Source: Isoetes taiwanensis (taxonomy: Eukaryota; Streptophyta; Lycopodiopsida; Isoetales; Isoetaceae). From it: a DNA stretch of 64,000 bases. Positions within the stretch are counted from its first letter, which is position 1. Each line of letters opens with the position of its first letter. The notes beneath the pieces are model-generated. The model did not search any database. It saw only the letters and a list, made by a program, of their open reading frames with translations, and was not told the origin of the DNA. Position numbers and translations under genes: made by a program. Where the stretch lies: NCBI GenBank assembly GCA_021234155.1, contig JAJEKV010000061.1, positions 2,195,950 through 2,259,949 on the forward strand, in the 5' to 3' direction. This document shows positions 1 through 64,000 of the stretch, one piece after another.

Positions 1-15
1 CAATTCTCCAGGCAC

Positions 16-157
16 GCAACATCATGAATTGTCACGTCGGCGCCAGCTCAATGTCGCCTCAGAATAAAGCTCCCAACGTTGCTTAGGCCAAGTAACAGAT
101 GCCTGGAGGAGTTTTCTGGCATTGAGCTGGTGCTAACATGGCAATTCACCATGTCGC
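16..157. repeat. Imperfect inverted repeat (stem-loop)
   Basis: Arms 16-57 and 116-157 are complementary at about 31 of 40 aligned positions, with a 58-bp loop. Most mismatches are transitions, so an RNA copy could pair further through G-U. The shared core is CCAGCTCAAT. It could be a MITE or a hairpin-RNA source; no target duplication is visible because the window starts here. Confidence 0.5.
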
Positions 158-170
158 ATGCACGAAATTT

Positions 171-2050
171 TTTTTAATCTTTTTTGGCTATGGCAGACCT
201 TCGGCGATAGGGCTTTCACAGTATTTTTCAGTGACGCTTCTCGCCGAGGCCCGTTCTCTGTTGATGCCATGTATGTAGCTGCCATTTGATCTAACTTTCG
301 TGCGATCTAGAGTTGTCTGTGAGGATCTTCTTGCCTAAGGGTTTTTTGGACTCTTCTCTAAAGTTCCTTCGGGTTTTTGTGGATCTTCAGTGAGTTTCTT
401 TGATTCTGGTGACTTTTTTCATCTTTTGCTAGATCTTTGTGTTTTAGACTCGAGTTTTGGTAGATCTTCAAGTTTTTGCAGAGTTCTTCAACTTTGTGGA
501 GATTTTCGAGTTTTTGTGAAGCCTTTTGCTAGGGCTACTTTGAACTAATGTCTTATTATATCTGTTGTTGATGCTACTGGTTTAGTAGCAGTGCTGCAGA
601 ACTGCAAGAAGAACTCGAAGATCTGAACTTGTCTGGATATTTCTACCATTGTGATCTTCTCCGATGGTTTCTACCATGATAAGAACTTGATTTTTGTGAA
701 CTCAAATATCTTGTACAGTGGAAATACTTGAAATATAAGTGATTTTTTTTTAATAGTAGAAATATTGAGTTTTAATTGTTTCTTAATATTTTTATTGTCT
801 TTTAAATATTATTAAATATTAACCTGGTGGTGTGTTTAAGCTCCGCCAAGACGGAAGTTTCCTAAATGGAAATAAAAAATAAATTTTGGGAGCAAAAAAG
901 CTCCCAACATTGTTTACGATAATCGACAAATAAATATCAGAGAAGTAATAAGGGCATATCTGATACTTTCCTGCGTTAGTTCACCTGTAATAACCACCAC
1001 TATCAGGGACTGTGGATTCAAAGCAGGGCTTCCTACGACAAGCATGTTACTAACAAGGTTGGGTACAGGTTAGAGAATGCCAGAGTTCCACATCCATACG
1101 TCCCTCTTTTGGATCCTATGATAGAGTAGGGCCAAATGTGTTCCAAACGGAGGTATATCCACTGAGTTGAGAGGAAAAAATTCATACCAAATCCCAACTA
1201 GTTCACGGATTTAGATGTCCTTGTGGAGTTGAGCATAATTGACTTGTAGCGATGAAATCACGTCAATCGAATTACCCAATGAGCATGGTCCTTCTAAAGA
1301 GCTTAAGTTCCCAGAGGAGATCCCAACGGCACAATCCTAGCAAATACGAGGAGACTCCACAATAGAACAAGTGGTCTCATCAAAGTAGAGCATCTGATAG
1401 TCTGATGTCGTCGTATCCTAGCAAATCTTTCCTTGCACACTAGTATTTTTAAGATGGTTAATTCCGAGCTACATCCAGCCAAAGGTAGTATAGTATACTA
1501 ATTTTTGTCTATCCTCCCTTCTGTGGTCATGTGGCAAGACCTTAAACTACCATATCTAAGGTCATGGGTTCAACGCCTCATTGTGATGACAGTATCGTTG
1601 TAAGTAAAGTTGGTGGGGGGAGGACCCACTTCAGCCATTACGTCTTATAAGTCCTTCATGTTCAGACATCCTTCATATGCCCATCTGAGAGATTTCTAAG
1701 CAGTTTCGAAACACTACTCTAGAGGTTAGAACATATAGTCCAACAAAGCCATCATGAGTCAAATTGGTGAGACTATGTCCCATTTGGAAACCAGTACATT
1801 GATTCTATAATGTTATTGGATCTGTTATTTCTGCCTTGATTGCGGCCATGCCTAGGTAACATATACCTCGTGTTTTCTCAAACAACCACATAATCGGGTA
1901 GTCATCCTATATAGAAATTAATCCAACCCTCTCATTCCCCTGTGAAAAAACATTATTAGTTCAGAGGTTATCGATGACAAATTATTGAAAGAAAAGAGAA
2001 CAATAGGACAGGACAATAGCTCAGGATTGGCAGACATAGAAAAGCATAAA
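171..2050. other. Non-coding stretch, no gene seen
   Basis: About 300-540 is T/C-rich with degenerate repeats of GATCTTC and GAGTTTT motifs. About 720-900 is AT-rich, with a small GGGAGC...GCTCCC hairpin near 889-906. The rest is unique-looking sequence with stops in all frames. I see no RNA gene or coding signal. Confidence 0.5.
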
Positions 2051-2052
2051 TT

Positions 2053-2334
2053 TTATTCATAAAAAAGCATAAATCTTATTATGCACTTGGCTCTTAAAGG
2101 CAAAGATGCAAGCAAAATATATACACGATTGCTTTTGCAAATAGTTTTTGCAAATTTTTGAGCTTCCCTAGCCTTCTGCCCGGCATCAAAAGCAGCAACA
2201 TGCTCCTTTGATTGCTGAGCTAGATTCCTGCGAGTTCTGAACATATGCCTTTCTTGAATATTTAGACAATACCACGAAACACATAGATGATTGTGATGGA
2301 CATGAGGTAAAGCCCCTGCATTCTGTTCTTTCAA
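2053..2334 (-). CDS. Candidate exon, unknown protein
   Basis: The middle of this open frame has a charged helical look (KEHVAAFDAGQKAREAQKF). Just upstream on the minus strand, near 2402, is a possible splice donor (GTATAT). I do not recognise a family, and the hydrophobic C-terminal part looks non-coding. It may be a chance ORF or an exon of a decayed host gene next to the retrotransposon. Confidence 0.15.
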   Translation of the reverse strand: MKEQNAGALPHVHHNHLCVSWYCLNIQERHMFRTRRNLAQQSKEHVAAFDAGQKAREAQKFAKTICKSNRVYILLASLPLRAKCIIRFMLFYE

Positions 2335-2567
2335 AATTGGCCATTAAATTAGAGGCCATCCAACATTAAAAGGAAGAGAAGCAGCCTGGAAAAAAAATAT
2401 ACCTGATTGACTTGTCGATCCTTCATGGCAGTAATGCCTAAATAAGAACATTACAATGAAATTAAGCTGAACCTAGATCTTTGCATAAAAATTTGGAACT
2501 CGCTATGATAGCTGTAAAATATAGTCACAATCTCGTGCAACTCTAGCATATCAAGTGTCAGCTTCTT

Positions 2568-2758
2568 TAAATGTCCCATGTTGGCATGCACAATAGGGAA
2601 TCACCATACAACATAATTCTTGCCATAATCAGTGTCAGAGACTTATGCTTATAGATAAGCCGTGAACATACGAGTGCTCACAGTTGATGAGAATAAAAAA
2701 GAAGATAACCTCGAAAAGAGCTTAGCAACACCTTCGCAGATCCTTTTCATTGCAATTA
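2568..2758. repeat. Left flank of the LTR element; paralogue at 16.34-16.56 kb
   Basis: This 190-bp flank, ending in AATTA, matches 16,341-16,570 closely (for example TCTTTAAATGTCCCATG at both places). The right flank 15,983-16,110 matches the sequence that continues at 16,566-16,685. The later copy is contiguous and so shows the locus without the retrotransposon. Confidence 0.85.
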
Positions 2759-4405
2759 TGTGACGCTCCCTACTAAACATACGGCACCCGGCCGTACACT
2801 CGGCAGGAAATCCCCCATCCGGCTCAACAACCGCACAGGCCCTTCGTCTACCCCGCACCTAAGGTGATCTTAGCGCGGGGAGGGGACACGAAGGTGTCTT
2901 GCGCGCCCTTCCCCTATGGGCTCCTATAACAGCGGAAGCGATAAACATGTCAGAACTAGCATCAACGGTACAAATACTACCTCGAAGGGTAGTCCATCAC
3001 ATATCCAAAGGTGCAAAGAACATAGCCGCATACCATAAAACGTGAGAGCTCCTACCCGTGGATCCGACACATAAGGAAGTCGGCCAAATTTGGATAGGCC
3101 TCAAGATAGAGCGTACGGAGTCATAACAATGGCGGGGCTGGCATAAGACAATGGCTAGGGTTGACCACTCCATCCAGCCCCTCCTGTGCATACTTTGCAG
3201 ATGGGCTAGATCAGGCTCGGCATGACTCTAACCTTCCGGATACGCAATCCCATGGCATCACCCATCGGGACTACTCCAGGTTGCATCTCCCTGGTCCGTC
3301 GAGGTAGGAAGGGTTGCATCTCCCCTTCCCGGGGTCTAGAGGCTCCACGGGCGGCTAGAGAATCGTGGCGACACCGCGATTAGTGCCCAGTGAACCCCCA
3401 AAACAAGAGCCAAGCTGACACTTGCAACTCTTGAGAGGCGGGGCAACACCTTAAGCCCGGGGAGGTGTCGGACCCATGCCCGCCCACACGCAGTGACCGC
3501 CATAAGCCTAGCCCACTATGGGATCCCCCCGTAGCCCCCCCCACTTTCGGCAGGGATCCTCCCTCCACATTGCCTCTAGCCCGTTGTGTAGTCTTTGAGT
3601 CACATCATAGCCTCCATAGCCCAGGTGGGTTCCTATGCACAGTCCGCAATCTACTAGGAACTAAGGGATCTATACTAGGAGCATACTACATATGGCCCTA
3701 GGTCTCTACCCCCCTTCCCAACACAAGAGGGACAAACATGATCAACCATCATCCCATAATCATCATGAACAATATCATATGAACATCTTAACCTAATCAT
3801 ACATATCTAACTATTAGTTAGGGTTCATTGATTAGGGTTCAAGATGTTCAACAAAGGATCTAGGGTGGCTCTACTCTAGCTACGAAATACTAACCCATCT
3901 GGAGTGCTAACTCCCAGATGAACCAACATGGACTCTACTCAACCTACCTCCTCCAGAAGCGCTTCCTCCCATCCCTGGCGTCTCCATGCTCCTTGACGTG
4001 GCTCGAAGACTTGCTCCCTCTACGATCATACACACCTTCTAGGGCTGCTGCTCCAGGCTAGGCTACGACGAACGATGCTCGAAACGGAGTTTCGGGCGCG
4101 TGGATGAGGGTTTAGGTGCTAGGTCAGGGAAAAAGGGTCTAGGGTTAGGGTTAGAGCTAATATAGGTGTGGGTCCACATGGGATGCCACGTGGCACCACT
4201 AGGATGAGGCCGTGTGGCGGTTGCCCAATAGGATAAGGCCATGTGGAAATGGGTCTTATCCTAAGGTTATCTAAGTTAAACAATTAACTTAGATGTGCAC
4301 CCCTTGCCACTTTCCAATGCATACAAGGCTACTCGGGTAGACTTGTATGGTGACGGTCGTCCAGGAATATACGTTATATATAGCGTATATTCCCCGAACG
4401 TCACA
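2759..4405 (-). repeat. 3' LTR of the Ty3/gypsy element
   Basis: The 1,647-bp copy runs from TGTGACG to CGTCACA on the plus strand. It aligns end to end with 14,344-15,982. The half from 3,620 to 4,330 is almost identical to its partner. Differences cluster in G/C-rich patches near 3,087-3,112, 3,366-3,398, 3,453-3,490 and 3,524-3,550. Near 4,370-4,394 is a palindromic stretch, GGAATATACG...CGTATATTCC, at the U3 tip. Confidence 0.95.
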
Positions 4406-4419
4406 TTCTCCCCCCCAGA
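4406..4419 (-). other. Polypurine tract
   Basis: On the minus strand a G-run followed by AGAA immediately precedes the 3' LTR start TGTGACG. This is the expected plus-strand primer for an LTR retrotransposon and fixes the element's orientation. Confidence 0.85.
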
Positions 4420-5304
4420 ACAATCTTGTCCTCGGCATTGCGCTAAAATGACGAGGCTACTCGATCCCGCAAAACAACACAAACATATACTTAAATTCAA
4501 CGATCAACTTGTTATTAAAGAGTTAAATGTCAAAATTTAGGCTATATTTGTACTTATACAAAATTATATAGCCTTAACAAGGTTACTTCTTACAATAATT
4601 CAAAACATTATTATAAGAGTTATTAGGGTTCATAATCTAAATTATGGTTCCCCCATCTTCTCGTAATGCGCTCCACCTCGATGCTCCTTCTCACTTGCCT
4701 GCACATGGAGCACATTACGTTAGTCTAATTAATAAAATTGTGGTTTTAGGGGACCACCCCCCTTACCAATACCTTGCACTCGATCATGGCCCTTCCTGGT
4801 TTGAGCTTAAGGACCATTTAAGATGATCCCATCATCGCCCATGATCAAGTGCTACCTTGTACTCGATTCTGCGGTGCCGAGTACCCCTAGTGCATCATGC
4901 CCCAAGGGTTTCAAGCTGAGGAACGTCTCACGATCCCATCATCGGCAAGCATGATCACTTTGACCTTCACCATGACCCCCTACGGCCCGTGTGTGTGCGA
5001 CCCCCACATCGTGGCATAGGGAGCATCCGACCGATGTCCCATCATCGCGCACCATGCCTTTCCTTCTCTCTCTCGCATGACCCTATTGGTCATGCGCACC
5101 TCTTGGTGCATGTTGGCCTAGAGAACGCCTTAAAGGCTTATCTCATCATCGCCCTGCGTTCCAAGATTACGGCACATGTATTCTACCAACTAGAGGACAT
5201 GAGGCGAAACTTAAGGTTAACTAAGAAGCATACTAAGCTAACCTCCCCTCGGCGAAGTCGGGGAATTCGACCAGGCCTGGAGACGACTTGCCCATCAAAC
5301 TCCT
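4420..5304 (-). other. 3' untranslated part of the Ty3/gypsy element
   Basis: This lies between the end of pol and the purine tract and holds only short chance ORFs. Repeated ATCATCG-containing phrases (4,826, 5,040, 5,150) are mild internal repeats. Confidence 0.5.
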
Positions 5305-6136
5305 TCATGAACTCACGGGTATTGCTTCTCCAAATCTTGCTTTAATACCCGTCAAGTCGCGTCTTCCAGCGGCAAGTGTTTCCACTTGACCAAATCTTTG
5401 GAGGAACCGAGACCTCCTAGTCTTCTTGAATGACTTATCAAGAAGTAACTCAGGCACGATTTCTACTTGCTCTTCCGTCATTTCCAACAAAGTTGGAGTA
5501 TCCAAAACCTCCTCAGGGTTAGGATTGTGCATTTTTAATAAACTTACGTGGAAAACCTTGTGAACTTTGAGATGGGCCTGAAGATCCAACTTGTAGGCTT
5601 GGGAGCCCACTCTCTCCAAAATCTTGAACGGACCAGCCCACCTAGGGGCAAGCTTCTTGCAACTCCCAATCCGAAGCTTAGCTTGCTTGACCTTGATCTT
5701 CAACCACACGTTATCACCTACTTTGAACTCTCTTACGGTCCTGAGCTTGTCGGCTACACTCTTCTGCCGACTTCTTGCTGCTAGGAGGTAACCCCTCACT
5801 TCTTCCACCAACTCACTTTGCATATCTCCTAGCATTTGTTGGGACACCTCAACCTTTGACACGGATTGTGCCAAGTGTCCGGGGGTAAGCAAATCGGTAC
5901 CCGTAATTTACCATGAAAGGAGACATCCGAGATGACTCTGTTTGGCACTATTGTAAGTAATTCCACCAAGTGGATGTACTCCTCCCACTTGGACCGCTTA
6001 TTCCACACAAAGCTTCTAAGCATATCTTCAATGATTCGATTCGTCCTCTCCCGTCGACCATCTGTTTTGGGGATGATAAAAGTTTTGTGCTCATGGAGAG
6101 CTTAAATCTGAATGGTCTTTGAAGAGATCCTGCCAA
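5305..6136 (-). pseudogene. Integrase C-terminal part with GPY/F module and broken chromodomain
   Basis: This is the downstream continuation of pol, in shifted frames. Around 5,830-6,136 is the end of the integrase core. The 195-aa frame 5,305-5,892 contains the GPY/F module (LAPRWAGPFKILERVGSQAY) that plant chromoviruses have after the DDE core. It then runs into a chromodomain start (LLLDKSFKKTRRS). The rest of the chromodomain (LVKWKHLPLEDAT) is seen in the next frame at about 5,345-5,400 and ends at a TGA where the family has Trp. A chromodomain directs integration to marked chromatin in related elements. This copy carries at least one frameshift before the GPY/F part, one inside the chromodomain and one stop, so it cannot give a full integrase. 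Confidence 0.85.
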
Positions 6137-8328
6137 AAGGCACTCATAAACTTGGAATCTCTATCAGATATTATCTCCCGAGGCATGCCATGGAGCCTAA
6201 AAATCTCCTTCACAAATAGCTTGGCAGTATCTAATGCTGTGTCAGTAGTTCTACAAGGCACAAAATGTGCCATCTTAGATAATTTGTCTACTACGACCAT
6301 CAATGCATCCCTGCCTCGAAGAGTCTTGGGGAGTCCTGTGATAAAATCCATACTTACCACTTCCCACTTCGCATTCGGCACTGCTAGAGGTTCCAAGGCT
6401 CCTGGAATTCGAAGCTGCTCCGCTTTGGTTTGCTGGCACAACTGACACTCGCGAATATGTCTTGCTATCTGCTTCTTCATTCCCGGCCAGAAGTAGCTAC
6501 TTCGAATCTTGAAGTAGGTCTTCATAAACCCTGCATGCCCTGCTATTGGGCTGTTGTGTGTGTCATGGAGAATTAGCTTCCTTACCCCTGATGATTCGGG
6601 CACACACAACTTATGCTTATGATACAACAAGTTGCCTTCCTTCTTATAATGCTTGAAGGCTTCTCGTTCCTTATCTGTTCTAGCCTCTCTAGAAAGGCTT
6701 TCCCATACCTCCTTGAAATCACCATCGGATGGTAAAGTCTCCTCAATTCTCTTACCAAACTCACTCGAAAGAGTGGAAATCGCATTACAATGCGTTCTTG
6801 TCTCAAACGGTCTCCTGGAGAGGGCATCTGCCACAACATTAAGCTTACCTAGCTTATATACTATATCAAAATCATACTCCTCAAGGAATTCCATCCACCT
6901 CCTTTGCCTTAGGTTGAGGAGTGGTTGGGTGAAAAGATACTGGAGGCTCTGGTGATCAGTATCTAACTGAAACTTTCTTCCCAGCAAATAATGCCTCCAA
7001 ATCCTTAATGCTCTGACGATGGCTAAGAGCTCCTGATCATGGGTTGGGTAGCGTTGCTCGGCGTCGTTCATCTTCTTTGAGTCGTAGGCGACTACCCTTT
7101 CTTCTTGCATCAAGACTGCCCCCGTTGCTATCTTGCTTGCATCCGTAGCCACGAGCTTATCTTTACTCGGATCTGGAAGGACGAGCACTGGAGCTGTTGT
7201 CAAGGCCTCCTTGAGCTTCTCAAAGGAAACTTGGACTTTCTCTAACCAATGTGCTCTCCAATCTTTCACCTTAACACTCTTAGTGGGGTCCGTCAAAGGA
7301 GACGCCCACTTAGCAAAGTCCTTCACGAACTTTTTGTAATATCCCGCCAACCCGAGAAAGCTTCTTACTTCTGCTACATTCCTTGGAGCTGGCCAATCAA
7401 CTACTGCTTCTATCTTTGCGGGGTCGGTGGAAATCCCTTCCGCCGATATTACATGGCCCAAATACTCCACTCTTTCGGTAGCAAAGTGGCATTTGGAGAG
7501 CTTGCCATATAATCGATGGCGTCTCAGCTTCTCCAAGACTTTCCTCAAATGCTGATCATGATCTTCCATGGACTTGCTATAGACTAGAATGTCGTCGAAG
7601 AAAACAATGACAAACTCGTCTAGAAAATCCCTGAAGACGTCGTTCATGAGGCGCATAAAAGTTGCTGGAGCATTCGACAATCCAAAGGGCATTACTGTAA
7701 ACTCAAAGTGACCATACCGCGTTCTGAAGGCGGTCTTATGGATATCCTCTTCTTTTATTCTTATTTGGTGGTACCCTGACCTCAAATCAATCTTGGAGAA
7801 TACCTTTGCTCCTTGGAGCTGGTCCATTAAATCATCTGCCCTTGGCAAAGCATACTTGTTCTTTATCGTCTGTTTGTTGAGCTGGCGATAGTCTATGCAC
7901 ATTCTTAAACTGCCATCTTTCTTCTTCACGAAGAGTATGGGTGCTCCAAAAGGAGACACACTTGCTCTAATAAAACCGAGCTCAAGCAATTCCTGGAGTT
8001 GCTTCTTGAGCTCAATCAACTCCGGTGTGCTCATCCTGTATGGTGCCTTGCTGGTAGGCTTAGCATCTGGTGCTAATGTGATCTCACACTCCACACCCCT
8101 ATAAGGTGGTAGCTGCCGGATCTCATCCGGAAATACATCCTTGAATTCTGAAATAAGCCTAGCTACTGGCTTGGGCAATTGCTTTCCCTTTTGATCGTTT
8201 CCATCCTGCTTATTGGGCTCAATTGCCTCCAATCTCAAGATGTAATCCACCTTATTTCTTTCTATACTTTTCCTTAACTGCTTCAAAGAAATACACTGCA
8301 TAGAAGAAGCTGTCTTCTTACCTCTCAC
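6091..8328 (-). CDS. Pol: reverse transcriptase, RNase H, integrase N-terminus and core
   Basis: A 745-aa open frame. RT occupies about residues 125-300, with [25 protein letters not shown] and the catalytic box at 243-246, which reads FFDD rather than the usual Y-[IV]-D-D. RNase H is at about 390-505 with Asp396 (ATDAS), Glu433, Asp457 (TDH) and Asp501 (ADALS) in place. The integrase zinc-binding domain has His588/His598 and Cys628/Cys631, and the core has Asp661 and Asp722. The frame breaks soon after (residue about 737), before the third catalytic acid. It follows the protease directly, as in other Ty3/gypsy elements. Function would be cDNA synthesis and insertion; the broken integrase makes this copy non-autonomous. 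Confidence 0.95.
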
Positions 8329-8666
8329 TATGAATTCGGTGCTGTCATGGCGACTTCATTGCGGTCGCAGTCGATCATGGCTTTTGCTGGCTTTAGGAAC
8401 TCCATTCCTACTATAAGGTCATACCTTCCAATCTCCATGACCTCTGCCCCCATCGGCCACTTACTTCCACTAAGGTCTATGTCGAATGTGATCCTCCTCC
8501 CCTTAGTGTGCCGAATGGCGCCGTTTGCCATAGCAACTGGCCTTGGCTTAGACTTCAATACCTTGTTCTTCATTAGGGCAGCCAGCCTTGGAGAGGCAAA
8601 GTTATGAGAGCTAACTGTATCTATCAATACTAGGTATGGACTGCTATCTATGATCCCCTCGGCCAA
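8328..8666 (-). pseudogene. Retropepsin-like aspartic protease
   Basis: This 112-aa frame lies directly upstream of RT. The active-site region reads LVLIDTVSSHNFASPRLA where the family has D-[ST]-G, so the glycine is replaced by valine. The second conserved strand, YDLIVGMEFL, matches the usual [IL]LGM[DE][WF]L box. The altered triad suggests an inactive enzyme or a sequence error. It would process the Gag-Pol polyprotein. Confidence 0.8.
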
Positions 8667-8749
8667 TGATGACTTGTTGGATGACTTTCAATGTCATCGA
8701 CTCAATGTTTGCACATATGTGGCACTCACCATCTATGAAGTCCCGGGCC

Positions 8750-10049
8750 TCATGCTTGGTGCGCCGTCTTCATCACCTTACGTTGGTGAATCCCAATCCA
8801 TAAGCTCTCGCCAAGGCTGCCTGCATGACCGAATGGGCAATCATGGGTTCGGTGCCCCCGGCCGGAAGCACACGAAACAAAGCTTCTTCTCAATACACTC
8901 TCTCTTCTCTTTAGATCAAACCGTCTAGGATACGCTTCAAAGACTGCTTGCCCCCGATGCATTCCTGCGGCTTCACGGTCCCCAAAGGTCTTACCTTGAG
9001 CTCTTCCTGCTGGCGGCCACGATGGCGTAGGCTGGCGATTGCTTACTCTGATGCGCCCTTGGTACTGCCACGAGCTTTGCCCCCTGAAGGCCGGCTTTTT
9101 TTTCTTTGGAGTTGATGGTGCTTCCTCCAAACTTATAGCTTTGTCTTCACTTACGCCCTTGACCTTGGGTTGATTGCTCTAACAAGCCTCTTGATATTCT
9201 TTGTTCAACCCTTCAATGTAGGTATCGACCGCTTGCCTTTTCGATACTCAGGAACATGGAGCTGAAGAGCGCATGAATTCCTCCGTATACTTTACTCTTG
9301 ACAATGTACCCTGGTTCAACCTATAGAACTGGCGGATGCACTTTTGCTGGTGTGCGATCTTGGCACATAGTGCTGCATGGAAAGCTTTCTTTGAAGGTCT
9401 TAAATCTGCAATTGTTTCTTTTGAGCTTATTAGACTTAGCATAGCCCTTCCACCGCATTCTAGCTGCTCCTATCAAGTTTGCTTTGTAGCAACTTTCCCT
9501 ATATCCTTGTCCTTCATGCTATAAGAGTTGCCAAATTCCTCCATCTCGTCAAGCCATGCTTCCGCTTCCATGCCTGACCTATCCTTTCCCGAGAACCGCC
9601 CAACTTCCTAGTCTTCCACACATTGCTCATAGCACTTGCCGACCTTCTTCGATAGTCATCTTCCTTTCTTGCCCCGGCTCTTACAGTGGAGTGCCCGACT
9701 CACTCTCCGAGGTAGAACTGTTCTGGGTGTCTAAAGTGTCCGATGAGCTGGAGCTAGGTGGAGTTGGAGATCTTCTGTTTTTCCTTTTCCTCTTCCTGTC
9801 TCTGACATTTCCCTCGGTTGTCTTGCCCCTCCTGCTGTGGACCTTCCTCAATGCCTTGCTGAGGTAGTGGTGGAGGTGGAGGTGTCTTGCAGTGCATATT
9901 CTTGGGCATTCATCAATGGGGTGGCCCAATGGATCAGGTGATGCATCGATTCCTCATCTGTACCAGCCTTTTGCGTTGATTGCCTCCGGGTCATTTCCCT
10001 CGTTGTTGTCATCCCCGATCACGTCCGGAATAGGTTCCTTGGTATCCAT
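8750..10049 (-). pseudogene. Gag, frameshifted
   Basis: The likely start is ATG at 10,047-10,049 (MDTKEPIPDVIGDD...). A basic, Ser-rich stretch follows (about 9,690-9,790). Then come pieces of a retrotransposon Gag domain in several frames, including NQGTLSRVKYTEEF at about 9,250-9,330. A CCHC zinc knuckle lies at 8,838-8,879. It is split by an extra base in the C-run 8,854-8,858, so its first half (CFVCFRPG) and second half (HRTHDC) are in different frames. Gag would form the particle and bind RNA. At least four frame changes are present. The homopolymer break may be sequence error. Confidence 0.75.
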
Positions 10050-10308
10050 CTTTGTCGCCGGGCCCCCCTTGGGAACTGAGCGGTGTTCCTTGCTGCAAGG
10101 ATTGATCATCAATGCTTGTTATTTGTTTTACATATCAATTATATCCGTTTACAATTAATTCATTGTTAGATACAAAAGAAATCATGTGAAAATTCCACTT
10201 ACAAGTCAAGATGATAATAAGTCATTAATATATAGAAGTACATTACATGATAATATCAAAGAGATTACTCAATACAATTTAAAACTTAAAAGGAAATCTT
10301 ATAACTGA
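10050..10308. other. AT-rich spacer between extra ORF 2 and gag
   Basis: About 10,120-10,300 is strongly AT-rich with stops in all frames, in contrast to the GC-rich coding stretches on either side. It could be an intergenic or leader segment of the element. No clear splice pair was found. Confidence 0.4.
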
Positions 10309-11871
10309 TCAATGGCCTCCTGAAAGCCTAAAGAAATTCTTCACATCTCTGAATCGGAGGCCTTTGCCGAGGTTGCGCAGGATGTTCCTTGTCGATCCTC
10401 CCTCGAGTGCTCGCGCCATTTCCGGTTCCGGGAGTTCTGGTGCAGTTGCCGCTACTACAGAAAGTGATGCATCCCTGAGGTGGCCCCTAGCGAAGTCGAG
10501 GCAATGGAGCGCTACAGACCTCTTGAAAAGGATGACGTGATCTTCATGGGCGTATATCTTCGAATGCTGCCCGAAGCCCGAGAGTGCTATGAGAAGTGCC
10601 ACTGATTCTTCCCCCCTTGGACTGAACTCCTTGTGGAAGACTACCATTTGCCCTTGGCTGAGGGCTGGAAGATAGTAGCGTAGTGCCATGCCCTTACCTG
10701 TGCCTCGCGATCCCGTGCCTTTCCTTTGAGCCGCTCCGCCGTAGGCATCTACTGCCATAAGGTCTTCATGGTCTCTCCACATGCTGGTTGCATTGTCCAA
10801 GTTGATGCTACTGGACCCTTCCCTCATGCTCCTGGCTCGAATGTTTCGGGCTTGAGCTTGGGCCCCTCCCCGGTTTGTACGAAGGTGCTCTCAGTATCTG
10901 CTGGAACTCCTCCTCCGAAATGACAGTTCCTGCTGTCGATAGATTTCCTTATCTGGCGATAGGCCGCTATGTCGAACATTGTCTCCCCAAAGATAAGAAT
11001 GTCTCTCCGCCCGACTCCCTTGGAATCTCCCCGGTATGAATAGTCGATGAGGTCCGTGCTTTTCCCATGTGCTATCATGCCTAGAAGTTCGCCGATTCAA
11101 GTCCCCGCTCCTGGCAAGATGACAAGTTGAGGATGTCATTTGCTAGAATGTACTCCTCTCCGTCGATGACTATCGTCCATGACAGATCTTAGGCCGGTGG
11201 GCTCGGTGGCTTCTTCGATGTCGCCGTCGTGCCTCGACATGTACCTCTGCATTCTTGTCGCCTCTCTGCTCTCCCACTGGGGTTTTGCTCCCCTAGTTGC
11301 TCGTAGTCTTCGCCTATCTGCAGAATTGGTGCCCCGGCGTCATGCCATGGTGTTCATACGCGGAGGATTCTATATTGAGGATCTGCTCCTGGGCCCTACG
11401 GGTATCAAGTGGAGCTAAGTCTAAGGGCTGAACGGAAGGTTCCCCTACTTTGTTGATTGACTTATAATGCATGAAGAGGGCAAGGGCTGTCTGAGATGAA
11501 AGGTACCTATGCCTATTATGTCTGCAGGTCATATAATCTGGCATGGTCCTAGTCCTATCCCATAGCTGCTTCTTGCCTTTGGATCCTGCCATCTCTCGAC
11601 CTAAGGCTTGGGTGAGTGTCTCAAGAGAAACCCAATTCCCTCCCCTAGGGGGTAGTCTAACTTCCCAAGGTAGGACCTGTTGGTCATATTGGCACATGAT
11701 ATCTGTATAGTATGGTGTTCTAGACAGAGTTGCATGAAGATCAAACAGGTGGTCGAACACAGAGAAGGCTTGCTCAGCAGGAAGCTGATGGATATGGCTT
11801 GCAGCATTGTACCATCTCTCAAAGTTGCTGGGCGCCATTGAGCAAAGGAGGGTGCAGAAAATGGCTTGCAA
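10309..11871 (-). pseudogene. Extra ORF 2 of the retrotransposon, unknown function
   Basis: Three overlapping minus-strand frames read as one decayed protein of about 500 residues: 11,314-11,871 (start at 11,871 or at an internal MAPSNFERW), about 11,250-10,824, and 10,309-10,827. I do not recognise the first part (WVSLETLTQALG; TALALFMHYKSIN). The middle holds VIDGEEYILANDIL and, about 40 residues on, DYSYRGDSKGVGRRD followed by MFDIAAYRQI. The spacing recalls a BAH domain only faintly. The last part is rich in short hydrophobic helices. It lies between the H3-like ORF and gag on the element's sense strand, so it is probably element-encoded. It has no similarity that I can see to Gag, Pol or Env. 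Confidence 0.5.
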
Positions 11872-12137
11872 GGATCAGTAAGGAGTCAAAAAAATCGCCT
11901 AAGTGGCTGGGAGCAGTTCTGTGGAAGGGAAAATGACAAATGAGGCCCTTTTTATAGACTATGGTTGACCTCGGGATTCGTGCAAAAGGTTCCTAGATGG
12001 GGAAGACCTTGGTTCTATGGCTCTGGGTGTCCAATTGAGCTACCATGAAGTGCAAATCTAAGCAAAGCAAAGCAAGAAACACTACATGGCAGTTTGTTCG
12101 GTCGAATTTGGCTAATTTGGGTCGAAGATGGGCTGAC

Positions 12138-12213
12138 CCGGGTGAGTCCGCGCGGATGGCCTCCGCGTCGCGGACGCAGACGCGTTTGGCGCGGTCTCAC
12201 CCGGTTGGCCTAT
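12138..12213. repeat. GC-rich hairpin, copy A
   Basis: GGGTGAG-T-CCGCGC at the left pairs with GCGCGG-T-CTCACCC at the right, leaving one T-T mismatch. The inner part includes GCGTCGCGGACGC, which can pair with itself. A second copy lies 200 bp away at 12,338-12,413. Both are in the untranslated gap between the H3-like ORF and extra ORF 2. Confidence 0.8.
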
Positions 12214-12337
12214 TTTGGGCCAATTTTTGGTCATTTTTGGGAATTTCAAGATGCTAACATGGTAATTGGGCCGATTCTAAGCTAACTAGCAACTTATTTT
12301 GAGCAGAACTGACATCTAAAAGCATGTTTTTGGGGGC

Positions 12338-12413
12338 AGTCGGGTGAGTCCGCGCGGAACGCGCCCGCGTCGGGGACGCAGAAGCCATTGGCGCGGTCTC
12401 ACCCGGTTGGCCC
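12338..12413. repeat. GC-rich hairpin, copy B
   Basis: It has the same outer arms as copy A (GGGTGAGTCCGCGCGG and GCGCGGTCTCACCCGG) and a diverged inner part. Keeping the arms while the loop changes suggests that the stem may matter. Confidence 0.8.
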
Positions 12414-12642
12414 AAATTTTTGCTTTTTTGATGATTTTTTTGCCAAAAGTTTGTTGTAGTCATGATTTCTAGGATATTTCTGAGAGTGCTATGAAGAATT
12501 CTACTACAATTAGGTTCTATTTCCTAATTTTCAAGCATACAACATTTTTTTCCTAATTACAGAGGGAAACACTTTTATATTAACAAGAAGCACAATTACA
12601 TGGCAATTTTACTTTTCTAACAAAATTTACAAAATTTGAGGC

Positions 12643-13765
12643 CTAGGGCCTCTCCCTGCGGATCCTCCGTGCTAAGTGAATGTCCTTTGGCATAAGGGTG
12701 ACTCTCTTAGCATGGATGGCACAGAGATTCCCTTCCTCAAAGAGCTGCACCAGCTCTGCTTCAGCAGCCTCTTGCAGGGCCCGGGACGTTAGAGGGGTGA
12801 TCCTATAATCGGTCCGGAACTCCTGCATGACTTCCCTAAGGAGACGCTCGAAGGGCGCCTTCCTTATGAGGAGATTTGTGCACATTTAGAAGTGCTTGAT
12901 CTCCCTAAACACCCGGGCGTACACACTGTTCGGCCCGTGGTGAACCCTTTTGGGTTTTTCCGGTCTAGGTGGGGGTGGCTTCGGCTGATTTTTCTTCGGC
13001 CTGCCGCCCTCCACGGCCCGCTGCACCTCTTGACGGCAATACCAATCGTTGTACCTCGTCCAACGACGGAGGTACTCCTTGTATGCCGCCATTTTTCGCT
13101 TGAATTCGCGATCCTGTCGGAGCGCGAATGCCCGCTCCCCTACCTTCTGCTTCTTCACCACTTTTGGTGGTTCTGGCCACTTAGGGTAGGGTGGCCTCAA
13201 GCGTCCGGGGTCCCCGTGCTTTGCTCCTCCTCCTCCTCGCCCGTCTCCCCCTTCCCGGCCTCCTCCTCTTCCACGAGGCTCTTCAATAACGGCGGTCCCA
13301 CTGGCCGTCGTTTTCTTCTCTTTGTCCTTCTTTCACGCGCTGAGCTCCAAACGCGCTCCCTCTTCTTCCTAGCAGCCTTCTCTTCCGGCCACTCCACAAC
13401 TTTTTCCTTGCCCTTCTTCTTAGGTGCTGAAGGGCCTGCCTCTTGAGTTTGGTGCTGCTGCTGCTGCCCACCATCCACCTGTTCTTCAACCTGTTCCTCG
13501 ACCTCGGTGTCCGGTCGAGGGCCCAAAGTGGCCGGGACTTCGCCCGGTTCTCACAGGTACCCGCCGATGAAGAGCTGCTGCTGGTGCTAGGTCGTCCTCT
13601 TGGCGTCATGATAGGTGTCGCCCGCTTCTTCTGGCGGAGGGAAGCTCCTCCTCTCGGCCGGTTGAAGGTGCTGGGGACCTTCTTGACATGCCGCATACTG
13701 CACTGCGCCATGGAGAGGTGGGCCTAGGGCCCGATCTTCACATAGGTTTGCTTGGTGCGTGCCAT
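12643..13765 (-). pseudogene. Histone H3-like protein encoded by the retrotransposon
   Basis: The ATG at 13,763-13,765 opens MARTKQTYVKIGP, identical to canonical H3 over its first seven residues, including Lys4. A TAG follows. The same frame continues (13,711-13,283) with a basic Ser-rich tail. The frame then shifts to 13,526-13,197 (Gln/Glu/Lys-rich), and again to 13,200-12,889 (Pro/Lys-rich). The end is a complete H3 histone fold: alphaN-like VYARVFREIKHF, alpha1 [15 protein letters not shown], alpha2 [18 protein letters not shown], then [16 protein letters not shown] and alpha3 [15 protein letters not shown] at 12,886-12,888 stands exactly where H3 has Gln (after REIRRY). The alpha1-alpha2 loop has H3 length, not the longer CENH3 loop, though KAPF and VTLM recall CENH3. 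The total would be about 370 residues against 136 for H3. It is the first ORF after the primer site, on the element's sense strand. The fold call is firm; the role is unknown. Confidence 0.88.
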
Positions 13766-14330
13766 GTCTTGTGGTTCAAGAAATGGGTGACGTAAGGCTG
13801 ATCAAGAGAGAGGTGAAGGTGAAGGGTTGGAGAGAGAGAATGAGGTGTCAGATATTTAAAAAGGAGGGTCCCTAGGAATATTCTCCCACCATAATTACCC
13901 CTATTTATTATAGCCTCCCTTATTAATTACACCATATTTAGTAATTATTTAATTATTAATGTATATATTAACTTTGTATTAATTTTGTATTTTACTTTAA
14001 ATTTTCGAATTTCCTAATGGTTTGATGTGTTAATTATGGATTCGCGCCATTTTTCACTCGGGTCTCCGATTGGCATGATTCTTCGACCCATTTTATGTGA
14101 AATTTGATGCAGATACATAATTTCCACACCAATTTACTAGAAGATGAATTTGACTTATTCATTTCTTCGTCTAACACTTAAGCTAATTCCGGACCCACTA
14201 CCTAAGAGAAAAAATTTTTCCCTTATTTTCGAGGTTCGATGGTGGAAATTTTTATTTCACACCCCTATAAGCTTGTTAGACTACTTTCAAGGTTATGGTC
14301 AGTGCTAGTTCCTGGTCAACCAAGAACATC
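13766..14330 (-). promoter_or_regulatory. 5' leader of the retrotransposon RNA
   Basis: This AT-rich, non-coding sequence lies between the primer-binding site and the H3-like start codon. By position it should hold the packaging signal and the leader of the first ORF. No specific motif was recognised. Confidence 0.45.
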
Positions 14331-14342
14331 GCTCTGATACCA
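14331..14342 (-). other. Primer-binding site, initiator tRNA-Met type
   Basis: The minus strand reads TGGTATCAGAGC one base inside the 5' LTR. This is the standard plant primer site complementary to the 3' end of initiator tRNA-Met. Confidence 0.95.
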
Positions 14343-14343
14343 T

Positions 14344-15982
14344 TGTGACGCTCCCTGCTAAACATACGGCACCCGGCCGTACACTCGGCAGGAAATCCCC
14401 CATCCGGCTCAACAACCGCACAGGCCCTTCGTCTACCCCGCACCTAAGGTGATCTTAGCGCGGGGAGGGGACACGAAGGTGTCTTGCGCGCCCTTCCCCT
14501 ATGGGCTCCTATAACAGCGGAAGCGATAAACATGTCAGAACTAGCATCAACGGTACAAATACTACCTCGAAGGGTAGTCCATCACATATCCAAAGGTGCA
14601 AAGAACATAGCCGCATACCATAAAACGTGAGAGCTCCTACCCGTGGATCCGACACATAAGGAAGTCGACCGACTGGATAGGCCTCAAGATAGAGCAGACC
14701 GAGTCATAACAATGGCGGGGCTGGCATAAGACAATGGCTAGGGTTGACCACTCCATCCGCCCCTCCTGTGCATACTTTGCAGATGGGCTAGATCAGGCTC
14801 TGGCATGACTCTAACCTTCCGGATACGCAATCCCATGGCATCACCCATCGGGACTACTCCAGGTTGCATCTCCCTGGTCCGTCGAGGTAGGAAGGGTTGC
14901 ATCTCCCCTTCCCGGGGTCTAGAGGCTCCACGGGCGGCTAGAGAATCGTGACGACACACGATTCGTACCCGACTGAACCCCCCAAAACAAGAGCCAAGCT
15001 GACACTTGCAACTCTTGAGAGGCAGGGCAACACCTTCGCCCCAGGAGGTGTCGGACCCATGCCCGGCCCACACGAAGTGACCGGCCATAAGCCTAGCCCA
15101 CTATGGGATCCCCCGTAGCCCCCACTCGGCAGGGATCCTCCCTCCACATTGCCTCTAGCCCCGTTGTGTAGTGCTGAGTCACATCATAGCCTCCATAGCC
15201 TGGTGGGTTCCTATGCACAGGCCGCAATCTACTAGGAACTAAGGGATCTATACTAGGAGCATACTACATATGGCCCTAGGTCTCTACCCCCCTTCCCAAC
15301 ACAAGAGGGACAAACATGATCAACCATCATCCCATAATCATCATGAACAATATCATATGAACATCTTAACCTAATCATACATATCTAACTATTAGTTAGG
15401 GTTCATTGATTAGGGTTCAAGATGTTCAACAAAGGATCTAGGGTGGCTCTACTCTAGCTACGAAATACTAACCCATCTGGAGTGCTAACTCCCAGATGAA
15501 CCAACATGGACTCTACTCAACCTACCTCCTCCAGAAGCGCTTCCTCCCATCCCTAGCGTCTCCATGCTCCTTGACGTGGCTCGAAGACTTGCTCCCTCTA
15601 CGATCATACACACCTTCTAGGGCTGCTGCTCCAGGCTAGGCTACGACGAACGATGCTCGAAACGGAGTTTCGGGCGCGTGGATGAGGGTTTAGGTGCTAG
15701 GTCAGGGAAAAAGGGTCTAGGGTTAGGGTTAGAGCTAATATAGGTGTGGGTCCACATGGGATGCCACGTGGCACCACTAGGATGAGGCCGTGTGGCGGTT
15801 GCCCAATAGGATAAGGCCATGTGGAAATGGGTCTTATCCTAAGGTTATCTAAGTTAAACAATTAACTTAGATGTGCATCCCTTGCCACTTTCCAATGCAT
15901 ACAAGGCTACTCAGGTAGACTTGTATGGTGACGGGTCCAGGAATATACGTATATATAGCGTATATTCCCCTGGAACGTCACA
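14344..15982 (-). repeat. 5' LTR of the Ty3/gypsy element
   Basis: The 1,639-bp copy is bounded by TGTGACG and CGTCACA, with the primer site directly inside it and AATTA directly outside. By family rule it holds the element promoter on the minus strand. The U3 tip carries the palindrome GGAATATACG...CGTATATTCC at about 15,939-15,968, which includes TATATATA; whether that acts as a TATA box is not shown. Confidence 0.95.
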
Positions 15983-16684
15983 AATTACAATGCCGTATAT
16001 TTACTGTCGGTTACTACTGCCATCGTCTCATATGCCTGGTCAGGTGAATATGCTGATTAGAAGGCATGATTTAGATAAGGATAAATGTAAGCAATATTTC
16101 AACTATGAGAGAAATATCCAAGAAATAGCATTCACATCTCCAACTTTCTCTTGAGATGCAATTATATACATGCATAGAAGATCATGCAAAGAAAATCTTC
16201 AGATCTGTAGCAAGTTCAAAGAAATTCTGCCTACGATATGCAAACACATGTAAAATTACGAAGTTTCCAATGTTGATAGTGATCTGCATGCACTCATAAA
16301 GGCATAACCTTGTGACAGTCATATAGAGCTGCAGAGATTCTTTAAATGTCCCATGTTGGCATGCACAACAGGGAATAAGATGAGATGTAAGAGGTGCAAT
16401 TCCTTTGGCAAATCACCATTCAACGTAATTCTTGCCATAATCAGCGTCAGAGACTTATGCTCATGGATAAGCCGTGAACATAAGTTTGCTCGCAATTGAT
16501 GAGAATAAGGAAAGAAGATAACCTAGAAAAGAGCTTAGCAACATTTTTGCAGATCGTTTTCATTGCAATTACAATGCCGTATATTTACTGCCGATTACTA
16601 CTCTATCATCTCATTTGCCTGGTCAGGTGAATATGCTGATTAGAAAGCATGATTTAGATAAGGATAAATGTAAGCAATATTTCA
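15983..16684. repeat. Right flank plus contiguous paralogue of the insertion site
   Basis: 15,983-16,110 continues the interrupted locus. 16,341-16,684 is a second, uninterrupted copy that joins the left-flank homologue to the right-flank homologue through a single AATTA at about 16,566-16,570. It shows that AATTA is the target duplication. The locus was therefore duplicated in tandem before the retrotransposon entered one copy. Confidence 0.85.
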
Positions 16685-17155
16685 ATTCCGTTAAATTCCC
16701 CTAGATTTCAAAAAAATTACCCCAAGATTCCTCTAGATTCTCTAAGATCCTATGAAGATTCTCCTAGATTCTTCTAGATTCTCTAAGATACTATCAAGAT
16801 TACTTCAAATTCTCAAAGATTTTAGCAATATTCCCCTAGATTTTCAAAGAATCGCTTGAGATTCCTCTAGATTATCTTGAGATTCCTCTAGTTCCCATAG
16901 ATTCTATGAAGATTCCCCTAGACCCCAAGATTCCTTCAAGTTTCCTCTAGGATCTTAAAGATTTTATCAAGATTCCTTTATATTCCCTTACATTCTCAAA
17001 GATGCTCTGTTGAGATTCCCATAGATTCTCTAAGATTCTCATGATATCCCTCTGGATTCTCTAAGATCCTGTAAAGATTCTTCTAGATTCCCTCAACTTA
17101 CTATAGATTCCTTGAAGCTCGAAGATTCCTAGAAGATTCTTAGTATTCGATCATG
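16685..17155. repeat. Degenerate GATTC-rich tandem repeat
   Basis: Phrases such as AAGATTCCTCTAGATTC recur with variable spacing (units of about 10-12 bp combined into about 25-35 bp). No ORF or RNA gene is apparent. It borders the 5' side of the LINE. Confidence 0.7.
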
Positions 17156-17400
17156 TTGGCTTCAACTGCGAGAAAATAGTGCCAAAGCACCACTCATTGG
17201 AAAGTTCCCGACGAGAGCAATTCAAGGGCATGGGCCCGACCTTCATCCGACCCCTCTACTGCAAGCTACGTGCCTTTGAAGGCGGAAGCTTCCTAGAATG
17301 TCCACTCATAAATGTTTTGCCACCTCACTACTTTTTTTATTAATGAGGGTGCCACCTCACCTCCCAGGGGCCGCCACGCAAACGGTCCCGATCAGCCATC
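17156..17400 (+). other. Probable 5' untranslated region of the LINE
   Basis: Moderately GC-rich sequence directly before the LINE ORF1 start at 17,401. No separate feature is visible. The exact 5' end and target duplication of the LINE are not identifiable. Confidence 0.3.
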
Positions 17401-18733
17401 ATGGATAGGGGAGAGTCATCCTCCATGAAGAAGGAGGCTCGGGCTAAGGCTAAGGCTCCCTCAGCGCAGCCAGCCCGGCCGGAAGGGATTGATTGCTCAG
17501 AGCACACAGGAACTCCTGCCTCGGCAGAGAATTGGAGCCATGTCAAAGCGGGCATGAAGGCTAACAGTGCCCGCATTGAGGCTAACAGTGCCCGCCTAGC
17601 TGGCATGGCAGTGGAGATGGAGTCCTCGGCACCCCATGTGCTCTGAAGGCAATTGGGGGTCGAGAAGAACCGCATCACAGGCCTGGAGACCCGCACACAG
17701 CACATAGAAGATGGCCTTGGCCTGGCACACTTCGAACGGCAACAGGCCAGGAGCTCGCTGACATGCGGGCCCGCCTAGACTCTGTGTTCATCACTCTGGA
17801 CACCATGACACAGGAGAGGGAGCGGGCAATGCACAAGACCATGGTCACCGTGTCTCGGCTTCAGTCAGAGGTTGAGGAAGCCACCACCATGGCATCGGGG
17901 GCGCTTGGGCGCTCTTGCGCATAGCGGCCGGACACATTCTTGTAGGTACGACGGGCAAAGAAGCCCGGCTCTGGACACCCGTGTACTGGGGCTCGAGCAC
18001 GCCCTCGCTACTCAGAGCAGCTCCAGGGGTTGCGGGCAGCCATCCATAGACAGGGCCAGGGTCTCCCTACCGAGGTTCATAGTCACCGCAATGCCAGTGC
18101 GATGCGAGATGGCCAAGCGCGAGGCCCCCGCAAGAGCTGTGCTCCCGACTTCACTGGGGGCCAGGGCGTGGCTCGGACCCGCTACCCCGCAACCCCCAAA
18201 GATGCCACGGCCACTGCGCCCGGCCCGCCGGGGACCCGCGACCGCTGCCCGCGATTCAAGCCACCCCACGCCATCCCAGCCACCACCATCACCACCCCAG
18301 CACAGGCCCCGGCCCTCGCCCACCTTTGACCCGCAGGCCGAAGAACTCCAGAAGAGGAGGGGGAGAGTCTCGCCCACAACATCCGAACACACATTCTCGA
18401 TCGGATGACATTCTGCAGGCGGTTTACATTTCGAAAGCTACGCCATGGGGCTCGGTGCGGGATGTGTAACCGCATTGTCATATTCGCGGTTCGCGGATGC
18501 CGCAGTCGCGTGATGCCATATTGCGCCAGGGCAAGATGCTAAAGGGGACGTCCCTGTACGTGGACCGGGACCTCACACTCGCACAACAGGAGGCACGCAG
18601 ACAGGAGCTTGTCAGGGTCAGAGGCATCCGCCACCAAGTGGGTGCCGCGAGGGTTGGTTCCGAGGGCAGGATGCACATTTTCCGCCAGGCCTGCTCGCTG
18701 CTGCGGACCCCGTTGCCCCAACCGCTGCGGTGA
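17401..18733 (+). pseudogene. LINE ORF1 (RNA-binding protein), frameshifted
   Basis: The start MDRGESSSMKKEARAKAK is basic. A coiled coil follows in shifted frames (EKNRITGLETRTQHIEDG; LDSVFITLDTMTQERERA), then a Pro-rich linker. At 18,497-18,733 is RQGKMLKGTSLYVDRDLT continuing LAQQEARRQEL, the hallmark of the RNA-binding C-terminal domain of L1-type ORF1 proteins. It is followed at about 190 bp by ORF2. At least three frame breaks and one stop (TGA near 17,644) are present. The product would coat LINE RNA. Confidence 0.75.
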
Positions 18734-18924
18734 GCGTGGCCCCTACCCACGCTTCTCCTACCACGGACCCCCTTCTCCTGCTCCTACTCCCGCTCCCTCC
18801 GACCCCACGCCCTCTTCACCACATCTTTGCCTCCGCCTCCATCTACTTCTCACTTCAAATTTCCTTCCCGTCCTCCCCTCAAGACTTCAGTTGCGCATAC
18901 CACCTGCTGGCCGACAAATAGGAA

Positions 18925-19559
18925 TTGTGCCTCTGGGTGGTCTCATGGAATTGTCGAGGCTTCCCTTGGCGAAGGGGGACAGGTCTCAACTTCGTGGCAG
19001 CTGATATGGATCTCATCTTTCTCATGGAGACATCGAGCATCTTTGGCCGCGAGGCTACGATCTGCGGGTTACCAACATTTCTCGGTCTTCAATACATGCA
19101 GACGGAGGGGTCATGGTGGGGTTGCTTGCTACTACCGGACAACCTTGGCACATTCGGTTACCCTCCAGAAGACAGACAGATACAACCGGTACTTGTGGGT
19201 TCATGTGCATAATATCAGTGGCAACCCTCTTTTTCTGGCCGCCTGTTATTTCCCTCACACAGAGAGCACCTTCTATCGCAGCCACTCCGATGCGGATAGG
19301 ATGGACCCTTATGTCGATCTATATGATGACATATAGTAGCACAAGCAGTTGGGTAGAGTCGTCCTCCTTGGGGATTTCAATGCACGGACAGGAGTAGAGC
19401 AGCCCATGAGACTTGACCCCCTTGCTGACGATGTCTTGCAGCTACGTCCCACAGAGGCAACCTGGCCACGAGGATCAGATGACAGCCAGGTCACTCGCTT
19501 TGGCAGACAGTTGCTCCTGCTATGTGGTATTTTTGACTTGATAATTTGCAACACACTGA
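18925..19559 (+). pseudogene. LINE ORF2, N-terminal AP-type endonuclease
   Basis: The start reads VVSWNCRGF and DLIFLMETSS, matching the two first endonuclease boxes (Asn and Glu). Further on are AACYFPHTEST and, in another frame, VVLLGDFNAR, the GDFNA catalytic box, then GIFDLIICNTL. The reading is cut at 19,559 by the 15.5-kb terminal-inverted-repeat element and resumes at 35,111. The enzyme would nick target DNA for target-primed reverse transcription. Confidence 0.8.
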
Positions 19560-19582
19560 CCCCGATTTTTGGTCCACAGTTG
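19560..19582 (+). repeat. Left terminal inverted repeat
   Basis: Its complement lies at 35,085-35,107; 21 of 23 positions match. It begins with CCCC and contains GGTCCAC. The first bases outside are the TGA duplication. Confidence 0.85.
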
Positions 19583-20400
19583 TTTTTTACCTGTACGGAA
19601 GTGTTGTTTTATGCCAAAAACAACACCAAAATGGCCCCAAAAGTCCACGTGGCCCGTTTATCCGGATTTGCACAAAGAGACAGTGGTTTTCTGGCAAAAA
19701 ATTCCACGATGGTTTTTCTGGCACTTTTTGTTTTTTTGTCAATGTGTCCTTTTTTTTTTCAGTGTTGTTTTTACCGAACTTTTTCGACGTGTGGTTTTTT
19801 TTCTTGACTGTTGTTTTTTTAAGGAGCCACGTGTTGTTTTTCCTTAAAATAAGACACGTATATTTAAATATTGCTATACGTGAAAGACTAACTTACAACA
19901 ATGGTTTTTTAAAAAAAGCACATGTTATTTATAAGAGAACGACACGTGTTATTGAAATTTATCTATTATTTTTAGTGCTATTAAGTATTGTTGTTCTAAA
20001 ATAAGAACATGTAAAAAAGCATTATATCTAAAATAAGGACATGTAAAAGAGCATTATAATAACATATAGGAAAAACAAGGTGTTGTTTTTAATTGCCTTT
20101 TAGCGAATGAAATATTGACACGTGGCATACTTTTTAAATAAAAAAAATATTTTAACTAATCAAATATCGACACGTGGCATACTTTTTAAACACGTAACCA
20201 ATGACATATAACATCGGGCATGCTTTTTAAATAAAAAGCGTTATTTTAACTAATAAAAAAAGCATTATTTTAGCCAATGAAATATGTACGTGTGGCTTTA
20301 AAAAAAAACATTATTTATTTTAACTATAATATTGACACGTGGCTACATAAATTAAAAACTTCATAAATCGTGCTCTTGATTCATCTTATTTATTTCTAAA
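19583..20400. repeat. Left subterminal repeat region
   Basis: First come T-rich repeats with GTTGTTTT (19,583-19,840). Then follow several copies of a phrase with ACACGTGGC and CATACTTTTTAAA (about 20,105-20,345), separated by AT-rich TTATTTTAACTAA stretches. CACGTG palindromes recur. Dense subterminal repeats of this kind bind transposase in CACTA-type elements (established for that family; inference here). Confidence 0.65.
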
Positions 20401-20402
20401 AA

Positions 20403-20440
20403 GCCTTTCGGGAATCGAACCCAAACAATTCCACAAAGGC
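20403..20440 (-). other. Half-tRNA-like motif (acceptor stem plus T arm)
   Basis: On the minus strand a 38-nt unit starts GCCTTTG and ends GAAAGGC, giving a 6-bp acceptor-like stem. In between is GGTTCGATTCC, an exact RNA polymerase III B-box/T-arm sequence. A T-run follows. D and anticodon arms are absent, so it is not a functional tRNA. It may be a tRNA-derived remnant. Confidence 0.4.
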
Positions 20441-22591
20441 ATAATAATTTGAAATTGCAATCAAATTCAACCTCACATTTTATTTAAGCAAACTGGTTTA
20501 CATTTGCTTTAGTTTTGTTTCACTTGAGTTGAGCAAACTAGTTCATGTTTTCTTTAGCTTTTTTTTTCCAGATAAATGTGCTTCATTTCTAAGATAAGAA
20601 ATTTCACTGCATTCAAAAAAAGCCTGCTGAGTTTTCTTAGTAAAATTCAAAAATAATCACTTTCATAACCCATAAACAATAAGGCAGTCTGATCTCTTTG
20701 CCGGATCTTGGTTGAGACAGAAATAAGAAAAGCATATGCGATGTTTATCTCCAAGGCCGGCTTCAAACTCTGCTGCACCAGCATCAACTCCTTCCCCAAT
20801 TAATGAAGATACTTAAAGCGCAAAAAAATGCCAAAAATTACACATCCTTCTAAAGGAGCTCTCTGCAAAATAGATAAGGTAATCAGAAAGAATTGAACTC
20901 CGAAGGGAAAAAACTAGCAAAAGGCACACCAGAAGGCTTTGGCAAGGTTAAACTTGTTAGATTGCGCAGTGTTATTAGAGACTTGCTTGTTAGATACTAA
21001 GCTTGTGTTATGTAATTTCACATTTGTAGTAATTTATTCGATTTGAAGATTAATTCTGTATAGGGTGTTCTTTTTCCCTTTGTATTTCATTTGAGGAAGC
21101 TTGGCTTTGCTCAATGTGTCTTATTTTATTTTGAATACAGAGCTTATTACAAGTTGGAAAAGCGTGATTAGGCATAGGTAGGTGGCAATGCTTGATTGGA
21201 GATGGCTATTGCATTTGAATGGAACTTTCTCTTTTCTTCTTCCATGAAATGTATAGTAATGATATGAAAAAGGTTCATCTATGTGCCAATTAAATTGCGG
21301 CGGTTTGGCAAGATCTTTTTGTAAGAAAATGGCTAGGTATTTATCTAATCAAGATTGAAAGTGGATCTTATTATGATCCAATAGTTCTTTGTTTTATTTT
21401 GCATTCTGTAGTTTGACCTTCCTTGATATTGTTATGCTTTGATTTTGATTGTTGTCACTTGAAATTCAAATTCAAAGTTGTTTTTAAATGAAGCAATGAA
21501 GTTATGCAAAACTTAATGATTATTCAAAAGGACTTAATGATGGAAATTTGCGTCTACTCTGATGTTGGACGCCTGAAAGTACATAATACATGTTGTGTTT
21601 TATGCCATGTCTTTAACAATACATATACTTTCGTGCAAAAGAAATTGCATTTGTGCATATAACATGTACAAATTTGGAAATGCTCGTCTTATGGTCCAAA
21701 GTTAAATTTATCTTCATAAAGATGTTGCATACAGAATCAACCAAGTTACCTGTGCAGTTCGAAGCTCACAGGAAGAAGGGAATTAATTTGAGGCATTTAA
21801 AGCTTCAACCAATCGTGTCCCGATATGGAACCATATCTCATCCAGTTTGTTCTAGTCGCCTTTTGCCTCCTTTCTTTGCCTCGGCAGATGTTTCTGCTAA
21901 TGGCATGGACAGTACCAGTTCACTTAAAGGAGCAAGCATTTCCCTTCTTACAGCTGTCATACTCCTCCAACAGATTGCATGCCTTCCCACGGTCATACTC
22001 CTCCAACAGATTGCATGCCTTCCCACTGCTATTCCTGTTGCGCTATACAGAAGGAGTTCTATGTCCTAGTAAGTGGCAAATTTACAACCAATGCTTTCCC
22101 AAGAAATTTAACATTTGTGTCATGAGCATAGGATTATCCCTTTCCGAAGTCCGTATCTCCAAGGGCACATGGTGATTTCTCCAAACAGTTTCTTCATTGC
22201 GATGAAGCATGAGATTCTGGTTTGTGTTTTCTGCACAAAGTGGTGCAACAGACAGAATTGATATTGCTTACTTACTTATCAGCCAAAGTACTGACTTCAG
22301 TTCTAGCGATCTGAACAATGAGCCATCTGTGGACGGTCACACTGCTATTGTTCAAGCTGCCCTGTCTGTCCCTTAACTTTGACAACCAAACTGTAGATGG
22401 TTAGCAGTCAACCTACAGTTGCATGTTTCTCATGCTTTAAAGCAGTTACTGTACCTGCCCTCTAGGACCTATTTTATAGGTTTGAATATGCTGCTCCAGG
22501 CCAAAGAGATCTAAAAACATATGCACATTGCCAGCTCAACAGTAATGTCCAGGCAAAAGAGATGCAGTACATGTAACTAGCTAGAGATGTT
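20441..22591. other. Interior of the TIR element; no firm gene
   Basis: Mostly AT-rich. An open frame at 21,653-22,069 (+) contains a 36-bp exact tandem duplication (units at 21,956 and 21,992), seen in the protein as a repeated LLQQIACLPT. I do not recognise the frame and consider it doubtful. Nothing else is supported. Confidence 0.4.
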
Positions 22592-22818
22592 TCAGTTAGG
22601 CAGTCTTTTTATGGAAAGTTTTTCTTGTTGCAATTTCGTTATCTTTGTTTCAATGCGGATAATTTCTGCTTCCTGGACATGTCTCAAAGTTTGATCATAG
22701 ATTTCAATAGATCCTAATAAAACTTATTACATAAATTTTATTAGAGCCTATCATGAAGAGATATGTTAGGGAGACAAAGTATGAAGATCCAAACGAGAAG
22801 AACAACTTAGAAATGTGA

Positions 22819-22899
22819 CCATAAAGGCCTTCCTGGAATTTGCTCTAGAATCAATAATGTATCCATAAAGGCCTTCCTGGAATTTGCTCTAGAATCAAT
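22819..22899. repeat. 44-bp-period tandem duplication
   Basis: Two 37-bp copies of CCATAAAGGCCTTCCTGG... start at 22,819 and 22,863. They lie in the intron between exons 3 and 4 of the DUF4200 fragment. Confidence 0.85.
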
Positions 22900-23174
22900 A
22901 TGAATTGTAAAGTGTTAAAATAATGAAATAACCTTTTCCAATCGAATTTTCATCTCATTCACTGCTTTCTTCTCAGCACGTATTCTCTTTACATTATTTT
23001 CCTGATCAAATGTTGGTTGTCAAAACATCATTCCTCTGGCCTTGACCATATTTATTATTACTGGAACAAAATTGCTATCTGAATAACAGTTTTAAAGTTC
23101 ATAGCAAGGCTCTGTACAAAAATCATGGAAAAGAGCCACCTACAGCATAGCCATTCTACAATCACGTCTAGGTT

Positions 23175-23350
23175 TTGGCCATGAAATCTCCATCATTGTC
23201 CACGTAAATTGATGTGCAAAGTAGTGCTAAGAGCAGCTAATTTCAAGACCAAGTACTCATGTCAGCATGTCATGAAATCTCCATCAATGCCCAAGTAATT
23301 TGATTTGCAAAGTAGTGCTAAGAGCAGCTAGTCTCAAGACTCCTATGGAT
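23175..23350. repeat. Diverged direct duplication of about 95 bp
   Basis: CATGAAATCTCCATC... and AAAGTAGTGCTAAGAGCAGC occur twice, at about 23,175-23,250 and 23,270-23,350, within an intron of the DUF4200 fragment. Confidence 0.75.
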
Positions 23351-24105
23351 GGGCAATGTGGTCCGTTTCATTGTCTTATAAAGCTTACGTTTGAATTTGG
23401 TTTCTTTGTTAAATGGATTTCATGGAATATAACATGGGAAAAGACCAACTCTTGTGATAAAGATACTTTGAAGGCTTTATCAAACTAACTATTAAACTGT
23501 TAGAAGCTACTATCTATCTGTGTATATAAGCTTTGCAATTTGGGGTAACCACTTTTTAAAACAAACGTCATACAGAGATTTTCTGAGAGGATCATTAGGC
23601 ATTCTTTCAGCTCTCTGAAGACATTTATCAGCATTCCTTTATTCTTCACAACAGCCTGCTCAGCCCCAGGTGCACCAATAATCCCCAGGGTATTATGTTT
23701 TCGATCTCCTTATTGTAGCTAACTTATGTTCTATTATGTTCTATGCTTCTGCTACCACAAAGAGGAGTTATGTTTGAAGAAGCATAAAATGGAAACCCAA
23801 TACGAACCTGTAAAAATTTTGAAAAACAAATAAGAGAGTCCTGTAATTCATGATCCTTTATTCTCAAGTTTTCTTCTCGTTTTGTGAGCGCTTCATCCTT
23901 CCTACAGACAGAACAGATAAAGAATTCTGAAAAAAAAGGCAAGGCTCCAATTTGAAGAAAGACGTAAAGACTAGCTACCAAAATCAAAGCAAGGGAAAAG
24001 TGGCCCAATTGGAAAAACAATGTACCTTGCGACCTCAACCTTCTGGCGTTCAAGGGCTTCCTGGACTTGGTGCATAAGGCATTTTTTCTCGAGCAACCTA
24101 GACGT

Positions 24106-27100
24106 CTACCCTAGCTATAATCTGGCGAAGACCTGCCCATACCTGAAGCTTCAAGCGACTGGAAGGAAAAAAAGCAATAAAAAACTTAAGAGCCTAACTA
24201 TACAAGACCCAACGAAATAGGGTTGGATAGAGAGAAGCAGCGAAAGGGTGGAGATGAAGCTCCGTCGGATTTGCTGCAGCCGTGCTATCTGTGATTGCAA
24301 GAAAAATAAAACAAGAAAAGGACTGTGTAAAAGGTTGATAAGGGAGGAAGGCGAGGATGTGATGCCCTAATCAGAGCACATACCATTAAAAAACACAGGA
24401 ACAGACTGAATAGAAGTTTAGGAAGGAGCTTTAATTGGCGGTTGGTGTCTTGGTCCTTCCCAGATCCGTCAAGAGAAATCACAGGCTCGGCTCGACCTAA
24501 GGGTGCCGTGACCATTTCCATCTCCGTGTCCATTTTTTATCGAATTTCTAATTTCCCTGGCCGTAGATTTGTAAGAGCAGAGATCTGACGGTGGAAAATA
24601 AGGCACATCAGATTTTGATGAAGTGGAAATTACACGTGGATAGGCTAGAATTTGAGGAAAGGCTGTAGGCCCGGTAGGGCTGGTGTGCTAAAAAAAGAAC
24701 AGATAAAAGAAAGAAAGGATTCACCTGTTATGAAGGAGAGGCATCGAAAAGGGGCCAGCAAAAGGCGGCCAAACTATGACCTGCACACACCGAGTTCTCT
24801 GCATCTTTTCCTACAACCACAAAAATGAGTTAGAGGGCTGTAGCAAGCATTTCCGGAAGGAAAAAACAGAGTGACAACCAGCCACCATATTTGTATGAGC
24901 GATCGAACAAAAGTACAGCCCCAACCCTTCTTTATGTTGTATTACAGAAACAACAAAATGAAAAAACAAAATTCCAGAGTTCATACAATGCTAGGTGCAT
25001 CACCAGACCAACCTCGCTCAATGCGCCTCCATCAAGATTATTTCCCATCCTTAGCTGATTCGCACTTTCTAGGAGCATTGAATCGAGTCCACCGAACGTA
25101 AAACCCTTAGCCTTGTCGGTCCTTGGCCTCTGTTGTATCACATCATCCACCGCAGATGCATTGACAACCGTTTTTGCAATCCCATTAAAATGGTAGAGCT
25201 CAAGACCTTCTTGCACATTGAAGATTCATCATCCTTCAGCCCCCTCGCTCTTTTTTGTCAACTTGCGTAAGGTCTTGCCGTAAATCATTCCAAACAATAA
25301 TGTCTCCTCAAGCAAGAAATTGTCTACCATGTCCCGAGGCATCTTTACATTTGCTTGTGCCAATACTTCAAAGTGTAACTCCCCTCGCTAATAAAGCCAC
25401 CACCTCCACTCGATTGGATCACAAAGGCTCGGCAGATGCTTGCTTCTCCTCGATCTCAAGCTCATTTTCGGCGTGACATAAACAAAAGTGAGTGCCATCG
25501 CCGTAAGATAAGAAACGCTAGGCACCGGCATGAAAACAGAAAATTTTAAGCTCTTAGCAAAGCAAGCTTTTCCAGCCGCAACAGAGAAGCCGGACAACAA
25601 AAAGAATGAAGCTAAGCACCACCGCCATTACCGTAAGAGAAATAGGCAAGAAGAAAGTCAATGGAAATCGCGTAAGAGAAATCGGCTATGGTTTATGGTA
25701 ATCCGCAAAGCATAGAGCAGAGGAGCAAAACAAACCCCGAGCCATCTCCGTAAGAAAGATGAGCCACCACCGGAAAACGTAAGAAAAATCGCATGAAATG
25801 GAAGAGAATCGAGCTGAAGAGAATCGGCTATAGTTCAGAAAGCACAATAGGGGAGCGGGAAAATGATAGACCAATAAGAGCAAAGTACCTGGATCACCAT
25901 CTGGGCCGTTTATCTCTGCCAAATCCGGACCGTTGTTCAACCATTGAATGGGCCATTTTTCTCACATATATAATTTATCTTTATTTTTGAACTTATTGTT
26001 AAATGTTGAGTTGTCAATGATAAAAATGAATGATTGATTGTTTCATGCTTGAAGCAAAAGCTAGTTGTCAATGGAGCAAAAGCTAACATGATTAAGGGGG
26101 AAGGTTTGTTTAAATTCAAAAATTCCAATGGTTGTGAATAAGCCCTTTATTGAAGGTATGCATGTGGGATAATTCGAATCGGGAACAAGCCGCTTTTTCA
26201 ACGTAATGCCCGTGGGATAAACTCGAAAGCAATCGTTGTTTCCATCTATGGCTGCTAGGATCTTGCCTAAACCGCCTGAATGAGCAAATATAAGCACGAG
26301 AATGACGATAATGATACACTTGGAACCGCTTTGTTTTGTAAAGCAGTGAAGACAGCCAGAAGTGCTTAAGTTCTCAGCTCGAGCCCTTTAGCTACAGTAC
26401 CTCAATGGTTTAATGACTATGAATTGCTTCAATGGTTAAAGTTTCTATGGGAAGATAATTTAAATCAAAGGATTAGGGACCATAACTTGGCTCCTTTGAT
26501 TTCATAGAAAATTTCTTAACTTTCAGTGTTTCTTGAATACTAGAGAAGTTTGCATTATTGATCAAGGTGTCTCAAATTTGCTAGAAGGAAATAAGATCTG
26601 GTTGACTCTCATTTTCTATCACTTATGATAATTTATGTTCTACTACCGTTGGCGGGGCATCTTTCCTTATGGGTTCTGCTATGTTCAAGCCATATGGTCA
26701 TTGCCAACATGGTCGGGACACACACACTAGCCATCTTCCTAGTTGTATAAGCTCAAGAGTTCCGTATTTTTAATTCTCAATGAGTGCCCGAAAAATTTTG
26801 GGGACAACTCATTGAAATTGAAAATCTTCGAGCGAAGATATTTCTACAATGCAAACCATTCCCTATAGGATCTCAAAGTCATTAGGCTCATAAGTGCATT
26901 AACTCTAATTTGGCATTATGGTATCTATCATTTGGGGCGTGTTTTGATTTTTTGTGGCCATTAGATCATAGCACAATTTGGGGAGTATTCCCTATGGATC
27001 CATATGATCCGTCCGCACAAAGTCAAGATGGGGTCAAACAACCCCACGTTGACCCAATTTGTAAGGGGGCAATTAAAAATACAAATCCAATGGTTATCAT

Positions 27101-28055
27101 CCTCACATCAAGCATACAACACAAGCAGCATGCAATATAGCAAATTGAACTTCTCACAGCAAACCTTTCTTACTGGTATTTCTTCAGAGGAATTGAACAT
27201 CTATGTTTCACCAGAAGACAGAAAGAAATACATGCACAACAGAAAACAGAACAACACCGACAGCACTAAGTTGTTTCCTCAGCTTGAACCAATTCCTTGA
27301 GACAAGACAAGTAGCTTATATGTAATGTGTATCGTTTGCATATAAGCCATAGAAAAAAGATGATGCAAGCTCTCTCGATTGTCTCCTCTTCTCAATATTT
27401 ATCTATGCCATAGTATTCACTATATCAAGATTAAATTTTGCATATCATTTCTTTCAATATCTTTCCTTCTTGCCAGGTTTGCAAAGTAGCGACCCTGTGA
27501 GTTGTTCGAGGATTATTATATTCGCAATCGCACTTATAGCTTCAATTGCCTTTCCCTAGCATTCACTTATGACTTCACGTCAATCGGCAAGTCTACATAG
27601 ACTACCATTTGATCCAGACTTCTGTTATAGTTATAGTGTCTTAGAAGCCTAACATTAAGAATTGCAGCTCTAGGATGTGCCCAATAATTTCCACATCATT
27701 TCCTCTAGTTCGATAAATATCATTGTTGATACAAGAGTTAACTTCTCAAATAACTAATCCGTGATTTCGAGCTTTTATATTTTGTGTGCCAAATTTTGAG
27801 CCTTAATAAGCAATAGTCTCATCCAAATGAAAACAATATAATCCAAGGTTGTTGAGGCAGCCTTTCCTATCAGCGCTCCTCTGGGAGGGCAAATGCCAAT
27901 TCCCCCCCTCCGGGAGCTCAATTTTCCTATCCGACCGTTGAATCCGTCATTCAAGTAACCTGCTTCGAGCAGGCTCAAAAGAATCCAAGATTCGTCCAGG
28001 AGAACTTATCAAACCACGGCGCTCATGAGTTGGATCGCATAGAAAACCAAGTGTT
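24106..28055. other. Interior of the TIR element; weak coding candidates only
   Basis: At 24,932-25,216 (-) is an open frame with a coding look (KTVVNASAVDDVIQQRP) and no recognised family. About 25,490-25,800 has repeats of CGTAAGA-RAAATCG type. Near 26,780-26,820 an inverted CAATGAGT/ACTCATTG pair is seen. The 27,004-27,300 (+) frame is unrecognised. No confident gene. Confidence 0.35.
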
Positions 28056-28307
28056 TTGTCGTCGGGCAAGACAAAGGCTCTGGAATGGAGATTCGACTTC
28101 GCCATGTCGTCCGGAATGGCGAAATTACCCCAGGGACCAAGTTACATGGACATTTTTGGCAACGAAAGAAACACGAACCCTCTACATAGCAGTATTCCGC
28201 AGGCACCTCCTAGGCCAATTGACTACGAACGTGTTGGATATGAGCTACTTTGGTGCTTCTTGGAGAAGGGGTGGTCTTCTGCCCACGAAACTTGCTCCTC
28301 GGGGTAA
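28056..28307 (+). CDS. Hypothetical ORF in an inverted copy of the 820-bp unit
   Basis: The frame reads MSSGKTKALEWRFDF... and ends with IDYERVGYELLWCFLEKGWS and SAHETC. The minus strand of the last tandem unit (32,085-32,330) encodes a similar stretch (MPIDYKCVVNDLLWRFLERG), so protein-level similarity survives between inverted copies. I do not recognise the family. The surrounding DNA (about 28,085-28,400) is the reverse complement of the array unit at 29.8-32.6 kb. Confidence 0.35.
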   Translation: MSSGKTKALEWRFDFAMSSGMAKLPQGPSYMDIFGNERNTNPLHSSIPQAPPRPIDYERVGYELLWCFLEKGWSSAHETCSSG

Positions 28308-28616
28308 AGTCAACATTTTGAGTCCATTGGCAGAGTCAGTTCACAGTTCCGGAGTGAGAAAGTTGCTCGTCCATGGCCAGGGTTCTTTGGGAGAGGACCT
28401 TTGGGGCGAACTGCCTCCGAAAGGTTTTAAAGGTCCATCTTATGGCGTCAACACCCTCCCTCTACGTGATGACATTGTGCAAGATTTTGGTCGAATCTGA
28501 CTAGGATATAGCCTCCGAAACGTAAACCCTGTGTGTTGCTAGGTTATTGAAGGGTTTACGTTATGGGGGTCAAGTTTTAGTCGGTTGCAATTGGGTCATG
28601 GTTGAGAAGCTGCAAT

Positions 28617-29070
28617 TGGAGCCTAAGTGAGCCTGCATGGCATGTTTGAGCCTATGTGGCATGTTTGAGCCACCTAGGAATGTTGGAGCCTAGGTGGCAT
28701 GTTGAAGCCCACGTGGCATATTTGAGCCACCTTGGGAAGTTGAAACATAGGTGGCATGTTGGAGCCTGCGTGGCATGTTTGAGCACGTTGGAGCCTAGGT
28801 GGCATGTTTGAGCCATTTTGTCATGTTGGAGCCTAGGTGGCATGTTGGAGCCACCTTGGCATGTTTGAGCCTAGGTGGCATGTTAGAGCCACCTTGGCAT
28901 GTTGGAGGCCACGTGGCATGTTTGAGCCACCTTGGCATGTTGGAGCCTAGGTGGCATGTTGAAGCCCATGTGGCATGTTTGAGCCACCTTGGCATGTTGG
29001 AGCCTAGGTGGCATGTTGGAGCCCACGTGGCATGTTTGAGCCACTTTGGCATATTTGAGCTTAGGTGGCA
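28617..29070. repeat. 19-bp minisatellite array, left block
   Basis: Monomers such as GGCATGTTGGAGCCTAGGT and GGCATGTTTGAGCCACCTT alternate. Because 19 is not a multiple of 3 and the monomer lacks stops, long ORFs with 19-residue repeats arise on both strands; these are artefacts of the repeat. Adjacent monomers form GGTGGC...GCCACC hairpins. Block 28,617-28,905 recurs nearly unchanged at 34,056-34,345. Confidence 0.95.
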
Positions 29071-29790
29071 TCCGTCTTGACGCTCGAGATGTAAACCCTA
29101 GCAAACCCTAGGGTTTGATAGGGTTTACATTCCGGGATGTCTCGGCGACCCGTAGGGCCCGTGGATCGACGTGGAATACCCGCGGCCGGATTACCCTCAT
29201 GGCACTGGGAGACAGAGCCAAATTTCCCGGTGCAGCATACCTTTCGGAGACTCCCCTTCACAAGCCCCTTTCTAGTGAAGGGGAGTCTGGAAAAGCATGC
29301 TGCGCAGGGGGATTCGACCCCATCTCCGGGCATGGTCCCCGGAGCATACACAGAGAACTCCATGCAAAGTTTCGGATGTGTGAGTCTCCGTCTTGACGCT
29401 CGAGATGTAAACCCTACCAAACCCTAGGGTTTGATAGGGTTTACATTCTGGGGATGCTCCGATGACCCAGAGGGCCCAGGATCTGACGTGGAATACCCGT
29501 GCTGGATTACCCTCATGGCACTGGGAGACAGAGCCAAATTTCCCCTGCAAAGATACCTTTCGAGACTCCCTTCACAAGCCCCTTTCCAAAGAAGGGGAGT
29601 TTGGAAAAGCATGCCGTCGGTGGGGGATTTGACCCCATCTCCTGCATGGTCCCCGTGAGCATACACAGAGAACTCCATGCAAAGTTTCGGATGTGTTAGT
29701 CTCCGTCTTGACGCTCGAGATGTAAACCCTACCAAACCCTAGGGTTTGGTAGGATTTACATTCTGGGGATGCTCCTCTGATCAAGAGGGC
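29071..29790. repeat. Tandem units of about 315 bp with inverted AAACCCT cores
   Basis: Units start at about 29,071, 29,388 and 29,703 with CCGTCTTGACGCTCGAGATG. Each has a palindromic core built from AAACCCT...AAACCCTAGGGTTT...AGGGTTT and an internal hairpin near AAGCCCCTTTC...GAAGGGGAGT. ORFs on both strands are by-products. Confidence 0.9.
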
Positions 29791-32615
29791 CGTGGAACTT
29801 GTCCCCTAGGGTAATTTCGGCGCCCGGATGACATGGAGAGGTCGGATCGCCAATCCGGGGCCTCCTCCATGCCCCAAAATAAAAAACGTGGTCTAAACCC
29901 TGTCAGGGCCAACGGTGGCCATCCCAATCAAAAATCGAGGGTCTAAAGCTCACCCGAAAATACCGGGGATTTTCCTGTACGCTCGGGGCCACTTGGCAAG
30001 CCAGCTGGCTGAAAACCATGATTTTTTCCCGCCCCATGCATTAATCATGAATTTCCGGATCATAAACACAAAGAAAAGCGCAGATAAAAATCCGGGTCTC
30101 GAAAAAAGGTGAAATCTTGGCAAGATGTGCAGCATGACGCTGCACACGCAAGAGAAAATGCATTGGCAATAGAAGCACAAGCAGAGGCATGAGACGAAGC
30201 CCGAGCCAACCCCTTTCGGAGGCCACCGGCCCAGAACGCCCCATCGGGCGCTGGAGCTAGCTTTGCTTCTCCGTGGTCACATGTATACCACCTAGCAGTC
30301 CTAGTGCTGCTATTCTCACTTCGATCTTCTACCGTGGGCCTCGGGGTGACCCCAAGTATCTTGTTCTCGAGGCTAGTCCAAGCCAATGAGGGACGGCTGG
30401 ACCCCCACCGAATCGAAACCGGCTCGCCAATGGACCCTAACATCCCCATTACCTAGGAGACCAAGTTTCGGTGGCGTAAGACCACCCCTCTCCAAGAAAC
30501 GCCAAAGTAGGTCGCTTTACTACACACTTGTAGTCAATTGGCATGGAGGTGGATGCCAATACCTCCTAGTGGGGGTAAGTGATTGATCCCCCAGGAAAAC
30601 CGGTAGTGGAACATGTCCTCTAGGGTAATTTCGCCTCCAGCACGATGTGGAGAGGTCGGATCGCCAATCCGGGCCTCCTCCATGCCCCAAAATCGAAAAA
30701 CGTGGTCTAAACCACCGCCGGGGCCAACGGTGGCCATCCCAATCAAAAATCGAGGGTCTAAAGCTCGCCCCGAAAAATACCGGGATTTTCCCCAGACGCC
30801 GCGGCCACTTGGCAAGCCAGCTGGCTGAAAACCATGATTTTTCCCGCCCCATGCATTAATCATGAATTTCCGGATCATAAACACAAAGAAAAGCACGATA
30901 AAAATCCGGGTCTCGAAAAAGGTGAAATCTTGGCGGATGTGCAGCATGACGCTGCACACGCAAGAGAAAAATGCACCGGGCAATAGAAGCACAAGCGAGG
31001 CATGAGACGAAGCTTCCGAGCCAACCCCTTCCCGGAGGCCACCGGGTCCTGAACGCCCCACCGGGCGCTGGAGCTAGCTTTGCTTCTCCGTGGGTCACAT
31101 GTATACCACCTAGCAGTCCTAGTGCTGCTATTCTCACTTCGATCTTCTACCGTGGCCTCGGGGTGACCCCAAGTATCTTGTTCTCGGCTAGTCCAAGTCG
31201 GGGGGCGAGGACTGGGCCGACCCCCACTCCGGATCGAGAATTGGCTCGCCAATGGACCCGAACATCCCCATTACCTAGGAGACCAAGTTTCGGTGGGCGT
31301 AAGACCACCCTCCAAGAAACGCCAAAGTAGGTCGCTTTACTACACACTTGTAGTCAATTGGCATGGAGGTGGATGCCAATACCTCCTAGTGGGGGTAAGT
31401 GATTGATCCCCGGGAAAACCGGTAGTGGAACATGTCCTCTAGGGTAATTTCGGCGCCTCAGACGATGTGGAGAGGTCGGATCGCCAATCCGGGGCCTCCT
31501 CCATGCCCCAAAATCGAAAACGTGGTCTAAACCCCCGCCGGCCAACGGGTGGCCATCCCAATCAAAAATCGGGGTCTAAAGCTCGCCTCAAAAATACCGG
31601 GATTTTCCTGACGCCATGCCACTTGGCAAGCCAGCTGGCTGAAAATCAGGATTTTTCCCCGCCCCATGCATTAATTATGAATTTCCGAGCATAAACACAA
31701 AAAAAACACGATAAAAAAAACCGGTCTCAAAAAAAGGTGAAATCTTGGCAGATATGCAACATGACGCTGCACACGCAAGAGAAAATGCACCGACAATAGA
31801 AGCACAAGCGGAGGCATGAGACGAGCTTCCGAGCCAACCCCTTCCCGAGACCACCGGCCTTACACGCCCTACTAGGTAGTGGAGCTAGCTTTGCTTCTCC
31901 GCGGGTCACATGTATACCACCTAGCAGTCCTAGTGCTGCTATTCTCACTTCAATCTTCTACCGTGGCCTCGTGGTGAACCCCAAGTATCTTGTTCTCGCA
32001 GCTAGTCCAAGCCGAGGGTCGAGGACGGGCCGACCCCCACTCCTAATCGAGAACTGGCTCGCCAAATGGACCCTAACATCCCCATTACCTAGGGGACCAA
32101 GTTTCGTGGGCGTAAGACCACCCCCTCTCCAAGAAACGCCAAAGTAGGTCGTTTACTACACACTTGTAGTCAATTGGCATGGAGGTGGATGCTGAATACC
32201 TCCTAGTGAGGGGTAAGTGATTGATCCCCTGGGAAAACTCACCGTGGAACTTGTCTCCTAGGGTAATTTTGCCGTTCCGGACGACGCGGCGAGGTCGGAT
32301 CGCCAATCCGGGGCCTCCTCCATGCCCCAAAATCGAAAACGTGGTCTAAACCTTGTCAGGGCCAACGGCGGCCATCCCAATAAAAAATCGAGGGTCTAAA
32401 ACTCATCCGAAATACCGGGATTTTCCTATACTCTCGGGCCACTTGGCAAGCCAGCTGGGTGAAAACCAGGATTTTTCCCCGCCCCATGCATTAATTATGA
32501 ATTTCCTGAGCATAAACACAAAGAAAAGCATAGATAAAAATCCGGTCTCAAAAAAAGTGAAATCTTGGCGGGATGTGCAGATGACGCCAAGATACGCAAG
32601 AGAAAAATGCACCAG
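29790..32615. repeat. Tandem array of about 820-bp units, 3.4 copies
   Basis: The marker CTAGGGTAATTT occurs near 29,803, 30,619, 31,439 and 32,258. Every copy contains GAGGTCGGATCGCCAATCCG and CACTTGTAGTCAATTGGCAT. The fourth copy is cut at about 32,615 and joins sequence from the 315-bp unit (CCTTTCGGAGACTCCCCTTC). Copies differ mainly at G/C-rich spots. No conserved full-length ORF is seen across the copies. Confidence 0.92.
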
Positions 32616-32830
32616 CATATATACCTTTCGGAGACTCCCCTTCACAAGAAAGGGGCCACCGCCGAGGTGCCTGCCCGGTGTTTGCAGCACATCCAAGGTC
32701 CATATCACCATCATCTAGCCATGTCACCTAAAATTTGCCAACATCACCCAATGAAAAGACCAAAGATGGACATCTTTGGTTTTTTGGCCTAGTCAAAACT
32801 TGACCTTGCTTACTTGGCATGCCATGTCAC
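32616..32830. other. Junction between tandem arrays
   Basis: It contains a short piece of the 315-bp unit, then unique sequence with the hairpin ACCAAAGATG...CATCTTTGGT near 32,759-32,782. Confidence 0.6.
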
Positions 32831-34352
32831 CGCTTGGGGTGCCTAGGTGGCATGCTTGAGACTAGGTGGCATGCCTGAGCCACCTTGGCATGTTGGAGCC
32901 TGCATGGCATGTTGGAGCCACCTTGGCATGTTGGAGCCCACGTGGTATTATGGAGTCCACGTGGCATGTTTGAGCCACCTTGGCATGTTGGAGCCTAGGT
33001 GGCATGTTTGAGCCCACCTTGGCATGTTTGAGCCACCTGGCATGTTTGAGCCTGGGTGGCATGTTGGAGCCTAGATGGCATGTTTGAGCCAGCTAGGAAT
33101 GTTGGAGCCTAGGTGGCATGTTGGAGCCCACGTGGCATATTTGAGCCACCTTGGCAAGTTGGAGCATAGGTGGTATGTTGGAGCCCAAGGGGCATGTTTG
33201 AGCACGCTGGAGCCTAGGTGGCATGTTTGAGCCATTTTGTCATGTTGCAGCCTAGGTGGCATGTTTGAGCCACCTTGGCATGTTTGAGCCTAGGTGGCAT
33301 GTTGGAGCCACCTTGGCATGTGGGAACCACCTTGGCATGTTTGAGCCTAGGTGGCATGTTTGAGCCACCTTGGCATGTTGGAGCCCACGTGGCATGTTTG
33401 AGCCACCTTGGCATGTTTGAGCACGTTGGAGCCTAGGTGGCATGTTTGAGCCACCTTGGCATGTTGGAGCCACCTTGGCATGTTGGAGCCTAGGTGGCAT
33501 GTTGGAGACCACGTGGCATGTTTGAGCCACCTTGCCATGTTAGAGCCTAGGTGGCATGTTGGAGCCTGTGTGGCATGCTTGAGCCACCTTGGCATGTTGG
33601 AGCCCACGTGGCATATTTGAGCCAACTTGGCAAGTTGGAGAATAGGTGGCATGTTAGAGCCCGCGGGCATGTTTGAGCATGTTGGAGCCTAGGTGGCATG
33701 TTGGAGCCACCTTGGCATGTGGCATGTTGGAGCCCACGTGGCATGTTTGAGCCTAGGTGGCATGTTTGAGCCACGGTGGCATGTTGGAGCCTAGGTGGCA
33801 TGTTTGAGCCAACTTGGCATATTTAAGCCTAGGTGGCATGTTGTGAGCCACCTTGGCATGTTGGAGGCTAGGTGGCATGGTGGAGCCCACGTGGCATGTT
33901 TGAGCCACCTTGGCATGTTTGAGCCTAGGTGGCATGTTGGAGCCTAGGGTGGCATGTTTGAGCCCACCTTGGCATGTTTGAGCCACCTGGCATGTTTGAG
34001 CCTAGGTGGCATGTTGGGAGCCTAGGTGGCATGTTGGAGCCACCTTGGCATGTTGGAGCCTAAGTGAGCCTCAGCATGGCATGTTTGAGCCTATGTGGCA
34101 TGTTTGAGCCACCTAGGAATGTTGGAGCCTAGGTGGCATGTTGGAGCCCACGGCATATTTGAGCCACCTTGGCAAGTTGGAGCATAGGTGGCATGTTGGA
34201 GCCTGCGTGGCATGTTTGAGCACGTTGGAGCCTAGGTGGCATGTTTGAGCCATTTTGTCATGTTGGAGCCTAGGTGGCATGTTGGAGCCACCTTGGCATG
34301 TTTGAGCCTAGGTGGCATGTTAGAGCCACCTTGGCATGTTGGTGCCCACGTT
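32831..34352. repeat. 19-bp minisatellite array, right block
   Basis: The monomers are the same as at 28,617-29,070, about 80 copies. Higher-order blocks are visible: the 28,617-28,905 block is found at 34,056-34,345 and, with more changes, at 33,086-33,275. Long minus-strand ORFs here are repeat artefacts. Confidence 0.95.
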
Positions 34353-35084
34353 ATGCAAAAAAATAGGTGTTAAGTAATTGAAGTAGTTGAAGTAACTTGT
34401 GTTACATGGAATACTAGTATAAGAACATGTGATCGCACGTGCATCACATGTAGCAAATCAAGTACTGGCCCTACCACTATAAAGACCCGTGATATGGAAG
34501 GATAGGACATGTAGAGAATCAAGTACTCTTTCCTACTTCTATAAAGACATGTGAGAATAGAAGTATTACACATGTCATAATTCATGTATTCTTTCCTACA
34601 ATGCCTTAGCAAATAAAGTACTGGCCCTACTACTATAAAGACATGTGACATGGAAGCATATGACATGTAGAGAATCAAGTATTCTTTCCGACTTCTATAA
34701 AGACATGTGACAATAGAAGTATTACACATGTCGTAATTCATGTATTCTTTCCTACAATGCCTTAGCAAATAAAGTACTCTGTCCTACTACTATAAAGACA
34801 TGTGAATGGAAGTATAGGACATGTAGAGAATCAAATATTCTTTCCTACATCTATAAAGACATGTGACAATAGAATTATTAGACATGTAGAAATTCAAGTA
34901 CTCTTTCCTACAGTGGATTGTATTATAAAATGACATGTCACAATAGAAGAAACTACAAAACAACAGTGGATGTTTTAGTCCACTGAAAAAAGAACACCAT
35001 TATCGAACAAAACCATACCTTCACAAATCCACATGTAGGATTCTTTGAAAACAGGACATGTAGACCTACCAAAACTGATGTTTT
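34353..35084. repeat. Right subterminal repeat region
   Basis: Units with ACTATAAAGACATGTGA and CTTTCCTAC recur at about 78 bp, with a longer period of 156 bp (TACAATGCCTTAGCAAATAA at 34,597 and 34,753). ACATGT palindromes occur many times. It differs in sequence from the left subterminal region, which uses CACGTG. Confidence 0.8.
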
Positions 35085-35107
35085 CAACAGTGGACCAAAA
35101 ACCGGGG
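35085..35107 (-). repeat. Right terminal inverted repeat
   Basis: It reads CAACAGTGGACC...CCGGGG on the plus strand and is followed by TGA and then LINE sequence. Confidence 0.85.
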
Positions 35108-35110
35108 TGA

Positions 35111-36737
35111 GTGTGCAATGGCCTGTCACAGTGGCCCGCTTCTCGCAAGTGCACCTGCAGACAGGACAATCAGGGGGGAGGGTCTAGTGTGGTGGACTAT
35201 GTGCTCGTGACTTCATGCAAAGATATGCATCTCATCGGGCCGTTTCCTGTGGGAACCGACAAGCGGTCGGGATGAGGAGGTGCGACTCGAGATCACCTCC
35301 CACTTTATTTGGACATGGTTTGGCAAGCCGCCCGGAACCCCCACTATGCCCAGACCCCTCGCCATCCTGGGATTGCGGCCGGATTATGGCGTGCGTAGGA
35401 CTACTGGCGATGCTCATGGGCGCCGCCGGCAATTACATGGACCCCCACACTAGAGCAGCGTGATGACCCGGTTGACCGAGCTATTGCGGGATCACGGCGT
35501 CTGGTGCTTTGGCGAGACCCACAATCATGCTTTCGGGGGACAGACAACATTTCAGCGTAGGTGGTTTGATGCGGAGTGTAAAGAACGCAGCGCCCGGCTC
35601 CGTCACGATGCGGATCCGGTACCCGCTTGCGGGCCACCACCGCGATCTGCGCCCATCCGAAGGACACAAAGGCGCGGTACCTTGCCGCATCGGGGAAATG
35701 TTGGCTGGGACACTCACCCTCGAACCTTTTGGCCTTGAGTGCTTGAAGGCCGGCCCGACCTATAGGGGACATCACACCGGGCAAATTAGGAACGAGACTT
35801 GCAAAGGCTCTATGACCCACCAGGGGGACGCGTCGCGCCCATACCCCCAAAGGATGGCCCCCCATTGGTTCTCGCGGAGAAGGATGTTGTGGAGGGCACG
35901 CAACGGGGCCGGCTAATGGGAAGGCACCGACCCTCATGGTATGCGTGCCGAAGTTACTCAAATGGGCGGGCGTACCGGGGGTGCCGATCCTCACTACCCC
36001 CTGCTCAACGAGCATTGCGGAAGGTTTCCCGACAATGGACCACAAGCGGGGTTGTCCCCATTCACAAGGGGCGACCCACCTTTGTCCGCCAATTCTGGGG
36101 ACGATCATGGTCGGCCAAGATTTGCCAAACCGCTTGGTCGGCATTCTTGAGCAACAGTTGACCCGGCCGGGCGAGGCGGCCAGATGTCGCGAGCCCTCAC
36201 ACAGGCGTGGCTTTAGACCCCGCCATTCAACGATTGACCATATCTTTACACTGCGGGCACCGATTGAAGACAACCAAACCATCGGCGGGACTTGTATTGT
36301 CGCTTTGTGGACTTCGCTGGCTTTTGATACTGGGTCCCCTGAAAGCTATGGGCTAGATCATCAGCAATCACCATTTGCCTGCGCGTAAATGCCATATACA
36401 GCTGTATGAGAGTTGTTTTGGCGGGATGCGTACCGACGGGCCAAGCATTCACCAAGAGTATCGGGTCCCAGGCTGCCCCCTCACCAACACTTTTTGGCCT
36501 CTAAATTGACCAGTTAGAGCCCTGGCTTACTGAGCATGGGGGGATGGTATACATCTTCTGCACCAGGTCATCCACCAACTCATCTATGCGGACGATGTTG
36601 ACCTTCTGGCCCACACCCCAGAAGCTATGCAGTCTCATCTGGATGCCCTAGACACATTCTGCCAGGCTACAGACATGCGCGTGAATCTGGCCAAGACCAG
36701 GGTGGTTCTCATATCCTCTTCACAAGATACATGTTGA
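35111..36737 (+). pseudogene. LINE ORF2 continued: endonuclease C-terminus and reverse transcriptase
   Basis: SSVVDYVLVTS (about 35,190) is the last endonuclease box. WFDAECKERSARLRHD (about 35,548) is the usual linker. RT pieces follow in several frames: SGVVPIHKG, GFRPRHSTIDHIFTL (about 36,210) and IYADDVDLLAHTPEAM with the YADD catalytic box (about 36,580), then VNLAKTRVVL. The text stops at 36,737, where a Helitron end begins. It belongs with 17,401-19,559. The downstream thumb and Cys-rich parts are missing. Confidence 0.82.
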
Positions 36738-37223
36738 CTAGTAATAATGCCCAGCGTTGCTGGGCATACGTTGGAGCATGTAAATGTTTTGGCCGCAATG
36801 AGAAAAGCGTGCAATAATCTAACATTTTTTAATTTTTATCATAAGAAGAAGCTTTTTTAATATTTAACAACGTCTAAAGAAACTTAGTTCATTCATGTAA
36901 GATAGTGTTGCATTGGACCGCAAAGAGCATTGCATAGAAAAGGATGGTGCTTCTTCATAGCAATTCTGATCTCTTCCATTTTTTCTGAAGGTTTTGTAAC
37001 CTCTACTATGTTCCCCAAGTTCATGTTGGTTGGCTATAGTGATGGCATCTATGTTCGCGTATGTATGGTGTTGTCCACATAACCTCTTAAGGACCTTGTT
37101 GTTGATTTTTAGCATGTTACTCCTTGGTATGAAGATGGCCTTGTCATACAACACCTGCACATCTATCTCTATTATTTCCTTGTCGAAGATGAAGTCCAAA
37201 TAATGGTGTGTCTTAATGCCCAA
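36738..37223 (-). mobile_element. Helitron 3' end and adjoining sequence
   Basis: Read on the minus strand the sequence ends with a hairpin (36,747-36,767, stem ATGCCCAGC, 3-nt loop), then TATTA and CTAG (36,738-36,741), followed by T. Hairpin plus CTRR with T flanking is the Helitron 3' signature. The LINE RT ends exactly at that border. The 5' end was not located, so the stated right limit is only the end of the helicase fragment. Confidence 0.65.
36864..37223 (-). pseudogene. Pif1/Helitron-type helicase fragment
   Basis: The 119-residue frame contains DKAIFIPRSNMLKINNKVLK and then HHTYANIDAI, matching the conserved RAIL-P-N--V--IN--VL stretch and the following acidic segment near the C-terminus of Pif1-like helicases carried by Helitrons. 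Walker motifs and the C-terminal H-x-Q-G part are absent. It lies about 120 bp inside the Helitron 3' end and on the same strand, which supports both calls. Confidence 0.55.
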
Positions 37224-38939
37224 TCAAAGACTAATTTTTTAATTGAATTGCATACGTTAAATGGAATCAAACTTGGACATTATGATCATTTAATATTTAC
37301 GTAACAATGAATTTCTATGCGTGTTTATTTCCTAAATACCCTTGTATGAACATCATGTTTCCGCATGCTCCAACAAATGTGAACATTATTTTTGAATGTT
37401 GAGCCATAAACTTCTTTACCTATAATACTTTGAATTCTTTGAATATAATATGTTTAAGGATTTATATAAAGAAACTATATGTTGATCTGTGCTTGTAGAA
37501 GAGGGGCATTTTTGTGGGAAGCAAATAACAATGTGGATTAATTATAAAGGTTTTGCACTTAAAATATATATGTAGGAAAAAGGGCAAAAGTATGCTAGTG
37601 GGTATCAAAAAAACGCGGCCCCAGCACTTAGATCAGCACCCTGGATGTACTATTCTATCATAGTATTCCACTTGTTATTAATTGGAGTTGTTACATATTT
37701 CTATTGATTACCTAATTACCGTGTGCTAGTACCAGTAACACCTTAAACAAGCTGCCATATGAGGTGCTATATGAGTGCTGTCAGCATGTGTCCGGACGCC
37801 TGCTTTTGCACCCCACCAACATACTTTTGCCCAAAACACCCCCAACAAAAAAGTCTATCTTTTCTTAGCCCTTTTTGTAGCTTTGCACTACAATAATCAC
37901 AAATATGGAAGTCATGTTAATTCCCTAAGAACCATTTGTAGATTCTTTTATTTGACGATTTAGTTTGATTTTGGAAGTCCAAATGGACGTAGATAAGCAG
38001 CACCACTTTTGTATATTTATTTGCATTAACACGCACCATGATTAGACTGATACCGAATTCAATTAAGAAGCAATACATAATACATGAAGTTGAAATTCCA
38101 TATTGTCGTTATCTAAAATGTTTTAAATCACAATGCAGTAATTCCTTTGCTAAGTTTTGGAAAAAAAGTAGGATATGTAGAGTGAGAGAACAGATCCATG
38201 ACCTCACTTTTCTAGCCCAATGTTTGTTTAAGATAAGTCTAGAAGGAGTATTGTAAGAGTTCTCTACATAAGAGAACAATTTTCCATTGGTATTAATTGG
38301 TATTATTATGTACACCTTCAATAGTTCCTCTCTTCAAACCTACAATGCTAAGCCCATATGTAATCAATGTCTGCTTGCAATCTGCATATACAATGGCTCA
38401 ACCATTGCCTAAGCTTTTATCTTGATCATGGGTCGAACATTCCTCTTATACAACCTATAGACTAAAGAAAAAACTTGAAAGCAATTAGGAGTTGCACGAA
38501 CTGCTTGCCAGTGTCTTTGGCTGATGATGTCTTCCACGTTCATTTATGTCATGTCAAACATTTCCTGTAAAACAGCCTAACAAACAGGGTTAGCAGAAAG
38601 CTGAGACATTTGATGCATCGTATTACTATTAGTGTTCCCAATCAGTGTACAGAATGCTACTGAATCCAGTTCATATTCTAACCTATTGCAGTGTTGACAA
38701 AACCTCTGCTCTTGCCCATGACTGATAACTTCATCTGCCTGTACCATCAAAACAGATGTTAAAAATATCAAGTATTAATTACTGTTCCTTTGATAAATAG
38801 GAAATGTAACTTTTACCTGTGTTTACTTCACGCAGTTCATGCCATTGATGTAACAGGCATGAATGTATTTGCTCCATGTCAAAAATTCTGCAGATGTACA
38901 TACATGTAGAGCACTTGTATATGTGACCTGATCTAGAAT
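37224..38939. other. Non-coding stretch
   Basis: AT-rich sequence without recognisable genes. Possible PPR-like debris near 38,577-38,771 (-) is too weak to call. Confidence 0.4.
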
Positions 38940-39480
38940 CTCAAGTGCTTCCATATTTCATATACAGCGTAAGAATGGCACTGCCAATAAATATGTCAGA
39001 AGCATATCGTGACTTAATAGCACCATTATGAATGTGTTTTTTCCATTCCAGGCTTCTTGCTGCACTTGCTGCACTGCAGACACTCATCACACTGACATAC
39101 ATGACAATATCTAGCTTGGATCTGTTTGATTGCATGATCTTAAAGACTTGGCAAGCATAATTCATGTCTTCGGACTTGGTATTCATGTCCAGGAGCTTCA
39201 AGCCCTAAGATATCTGTTTTGATGGCAATTCTAGAATCAACATGTATAGACTTTCCCAACCCTAATGATTTGCCTGGGCAGTTGCAGATAGAACATTTAC
39301 ATAAGTAACAATCTCTGGCTTGAACTCATCTTGCTTTATCTCTTAAAATATCTTGCTTGCTACCTTTCCATCTCCATGATTATAACCTGCAACCGTTGTC
39401 GTCACATCCATTCCGGACATCATGTCAAATAACTAACTTGCATCATGTTGAGCAGAGCATTTTCTACAGCAATGCTGGTT
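38940..39480 (-). pseudogene. PPR protein pseudogene (PLS type)
   Basis: Pieces in several minus-strand frames: SGMDVTTTVAGYNHGDGK and EFKPEIVTYVNVLSATAQAN (about 39,400-39,280), then DIVMYVSVMSVCSAASA and ASDIFIGSAILTLYMKYGS (39,100-38,945). The order and wording are those of P-L-S repeats in plant organellar RNA-editing/processing proteins. Stops and frameshifts are frequent, and no E or DYW end is found. Confidence 0.75.
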
Positions 39481-39639
39481 TCTCTTGTTTGAAAAACATG
39501 AGCTGTTTGAAAAACTTCAGCTAGTTCAATGTCTCTTGAATTGCGTTGCACTACAGAATGCAATTGAGACCGTTTGCATACTATTTTTTCTTACAAAATA
39601 CGTAAAAAGTATTTAGAATGCAGCCACCTTTGTTGTTCT

Positions 39640-40070
39640 CCTTGGCATGCCCAACATGGTCATTTTGTACTCGATCCTGCTATTATTTGTGTTTGCTGTA
39701 GAAGACATTGAATTGCGCATCTGACATCATGGATGGAACAGAGGAGTCTGTGGCTTCCAAGGCAGAGTTGCCCTGGAATCTCTTGTTTGTATGAGTTGAT
39801 CGGCGAAAAAGAGAAGACTGAAAATCTCTTAAATCATCAATATTAGCATCTACAGATGCTTCAGAGAAATAAACTCCTGCAAATAAGCTCGGCATGGATG
39901 CAGTCGTACCCTTGTTTTTTTTCATAGCGTGCTCAACATGATCATTTTGTATAAAACTCAATCCTACTACTATTTGTGTTTGTTATAGGAAATGCTGAAT
40001 TACATAGGTGACATCAATGAATGGAACACAGGTGTCTGTAGCTTCCAAGGCCGCCCTAAAATCCCCTATT
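39640..40070 (-). repeat. 280-bp direct duplication with a possible PPR N-terminal frame
   Basis: CATGGTCATTTTGTA... to GGAACAGAGGAGTCTG at 39,653-39,745 is repeated, diverged, at 39,938-40,033. The open frame 39,683-39,961 (-) (MPSLFAGVYFSEAS...) could be the N-terminus of the adjacent PPR pseudogene; this is inferred only from position and strand. Confidence 0.5.
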
Positions 40071-42327
40071 TGCAAAAAGAAACAGTTAGCCAGTATGCTG
40101 TCAGTCCTCCATAGGCTGCTATTACATGCAAAACGAATTTAAGGGCCATACAGTATGTAAACTTGCTCATAAAATTATCATATTCTTCCATTTCGTGCCA
40201 AGGCTCCAACTGCAGAAAAATGATTATGAATTCATTATTGCTGCTGCATTACCTACGGTAATTCTAAGAGTTGCAAATAAATAATAGGGAAGCTATTATA
40301 AGAATCGAATATCTTAGTTGCAGAAAATGTGTGAGCATCCATACCTTCGTTTGTTTCTACTCACCAACTGAAGAACACATGCAAATAATGATATTGAGAT
40401 GCTACTGTTTGGCTTTATAATGATTTTCAGCCCCTTTCTTCATATCTAAGCAGAACAACCGGATGCAGTCTGAACTGAAGGTTTCTTTCTTTCTTATGTC
40501 TAAGCCTTAAAAGCAAAGCTGGGTCTATACTTGGGGCTTCCATTCGAATCTGTACAGAATCCAGAACGTTGAATGCAAGCCCACTTTTTCCAGTGCAAAA
40601 ATCGAATGAATTTATGAGGAACGAAGCACTTTTAGGGTTTGCAAGCTATAGCCAGGCATGATGAAACGTTAACAGCGAAAATCATACCCAAAGCCATGGC
40701 ATCCCTAAACATAGGGATGAAATATCCCTAAATGCAACTTCTGATCGTCCATTGCCGAGTGCCAAAACCATGGCATAAATGATCGTGAGCTCACAAAGCT
40801 CAAAAAGCTTCTACATACTCCGACTTAGGCATGATGATCCGCCAAGGGCGAGAGCTAGGAAAGAAGATGTAGTTGAACTGAATGGGCTTGTAACTTTGCC
40901 ATAGTCTCCAACAGCCATCGACTGGTAGATTATGCTGGGTTTGTTCTATGATGCCATCAAACCTTCGAGGACCCTAAAGTGAAAAACAAAAGGACACTCA
41001 TGAAATCTCGACCGACCATAAGATAATGCCACGGTGGTCTGCTTAAATTGTAGCCGTCCGATTTAGGGCTGGGTCCAACACTTACGGTAAAAATTTATAA
41101 TACAAGAAATTTATCGCGGCGGCAAGTCGAATAGATCTCAATTCTGGACATCCTTAAGATGCAAAAGAACATGCAGGAGTTGAACCTTGGTATTCGTCTG
41201 TAAATCTTTAGCCAAAAAGGTCTGATACTAAGCTTGCAAATAAAAAAGTCTTTAATAATGGCATGGACTTCAAGGTTGCATCCGTTTAAATATGCCCAGT
41301 GGGTACATAACAAAAGAAATCGACCTGTATGGTCCTCAAATATGAACAGAAGGATCTCAAGTTTGAGCAAAAATTTTTACACTATGCTTTGTTGCCTGTA
41401 ATGCAATTTTGTCTTTTATTATTGATCAGATATTTTGAAATTAATTTACTGAAAAAAAATCTTTAAAAGCATAAGGAATAGATCCTAGGTGGGTTAGATT
41501 TACATTGCATGTTTAAGGTCGTGGAAATCGTGGCCACTAATGCCATACTCATGCCTAATTATGTTCTACTCTAACACAGATATGACATAGGCTCTTGGAT
41601 ACCATGTGATAGCCACTTGGCCTACATCTTCCTTGTGAGGATGGATGTTCCAAATGTGAAATACCTTTTAAGAATTGAGTACAAAACAAATGGAATATGC
41701 TATAAAGCCACATAGACCAAGGCTTGACCCCTTAGGGGCAACCCAAAAAAAAAAGGATGATGAAGTGTGGTCCATAAATAGAGGACCAATGTGTTTTCTA
41801 ATGCACTAAATTCCAGGCCAGACTAAGAACCATTACATCCTAAATCCTGAGAAAGCAAATAAGACATGAGTTTTGGCCAACTTTCTTGATTAAAATATTA
41901 AGTCAACAACGTACCACTTAGAAGGAAAAGGGGGATTTAGAGTTTTGTTTCTTTGGCTTTGGCTCTGACAAGTCTGTTTGAGTAAACAACCCAAATATTT
42001 TGTGTGGATCTTGAAGCAGCACAAATCGGAATTTGGTTGGCAAGATCCTTTTGAAATCGCCAGGCAAGGCTTCAGATCTCAAACAGCTCTATTTCCTTGC
42101 TTCCTGCAGAAGCTCTGCGCCAAAGGATAAATTCCACATCAGTTTTATAATGAGCACCTTCCTCCATGATTTTTGCGTCTCGTGCATATCGGGAAGCAGG
42201 TAAGAGTTCTGTCAAATCTAATAACATTGGCCATGCCAAAACTGGCTTCAGAGATCTGTCTTCCAAATTAGCTTCTAGGCATAATTTTCGATGGTTCTAA
42301 GTACTCCCTATTTGGTTTGGGCTCCCA
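40071..42327. other. Non-coding stretch, one doubtful exon
   Basis: The only coding-like piece is 42,072-42,266 (-), with LKPVLAWPMLLDLTELLPAS, unrecognised. The rest has stops in all frames and no clear repeat. Confidence 0.35.
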
Positions 42328-42780
42328 TGGAAACCCTTCCAAATTTCCATGGAAACCCTTCCTATTTTCCATGGAAAATAGGAAGGGTTTCCATGGAAAC
42401 CCTTCCGGCTTTCATTAAAACCAGGAAGGGTTTCCATGGAAACCCTTCCTATTTTCCATGGAAACCCTTCTTACTTTCCAAACATGGAAAATAGGAAGGG
42501 TTTCCGTGGAAACCCTTCCTGGTTTTAATGGAAAATTGGAAGGGTTTCCAATTTGAAAATCGGAAGGGTTTCCTCGAAAAATGGGAAGGGTTTCCATTTT
42601 TTTTTCAAGGCGCACACCGCCCAACACGCACGCCGCCATTAATGGTGCACGCTCATAAATATGCACGACACTCAAAAATTTAAATTTTAATTCAAATGGG
42701 AACCCTTCCTATTTTCCAAACCCATGGGAAAATAGGAAGGGTTTCCACAAATGGGGGAAAATAGGAAGGGTTTCTACGTT
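42328..42780. repeat. Palindrome-rich GGAAACCCTTCC repeat cluster
   Basis: GGAAACCCTTCC and its complement occur about a dozen times, joined by TATTTTCCATGG-like spacers. A perfect 56-bp palindrome spans 42,344-42,399, centred on CCATGG. A smaller relic with the same motif lies at about 47,125-47,181. ORFs here are repeat artefacts. Confidence 0.92.
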
Positions 42781-44047
42781 TCATCAAAATTTTTTTAAGG
42801 GGAACAAATTTCTAGTTTTCTTGTTATCATTTCTAGTTTTCTTGTTATCACATAATTGTATAAGAGGATCTTGAAATTGTAGCATCTAGATTCGAGCATC
42901 TAGATCCGAGCCGAACAAACAACATTTACAAGCAACAAGTTCCAATGTTACTTTGGCTAGGGGATGGAAAAACAAAGAAACACATATGCAATCCTAAAAG
43001 GCATATAAGGATTGTAGCCAACTCAGAGAAAAGAGAGGAGAGAGAAACTAGTGTTGTAACACATGGTAACCAAGATAATTTATAATGCAAAATTGGCTAG
43101 CAACTTTCATTCTACAATGTAAGGGAATGTCAGTGTAATGTGTAACAGCATCACAGCTCATCAAAAACAAAATGCCACCTGATTTCTATATTGTTCAATT
43201 ACAAAAGCCCATCTCATGTAACAATGGAGCAGCATGTATTGTATATATTAAGCCAACTTAAACAACTTAAAATTTGCAAGTAACATTCGTGAAAGAGCTC
43301 TAAGGTCTATCTCGACTCAAGTGCGGCAGTTCAGAAGCTATGCATAGTAAATTTCAATACGGCTCCACTGAACTGCAATTATAGGAAGCTTGTATTCCTG
43401 AACTGCAATTGCCAGCTTTGCATCAAAGATAATGGTAGAAACTTGCTGGAACATTCACACATTCCTTGCTTAATTTGCTTCCTAACATAATTTGATTCCT
43501 AACATAATTCTCACGATGGTGAATTAACTTGGAGGCAAAGCAAATAATTAGTAGTTTAACAATAGTTTGACGAGTGCTCATAGCAAATCCCTTTCAACAT
43601 CATAACAATGTTAGAAATGATAATTTTATTATTTATAGAACATGTCTTCTTGATCACCTGTACTGGTGACAAAAGGTGCTGCTGCCAAGAAATTGTGGCA
43701 TGACAAGTATCTGAATGTAAACAGAAATATCCATTTATAATGAGGCACTTTCCTGTTTGCAAACAATTACAAGCATCCACAATGCTTATAATAGAATCAT
43801 GACTCATTCATTAAACGTGCACTTGTTTAATAAAGTACTAGAACAGATCTCAGAACACTTGAGAAAGCATTAAAACGTGCCTTCGGTGCAGAGATCAAGC
43901 TTTGATCATACTAAGTTATAATGAATAAATAAACTGCTTCAAATAACAGGATGCTCACTGAAGTACAGTTATTCTAATGTTTTAACTGATACATACATGT
44001 TGGGCAGCAGCAGCAAAATTTGGGGGCAAAACTTTTCACCTGCAAGT
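42781..44047. other. Non-coding stretch
   Basis: AT-rich; a short direct repeat (TTCTAGTTTTCTTGTTATCA) lies near 42,810-42,850. Nothing else is supported. Confidence 0.4.
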
Positions 44048-44269
44048 TTAGACCCGTCGGACTTCACCCAAGCTCTCAACGAATTGATGAACATTACCGT
44101 CAGCTGCACAAACATGACCTTTTAACTTGACTGGCCTAGTGTGTACCTCAACTTCTAATTTACGAGTCATTCTCTCTCCATCAGGATCAGAAGTCACTTC
44201 ATGGAGAAATTCCTCAGCAATATCACCATCCCTGTCAGCTTGAAGCTTTTCTGAATACCACCTCAGCCC
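44048..44269 (-). CDS. Probable terminal exon of a host gene, unknown family
   Basis: After an acceptor (GCTGCAG at 44,270-44,276) an uninterrupted 73-residue frame begins GLRWYSEKLQADRDGDIAEE and ends ESLGEVRRV plus stop. The charged, helical start, the later strand-like segment (KLEVEVHTRPVKLKGHV) and the absence of stops suggest a real exon. I do not recognise the family. Upstream exons (above 44,300) were not found, so it may be a gene fragment. Confidence 0.4.
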   Translation of the reverse strand, partial: GLRWYSEKLQADRDGDIAEEFLHEVTSDPDGERMTRKLEVEVHTRPVKLKGHVCAADGNVHQFVESLGEVRRV

Positions 44270-44985
44270 CTGCAGCATCATATCATTTCATTAAAACTGA
44301 CATCAACCGGCTAATGCAATAGTGAAAATAAATGGTAAAAATCATAAATAAAAATAACTCATGCTGGGCAGATTTCGAGTGTTAGCTTTAAGTGACCAAT
44401 TAATGATTATGATTTTTAATAATTTGTTAGAACTTCATGGATTCCTGTAATAGTATTTTATAAAGAGGTGACATATATTTTGTAGATTGGGTGTTAAACA
44501 GTTGGACTTTGAAGAAGGGCAGAAGCATGTATCTCACTGTCTGCTTCAGCTGATCAGAATAATCAGGACGAGAAAAATTGCTCAATTTATTACAAGGAAA
44601 AAACTCATCTTTGTCCTTGTAGAATGCCAGATAGTGCAGCATATTGCCAACGAGATATGCTCTTTTGTAACGTACATGGAGGACCAAACAGTAGCTGCCT
44701 GTTGCATAAAAAATCAGTTTGGCCTCAATATAATTTGAAGATCTTCTATTTGCTTGCTATCAGTTATCTCGCTTTCCAAGATTGTGCTTCCAAGACGAAT
44801 ATGTAGCACAATAACAGGGGGTTACTTTTAGATTTTTATACGCTTTTTCACATGGTTTTTCTATGATTTCGTTGTTGTATTCGTTGAGGTGTACTAAATA
44901 GTATTTCTAGAGTGCACCATTTATGGGCCGTTGATTTTCGTTGGTGGGAACAATCCGAGGGTTGTTGTCTTTCTCTGCATGTGTT
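44270..44985. other. Non-coding stretch
   Basis: AT-rich, with overlapping chance ORFs on both strands around 44,427-44,738. No family is recognised. Confidence 0.35.
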
Positions 44986-45145
44986 TGTGCATGAACACTG
45001 CGCATGTGCACATGCATGTGCATGTGCACATGCATGTGCATGTGTGTGCATGTGCATGTGTATTGTGCATGTGCAAGTGCAAGTGCAAGTGCAAGTGCAT
45101 GTGCATGTGTGCATGTGTGTGCATGTGTGCATATGCATGTGTACT
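44986..45145. repeat. TGCATG/GTGCAT microsatellite
   Basis: Runs of CATGTGCATGTG and AAGTGCAAGTGC give open frames in all phases (His/Cys/Thr- or Met/Cys-rich), which are artefacts. Alternating purine-pyrimidine DNA of this kind can adopt Z-form. Confidence 0.95.
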
Positions 45146-45924
45146 TGCCCTCTTGGATTCTTATTGCCAGAGTGGATTTTACTACCACGAGATGGATTTT
45201 TTGCTCACACTTACAAAGGTATTTGTTTTTTAATGTTTCTTCAGTTAGCATAATGTTTTTTTTTACAAGGTATTGGTTTCCTGATTCTACAATGTAGTCT
45301 TTGCAAAACCCCTTTTGTTTCCTTCCTAAGATTTGCTGCAGATTCAAGTTTAGGCCCTCTGTTTGCTTCCAACTCTTGGATATTCCTGGCTGCCGGATTG
45401 TTCATAGTAGCCAGCCTTTAGCTTCAATCAACAAATGGATTCTTATGCACACAACAGGCGGATTATTCTATGCCCTTTTCCATGTCACGTAGATCAGTCA
45501 AACAGTGGCCACAAGAATGCATTTATATTGTAGGTTTGGAACTTTAATCAAACTGTAAGGTGAATCATGCATTACCTTTAAGCTAGAGATGGAGCATCCA
45601 AAATCATATGGATTGATAAACAATGGTGTCATTGTGAAAGAGAAATAGTTGTAGCGGAAGTAACAATATGTAGCATAATAACAGGGGGTTTTCTTTGTGT
45701 TGCAAACTTTATGACTTTTAGAATAAGGGATCAATCTGCTCTATCTTTATGGTAAATTTTACTTATGTTCTATTTGTTTTATTGTGATCAAATTCAAAAG
45801 CTACAGGTGATGAAAGCCTCAAATGAATTCTAGTTTTTTTCTGGTTTGAATTCTAAAGTTTTTGTCACACTGGGGGGGACGTCCCTAAGGCCCCGAAGGG
45901 GCCAAAAATTTTTTTTTGCAACAC
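45146..45924. other. Non-coding stretch
   Basis: Unique AT-rich sequence. Near its end is the palindrome GGCCCCGAAGGGGCC (about 45,889-45,903), next to the left arm of the foldback element. Confidence 0.4.
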
Positions 45925-46497
45925 AAACCATTAACATCCAACATATAAAAATTAAATCCCCCAACACATAACAACCATTGACATTAACAATCAACACATA
46001 ACTACCATTGACATTAATTAACACAACCATTAGGTCCAACACATTTAAATTAAAATCCCCCTTAAACCCCCTTTGGTTTGGGTGCATATTCACACGGGGG
46101 TGACGTGGGCGGCGAGCCTTCATAATTGTATTTTGCACGCATCTAAATCAACACCATATAGTATTCTGCTTGAAATCTTATAGTATTTTGCGAATCTTGT
46201 TATACAGTATAGCAAATTTTGTACTTGCATACCCCACAAACGAGGAACTTTATGTACGGTATAGATTAAGGAATAAGGGGCGAATATGCCTATCCAATAG
46301 CTCTCGTTGCCCGGAGTCACCCCCCGTGTGAATATGCACCCAAACCAAAGGGGGTTTAAGGGGGATTTTAATTTAAATGTGTTGGACCTAATGGTTGTGT
46401 TAATTAATGCCAATGGTAGTTATGTGTTGATTGTTAATGTCAATGGTTGTTATGTGTTGGGGGATTTAATTTTTATATGTTGGATGTTAATGGTTTT
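45925..46497. repeat. Foldback element with arms of about 180 bp
   Basis: Arms 45,925-46,104 and 46,315-46,497 are near-perfect reverse complements, with a 210-bp spacer. The arms include TTAAGGGGGATTTTAATTTA and several CAATGG-T-GTTATGTGTTG repeats. A transcript would form a long hairpin. It could be a foldback transposon or two inverted copies of one element. The outer flanks show no clear target duplication. Confidence 0.85.
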
Positions 46498-46774
46498 AGG
46501 TGGCCAGTACCGCACAATAGATCTCCCAATAATATTTTTGACAGGTAATGGTCCCCTGCACACATTTGGAAGTGCTCCAAGTTCGAATTCAAATAACCTG
46601 GGGTTTTGTCAATCAGTTAAAAAGCAAAAAACAAAAAAAATTGAAGCGAAATTGGCCCTTCTCTGTAGGATATTCGGCAGACAGCTCCCCCGCAATCTGT
46701 ATCCAAATCCTAACTATGTTTCCTTTTGTCTTTATTTATTTAATCTTACCAACCAATTGTTTCCTGCAGAGCCG

Positions 46775-46889
46775 AACTCCTTTTGGGTTTCTATGCCAGC
46801 AAAGAATTTCGCCAGCTTGAACTGCAACCTCCAAACTCCTTTTGGGTTTCTATGCCAGCAAAGAATTTCGCCAGCTTGAACTGCAACCT
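46775..46889. repeat. 59-bp-period tandem duplication
   Basis: Two identical 56-bp copies begin AACTCCTTTTGGGTTTC at 46,775 and 46,834. Confidence 0.95.
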
Positions 46890-48379
46890 GAGTTTCCTGA
46901 ATAGCTTGAACTATAACCTGTGTTTGTATGAACCGCTTCCTTGATCGCGATCAACTGTAGGCCTTCCTCAATCCGACTCAATCCGCCATTTGCCAAGAAA
47001 ACTGCCGGAAGAAGAGTAAGAACCAATTTTCTGGAAAAAGCTATTAAATCAGAGCCGTAAAAATTTAATTTTAGGCATTAATTACCGGTGGATGTCTTGA
47101 AAACCCAAAAATATAATATTCCTATGGAAACCCTTCATTAGGAAACCCTTCCGGATTTTAGGGAAATTTGGAAGGGTTTCCCTTTCTTTTTGTTTAATAA
47201 CCCCAATCGGGGGGAGATAGTGTGAGCGCATAATTTCTGTCAGCTTTTAAATGGGTTATTAGTTATGTCCTGTATCTCACAAGACACAAACCCAAATCTG
47301 CCCATGCTCTAAATCCTCTTCAATCCATCCAAAAATCTCCACCAAATCACTCCGCAAACCCAAAAACAGCAGAAGCGCCCAAGTGCATGTCAAATTGCCG
47401 TTGATTGCTGTGTTTTTCCGATTGAACCTGGCCCAATTTGTATCTTGTGGGGCAGTCTGATTACCCATGTGCTGCAAATGAGCGCATTTAGCTTTCAATC
47501 CAGCAAATCCAACCATGTTTGCGTTTGAATCAGAGTCTATTAACAGACATTAAGATCTTCAAAATCTTTGCTCTCTTGGAAGTGTTTGCTCCACAGGAAA
47601 CTATGCGTGCCTACAGTCTGTTCAAGCCTCCCCTGTTTTTTGTTAGAAATTATGCCTGCGGAAAACTAACGCGCCAACATACATTATTTTTAACAAAACA
47701 AACTATACTGCACAAGGACAAAGTCGTAAAGAAATTCCTTCATCTGCATTTGACTCTGATCGGAAGAACTAGAGACAACATATATATAATTTCTAAATCA
47801 GTAGCCATAGCCACAAACTGTGATCAGGGCTGCTTCCAGAACAGACCCAAAATGTTATGTTTTCCTTAAGTTACAGGTTTAGAATGAACCAATCTGCCTG
47901 TGTTGTCTAATTTAAATTGTAAACCTTTTCTAGTTGTTCGCAGGCTGGCGACATCCCTTATCTAGGATTCCAGAATTTTTCCAGGTCTGTGCGTTTTAGA
48001 CCTGGCTATTTTTCCTACGGCATGCAAGCGATATGGGGCAGAGCATATAGGTTCAGCACGGTAACTCTGTATCTACAAATTCGACTGAAAAATCCGTTTG
48101 GGTTAATGATCGCTCTCGCCTATGTTTGAATCAGACTTATTCAACTCGCCTTCGTCTACAGATCCTTTGCGTTGTAGCCAGCATCGTCGGACGCCATAGC
48201 CAGCAAATTTTTGCTTTACCTAATGCGATAATGCAACGTGTCAAAAAAAAAAAACAATAGAAGTGTTGCGCACCAAAAAACCTAACGTGTCGTCGTGATA
48301 GCATAGCCCTTCAATAATAATTATATATGTTAAGATAAGAAGATAATAATAGCAAGGGCAATTAAAATAGAACATTCAG
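46890..48379. other. Non-coding stretch
   Basis: It contains a relic of the GGAAACCCTTCC repeat (47,125-47,181). The open frames 47,277-47,516 (-) and 47,519-47,869 (+) are unrecognised and not convincing. Confidence 0.35.
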
Positions 48380-49250
48380 GTTTTAGGAACAGTTTGTCGT
48401 ACGAGTGAAGTAGATTTACATCAAAGCATTGATCTCGCAACAAGTGAAAGGATGGCAATGAATTGTATGTTGATATACAGGCCAGCATGATAAAAAATGG
48501 AGTGGGACGCAAAACTACACTGGTATAAGGATGAGCTTGATGGAAGATGAGAAAGTGATGCATATATTGGATATATAATGTATTGATGATGGGCAAACCA
48601 ACACGACAAGGTTGCTATGGCAAGGCAATGGCAAAACCATGTCTTTGGTATCTGCACCCGCCAGATAGTCTTGTAAACCGCGCATACGCACCCGGATCAT
48701 GGTGTATGAAACGTAAAACATGCATGCAGGCAAATTCACATGTGAAAACAGACTGGTATGCAGACCAGTATGGTGTATGAACAGTAACTTGCATGCAGGC
48801 AAGTTCACATTAACTTACATTTAAACCCAATTTCTCCACTTTTTTTGCTCGAGATCCTGCAAATGACATTCAGTCCTGAGTGCACGTTAGAACATTGGTA
48901 CCAGCATATGACATAAAGACCAACACGATATGGGGATGCATAATAGAACTTGTGTGCATGTTTGGCACTGTGTACGAAGGAAAATGGAGAGGCAAATTGG
49001 TAGGCGGATCAGTATGATGGGCAAATATGTAAACTAGCAGGCATGCACATGAAAGCAATCACGTCTTGTATGCGATCAGGATGATGGCTTGCAATGCAAA
49101 CAATTGGTGTGACAGACTGGTATGCAAAAAGTATAATATTGTGAACAGAAGACTTGCATGCAGGCAAGTCCACATTAAAATGACCTATGATTCCAATTGC
49201 TCATCTGTTAACCACTGTTCCAACTCCTGCAAAAATGTCAAATCTTAAGT
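48380..49250. repeat. Diffuse direct repeats with GCATGCAGGCAA motifs
   Basis: GCATGCAGGCAA-TTCACAT-type phrases occur near 48,722, 48,792 and 49,158, each after AGACTGGTATGCA- or CAGTATGGTG-like sequence. They suggest old tandem copies of about 70-370 bp. No gene is seen. Confidence 0.5.
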
Positions 49251-49545
49251 ATGCATTAAAGCGTTTATACAAAGATTTGCCTCAACCCCAAGACTTTTCA
49301 CTCACCATATCTCGTACATCTATCTGTCAAGCACAACTATTGAGACCCTAAATAAATAGATCAAATCCTATGGACATAGCTAAGAGGGACACTTACATGA
49401 CTAGAATAAAACGTGCAGGTAGATCCTAACCCCGTAGAAGCGACCAAACTTTTGAAATGTAAACTAAACTATAGACTACACTAGACCATCTAACTAAATC
49501 CTAAGCCTACCATATGCCCCAAAATGGAGCTTTGCCTTGAATCCC

Positions 49546-50957
49546 TCAAGGCCAGTACTTTTTGAGGTATTTCAGGTTGGTAGGATTAGGAAGTAGCTCC
49601 AGGTCCATTTGTTGCAACCAATATGAGTGTTCACCAGCCCTTTTTGCTATCATATATGGGCCTTCCCAACGTGGCTGAAACTTCTTGACATGTTTCTCCC
49701 TATTCCACTTCATTACCAATTCATCTTCCTCAAATCCACTCTGCAAAAGCTTTTTCCTCTGAAAATAGACTTTGCCCTCTTAATTTGCATGTTCATTTCT
49801 GCCATCCATCTATCCTCCTCGAGTTGCATGATGTGTTCTAATCTAGCTTTCAGAGGATCATGTTCGTCTATTTCCATCTCCATAGCATATTTTAAGGTAG
49901 GCAACTCAATATCAATTGGGAGCAATGCTTTTGTTCCGTATATGAGATTAAAAGGAGAATAGCCTGTTGCTGACTTCCAAGCAGTCCTATATGCCCATAA
50001 TGCGGTCTCTAATTTGATATGCCAGTCCCTCCCGGTCTCATTCACTGTTTTCTTCAATATTCGTACCAATACTTTGTTACTAGATTCGGCTTGCCCATTA
50101 CCTTCTGGATAGTAGGAGGAGCTTTTAAGATGCTTTGTATGCAACTTCGCCACTAGTTCCGTAATTACACTATTTATAAAATGTGTACCCCTATCCGTCA
50201 AAATTTTCCTGGGTATGCCAAATCTGCAGCAAAGATGTGTAAAGATGAATCCGGCTGTATTCTCTGATGTAGCCCTCCTGAGGGGAACTGCTTCTGCCCA
50301 CTTGGTAAATAGATCAGTCGCCACCAAAATGTATTCATGTTGCGCTGAAGAATGTGGGTCAATAGGTCCTATATAGTCCAACCCCCACATTTGAAATGGC
50401 CCATCTGTTTCTATAGGGACCAATTCACCTGGGTGGAACTTTGCTGCTGCAAAAGCTTGGCATGCATGGCAATGCTTAATGTATTCTTGGCAATCTTGAT
50501 GTAAAGTTGGCCAGAAGTAACCAGCCCTAAGCACTTTTTTTGCTGTCATTCTTCCTGCCATATGGCCTCCACAAATACCTTCATAGCAATGAGCCATTGC
50601 TACACCCTGTTCTTCTTCATCTAGACACCGAAGCAATATCCCATCCATCGTTTTTCGACACAAGATATCTCCGACTAAAACAAAAGATAGGCAATTCAAT
50701 TTAAATCGTCGTAATGCCTTAGGAGACTTATCTTTAGGCGGCTCTTGATCTCTCAAATATATGATGATCTCGTGCATCCATGGCCGTTGTGCATCCACAA
50801 ATAGTTCTGAACTGATTTGTTCAATCCAAGTTGACTGAAAATGGACATATGACTCTACACTATCCCCTAAATCTGTTTGCACTTGTTCGATGTCTTCCTT
50901 TTGTTCTAAATCAAAATTATAGAATGCGTATGGTAAGTACTTACTTGGGTCTCGCAC
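49546..50957 (-). pseudogene. Integrase of the second Ty3/gypsy element
   Basis: The 414-aa frame (49,713-50,957) shows the zinc-binding domain (HCYEGICGGHMAGR; HCHACQAFAAAK) and the DDE core: WGLDYIGPI, KILTDRGTHF and YYPEGNGQAESSNKVL, so all three acids are present. A one-frame slip near 49,740 moves the C-terminus to 49,546-49,746, which has the GPY/F module (KFQPRWEGPYMIAKRAGEHS). It would insert cDNA into the genome. The break is single and near the end. Confidence 0.9.
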
Positions 50958-50963
50958 ACCGTC

Positions 50964-51371
50964 TTAAAGCTTCACTTCTAAGCAATATTCCTGCAGGATA
51001 ACAGCCCACTTATGCAACTTTGCTTTCTTGTAACTCTTGCTATAAAGAAGTGGTAATGGGTTTTGTTTCATGTACACCGTAATTTTTGAGTTGGAAAAAT
51101 AGTGGCCACATTTATCCACCAGGGATTTTAGAGCAGCTGCATATTTCTCCAGTTTGGGGTACTTCTCCTCTACAAGTGACCATTGCTTCCCTGCATACAT
51201 AACCACACTGCCCTGCTGACATAAAGCTATCCCGACTGCCCATCTTGTGACTGTGATATAAGCAGAAAATGGATGATCCAACGCTGGGGGAACTAATAGC
51301 TGCTTGTTTAACATTTTTTTTTTTGTTTTTGACCATGCATCATCGCATTCCTTTGTCCATTCTATCTCCAC
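50964..51371 (-). pseudogene. RT-linked (Ty3-type) RNase H, degenerate
   Basis: The frame begins in the RT thumb/connection (WTKECDDAWSKTKKKM). Where Ty3 RNase H has the first Asp (DAS), this reads ITVTRWAVGIALCQQ. The Y---EKE segment is YPKLEKYAAALKSL, and the TDH box is YMKQNPLPLL. First and third catalytic acids are thus missing. Together with the separate intact-looking RNase H upstream, this suggests functional replacement. Confidence 0.75.
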
Positions 51372-51381
51372 AAACTTGCTT

Positions 51382-52100
51382 CTACCCTTTGGTACATGCC
51401 CCTGTCTTGTTAACTTCGCAATAAGGTATGTGAGACATGTTCCGAATATACATCCTCAAGAAGCTCACCATTCCAATATGACCTTTGACTGCTTTCATGG
51501 TTTTAGGTGGTGTCATGACTTGGAGTACTTTCATTTTGTCTTCTGCAATGCGGATACCCTTTTCCGACACTTCATGACCCAATAAAACACCTCTGTCAGT
51601 TAAAAAAACACATTTGCAAGGATTTAAACATACCTCTGCATGCCGTAGTTGCTCCAAATGTTGGGACCTAGACGTTGCCAAGCATAAATCGTCCAAGAAT
51701 ATCCTAAGAAAATCTGATGGGATGTCCTTGAAAACTCTGCACATAACTCGTTGAAAGGCAGCGGGGGCGTTCATAAGGCCAAAAGGCATCCTCCTCATTG
51801 CGTATGTTCCCCATGGGATTATGAAGGAGGTTTTCGGTTGACCTCTTCCTTTATGTAGACTTGATTGAATCCTGAGAAGCCGTCCATAAATGAATAGGCT
51901 TCCTTACCTACCACAGTGTGAAGTATATCTTCAACAAATGGTAACGGGTAACAGTCTTTAAGTGTGGCCTTATTTAACTCTTGATAGTCAATGCAGATTC
52001 TCAGTTTTCCATTTTTTTTAGTACTGGCACTATGCATGATACCCAAGGTGGATTCTGTATTTCATAAATCAAGTCTGCTTTCAACATTTTCTGAATTTCC
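51382..52100 (-). pseudogene. Reverse transcriptase of the second Ty3/gypsy element
   Basis: Two frames: 51,819-52,046 has NGKLRICIDYQELNKATLKD and SFMDGFSGFNQV; 51,382-51,798 has MRRMPFGLMNAPAAFQRVM and IFLDDLCLAT (catalytic box FLDD). Frameshifts lie near 51,810 and 52,100. It joins the acquired RNase H ORF upstream. Confidence 0.85.
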
Positions 52101-52109
52101 TCTTGCACC

Positions 52110-53972
52110 CTATTCTTTATTCTTCGACACACCTTTCATTTCTCGCATAAGCAAACACCTATTGGCTTGGCCTCCCAGCAAGGTCGTCCTTTTCAGTTTA
52201 ATTTCAAATTCATATATATCCTTTGACACACCTTTCATTTCTGAATAGTCATAAGCAAACACCTCCGAATATTCTTGGAACAATTGAGCAAGGTCGTCCT
52301 TTTCCTGTGCATTAGCTAAGGTCCCCAAAGCTAGTTTCCTTTCTTGACCATTCTTCACAATAGTGATGTCAAAAATGTGCTCTTCACTTGCAACATCAAC
52401 AACGAGTATTGGATGCAATTTTGCTAAATCTTCTTCTTCTGTATCTTCCTCTTTAATCGCTCCCTGACAAAGATGATCAAATAAAGCAGCCTTGCATAAT
52501 GCATCAGCCTTTGAATTTTCTTTGCGTGGCACATGACTTATTTCCCAAAAAGCAAAACTTCCTAGTTTAGCATGGACTTCATTACACAATTGCAATAGAT
52601 GTTCATTTCTAACTCTATAATCCCCAAGGACTTGATTGCAAACTAGCTGTGAATCGCCTTTGATATGGAGATGTGTGATGCCACATTCTTGTGCAACTGT
52701 CAGATCAGCCAATAACGCTCTATACTCTGCTGCATTGGACGTGCAGCCATGGAAGATATCTCCTTTCTTTGCGAGCACTTCCATCTTCTCATTTTTTAAT
52801 ACAATCCCCATGCAAGCTAGCTGTAACTTTCTAGAAATCCCGTCGTCGAACCATAAACATGCATGTTTTTCAGCTTCATCCTCCTTTACTATCGCAACTT
52901 GGTTTACTAGCAAGTGATCATGAGTATTACTAGACATCACCCTTGTTACCTCTTTGTTGATGACAAAATTGCCCATCCCTTCATAAGATATCATATCCTC
53001 TGTCTCTATAAAAAACATTCCCCCATTATTCTCTTCATCACTTTTTATCTTACCCTCTCTGTTAAAAATATGTGACACTTTCGTTCCATTGGAGATACTG
53101 TAATAGCCTCCACTCCATACTGGTCTAGCATCAACAGACTTCATCCATCTTCTACCCAACAATAAATCGTAGCTTGTGGGCTTACTTGGATCGTCGTAGG
53201 ATGGTACAACAACAAAGTTTGCCACTACCAATATCTCCTCGACTATCGCTGGGACATCTGTTACAATTCCAATAGGCTTCACTTTATGACCGGAAAAGGT
53301 TCGAAGTATCTGCATAGTGGGCTTATTCACTTTTAATCCAAGCTGCATCATCACATTATATGGCATGACATTAGACCCAGATCCTCCGTCTACATAAATC
53401 CTTTCCAAATGTTTCCCTTTAATTGTACCTTCACACTCGAAAATACCGGGGTCTTCTGCAGCTTCGTTCACTATTATAGCACTTACTAGGCATTCCTCAT
53501 CAACATTCTCGGTACAGTTTACACAACTCTCACGATTCTGTTCCATTAAGTCTAGCAATTTCTGTTTGTATGATGGGGCGACTTTCAGCAAGGTTAACAG
53601 ATCCATCCGCACACTTGAGCCCTTTAACAATCTTTCCAAATCATGTGGCCCTTCAGTTTCTTCTGTTCTCTTGGGTGCAATAGGTAAGTTAGGTCTTAGG
53701 TGACCTAAATTAATGTCAGCAGTAGAATCAGACATTTCCAGACCACCTTTAGGCGAAAATCTTGCATGCTTTGCGAGTGGTATGACGTTATTTTCTGCAT
53801 GCGTATGTTGATTCTTCACTGCTGTATGGTCAGACATTTCACAATGATGAGTGCGACTTTGTTGCCTTGTAAGTACATTGAAGACTTCATCTTCTTGTTC
53901 ATCTTCCACATTTTGTTCTATCAGATTGATATTTGCACTTGAACTTGTGCTTGCACCTTTGTTTTTTCCCAT
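52110..53972 (-). CDS. Protease plus acquired cellular-type RNase H (620 aa)
   Basis: One open frame. Residues 1-110 are a linker after the Gag zinc knuckles. The aspartic protease is at about 180-280 with active site YVDGGSGSNVMPYNV (Asp195) and LLLGRRWM. At about 370-500 is a cellular-type RNase H: WFDDG (Asp376/377), NAAEYRALL (Glu416), GDSQLV (Asp440), HVPRKENSKADALCK (His480, Asp490). All four catalytic acids are in place. Residues 560-610 lead into RT (LFQEYSEVFAYDYSEM). Near 52,124-52,265 a short segment is duplicated (ACACACCTTTCATTTCT twice, about 95 bp apart), which displaces the frame before RT. In the Tat group the acquired RNase H is usually described after RT; here it lies before it. 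Confidence 0.88.
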   Translation of the reverse strand: MGKNKGASTSSSANINLIEQNVEDEQEDEVFNVLTRQQSRTHHCEMSDHTAVKNQHTHAENNVIPLAKHARFSPKGGLEMSDSTADINLGHLRPNLPIAPKRTEETEGPHDLERLLKGSSVRMDLLTLLKVAPSYKQKLLDLMEQNRESCVNCTENVDEECLVSAIIVNEAAEDPGIFECEGTIKGKHLERIYVDGGSGSNVMPYNVMMQLGLKVNKPTMQILRTFSGHKVKPIGIVTDVPAIVEEILVVANFVVVPSYDDPSKPTSYDLLLGRRWMKSVDARPVWSGGYYSISNGTKVSHIFNREGKIKSDEENNGGMFFIETEDMISYEGMGNFVINKEVTRVMSSNTHDHLLVNQVAIVKEDEAEKHACLWFDDGISRKLQLACMGIVLKNEKMEVLAKKGDIFHGCTSNAAEYRALLADLTVAQECGITHLHIKGDSQLVCNQVLGDYRVRNEHLLQLCNEVHAKLGSFAFWEISHVPRKENSKADALCKAALFDHLCQGAIKEEDTEEEDLAKLHPILVVDVASEEHIFDITIVKNGQERKLALGTLANAQEKDDLAQLFQEYSEVFAYDYSEMKGVSKDIYEFEIKLKRTTLLGGQANRCLLMREMKGVSKNKE

Positions 53973-54322
53973 ATCCTGCTTAGATAAATACTGTTTTACC
54001 TTGCACTTTTCTTCTGTATGTCCTATTTCTTTGCAAAATGCACAAACCGGGCATTCTTTTCCATAATGGCCTCTTATGTTACATTTTGGGCAAGGTCTTG
54101 CAAAACATGTAGCTTAGTATGTCCCAACCTTTGGCAAAACGTATACGAATTAATTGTAGCATTTGCTGCTTGCACTTTTAAAGCTTCAGTAAGTTGTTTT
54201 GATATTTCTAATAATGCCTGCATGTCCGTTTCAAGTCTATCCGTAGCTTTTGCCACCTCCATCTTGATTTCTTCTTCAAATCGAACTTTCTTGTCTTTCT
54301 TTTCATTGTGTACAGCATATAT
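53970..54322 (-). pseudogene. Gag C-terminal part with zinc knuckles
   Basis: 54,322-54,075 continues the gag frame broken by the copia insertion: AVHNEKKDKKVRFEEEIKME, then a coiled coil. After a frame slip at about 54,075-54,110 there are two CCHC knuckles, CPKCNIRGHYGKEC and CAFCKEIGHTEEKC, with a degenerate first one (FCQRLGHTK) before them. This nucleic-acid-binding end directly precedes the protease ORF. Confidence 0.8.
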
Positions 54323-54708
54323 TGATAGAACTAGTGCAAAACCAGCACAAACCCCGCAAGATCGACTCAAGAGATAGAATAGAAGAACAAGAATAACTCT
54401 ATTGAGAAAAGCAATAGGAAATACAATCTCTACTTCTGAGCATTACATAGTACATAACGTACAATCAATATATACAACTGGTGAGACTAAGAATAGTAGT
54501 CTACCGTTTAACCACCGCCCATTAATTACGGCACTGATTTAGGGTCGGTGCTCAGTGCTGACAAAGTGCTGCCTTCTGTACATTTCAGCACCTTCTCAGC
54601 ACCTGTGTGCTAAGTGCTGAACCACTGCTGTTTCAGCACATTATGCTTAGTCAGCATATTTATATTCCAACACTCTCCCTTAAATGTTGCTGACTAAGCA
54701 GAAGAAAA

Positions 54709-55122
54709 TCAGCTGAAACTAAGGCAATCCTTCTCTCCCTTCAGCTGCAATTTCTTCATGCCCAAGCTCTCCTTCACATTGACGAACTTAGATCCAACTA
54801 ATGGTTTGGTAAAGCCATCAGCAAACTGATCCTGTGAGGAGCAATGAACAAGTTGAGAAGATCCCATTTGGATCTGCTCACGGACAAAACACAAGTGGGT
54901 GTCAAGGTGTTTTGTCTTTGGGTGGTACTTAGCATCCTTGGCAAGATGGATGGTACTTGTGTTGTCACACAATATAACAGCCGAGGATGGAGGTACCTGC
55001 AGATCTGTCCACAAATGTTTAAGCCACAATAATTCCTGCATCCCAACACTGAGTGCTTTGAATTCTGCCTCCGTGGTGCTGATTGACACTGTAGACTGTC
55101 TTTTGGACAACCAAGTCAGCAC
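54709..55122 (-). pseudogene. Copia RNase H
   Basis: It contains WLSKRQSTVSISTTEAEFKA and VGMQELLWLKHL, the hallmark RNase H region of plant copia elements, then LCDNTSTIHLAKDAKYHPKT and the C-terminal HTKH-like box. It follows RT after a one-frame slip near 55,125. Confidence 0.9.
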
Positions 55123-55130
55123 GTTAGGCC

Positions 55131-56414
55131 CTATGAACGTGACCTATCATGACAATTAGCATGATCTGCATCAACAAAGACTTTCAGCTGGAAATCAGAG
55201 GACCTCTGATAAAAGAGACCTTCCTGTGATGTCCCCTTCAGATATGCCAGCAGTCTTTTAGCAGCCTTCCAGTGCGACTGCCTGGGATTGCTCATGAATC
55301 TGCTCAGCACTCCCACAGCAAAAGAGATATCAGGTCTAGTGACTGTGAGATATATCAACGCCCCTACCAAGCTTCGATAGAGTGTGGGATCACACTCCTC
55401 ACCATCGAAATCAAGCTCAAGCCTTGTGCCTGGATCAAAAGGACTTGCCACAGCCTTGCAATCTTGCATATGATACTGCTGTAACATTTCTTTGATATAT
55501 TTCTGCTGAGAAAGATAGATGCCATCTAAGTGCTGCCACACTTCTACACCTAAACAGTAATGCATAAGGCCAAGGTCAGTCATCTCGAAGGACGAAGATA
55601 ACTTCAACTTCAGTGTAGAAATCAGCACATCAGCATCTCCTGTGATGATCAAATCATCAACATACAAAACCACAATGCACATTCGGCCTTCATGTGATTT
55701 GTAATAAAGATTGGGATCTGCTGCACTTCTGCTGAACCCCTGCTCAAGAAAGAAAGCATTAATTTTCGCATGCCAACATCTTGGAGCCTGCTTCAAGCCA
55801 TAAATGCTTTTCTTCAAATGACAAACCAGCTGCTCCTTCCCTTGAACAACAAATCCTGGAGGTTGAGTCATATAGACCTCTTCCTCCAAATCACCATTCA
55901 AAAAAGCAGATTTAATGTCCATTTGAAATATTGGCCAACCTTTCATCGCAGCAACAGCTATAACTGATCTAATAGTGGACATTCTGGCTACGGGAGCAAA
56001 GACTTCATCATAATCTAAGCCTTTTTTCTGTGCAAAACCCTTAGCTACAAGTCTAGCTTTATGCTTTGACACTGTCCCATCAGCATGAAATTTGGTTCTA
56101 AACACCCACTTACAGCCAATAACGTGCTTATCAGCTGGGAGTTCAACCAATTCCCATGTGCCTTGCTTCAGCAATTGAGAGTATTCTTCTTCCATTGTAT
56201 GCTGCCACTGTGGATCACTAGCTGCTTCATGAAAGATTTGTGGATCAACATGATCCTGGACCTTTGCCATTAAGGCAAGATTACATGATCCATTAGACTT
56301 CTCATGTTTCTCCATCAGACGTGCTGATCTCCTAGGTTCAACAACAGGGACAACAGGTGCTGCAACCGGTTCTGCAACAATTTGTTCGACGTGCTGATCT
56401 CCTAGGTTCAACAA
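55131..56414 (-). CDS. Copia reverse transcriptase
   Basis: The 427-aa frame includes WELVELPADKHVIGCKWVFR, RLVAKGFAQKKGLDYDEVFA, FQMDIKSAFLNGDLEEEVYM and the catalytic YVDD box in VVLYVDDLIITGD. The end (DADHA) starts the RNase H domain. Upstream, 56,317-56,418 has a 69-bp-period duplication (GTGCTGATCTCCTAGG twice). RT is intact over its whole length in this frame. Confidence 0.95.
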   Translation of the reverse strand: MLNLGDQHVEQIVAEPVAAPVVPVVEPRRSARLMEKHEKSNGSCNLALMAKVQDHVDPQIFHEAASDPQWQHTMEEEYSQLLKQGTWELVELPADKHVIGCKWVFRTKFHADGTVSKHKARLVAKGFAQKKGLDYDEVFAPVARMSTIRSVIAVAAMKGWPIFQMDIKSAFLNGDLEEEVYMTQPPGFVVQGKEQLVCHLKKSIYGLKQAPRCWHAKINAFFLEQGFSRSAADPNLYYKSHEGRMCIVVLYVDDLIITGDADVLISTLKLKLSSSFEMTDLGLMHYCLGVEVWQHLDGIYLSQQKYIKEMLQQYHMQDCKAVASPFDPGTRLELDFDGEECDPTLYRSLVGALIYLTVTRPDISFAVGVLSRFMSNPRQSHWKAAKRLLAYLKGTSQEGLFYQRSSDFQLKVFVDADHANCHDRSRS

Positions 56415-57102
56415 CAGGAGGTATAGCAGGTGCTACAATAGGTGCTGTAACAGGTGCTGGATCAGGTGCTACAGTACCTTCATGTGTGCTGGACTCCCCC
56501 TGAAAGGAACCAACCTGCTCATGGACCATAGGGCGAGTGGGATTGGGATCATCCCGTGCCACTACTTCAGGCAAATATGAGTTCACTGGAGAAACCACTA
56601 GAGAGGGAGAGAAAGGTCTACCAGCAGCTGCTATCAGATCTCCAACATCCAAGCTGCTGTCATTGTGAACTGCAGGAGAATCACTCGAAGATAGACCATC
56701 ATACACAGCATCTTCAACGAACTGAACTGACCTGCTTACAATAACCTGCTTGTTGGAAGGATCATACAACTTGTAACCTTTCTAATTTTCTGGATACCCA
56801 ATAAAGATGGCTTTGACAGCCCTGTCATGCAACTTCCCATACTTTTTCAGCTTCTCAGCAGGTATGGAAGCATAAGTCAAGCATCCAAACACCCTCAAAT
56901 GAGATACATCTGGTTTCATTCTCCAAAACGCTTCATAAGGAGTCACATCCTGGACTGCATTAGTAGGCGACCTATTTGCCAAATATGCTGCTGTCACTAC
57001 TGCCTCTCCCCAAAAAGATTCAGGCAGTTGCTTGTGACTCATCATAGATCTTGCCAAATCAAGCAAAGATCTATTCCTTCTTTCAGCTACACCATTCTGA
57101 CT
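56338..57102 (-). pseudogene. Copia integrase C-terminal half
   Basis: From 57,102 the frame reads QNGVAERRNRSLLDLARSMM, the integrase E-box region, then SFWGEAVVTAAYLANRSPTN and LRVFGCLTYASIPAEKLKK, and ends at a stop near 56,782 (GYPEN). 56,769-56,338 (MYDPSNKQVIVSRSVQFVED) continues toward RT. The zinc domain and first two catalytic acids are deleted. Confidence 0.9.
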
Positions 57103-57148
57103 GCTGTTTCAGCACATTATGCTTAGTCAGCATATTTATATTCCAACA

Positions 57149-57884
57149 TATATTTCTCCTTCTCTTTCATTTTCCCATTCATGGGTAAGGTATTGATGAG
57201 TATAAACTTTACTGTCATCTTCTGGCATCAAAGCTATCGTCTTAGATATTTCTATGGCGATAGATGCCTTATGGAAGGAACCTAGTTGTCCTACAAGTTG
57301 AAGCTTGTATAATTTTTTGTAGACCTTGTACAATGGCTTCAAACCAAGCACAAAAAACTCCACCACATAATCTGTAGGAGTTTGCACTTCCATTTGTTGA
57401 CATTTCGTTAGATACGTGTGAAACCGCTCCACAAAGGAAGATACACTTTCTCCCCTTCGTATGATCATAGTGTGCAACCCCTGAATTAGTGTACGGTAAG
57501 AAGATGCAACTCCAAATCTGTCCAAAAACTTCTGCGTAAGAGTGTCCCATGGGCAACTGCCATAGCTTACCTGATAGCTATACCATTGTTTAGCATCTCC
57601 TCTCATGCACTGCCCAAATGATTTCACAATACTCTCAGGACCGTCTTTCTTCTTCCCATATTGTTCGAACCAGTCCTCAAATTGGGTGATGAAATCTTGG
57701 GGATTTTTGGTTCCATCAAACATTGGAGCAGGGGAAGGCACGATGACTTCAATATGGTAAGGATGTACTACTGAACATGCATCTGAACTTCTAACAGCAT
57801 TATGATACTGATCTGCAGCATTCGAGTAACGCTGCTCTACCATTTGTACAGACCCTCCTGACTCACCTTCTCTTTCCATGAATT
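57149..57884 (-). pseudogene. Gag N-terminal and capsid part
   Basis: The start at 57,879 gives MEREGESGGSVQMVEQRYSN. At residues about 45-200 is a retrotransposon Gag domain: PMFDGTKNPQDFITQFEDWF, AKQWYSYQV, TLTQKFLDRFG, GESVSSFVERFHTYL. The frame runs to the copia target site and resumes in phase at 54,322 (GEIY then AVHNE). It starts 26 bp from the primer-binding site. Confidence 0.88.
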
Positions 57885-57904
57885 CTTAGCAGCTCCACTG
57901 TATC

Positions 57905-57922
57905 GTCCCACCGGGAGTGCCA
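57905..57922 (-). other. Primer-binding site of the second Ty3/gypsy element
   Basis: The minus strand TGGCACTCCCGGTGGGAC lies between a probable LTR border (TGTTGATG at 57,928 on the plus strand) and the gag start. The 5-nt spacer and TGG start are typical. It should pair with 3' end of a tRNA whose terminal sequence ends GGGAGTGCCA; I cannot name the tRNA. Confidence 0.6.
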
Positions 57923-57927
57923 AAAGA

Positions 57928-58980
57928 TGTTGATGTATGTGGAGCAATACACCAACAATCTAAACAATATTAACTTTGTTCGCAATCCGTCAGATGATAT
58001 CTGTGAACTGATGCAGAAGTAGCAGTCAATTATATTATTGCCCAGCCTGTATATACCTTCCAGAACTTAGCGTGCAACAGCCAGCCTAAACAATGTTGAT
58101 AAGCAACAGTCAATTATATTTCTGCCCAGCCTGTGACCTTCCAGAACTTATAATTTATAGCATGCCACAGCCTCACATTTTAAGAAACCACTTGTTACTT
58201 GTATTTGCAAAGCAACAGTGTAATGTCTGTGACTGATACAATCACAAAAACGTTTATGTCCAGATGAAAACAATAAGAAATCTATGCATACAAAGACTTT
58301 GATACCGTCAAATACTTACTGTCCAGCCTGTGTATACATGAGAGTTTATAGTTTATGGCATGCACACAGCAACATAATTAAAGCAACCACTAGATACTTG
58401 TCGCAGTCTTCTACCAAAGTCTTAACTATTTTTATTGAGGAGATTTAACCGCAGTACAGCAAGCTTCCTTCCTCTTACTTCACTAAAGACTAAAATACAA
58501 ACAAACAAATCAAGGCTACAATATATGAACTTCCAAACCAGAGCAGGCCTTTTCTCATTCATATGATAATTTCACAATAATAGATGTTCAAATAAATCTT
58601 GCAACAATATGCTCATTTTACATTCCAACAAATCTGTAGCTGCACTGCCTTAAATACTGTTGTGTCAAAACAGTTTGACATTCTTACATTCAATATTGCA
58701 TCCCACTGAATATTATAAATGCATATGCTGTGCTCCTCCCTGATATCAACCTGCTTAGACTCAACTAATTAAACTTTCATTTGTACCAAGTAAGGCATCA
58801 TATCAAGTCTGTTACATAATCATAATCTGTAACTCATTATGACCAAAGCATAAGTGCTCCAAATAATGCCTCCAAATACACCAAACTCTGTGATCTCCTT
58901 CAACTAAGCAATTCAAGATTTCCAAATGACCTGATCATTTTGTATATCAGTTCAGAATCCAATGTCTGCACAAAGAATAG
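57928..58980. other. Probable LTR and AT-rich flank
   Basis: It starts with TGTTGATG, the likely 5' LTR border. Internal repeats include CCCAGCCTGT (58,042, 58,124, 58,321) and CTTCCAGAACTTA (58,070, 58,138). The LTR far end could not be set because no partner LTR was found. Confidence 0.45.
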
Positions 58981-58982
58981 AA

Positions 58983-59191
58983 TTAGTTTAAAATAATGAC
59001 TGCACTCACTGAGTCGATTTTTCTTCCTGGAGCCGTGCATCTTTTGATGCCATTTTCGTTTTTGATCCTCCAGTCCTTGGGCATTGCCAGAATCTTAGGA
59101 AACGGTGCTGCCAGCATCGTTGATTTTCCTCCACCTCTAAAGACCACCGTATGAATCTTCGGGCATGCTATTGTGGACGTTTTTGCCATAC
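58983..59191 (-). CDS. Candidate first exon of a host gene
   Basis: The ATG at about 59,189 opens MAKTSTIACPKIHTVVFRGG, followed by MPKDWRIKNENGIKRC and GRKID, with a possible donor (CTCA/GTGAGT) near 59,012. The wording is coding-like, but I do not recognise it and found no downstream exon. Confidence 0.25.
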
Positions 59192-60180
59192 TTGGCTTCA
59201 ACAACAAAATAGGTCATAGTTCACTCACGATCCATGCGAATAGACTAGGAAAAAAGCTAAGGAAAAAAAAAGCAAGGATAAATAGATTGGAAAAACAAGG
59301 CTAAGGGTAAAAAGGCATTTGGAACAACGAGATTTGGAAGGAAAGCATTGGAAAATATGGGAAATATGGGAAATGCAGAATCGAGCTCATGGGACTTGCC
59401 TCGAAATATAGGTTGACCAGATAAGGAATATGCGGGATTGTCTCAGATATATATGTCTTTTGAGAAGAAATGAGCTTTGCCCCAAGTTGTCCTTGGCCAG
59501 ATCATAATGTTGCCCATCAAGCTTTTTGAGAGGATTGACCCATTGAATAGCGATACATTTGAAATGAATAGGCTGTGCCCCAAAATGTTTGCACTGGCCA
59601 AGGGTCATAGTATCTCAATCTATTTTTTTCTTTTTTTTCAGAGTGGGCACATGATTGATGACAGTGGACAAGGTACATATTCATATGATCATTGTGCACT
59701 CATGTTAAGCAGTCTAGGCAAGGTTTTGATGGAGTAGAAAACAAGAATTGGGGCAGCAAAGATATGCTGTATTCACAATTCCATTTAAGGGCATACTTGG
59801 GAATTTTGGCATGGAGGGGCTATGAAATGTCAAGGCAAAACTTCATTTTTTTGTTAATCACTACTGCTCCAGTTTATGATCAGATAGTTACCTCCACTTG
59901 GCATCCCTTTAACACTGAACTTGGTGTATCTTCAACACAACTGACATCGTATCAGTATGAACATGCCCACAACATCTATATGTTCACAAACTCCATCCTG
60001 TTGGTGTTCAATAACACTAGCAGATTTGTTATTTGCTTCATTATGAGCAGCACTTTTGGAAACATCCATTGCATCTTGAACCTCGAAAAGCCACTGTTTT
60101 ACCCTGGAATGGAAATTTGTAAATGTTGTTGCACCTATAGTCTGATATATTCTGAGCAGATAGTAAAATTGCAAAGATGA
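59192..60180. other. Non-coding stretch
   Basis: Overlapping chance ORFs on both strands; no family is recognised. It ends where LINE-like sequence begins. Confidence 0.35.
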
Positions 60181-60183
60181 AGT

Positions 60184-60970
60184 ATGTTGACCCCTTTTGG
60201 CGTCAACAGGACTGGTCCTCAAATTGTCAATGCACAACGTCTTGTGCATTCGTTATATCAAAAGCTGGTTGATGTTGACATTGTTTCCCCCTGGGCTGAT
60301 TGGCGGCTTCGCATTCCCCCTCCTCAGTGGAAGCGTATGTGGTCCTGGGTCTGGAATAAATTGCTGCATCCCAAAGTTTCTACCTTATGGTGGCAACTCC
60401 TTTACAGATGTCTGCAGGTTAGTGTGCTGGTTCATAAGTTTTATTACCCATATCAGCAATACGTAATCTTCTGAAATGCATATCGTTTTTTAAAAAAATT
60501 TGATGTAATGGTACAGTAGAACTGATAAATCTCATCTGGTAGTAGTAGCCATCTTCCAATCATATCAGCATCATACAAATCCACCACAAATTTCCCTGGT
60601 AGACCTTCAACAGACTAAACCATCAACTCATGATCTTTGACAATAACCAAACTTGTATGGTCATATCTATCAAGAACAATTAATACTTGATTTCTCAAAT
60701 GCAAGCACTTGTAACTAATAGCCTTTCAGCAAAGTTATTCACGAGGCACAAGACAGATGGGTAAGGCATACCTATGTTCTCAGCTTGCTCTTGAGAAAAA
60801 ACGTTTGATTTTTGAGGAATATTTGTGTATCTTATCTTATGCATAGACAGGTGGCTGCACTCAGTGGATTATCTTTGTCTGCTGAGATTTTATTCCTGTC
60901 TCTGCATCTATGCGTGTACTTCTTCTGGAATATTGAATAAGAGTTTGTCGTCCTTCAAAAAAAAAAAAAA
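60184..60970 (+). mobile_element. LINE 3' remnant with zf-RVT domain and poly(A)
   Basis: The frame 60,184-60,474 contains WADWRLRIPPPQWKRMWSWV and KLLHPKVSTLWWQLLYRCLQ, matching the zinc-binding domain at the end of plant LINE ORF2 proteins. A non-coding stretch follows to a poly(A) run at 60,957-60,970 (after AATAAGAGTTTGTCGTCC), as expected for a LINE 3' end. Whether it belongs to the LINE at 17-36 kb is unknown. Confidence 0.55.
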
Positions 60971-61320
60971 TCATTTCGTTCACCTCTTCACTCATTTGGA
61001 GTTCATTAATTTGTTTCCCTATGGGTCATTGTACTCATTTTTCATTCAGCTCAATAGAACACCGCTTCACATAGACTTCATGTTGATATTTATGCTTTCT
61101 ACTTACATGAACAATTCATTTCTCTTATTCGTATTCAAAATCCTTTGGCTTAATAAATTCTTTTTTACACAACTCTTATCCATTATCATGAGTTTAATCT
61201 CTACAACTAGCAAACTTTTATTCTTCACATAAGGGACCAAATAGTAGTAATTTTTCTTTTTCTTCATCTACACATCATTCCCCCTTCTCCACCAACTCTG
61301 CAACCATCTAAAGCCTTCCC
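60971..61320. other. Non-coding, T/C-rich
   Basis: AT-rich with one chance ORF. Nothing is supported. Confidence 0.4.
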
Positions 61321-61335
61321 CAAGCCTGTCTTACT

Positions 61336-61620
61336 GTTAGTTTTTTTTTTTTTTTTCTCTCTTTCCCTGCTTCCCTTTTTTTTTTTTTTTAAATACAACC
61401 ACCAACATACAACAACCTTAAAAACTAATAAAAACGGTCACCAAAGACCAAACCGATTACAAACATCAAACTAATTACCCCAAAAAAAAAAAAAAAAAAA
61501 GTTTTGGTGCATAGTGCGAGGTGTCTACTAGTAGGCAAGGGTTCAAATATCTGAGTCCAACCATTCCAGGAAAAACAAGGTGCTGCGCACGGAGGGTTGC
61601 CCTCCATGGCCGGAGAGTGA
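61336..61620. repeat. Poly(T)/poly(A) tracts with a possible tRNA-derived SINE
   Basis: T-runs lie at 61,339-61,357 and 61,376-61,390, and an A-run at 61,481-61,500. Directly after it, TGGTGCATAGTGCGAGG (about 61,505) resembles a Pol III A box, and GGTTCAAATAT (about 61,549) a B box at tRNA-like spacing. The B box is imperfect, so this is tentative. Confidence 0.3.
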
Positions 61621-62826
61621 AGTGGCTTAAGTTATAGTTGTAGAGAATAGAGTATTTGAATCGAAATTGCTATTTGAAAACATTGACATTTTGTGAAGGT
61701 TATGGTACCCATTTGCATTACTAAGTCCTCCTTAGGTGTTGAGGTCTTGTTAGACTAGGATGCAGTTGGACATATGGACTTTGGGGTTTGAGTGCAAGGT
61801 ATTTGTGTTTGGTGCTTGGTATGGAACTAGGATGGCAGAAGCATAAGGAGAAGTGTAATAAAGGAGAGAATGGATGTACATGTTTTGTGAAGTGGCTTAA
61901 ATCGTAGTTGAAAGTTATGTTTTGACATTTTATTGAAATTGCTACTTCTAGACAATAGAGTACTTGAAACCATGAGTTTATTAATAGGATGATATACATT
62001 GGAGTACTTGATAGTTGATAACATACGAAACAATTTATGAAGAATCGAAATAGAGGAAGAAGAGACCGGGGGGGAATGTGCAAAAGATGTTAACAATTAT
62101 GAATTATTTTGCATGTGAATTTTGTTTAGGGCATGAAGGAAGAATTCAATATTTTAAATTGAAGAAGGTTGCTAAGAATTTAATAGCATGGAATACATGG
62201 AAGTTGCAAGCAAAGTAAAGCTGTTTAAAAATATGAAGGGATGTCTTTTGTTGTTCTATAGTTATGGATCATGTTTTGAGCCTAGATCCTGTCGAAGGCA
62301 ATGATTTGGAGGCCGTGGTTGAGCTGAAATGTGCATTTACTTCGGCTCTTCAGTATGCTTTAAGATCAGCCAGAAGGCACTGTGTAAAAGTACTCTAAAG
62401 AGAAATCTCGGTATGTCATGTAACTTTAACTGACTTGTGTATGCGGTCTTGACATTGCATGAACAAATCTAAAGACCTTTATATTCTCATATTTAGATTC
62501 TATATGAGTAAAATTCAAAAAGTTGTCCTAATTCTGCTCATACTAACAGCGAGGCAAGCTAGACTTATACAATCAGAATCTTAAAAAAAGAAAACTAGAA
62601 TATTGAAGAAAATACAGACTGCGGATTGGAAATATGTGTACCATCTCAAATTCACTATAATTGCTATTGTCCCACCTTAAAATCTACTTCCACAAATGCA
62701 GTGAATGGTTCTTAAACTAAGTCGGATGAATTCGAAACAGTTTGTTTATATGCAAGTAGTTTCCATCTCCATTAGAGGGCTACGTCGAAAGTTTCAGTTA
62801 CGTGAGCAATTTAGGCCCTGCAATTT
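61621..62826. other. Non-coding stretch
   Basis: AT-rich. GAAGTGGCTTAA-[AG] phrases with nearby GAATAGAGTA-like sequence appear at 61,617-61,650 and about 61,889-61,970, suggesting an old duplication. No gene is seen. Confidence 0.35.
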
Positions 62827-62918
62827 CAGTATCATGGATAGCCAACCTTGCCCAAGATAGAAGTGGCCATGGCAGTATCATGGATAGCCAGCCTTGCCCA
62901 AGATATAAGTGGCCATGG
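62827..62918. repeat. 46-bp tandem duplication
   Basis: CAGTATCATGGATAGCCA... occurs at 62,827 and 62,873 with two mismatches. Confidence 0.95.
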
Positions 62919-63070
62919 AGGGTGCACTCTGGTGCAATACTACTACCCATTCTTTAATTTTTTTAAATGCGTGTCTCTTATAAAAGGGAGCATTTAATGG
63001 GAATATTACAAAGGTAATTAGATGGCAATCCTATCGTAAATCCTTTTTTCACCTTTTTTATATTTTTAAT

Positions 63071-63690
63071 TTAAAGCCCTATTTTTTCCCTTGAAGAGAG
63101 AAGCATCTTAAAAACATTTGACATGAGAACATAAGCACCACCGCAGCACGGGTCCAAAGCTACAATTTCATTGAAACAACATTTTCCTAGCTCAACATCA
63201 CTGTACATTCTGCATGCAGTAAGCAAAGATGTCCAATCCATGATAATGCAGTAAGCAAAGATGTCCAATCCATGAAGTGTTATCACTTCGGACCGTATTT
63301 CTGCCTCACTTAGAAAACCTGCATGGCATAGAAGATTCACTAATGCAAGAACAGTGGAAATTAGTTGGTGCAATGCCATGATCTTCTATCATAGATTTAT
63401 GGTATTTATGCCCTTCTACAAAGCCTCCATAGCTGCAGGCAACAAGGATATGGGTAAATAATGCATCATTCGGCATCATGCCCTCTTGCTGCATCTTCTT
63501 AAAGCATTGTAAAGCCAAAAGAGCCTCGCCATTTTGGGCATATCCTGCTACCATTGAACCTCAAGAGACCACGTCTTGTATTGCCAATTTACCAAATGCT
63601 TTATCAGCTTCCTGTAGACTTCCACATTTGGCAGACATGTCCATAAGGTCCTACCTATTACAACATCTGTCTGAATCTGAATTCTGATTA
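63071..63690 (-). pseudogene. PPR protein pseudogene, C-terminal repeats and E region
   Basis: In reading order: LMDMSAKCGSLQEADKAFGK and LAIQDVVS (about 63,640-63,570), a TGA where Trp is expected, GSMVAGYAQNGEALLALQCF, MMPNDALFTHILVACSYGG, then AGFLSEAE, TSLLTACRMYSDVELGKCCF and LDPCCGGAYVLMSNVF (63,330-63,100). This is the PLS-repeat and E-motif series of land-plant organelle RNA-editing factors. Frameshifts and a 32-bp tandem duplication (63,216-63,275) break it. No DYW domain follows. Confidence 0.88.
63216..63275. repeat. 32-bp-period tandem duplication in the PPR pseudogene
   Basis: GCAGTAAGCAAAGATGTCC... occurs at 63,216 and 63,248 and shifts the PPR frame. Confidence 0.95.
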
Positions 63691-64000
63691 TATTTTCATG
63701 GATGACCCTGTCGTTAACTGACATTATTTCAACTGGTAGAAAGAAGATAGGGATGTGATAATGTAAATGACATATTTCCAGATCGCTGGCCAAAGAAATG
63801 TGCAGAGAATCAATGCAACAAAAGATCTCAAGGATCTTTTTACGGGAAGGTACATCCTTGGCATACCCAAACCCTCATACATAATAGAAACTTCTCTACT
63901 CAATAAGAATGCCCTGCAAGACAATAATATGATTATAAATACTCAATATTGATATGTACATCAATTATTAAAGAGGAAAAGAGTAAGGTCTTAAAAGCAC
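63691..64000. other. Window end, no feature seen
   Basis: Short chance ORFs only. It may be 5' sequence of the PPR pseudogene, but no repeat motif is legible. Confidence 0.4.

Follow-up and report, generated by a model that had tools for sequence, protein, structure and literature searches.

An H3-like protein encoded by a family of Ty3/gypsy LTR retrotransposons in Isoetes taiwanensis

In plants, H3-based silencing is directed to a large extent at LTR retrotransposons, some of which read H3 marks. Parasites also carry histones and histone mimics, such as the H4 of bracoviruses, the histones of giant viruses, and the ARTK-like end of influenza NS1. In plants, orchid Ty3/gypsy elements carry an ORF for an AlkB-type m6A demethylase, as described in the available sections of PMC9289625. 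A screen of 121 angiosperms found 15 non-canonical domains in plant Ty3/gypsy elements, about nine of which are named in those sections, with no histone among them (PMC9289625). Other plant Ty3/gypsy elements, for example some OTA elements, carry an additional ORF 5' of gag, as does the locus described here; in the available parts of the two sources, these ORFs either have no known function or code for RNase H, and no histone is named for them (PMC6317226, PMC10508981). The word histone is absent from the main text of the I. taiwanensis genome paper (PMC8566536) and from PMC7264820, and it occurs once in PMC6317226, for chromodomains. Full-text literature searches, with a coverage lacking most subscription journals and preprints, named no transposon-encoded histone in the listed titles or in the first part of abstracts. 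LTR elements with captured domains are already known; what appears to be new in this study is that the captured domain is a histone, with both its tip and its fold.

The window, that is, the whole stretch of 64,000 nucleotides of I. taiwanensis DNA analysed here, contains a 13.2-kb Ty3/gypsy LTR retrotransposon on the minus strand, and all parts of the element named below lie on that strand. Alignment of the 5' LTR (14344-15982; 1,639 bp, TGTGACG...CGTCACA) with the 3' LTR (2759-4405; 1,647 bp) gave 24 mismatches over 1,631 aligned sites, a divergence of 1.5%. At the grass rate of 1.3e-8 this corresponds to about half a million years, which is a guess for Isoetes. The target site duplication AATTA is found on both sides of the element (15983-15987 and 2754-2758). 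The primer-binding site TGGTATCAGAG lies at 14332-14342, and a polypurine tract recognized by eye, GGGGGGGAGAA, adjoins the 3' LTR at 4406-4416. ORF1 (12643-13765) is followed by ORF2, of which pieces of 186 and 193 aa are open in the window copy (10309-11874; ORF table and relatives), and then by broken pieces of the gag region (8750-9953; ORF table), for which Retrotrans_gag/Ty3_capsid matches were obtained in the relatives L019 and L022. Pfam matches identified the aspartyl protease (PF08284, 8328-8687) and the RT, RNase H, and integrase (H2C2 and rve, the latter slightly below the curated cut-off; 6091-8355). Paired LTRs, a short target site duplication, a tRNA primer site, and the series of protease, RT, RNase H, and integrase, with gag upstream as seen in relatives, place the element in the Ty3/gypsy group. 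In the relatives, gag has capsid and zinc-knuckle-like regions and is separate from ORF1, with ORF2 between the two, which in L019 is uninterrupted over 440 aa. ORF2 had no Pfam match at the curated cut-off, and its single-sequence structure model was uninformative (pLDDT 40.0). The end of the integrase (5308-5907) contains an SH3-like domain (PF24626) and then, on our reading, a chromodomain-like motif near 5355-5462. An earlier note on this DNA had placed a chromodomain in the same element; what the window copy has is a chromodomain-like motif split over two frames, and Pfam reported the SH3-like domain and no chromodomain on the C-terminal pieces of the integrase.

Several other repeats were observed in the window. 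Directly outside the element is an 81-nt direct repeat (16022-16102 and 16605-16685, 96% identical). The left flank of the element (about 2565-2758) resembles 16340-16575 by eye, and therefore the insertion seems to lie inside an older duplicated stretch. A second, broken Ty3/gypsy element lies at 49713-54113 on the minus strand, with an RNase H-like domain (PF13456, 7.7e-18) in an ORF ahead of the RT matches. Its arrangement is like that of Tat elements with an additional RNase H, as these are described in the available part of PMC10508981. The stretch 55131-57885, also on the minus strand, contains a Ty1/copia-type RT (PF07727, 55134-56432) and a gag piece (PF03732, 57139-57885). Tandem repeats occupy 28572-29799, with an array of 19-bp period and a roughly 316-bp unit that is present three times.

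ORF1, at 12643-13765 on the minus strand, encodes an H3-like product, as seen from the ORF table, Pfam, and the sequence itself. It starts with MARTKQT, the start Met followed by H3 residues 1-6 (13745-13765), and ends in an H3 fold (12646-12885). The last 80 residues matched the Pfam Histone family PF00125 with an E-value of 9.3e-29. Searched against solved structures, the fold matched H3 chains (E 6e-29), and the best 60 chains listed were all H3 of the canonical type. The alpha-N part of the fold in the window copy lies immediately 5' of the stop at 12886-12888. Between MARTKQT and the fold is a charged linker of about 265 residues with Lys/Arg-rich runs, which stands in place of the continuous H3 tail with K14, K18, K23, K27, and K36 and brings the protein to about 370 aa, compared with 136 aa in host H3. 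The window copy is interrupted by stops at 13724-13726 and 12886-12888, with at least two frame changes in between. The earlier note had described the MARTKQT start, the full H3 fold at the ORF end, the two in-frame stops with frame changes, and the position of the ORF on the sense strand of an element with paired LTRs and a target duplication, and all of this was confirmed; the observation proved larger than first reported. The assembly was made from Nanopore reads with Illumina polishing, according to the available part of PMC8566536, and since it is Nanopore-based, assembly errors may account for some of the frame breaks in repeats. Single-sequence modelling of the fold gave a structure of low confidence (pLDDT 48.5), which lends no support. 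Chance similarity of the fold to H3 was ruled out by the Pfam match. A host H3 gene or retropseudogene was also ruled out: host genes are 96-98% identical to a canonical H3 query over 136 aa, the ORF1 fold is only 60-67% identical to host H3 over 91 residues, and the LTR lies upstream of the ORF in 19 of 20 copies.

We then considered copies across the genome. The host had been taken for a fern, but I. taiwanensis is a lycophyte. The searched genome comprised 1,658,258,908 bases in 1,110 contigs; the assembly is given as 1,658.30 Mb in 204 scaffolds and 909 contigs in the available part of PMC8566536. With the 80-residue fold as a query, the best 150 of 8,420 first-look candidates were scored, and all 150 matched at 87-100% identity. 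Counted from the list, 40 of these 150 lie in open frames of at least 350 aa, with the tail in frame in some but not all. Besides the window copy, 40 copies were read: 9.9-kb stretches of the 20 nearest (L009-L028), and ORF stretches of a further 20 picked for long frames (L029-L048). Tail and fold were joined in a single open frame in 4/20 of the nearest copies and in 16/20 of those picked for long frames. In the 20 long stretches, the window LTR was found upstream in 19 (80.8-97.1% identity, one match covering only 208 bases) and the primer site, allowing one mismatch, in 15; downstream of ORF1, ORF2 was present in 19 and pol matches in 16. Genome-wide, there were 2,727 sites encoding MARTKQT and 2,090 encoding the H3 motif CAIHAKRVT, and the reversed-pattern control gave 0 in each case. 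Thus, the H3 segment is by no means restricted to one copy, and a one-off capture was ruled out by the 150 scored copies, the shared ORF2 downstream, and the genome-wide sites. Among viral contigs, five stretches matched a pattern and none coded for a relative.

The spacing of the two motifs was analyzed for the first 100 listed MARTKQT sites (contigs C1-C165), using the 74 CAIHAKRVT sites among the matches listed up to contig C165. An exact CAIHAKRVT was located 974-1054 nt downstream in nine cases and at 330 nt, the spacing of host H3, in two; the other 89 had no exact CAIHAKRVT within 2.5 kb. The sites without a nearby fold motif can be accounted for as old copies that have decayed; they may also belong to a further family that has the tail but a diverged fold.

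A second H3-carrying family emerged from the search with canonical H3. Among the best 150 matches, 15 places encode full-length host-type H3 at 96-98% identity over 136 aa. The other 135 matched at 71-86% identity, most of them over about residues 25-135, and many lie in open frames of more than 420 aa. Three of these 135 loci (L061-L063) were read and define family B, as distinct from family A of the window copy. The ORF of family B starts with MAITK, continues for about 290-315 residues without a Pfam family, and then encodes H3 from about residue 36 to the end; ARTKQT is missing, and the fold is identical to host H3 at 78/91 residues. Within the H3 part, the three copies showed 28 synonymous and 0 nonsynonymous differences, and the N-terminal part gave dN 0.044 and dS 0.306. 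The 5'-terminal 500 bp of L061 are themselves repeated at dispersed sites (40/40 among the best 40 scored of 989 candidates). In 901 bases sampled about 5 kb downstream of one copy, RT/RNase H is encoded on the same strand, with 70% DNA identity to the window pol. A related element thus appears to carry an H3 fold at a similar place with a different N-terminus, as far as the pol sampled at one copy indicates. Not every H3-carrying family therefore requires the tip, as family B has the fold without ARTKQT.

Nei-Gojobori dN/dS in the 20 open copies was 0.17 for the tail, 0.18 for the linker, 0.08 for the middle, 0.16 for the hinge, and 0.058 for the fold (bootstrap 0.033-0.097). The values are thus well below 1 for both tail and fold, the pattern for which the earlier note had proposed looking, and neutral evolution among copies is contradicted. 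Differences in the fold at codon positions 1, 2, and 3 amounted to 5.3, 2.3, and 25.7%, with out-of-frame controls of 4.4 and 5.1 (19 copies, L047 being left out for a gap). The fold ratio stayed at 0.030-0.056 across all four divergence bins, one of which is a single pair. When the window copy was compared with the long copies over matches of at least 55% identity and at least 60 residues, the ratio was 0.079 for the fold (20 loci), 0.345 and 0.460 for the two ORF2 pieces (15 loci each), and 0.260 for pol (14 loci). These estimates are biased, because fold similarity was the means of finding copies and the 20 open ones were chosen for open frames and MARTK. The choice of copies does not account for the constraint on the fold, because a dN of 0.03 at a dS of 0.5-0.6 is too far from neutrality.

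The tail lies outside the search query, and the copies were found through the fold alone. Exact MARTKQT is present in 35/41 copies, the window copy included, and the remaining six have MAHTKQT, MARTKQI, MPRTKQT, or MARTKCT, or, in two, no such start. In the 38 copies with at most six DNA mismatches, minor fractions over the heptad were 0.008, 0.008, and 0.252 at codon positions 1, 2, and 3, so that the tail heptad is near-invariant at the first two. Compared with the H3 N-terminus ARTKQTARKS, the following residues are looser: position 7 is A in 13/38, Y in 23/38, and L in 2/38, R8 and K9 are kept in 32/38 and 34/38, S10 is not kept, and position 10 and the next three vary widely. The ARTKQT tip is the stretch contacted by H3K4 readers and writers. 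Since the heptad is near-invariant and its neighbours are looser, selection acts most strongly on this stretch. As judged from the copies compared, both ends of ORF1 are under purifying selection, and the linker in place of most of the H3 tail is more variable.

Family A keeps much of the H3 core. Its fold is identical to host H3 at 55-61/91 residues, and the 19 gap-free A copies agree with both host H3 and family B at 49/91 columns. Fifteen of 15 named contact residues (R63, K64, R69, R83, C110, H113, K115, R116, T118, D123, L126, R128, R129, I130, and R131) are the same in all of these, and R72 is kept in 17/19 A copies; in H3, such residues serve in H4 pairing, H3-H3' contact, and DNA contact. 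In the 19 A copies, K56 is replaced by M or Q, K79 by R or Q, and Y99 by E, and the stretch 86-90, which chaperones sense in H3, is also altered.

ORF1 is strongly constrained at its two ends and varies more between them, and this is best read as a protein with an H3 tip and an H3 core. It is likely that ORF1 works through mimicry of H3 on chromatin in some form. We think it probable, with moderate confidence, that it is a retrotransposon-encoded H3 variant, and that it would act on the chromatin of the host through two ends that both imitate H3. In such a mechanism, the fold would pair with host H4, because the H3 residues for this pairing and for the H3-H3' and DNA contacts are mostly unchanged. 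The pair of ORF1 and H4 may enter nucleosomes, or compete for assembly chaperones, by an altered route, since the stretch 86-90 differs in the compared copies. The free ARTKQT tip on its long charged stalk would engage readers or writers of the H3K4 type, and chromatin of the element might in this way stay transcribable or attract integration. We propose only tentatively that ORF1 is an assembled nucleosomal variant with an anti-silencing effect, and the changes at K56, K79, 86-90, and Y99 could impair nucleosome assembly. Slightly more speculative is the scenario in which a Ty3/gypsy group took up H3 long ago and its thousands of H3 variants form element-specific nucleosomes, whose H3K4-type tip keeps copies active or draws integration. 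Against the best reading are the small number of nearest copies with the whole frame of tail and fold (4/20), family B without ARTKQT, and the 89/100 listed MARTKQT sites without a nearby CAIHAKRVT.

A soluble ORF1 protein might instead occupy H3 readers, H3-modifying enzymes, or H3-H4 chaperones and so block silencing marks, for which entry into nucleosomes would be unnecessary. What is nearly invariant is precisely the short tip recognized by proteins of this kind, the internal H3 tail from K14 to K36 is swapped for an unrelated linker, and the 86-90 stretch and Y99 are altered. However, such a decoy has no obvious need for a fold at a dN/dS of 0.06 with most DNA-contact residues kept, and family B retains the fold without ARTKQT; we regard it as unlikely, although it is the strongest of the alternatives. 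Somewhat less likely still, ORF1 may mark or tether chromatin and lead the pre-integration complex of its own family there, possibly through the integrase chromodomain. The SH3-like domain and chromodomain-like motif of the same element's integrase are consistent with this, and retrotransposon chromodomains that read H3K9me are known, as described in the available part of PMC3350952. The lack of a Pfam chromodomain in the window copy argues against it, and so do R8 and K9, which are kept less strictly than ARTKQT.

Two further explanations are improbable to a similar degree. In one, ORF1 would be a basic/acidic Gag accessory protein whose histone fold compacts element RNA or cDNA and aids nuclear entry, which would suit the highly charged linker and the position upstream of gag, but the element has a separate gag, and ARTKQT would be left unexplained. 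In the other, the fold would descend from centromeric H3 and serve centromere targeting. By eye, HFQ..TNLLI and VTLM are common to family A and the Arabidopsis CENH3, and a grouping of A with CENH3, although absent from the best tree, was not rejected (p-AU 0.306, none of the CENH3 rows being from the host). Grouping A with B was not rejected either (p 0.282), and the two share just F54 and P135 against host H3, so that A and B may stem from a single capture of H3 or from two. By contrast, loop 1 of family A is by eye as long as in canonical H3 and two residues shorter than in the Arabidopsis CENH3, and the best solved chains are of canonical-type H3. The broken state of the window copy and of most of the 20 nearest copies would fit a neutral passenger, a piece of host H3 that the element had picked up by chance. 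We rejected this explanation, which is extremely improbable, on the fold dN/dS, the codon-position pattern, and the constancy of the tail heptad; a constrained H3 part in two families also stands against it.

An H3-encoding family whose tip and fold are both selected would amount to a nucleosome-level counter-move, and a single protein would then suffice for testing the arms race between transposons and chromatin. If the scenario of element-specific nucleosomes is true, a mobile element would be writing its own chromatin with its own histone. In I. taiwanensis, repeats contain far more H3-like coding motifs than host H3 genes do, a point of importance for annotating histone genes. ORF1 resembles canonical host H3 in its MARTKQT start and in the 49/91 fold columns common to host, family B, and 19 A copies, but differs from it in length, in a fold identity of 55-61/91, and in the charged linker that replaces tail residues from about 10 to 36. 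Viral histones and H3-tail mimics are likewise encoded by parasites and act on host chromatin, an action that is here proposed; those belong to viruses, whereas here a plant LTR retrotransposon joins the H3 tip and the fold in one protein. The orchid AlkB elements also represent a plant Ty3/gypsy lineage with a host-derived regulatory domain in an additional ORF, kept through many rounds of copying; in contrast to the present family, they encode an RNA demethylase and not a histone, occur in other plants, and belong to a Tat/Ogre-like clade, as far as described in the available sections (PMC9289625). Chromoviruses share with this family the Ty3/gypsy type, a chromodomain-like motif at the integrase end, and a link to H3; according to the available part of the source, they read H3 marks, whereas the family of the window encodes H3, and its own chromodomain is only putative (PMC3350952).
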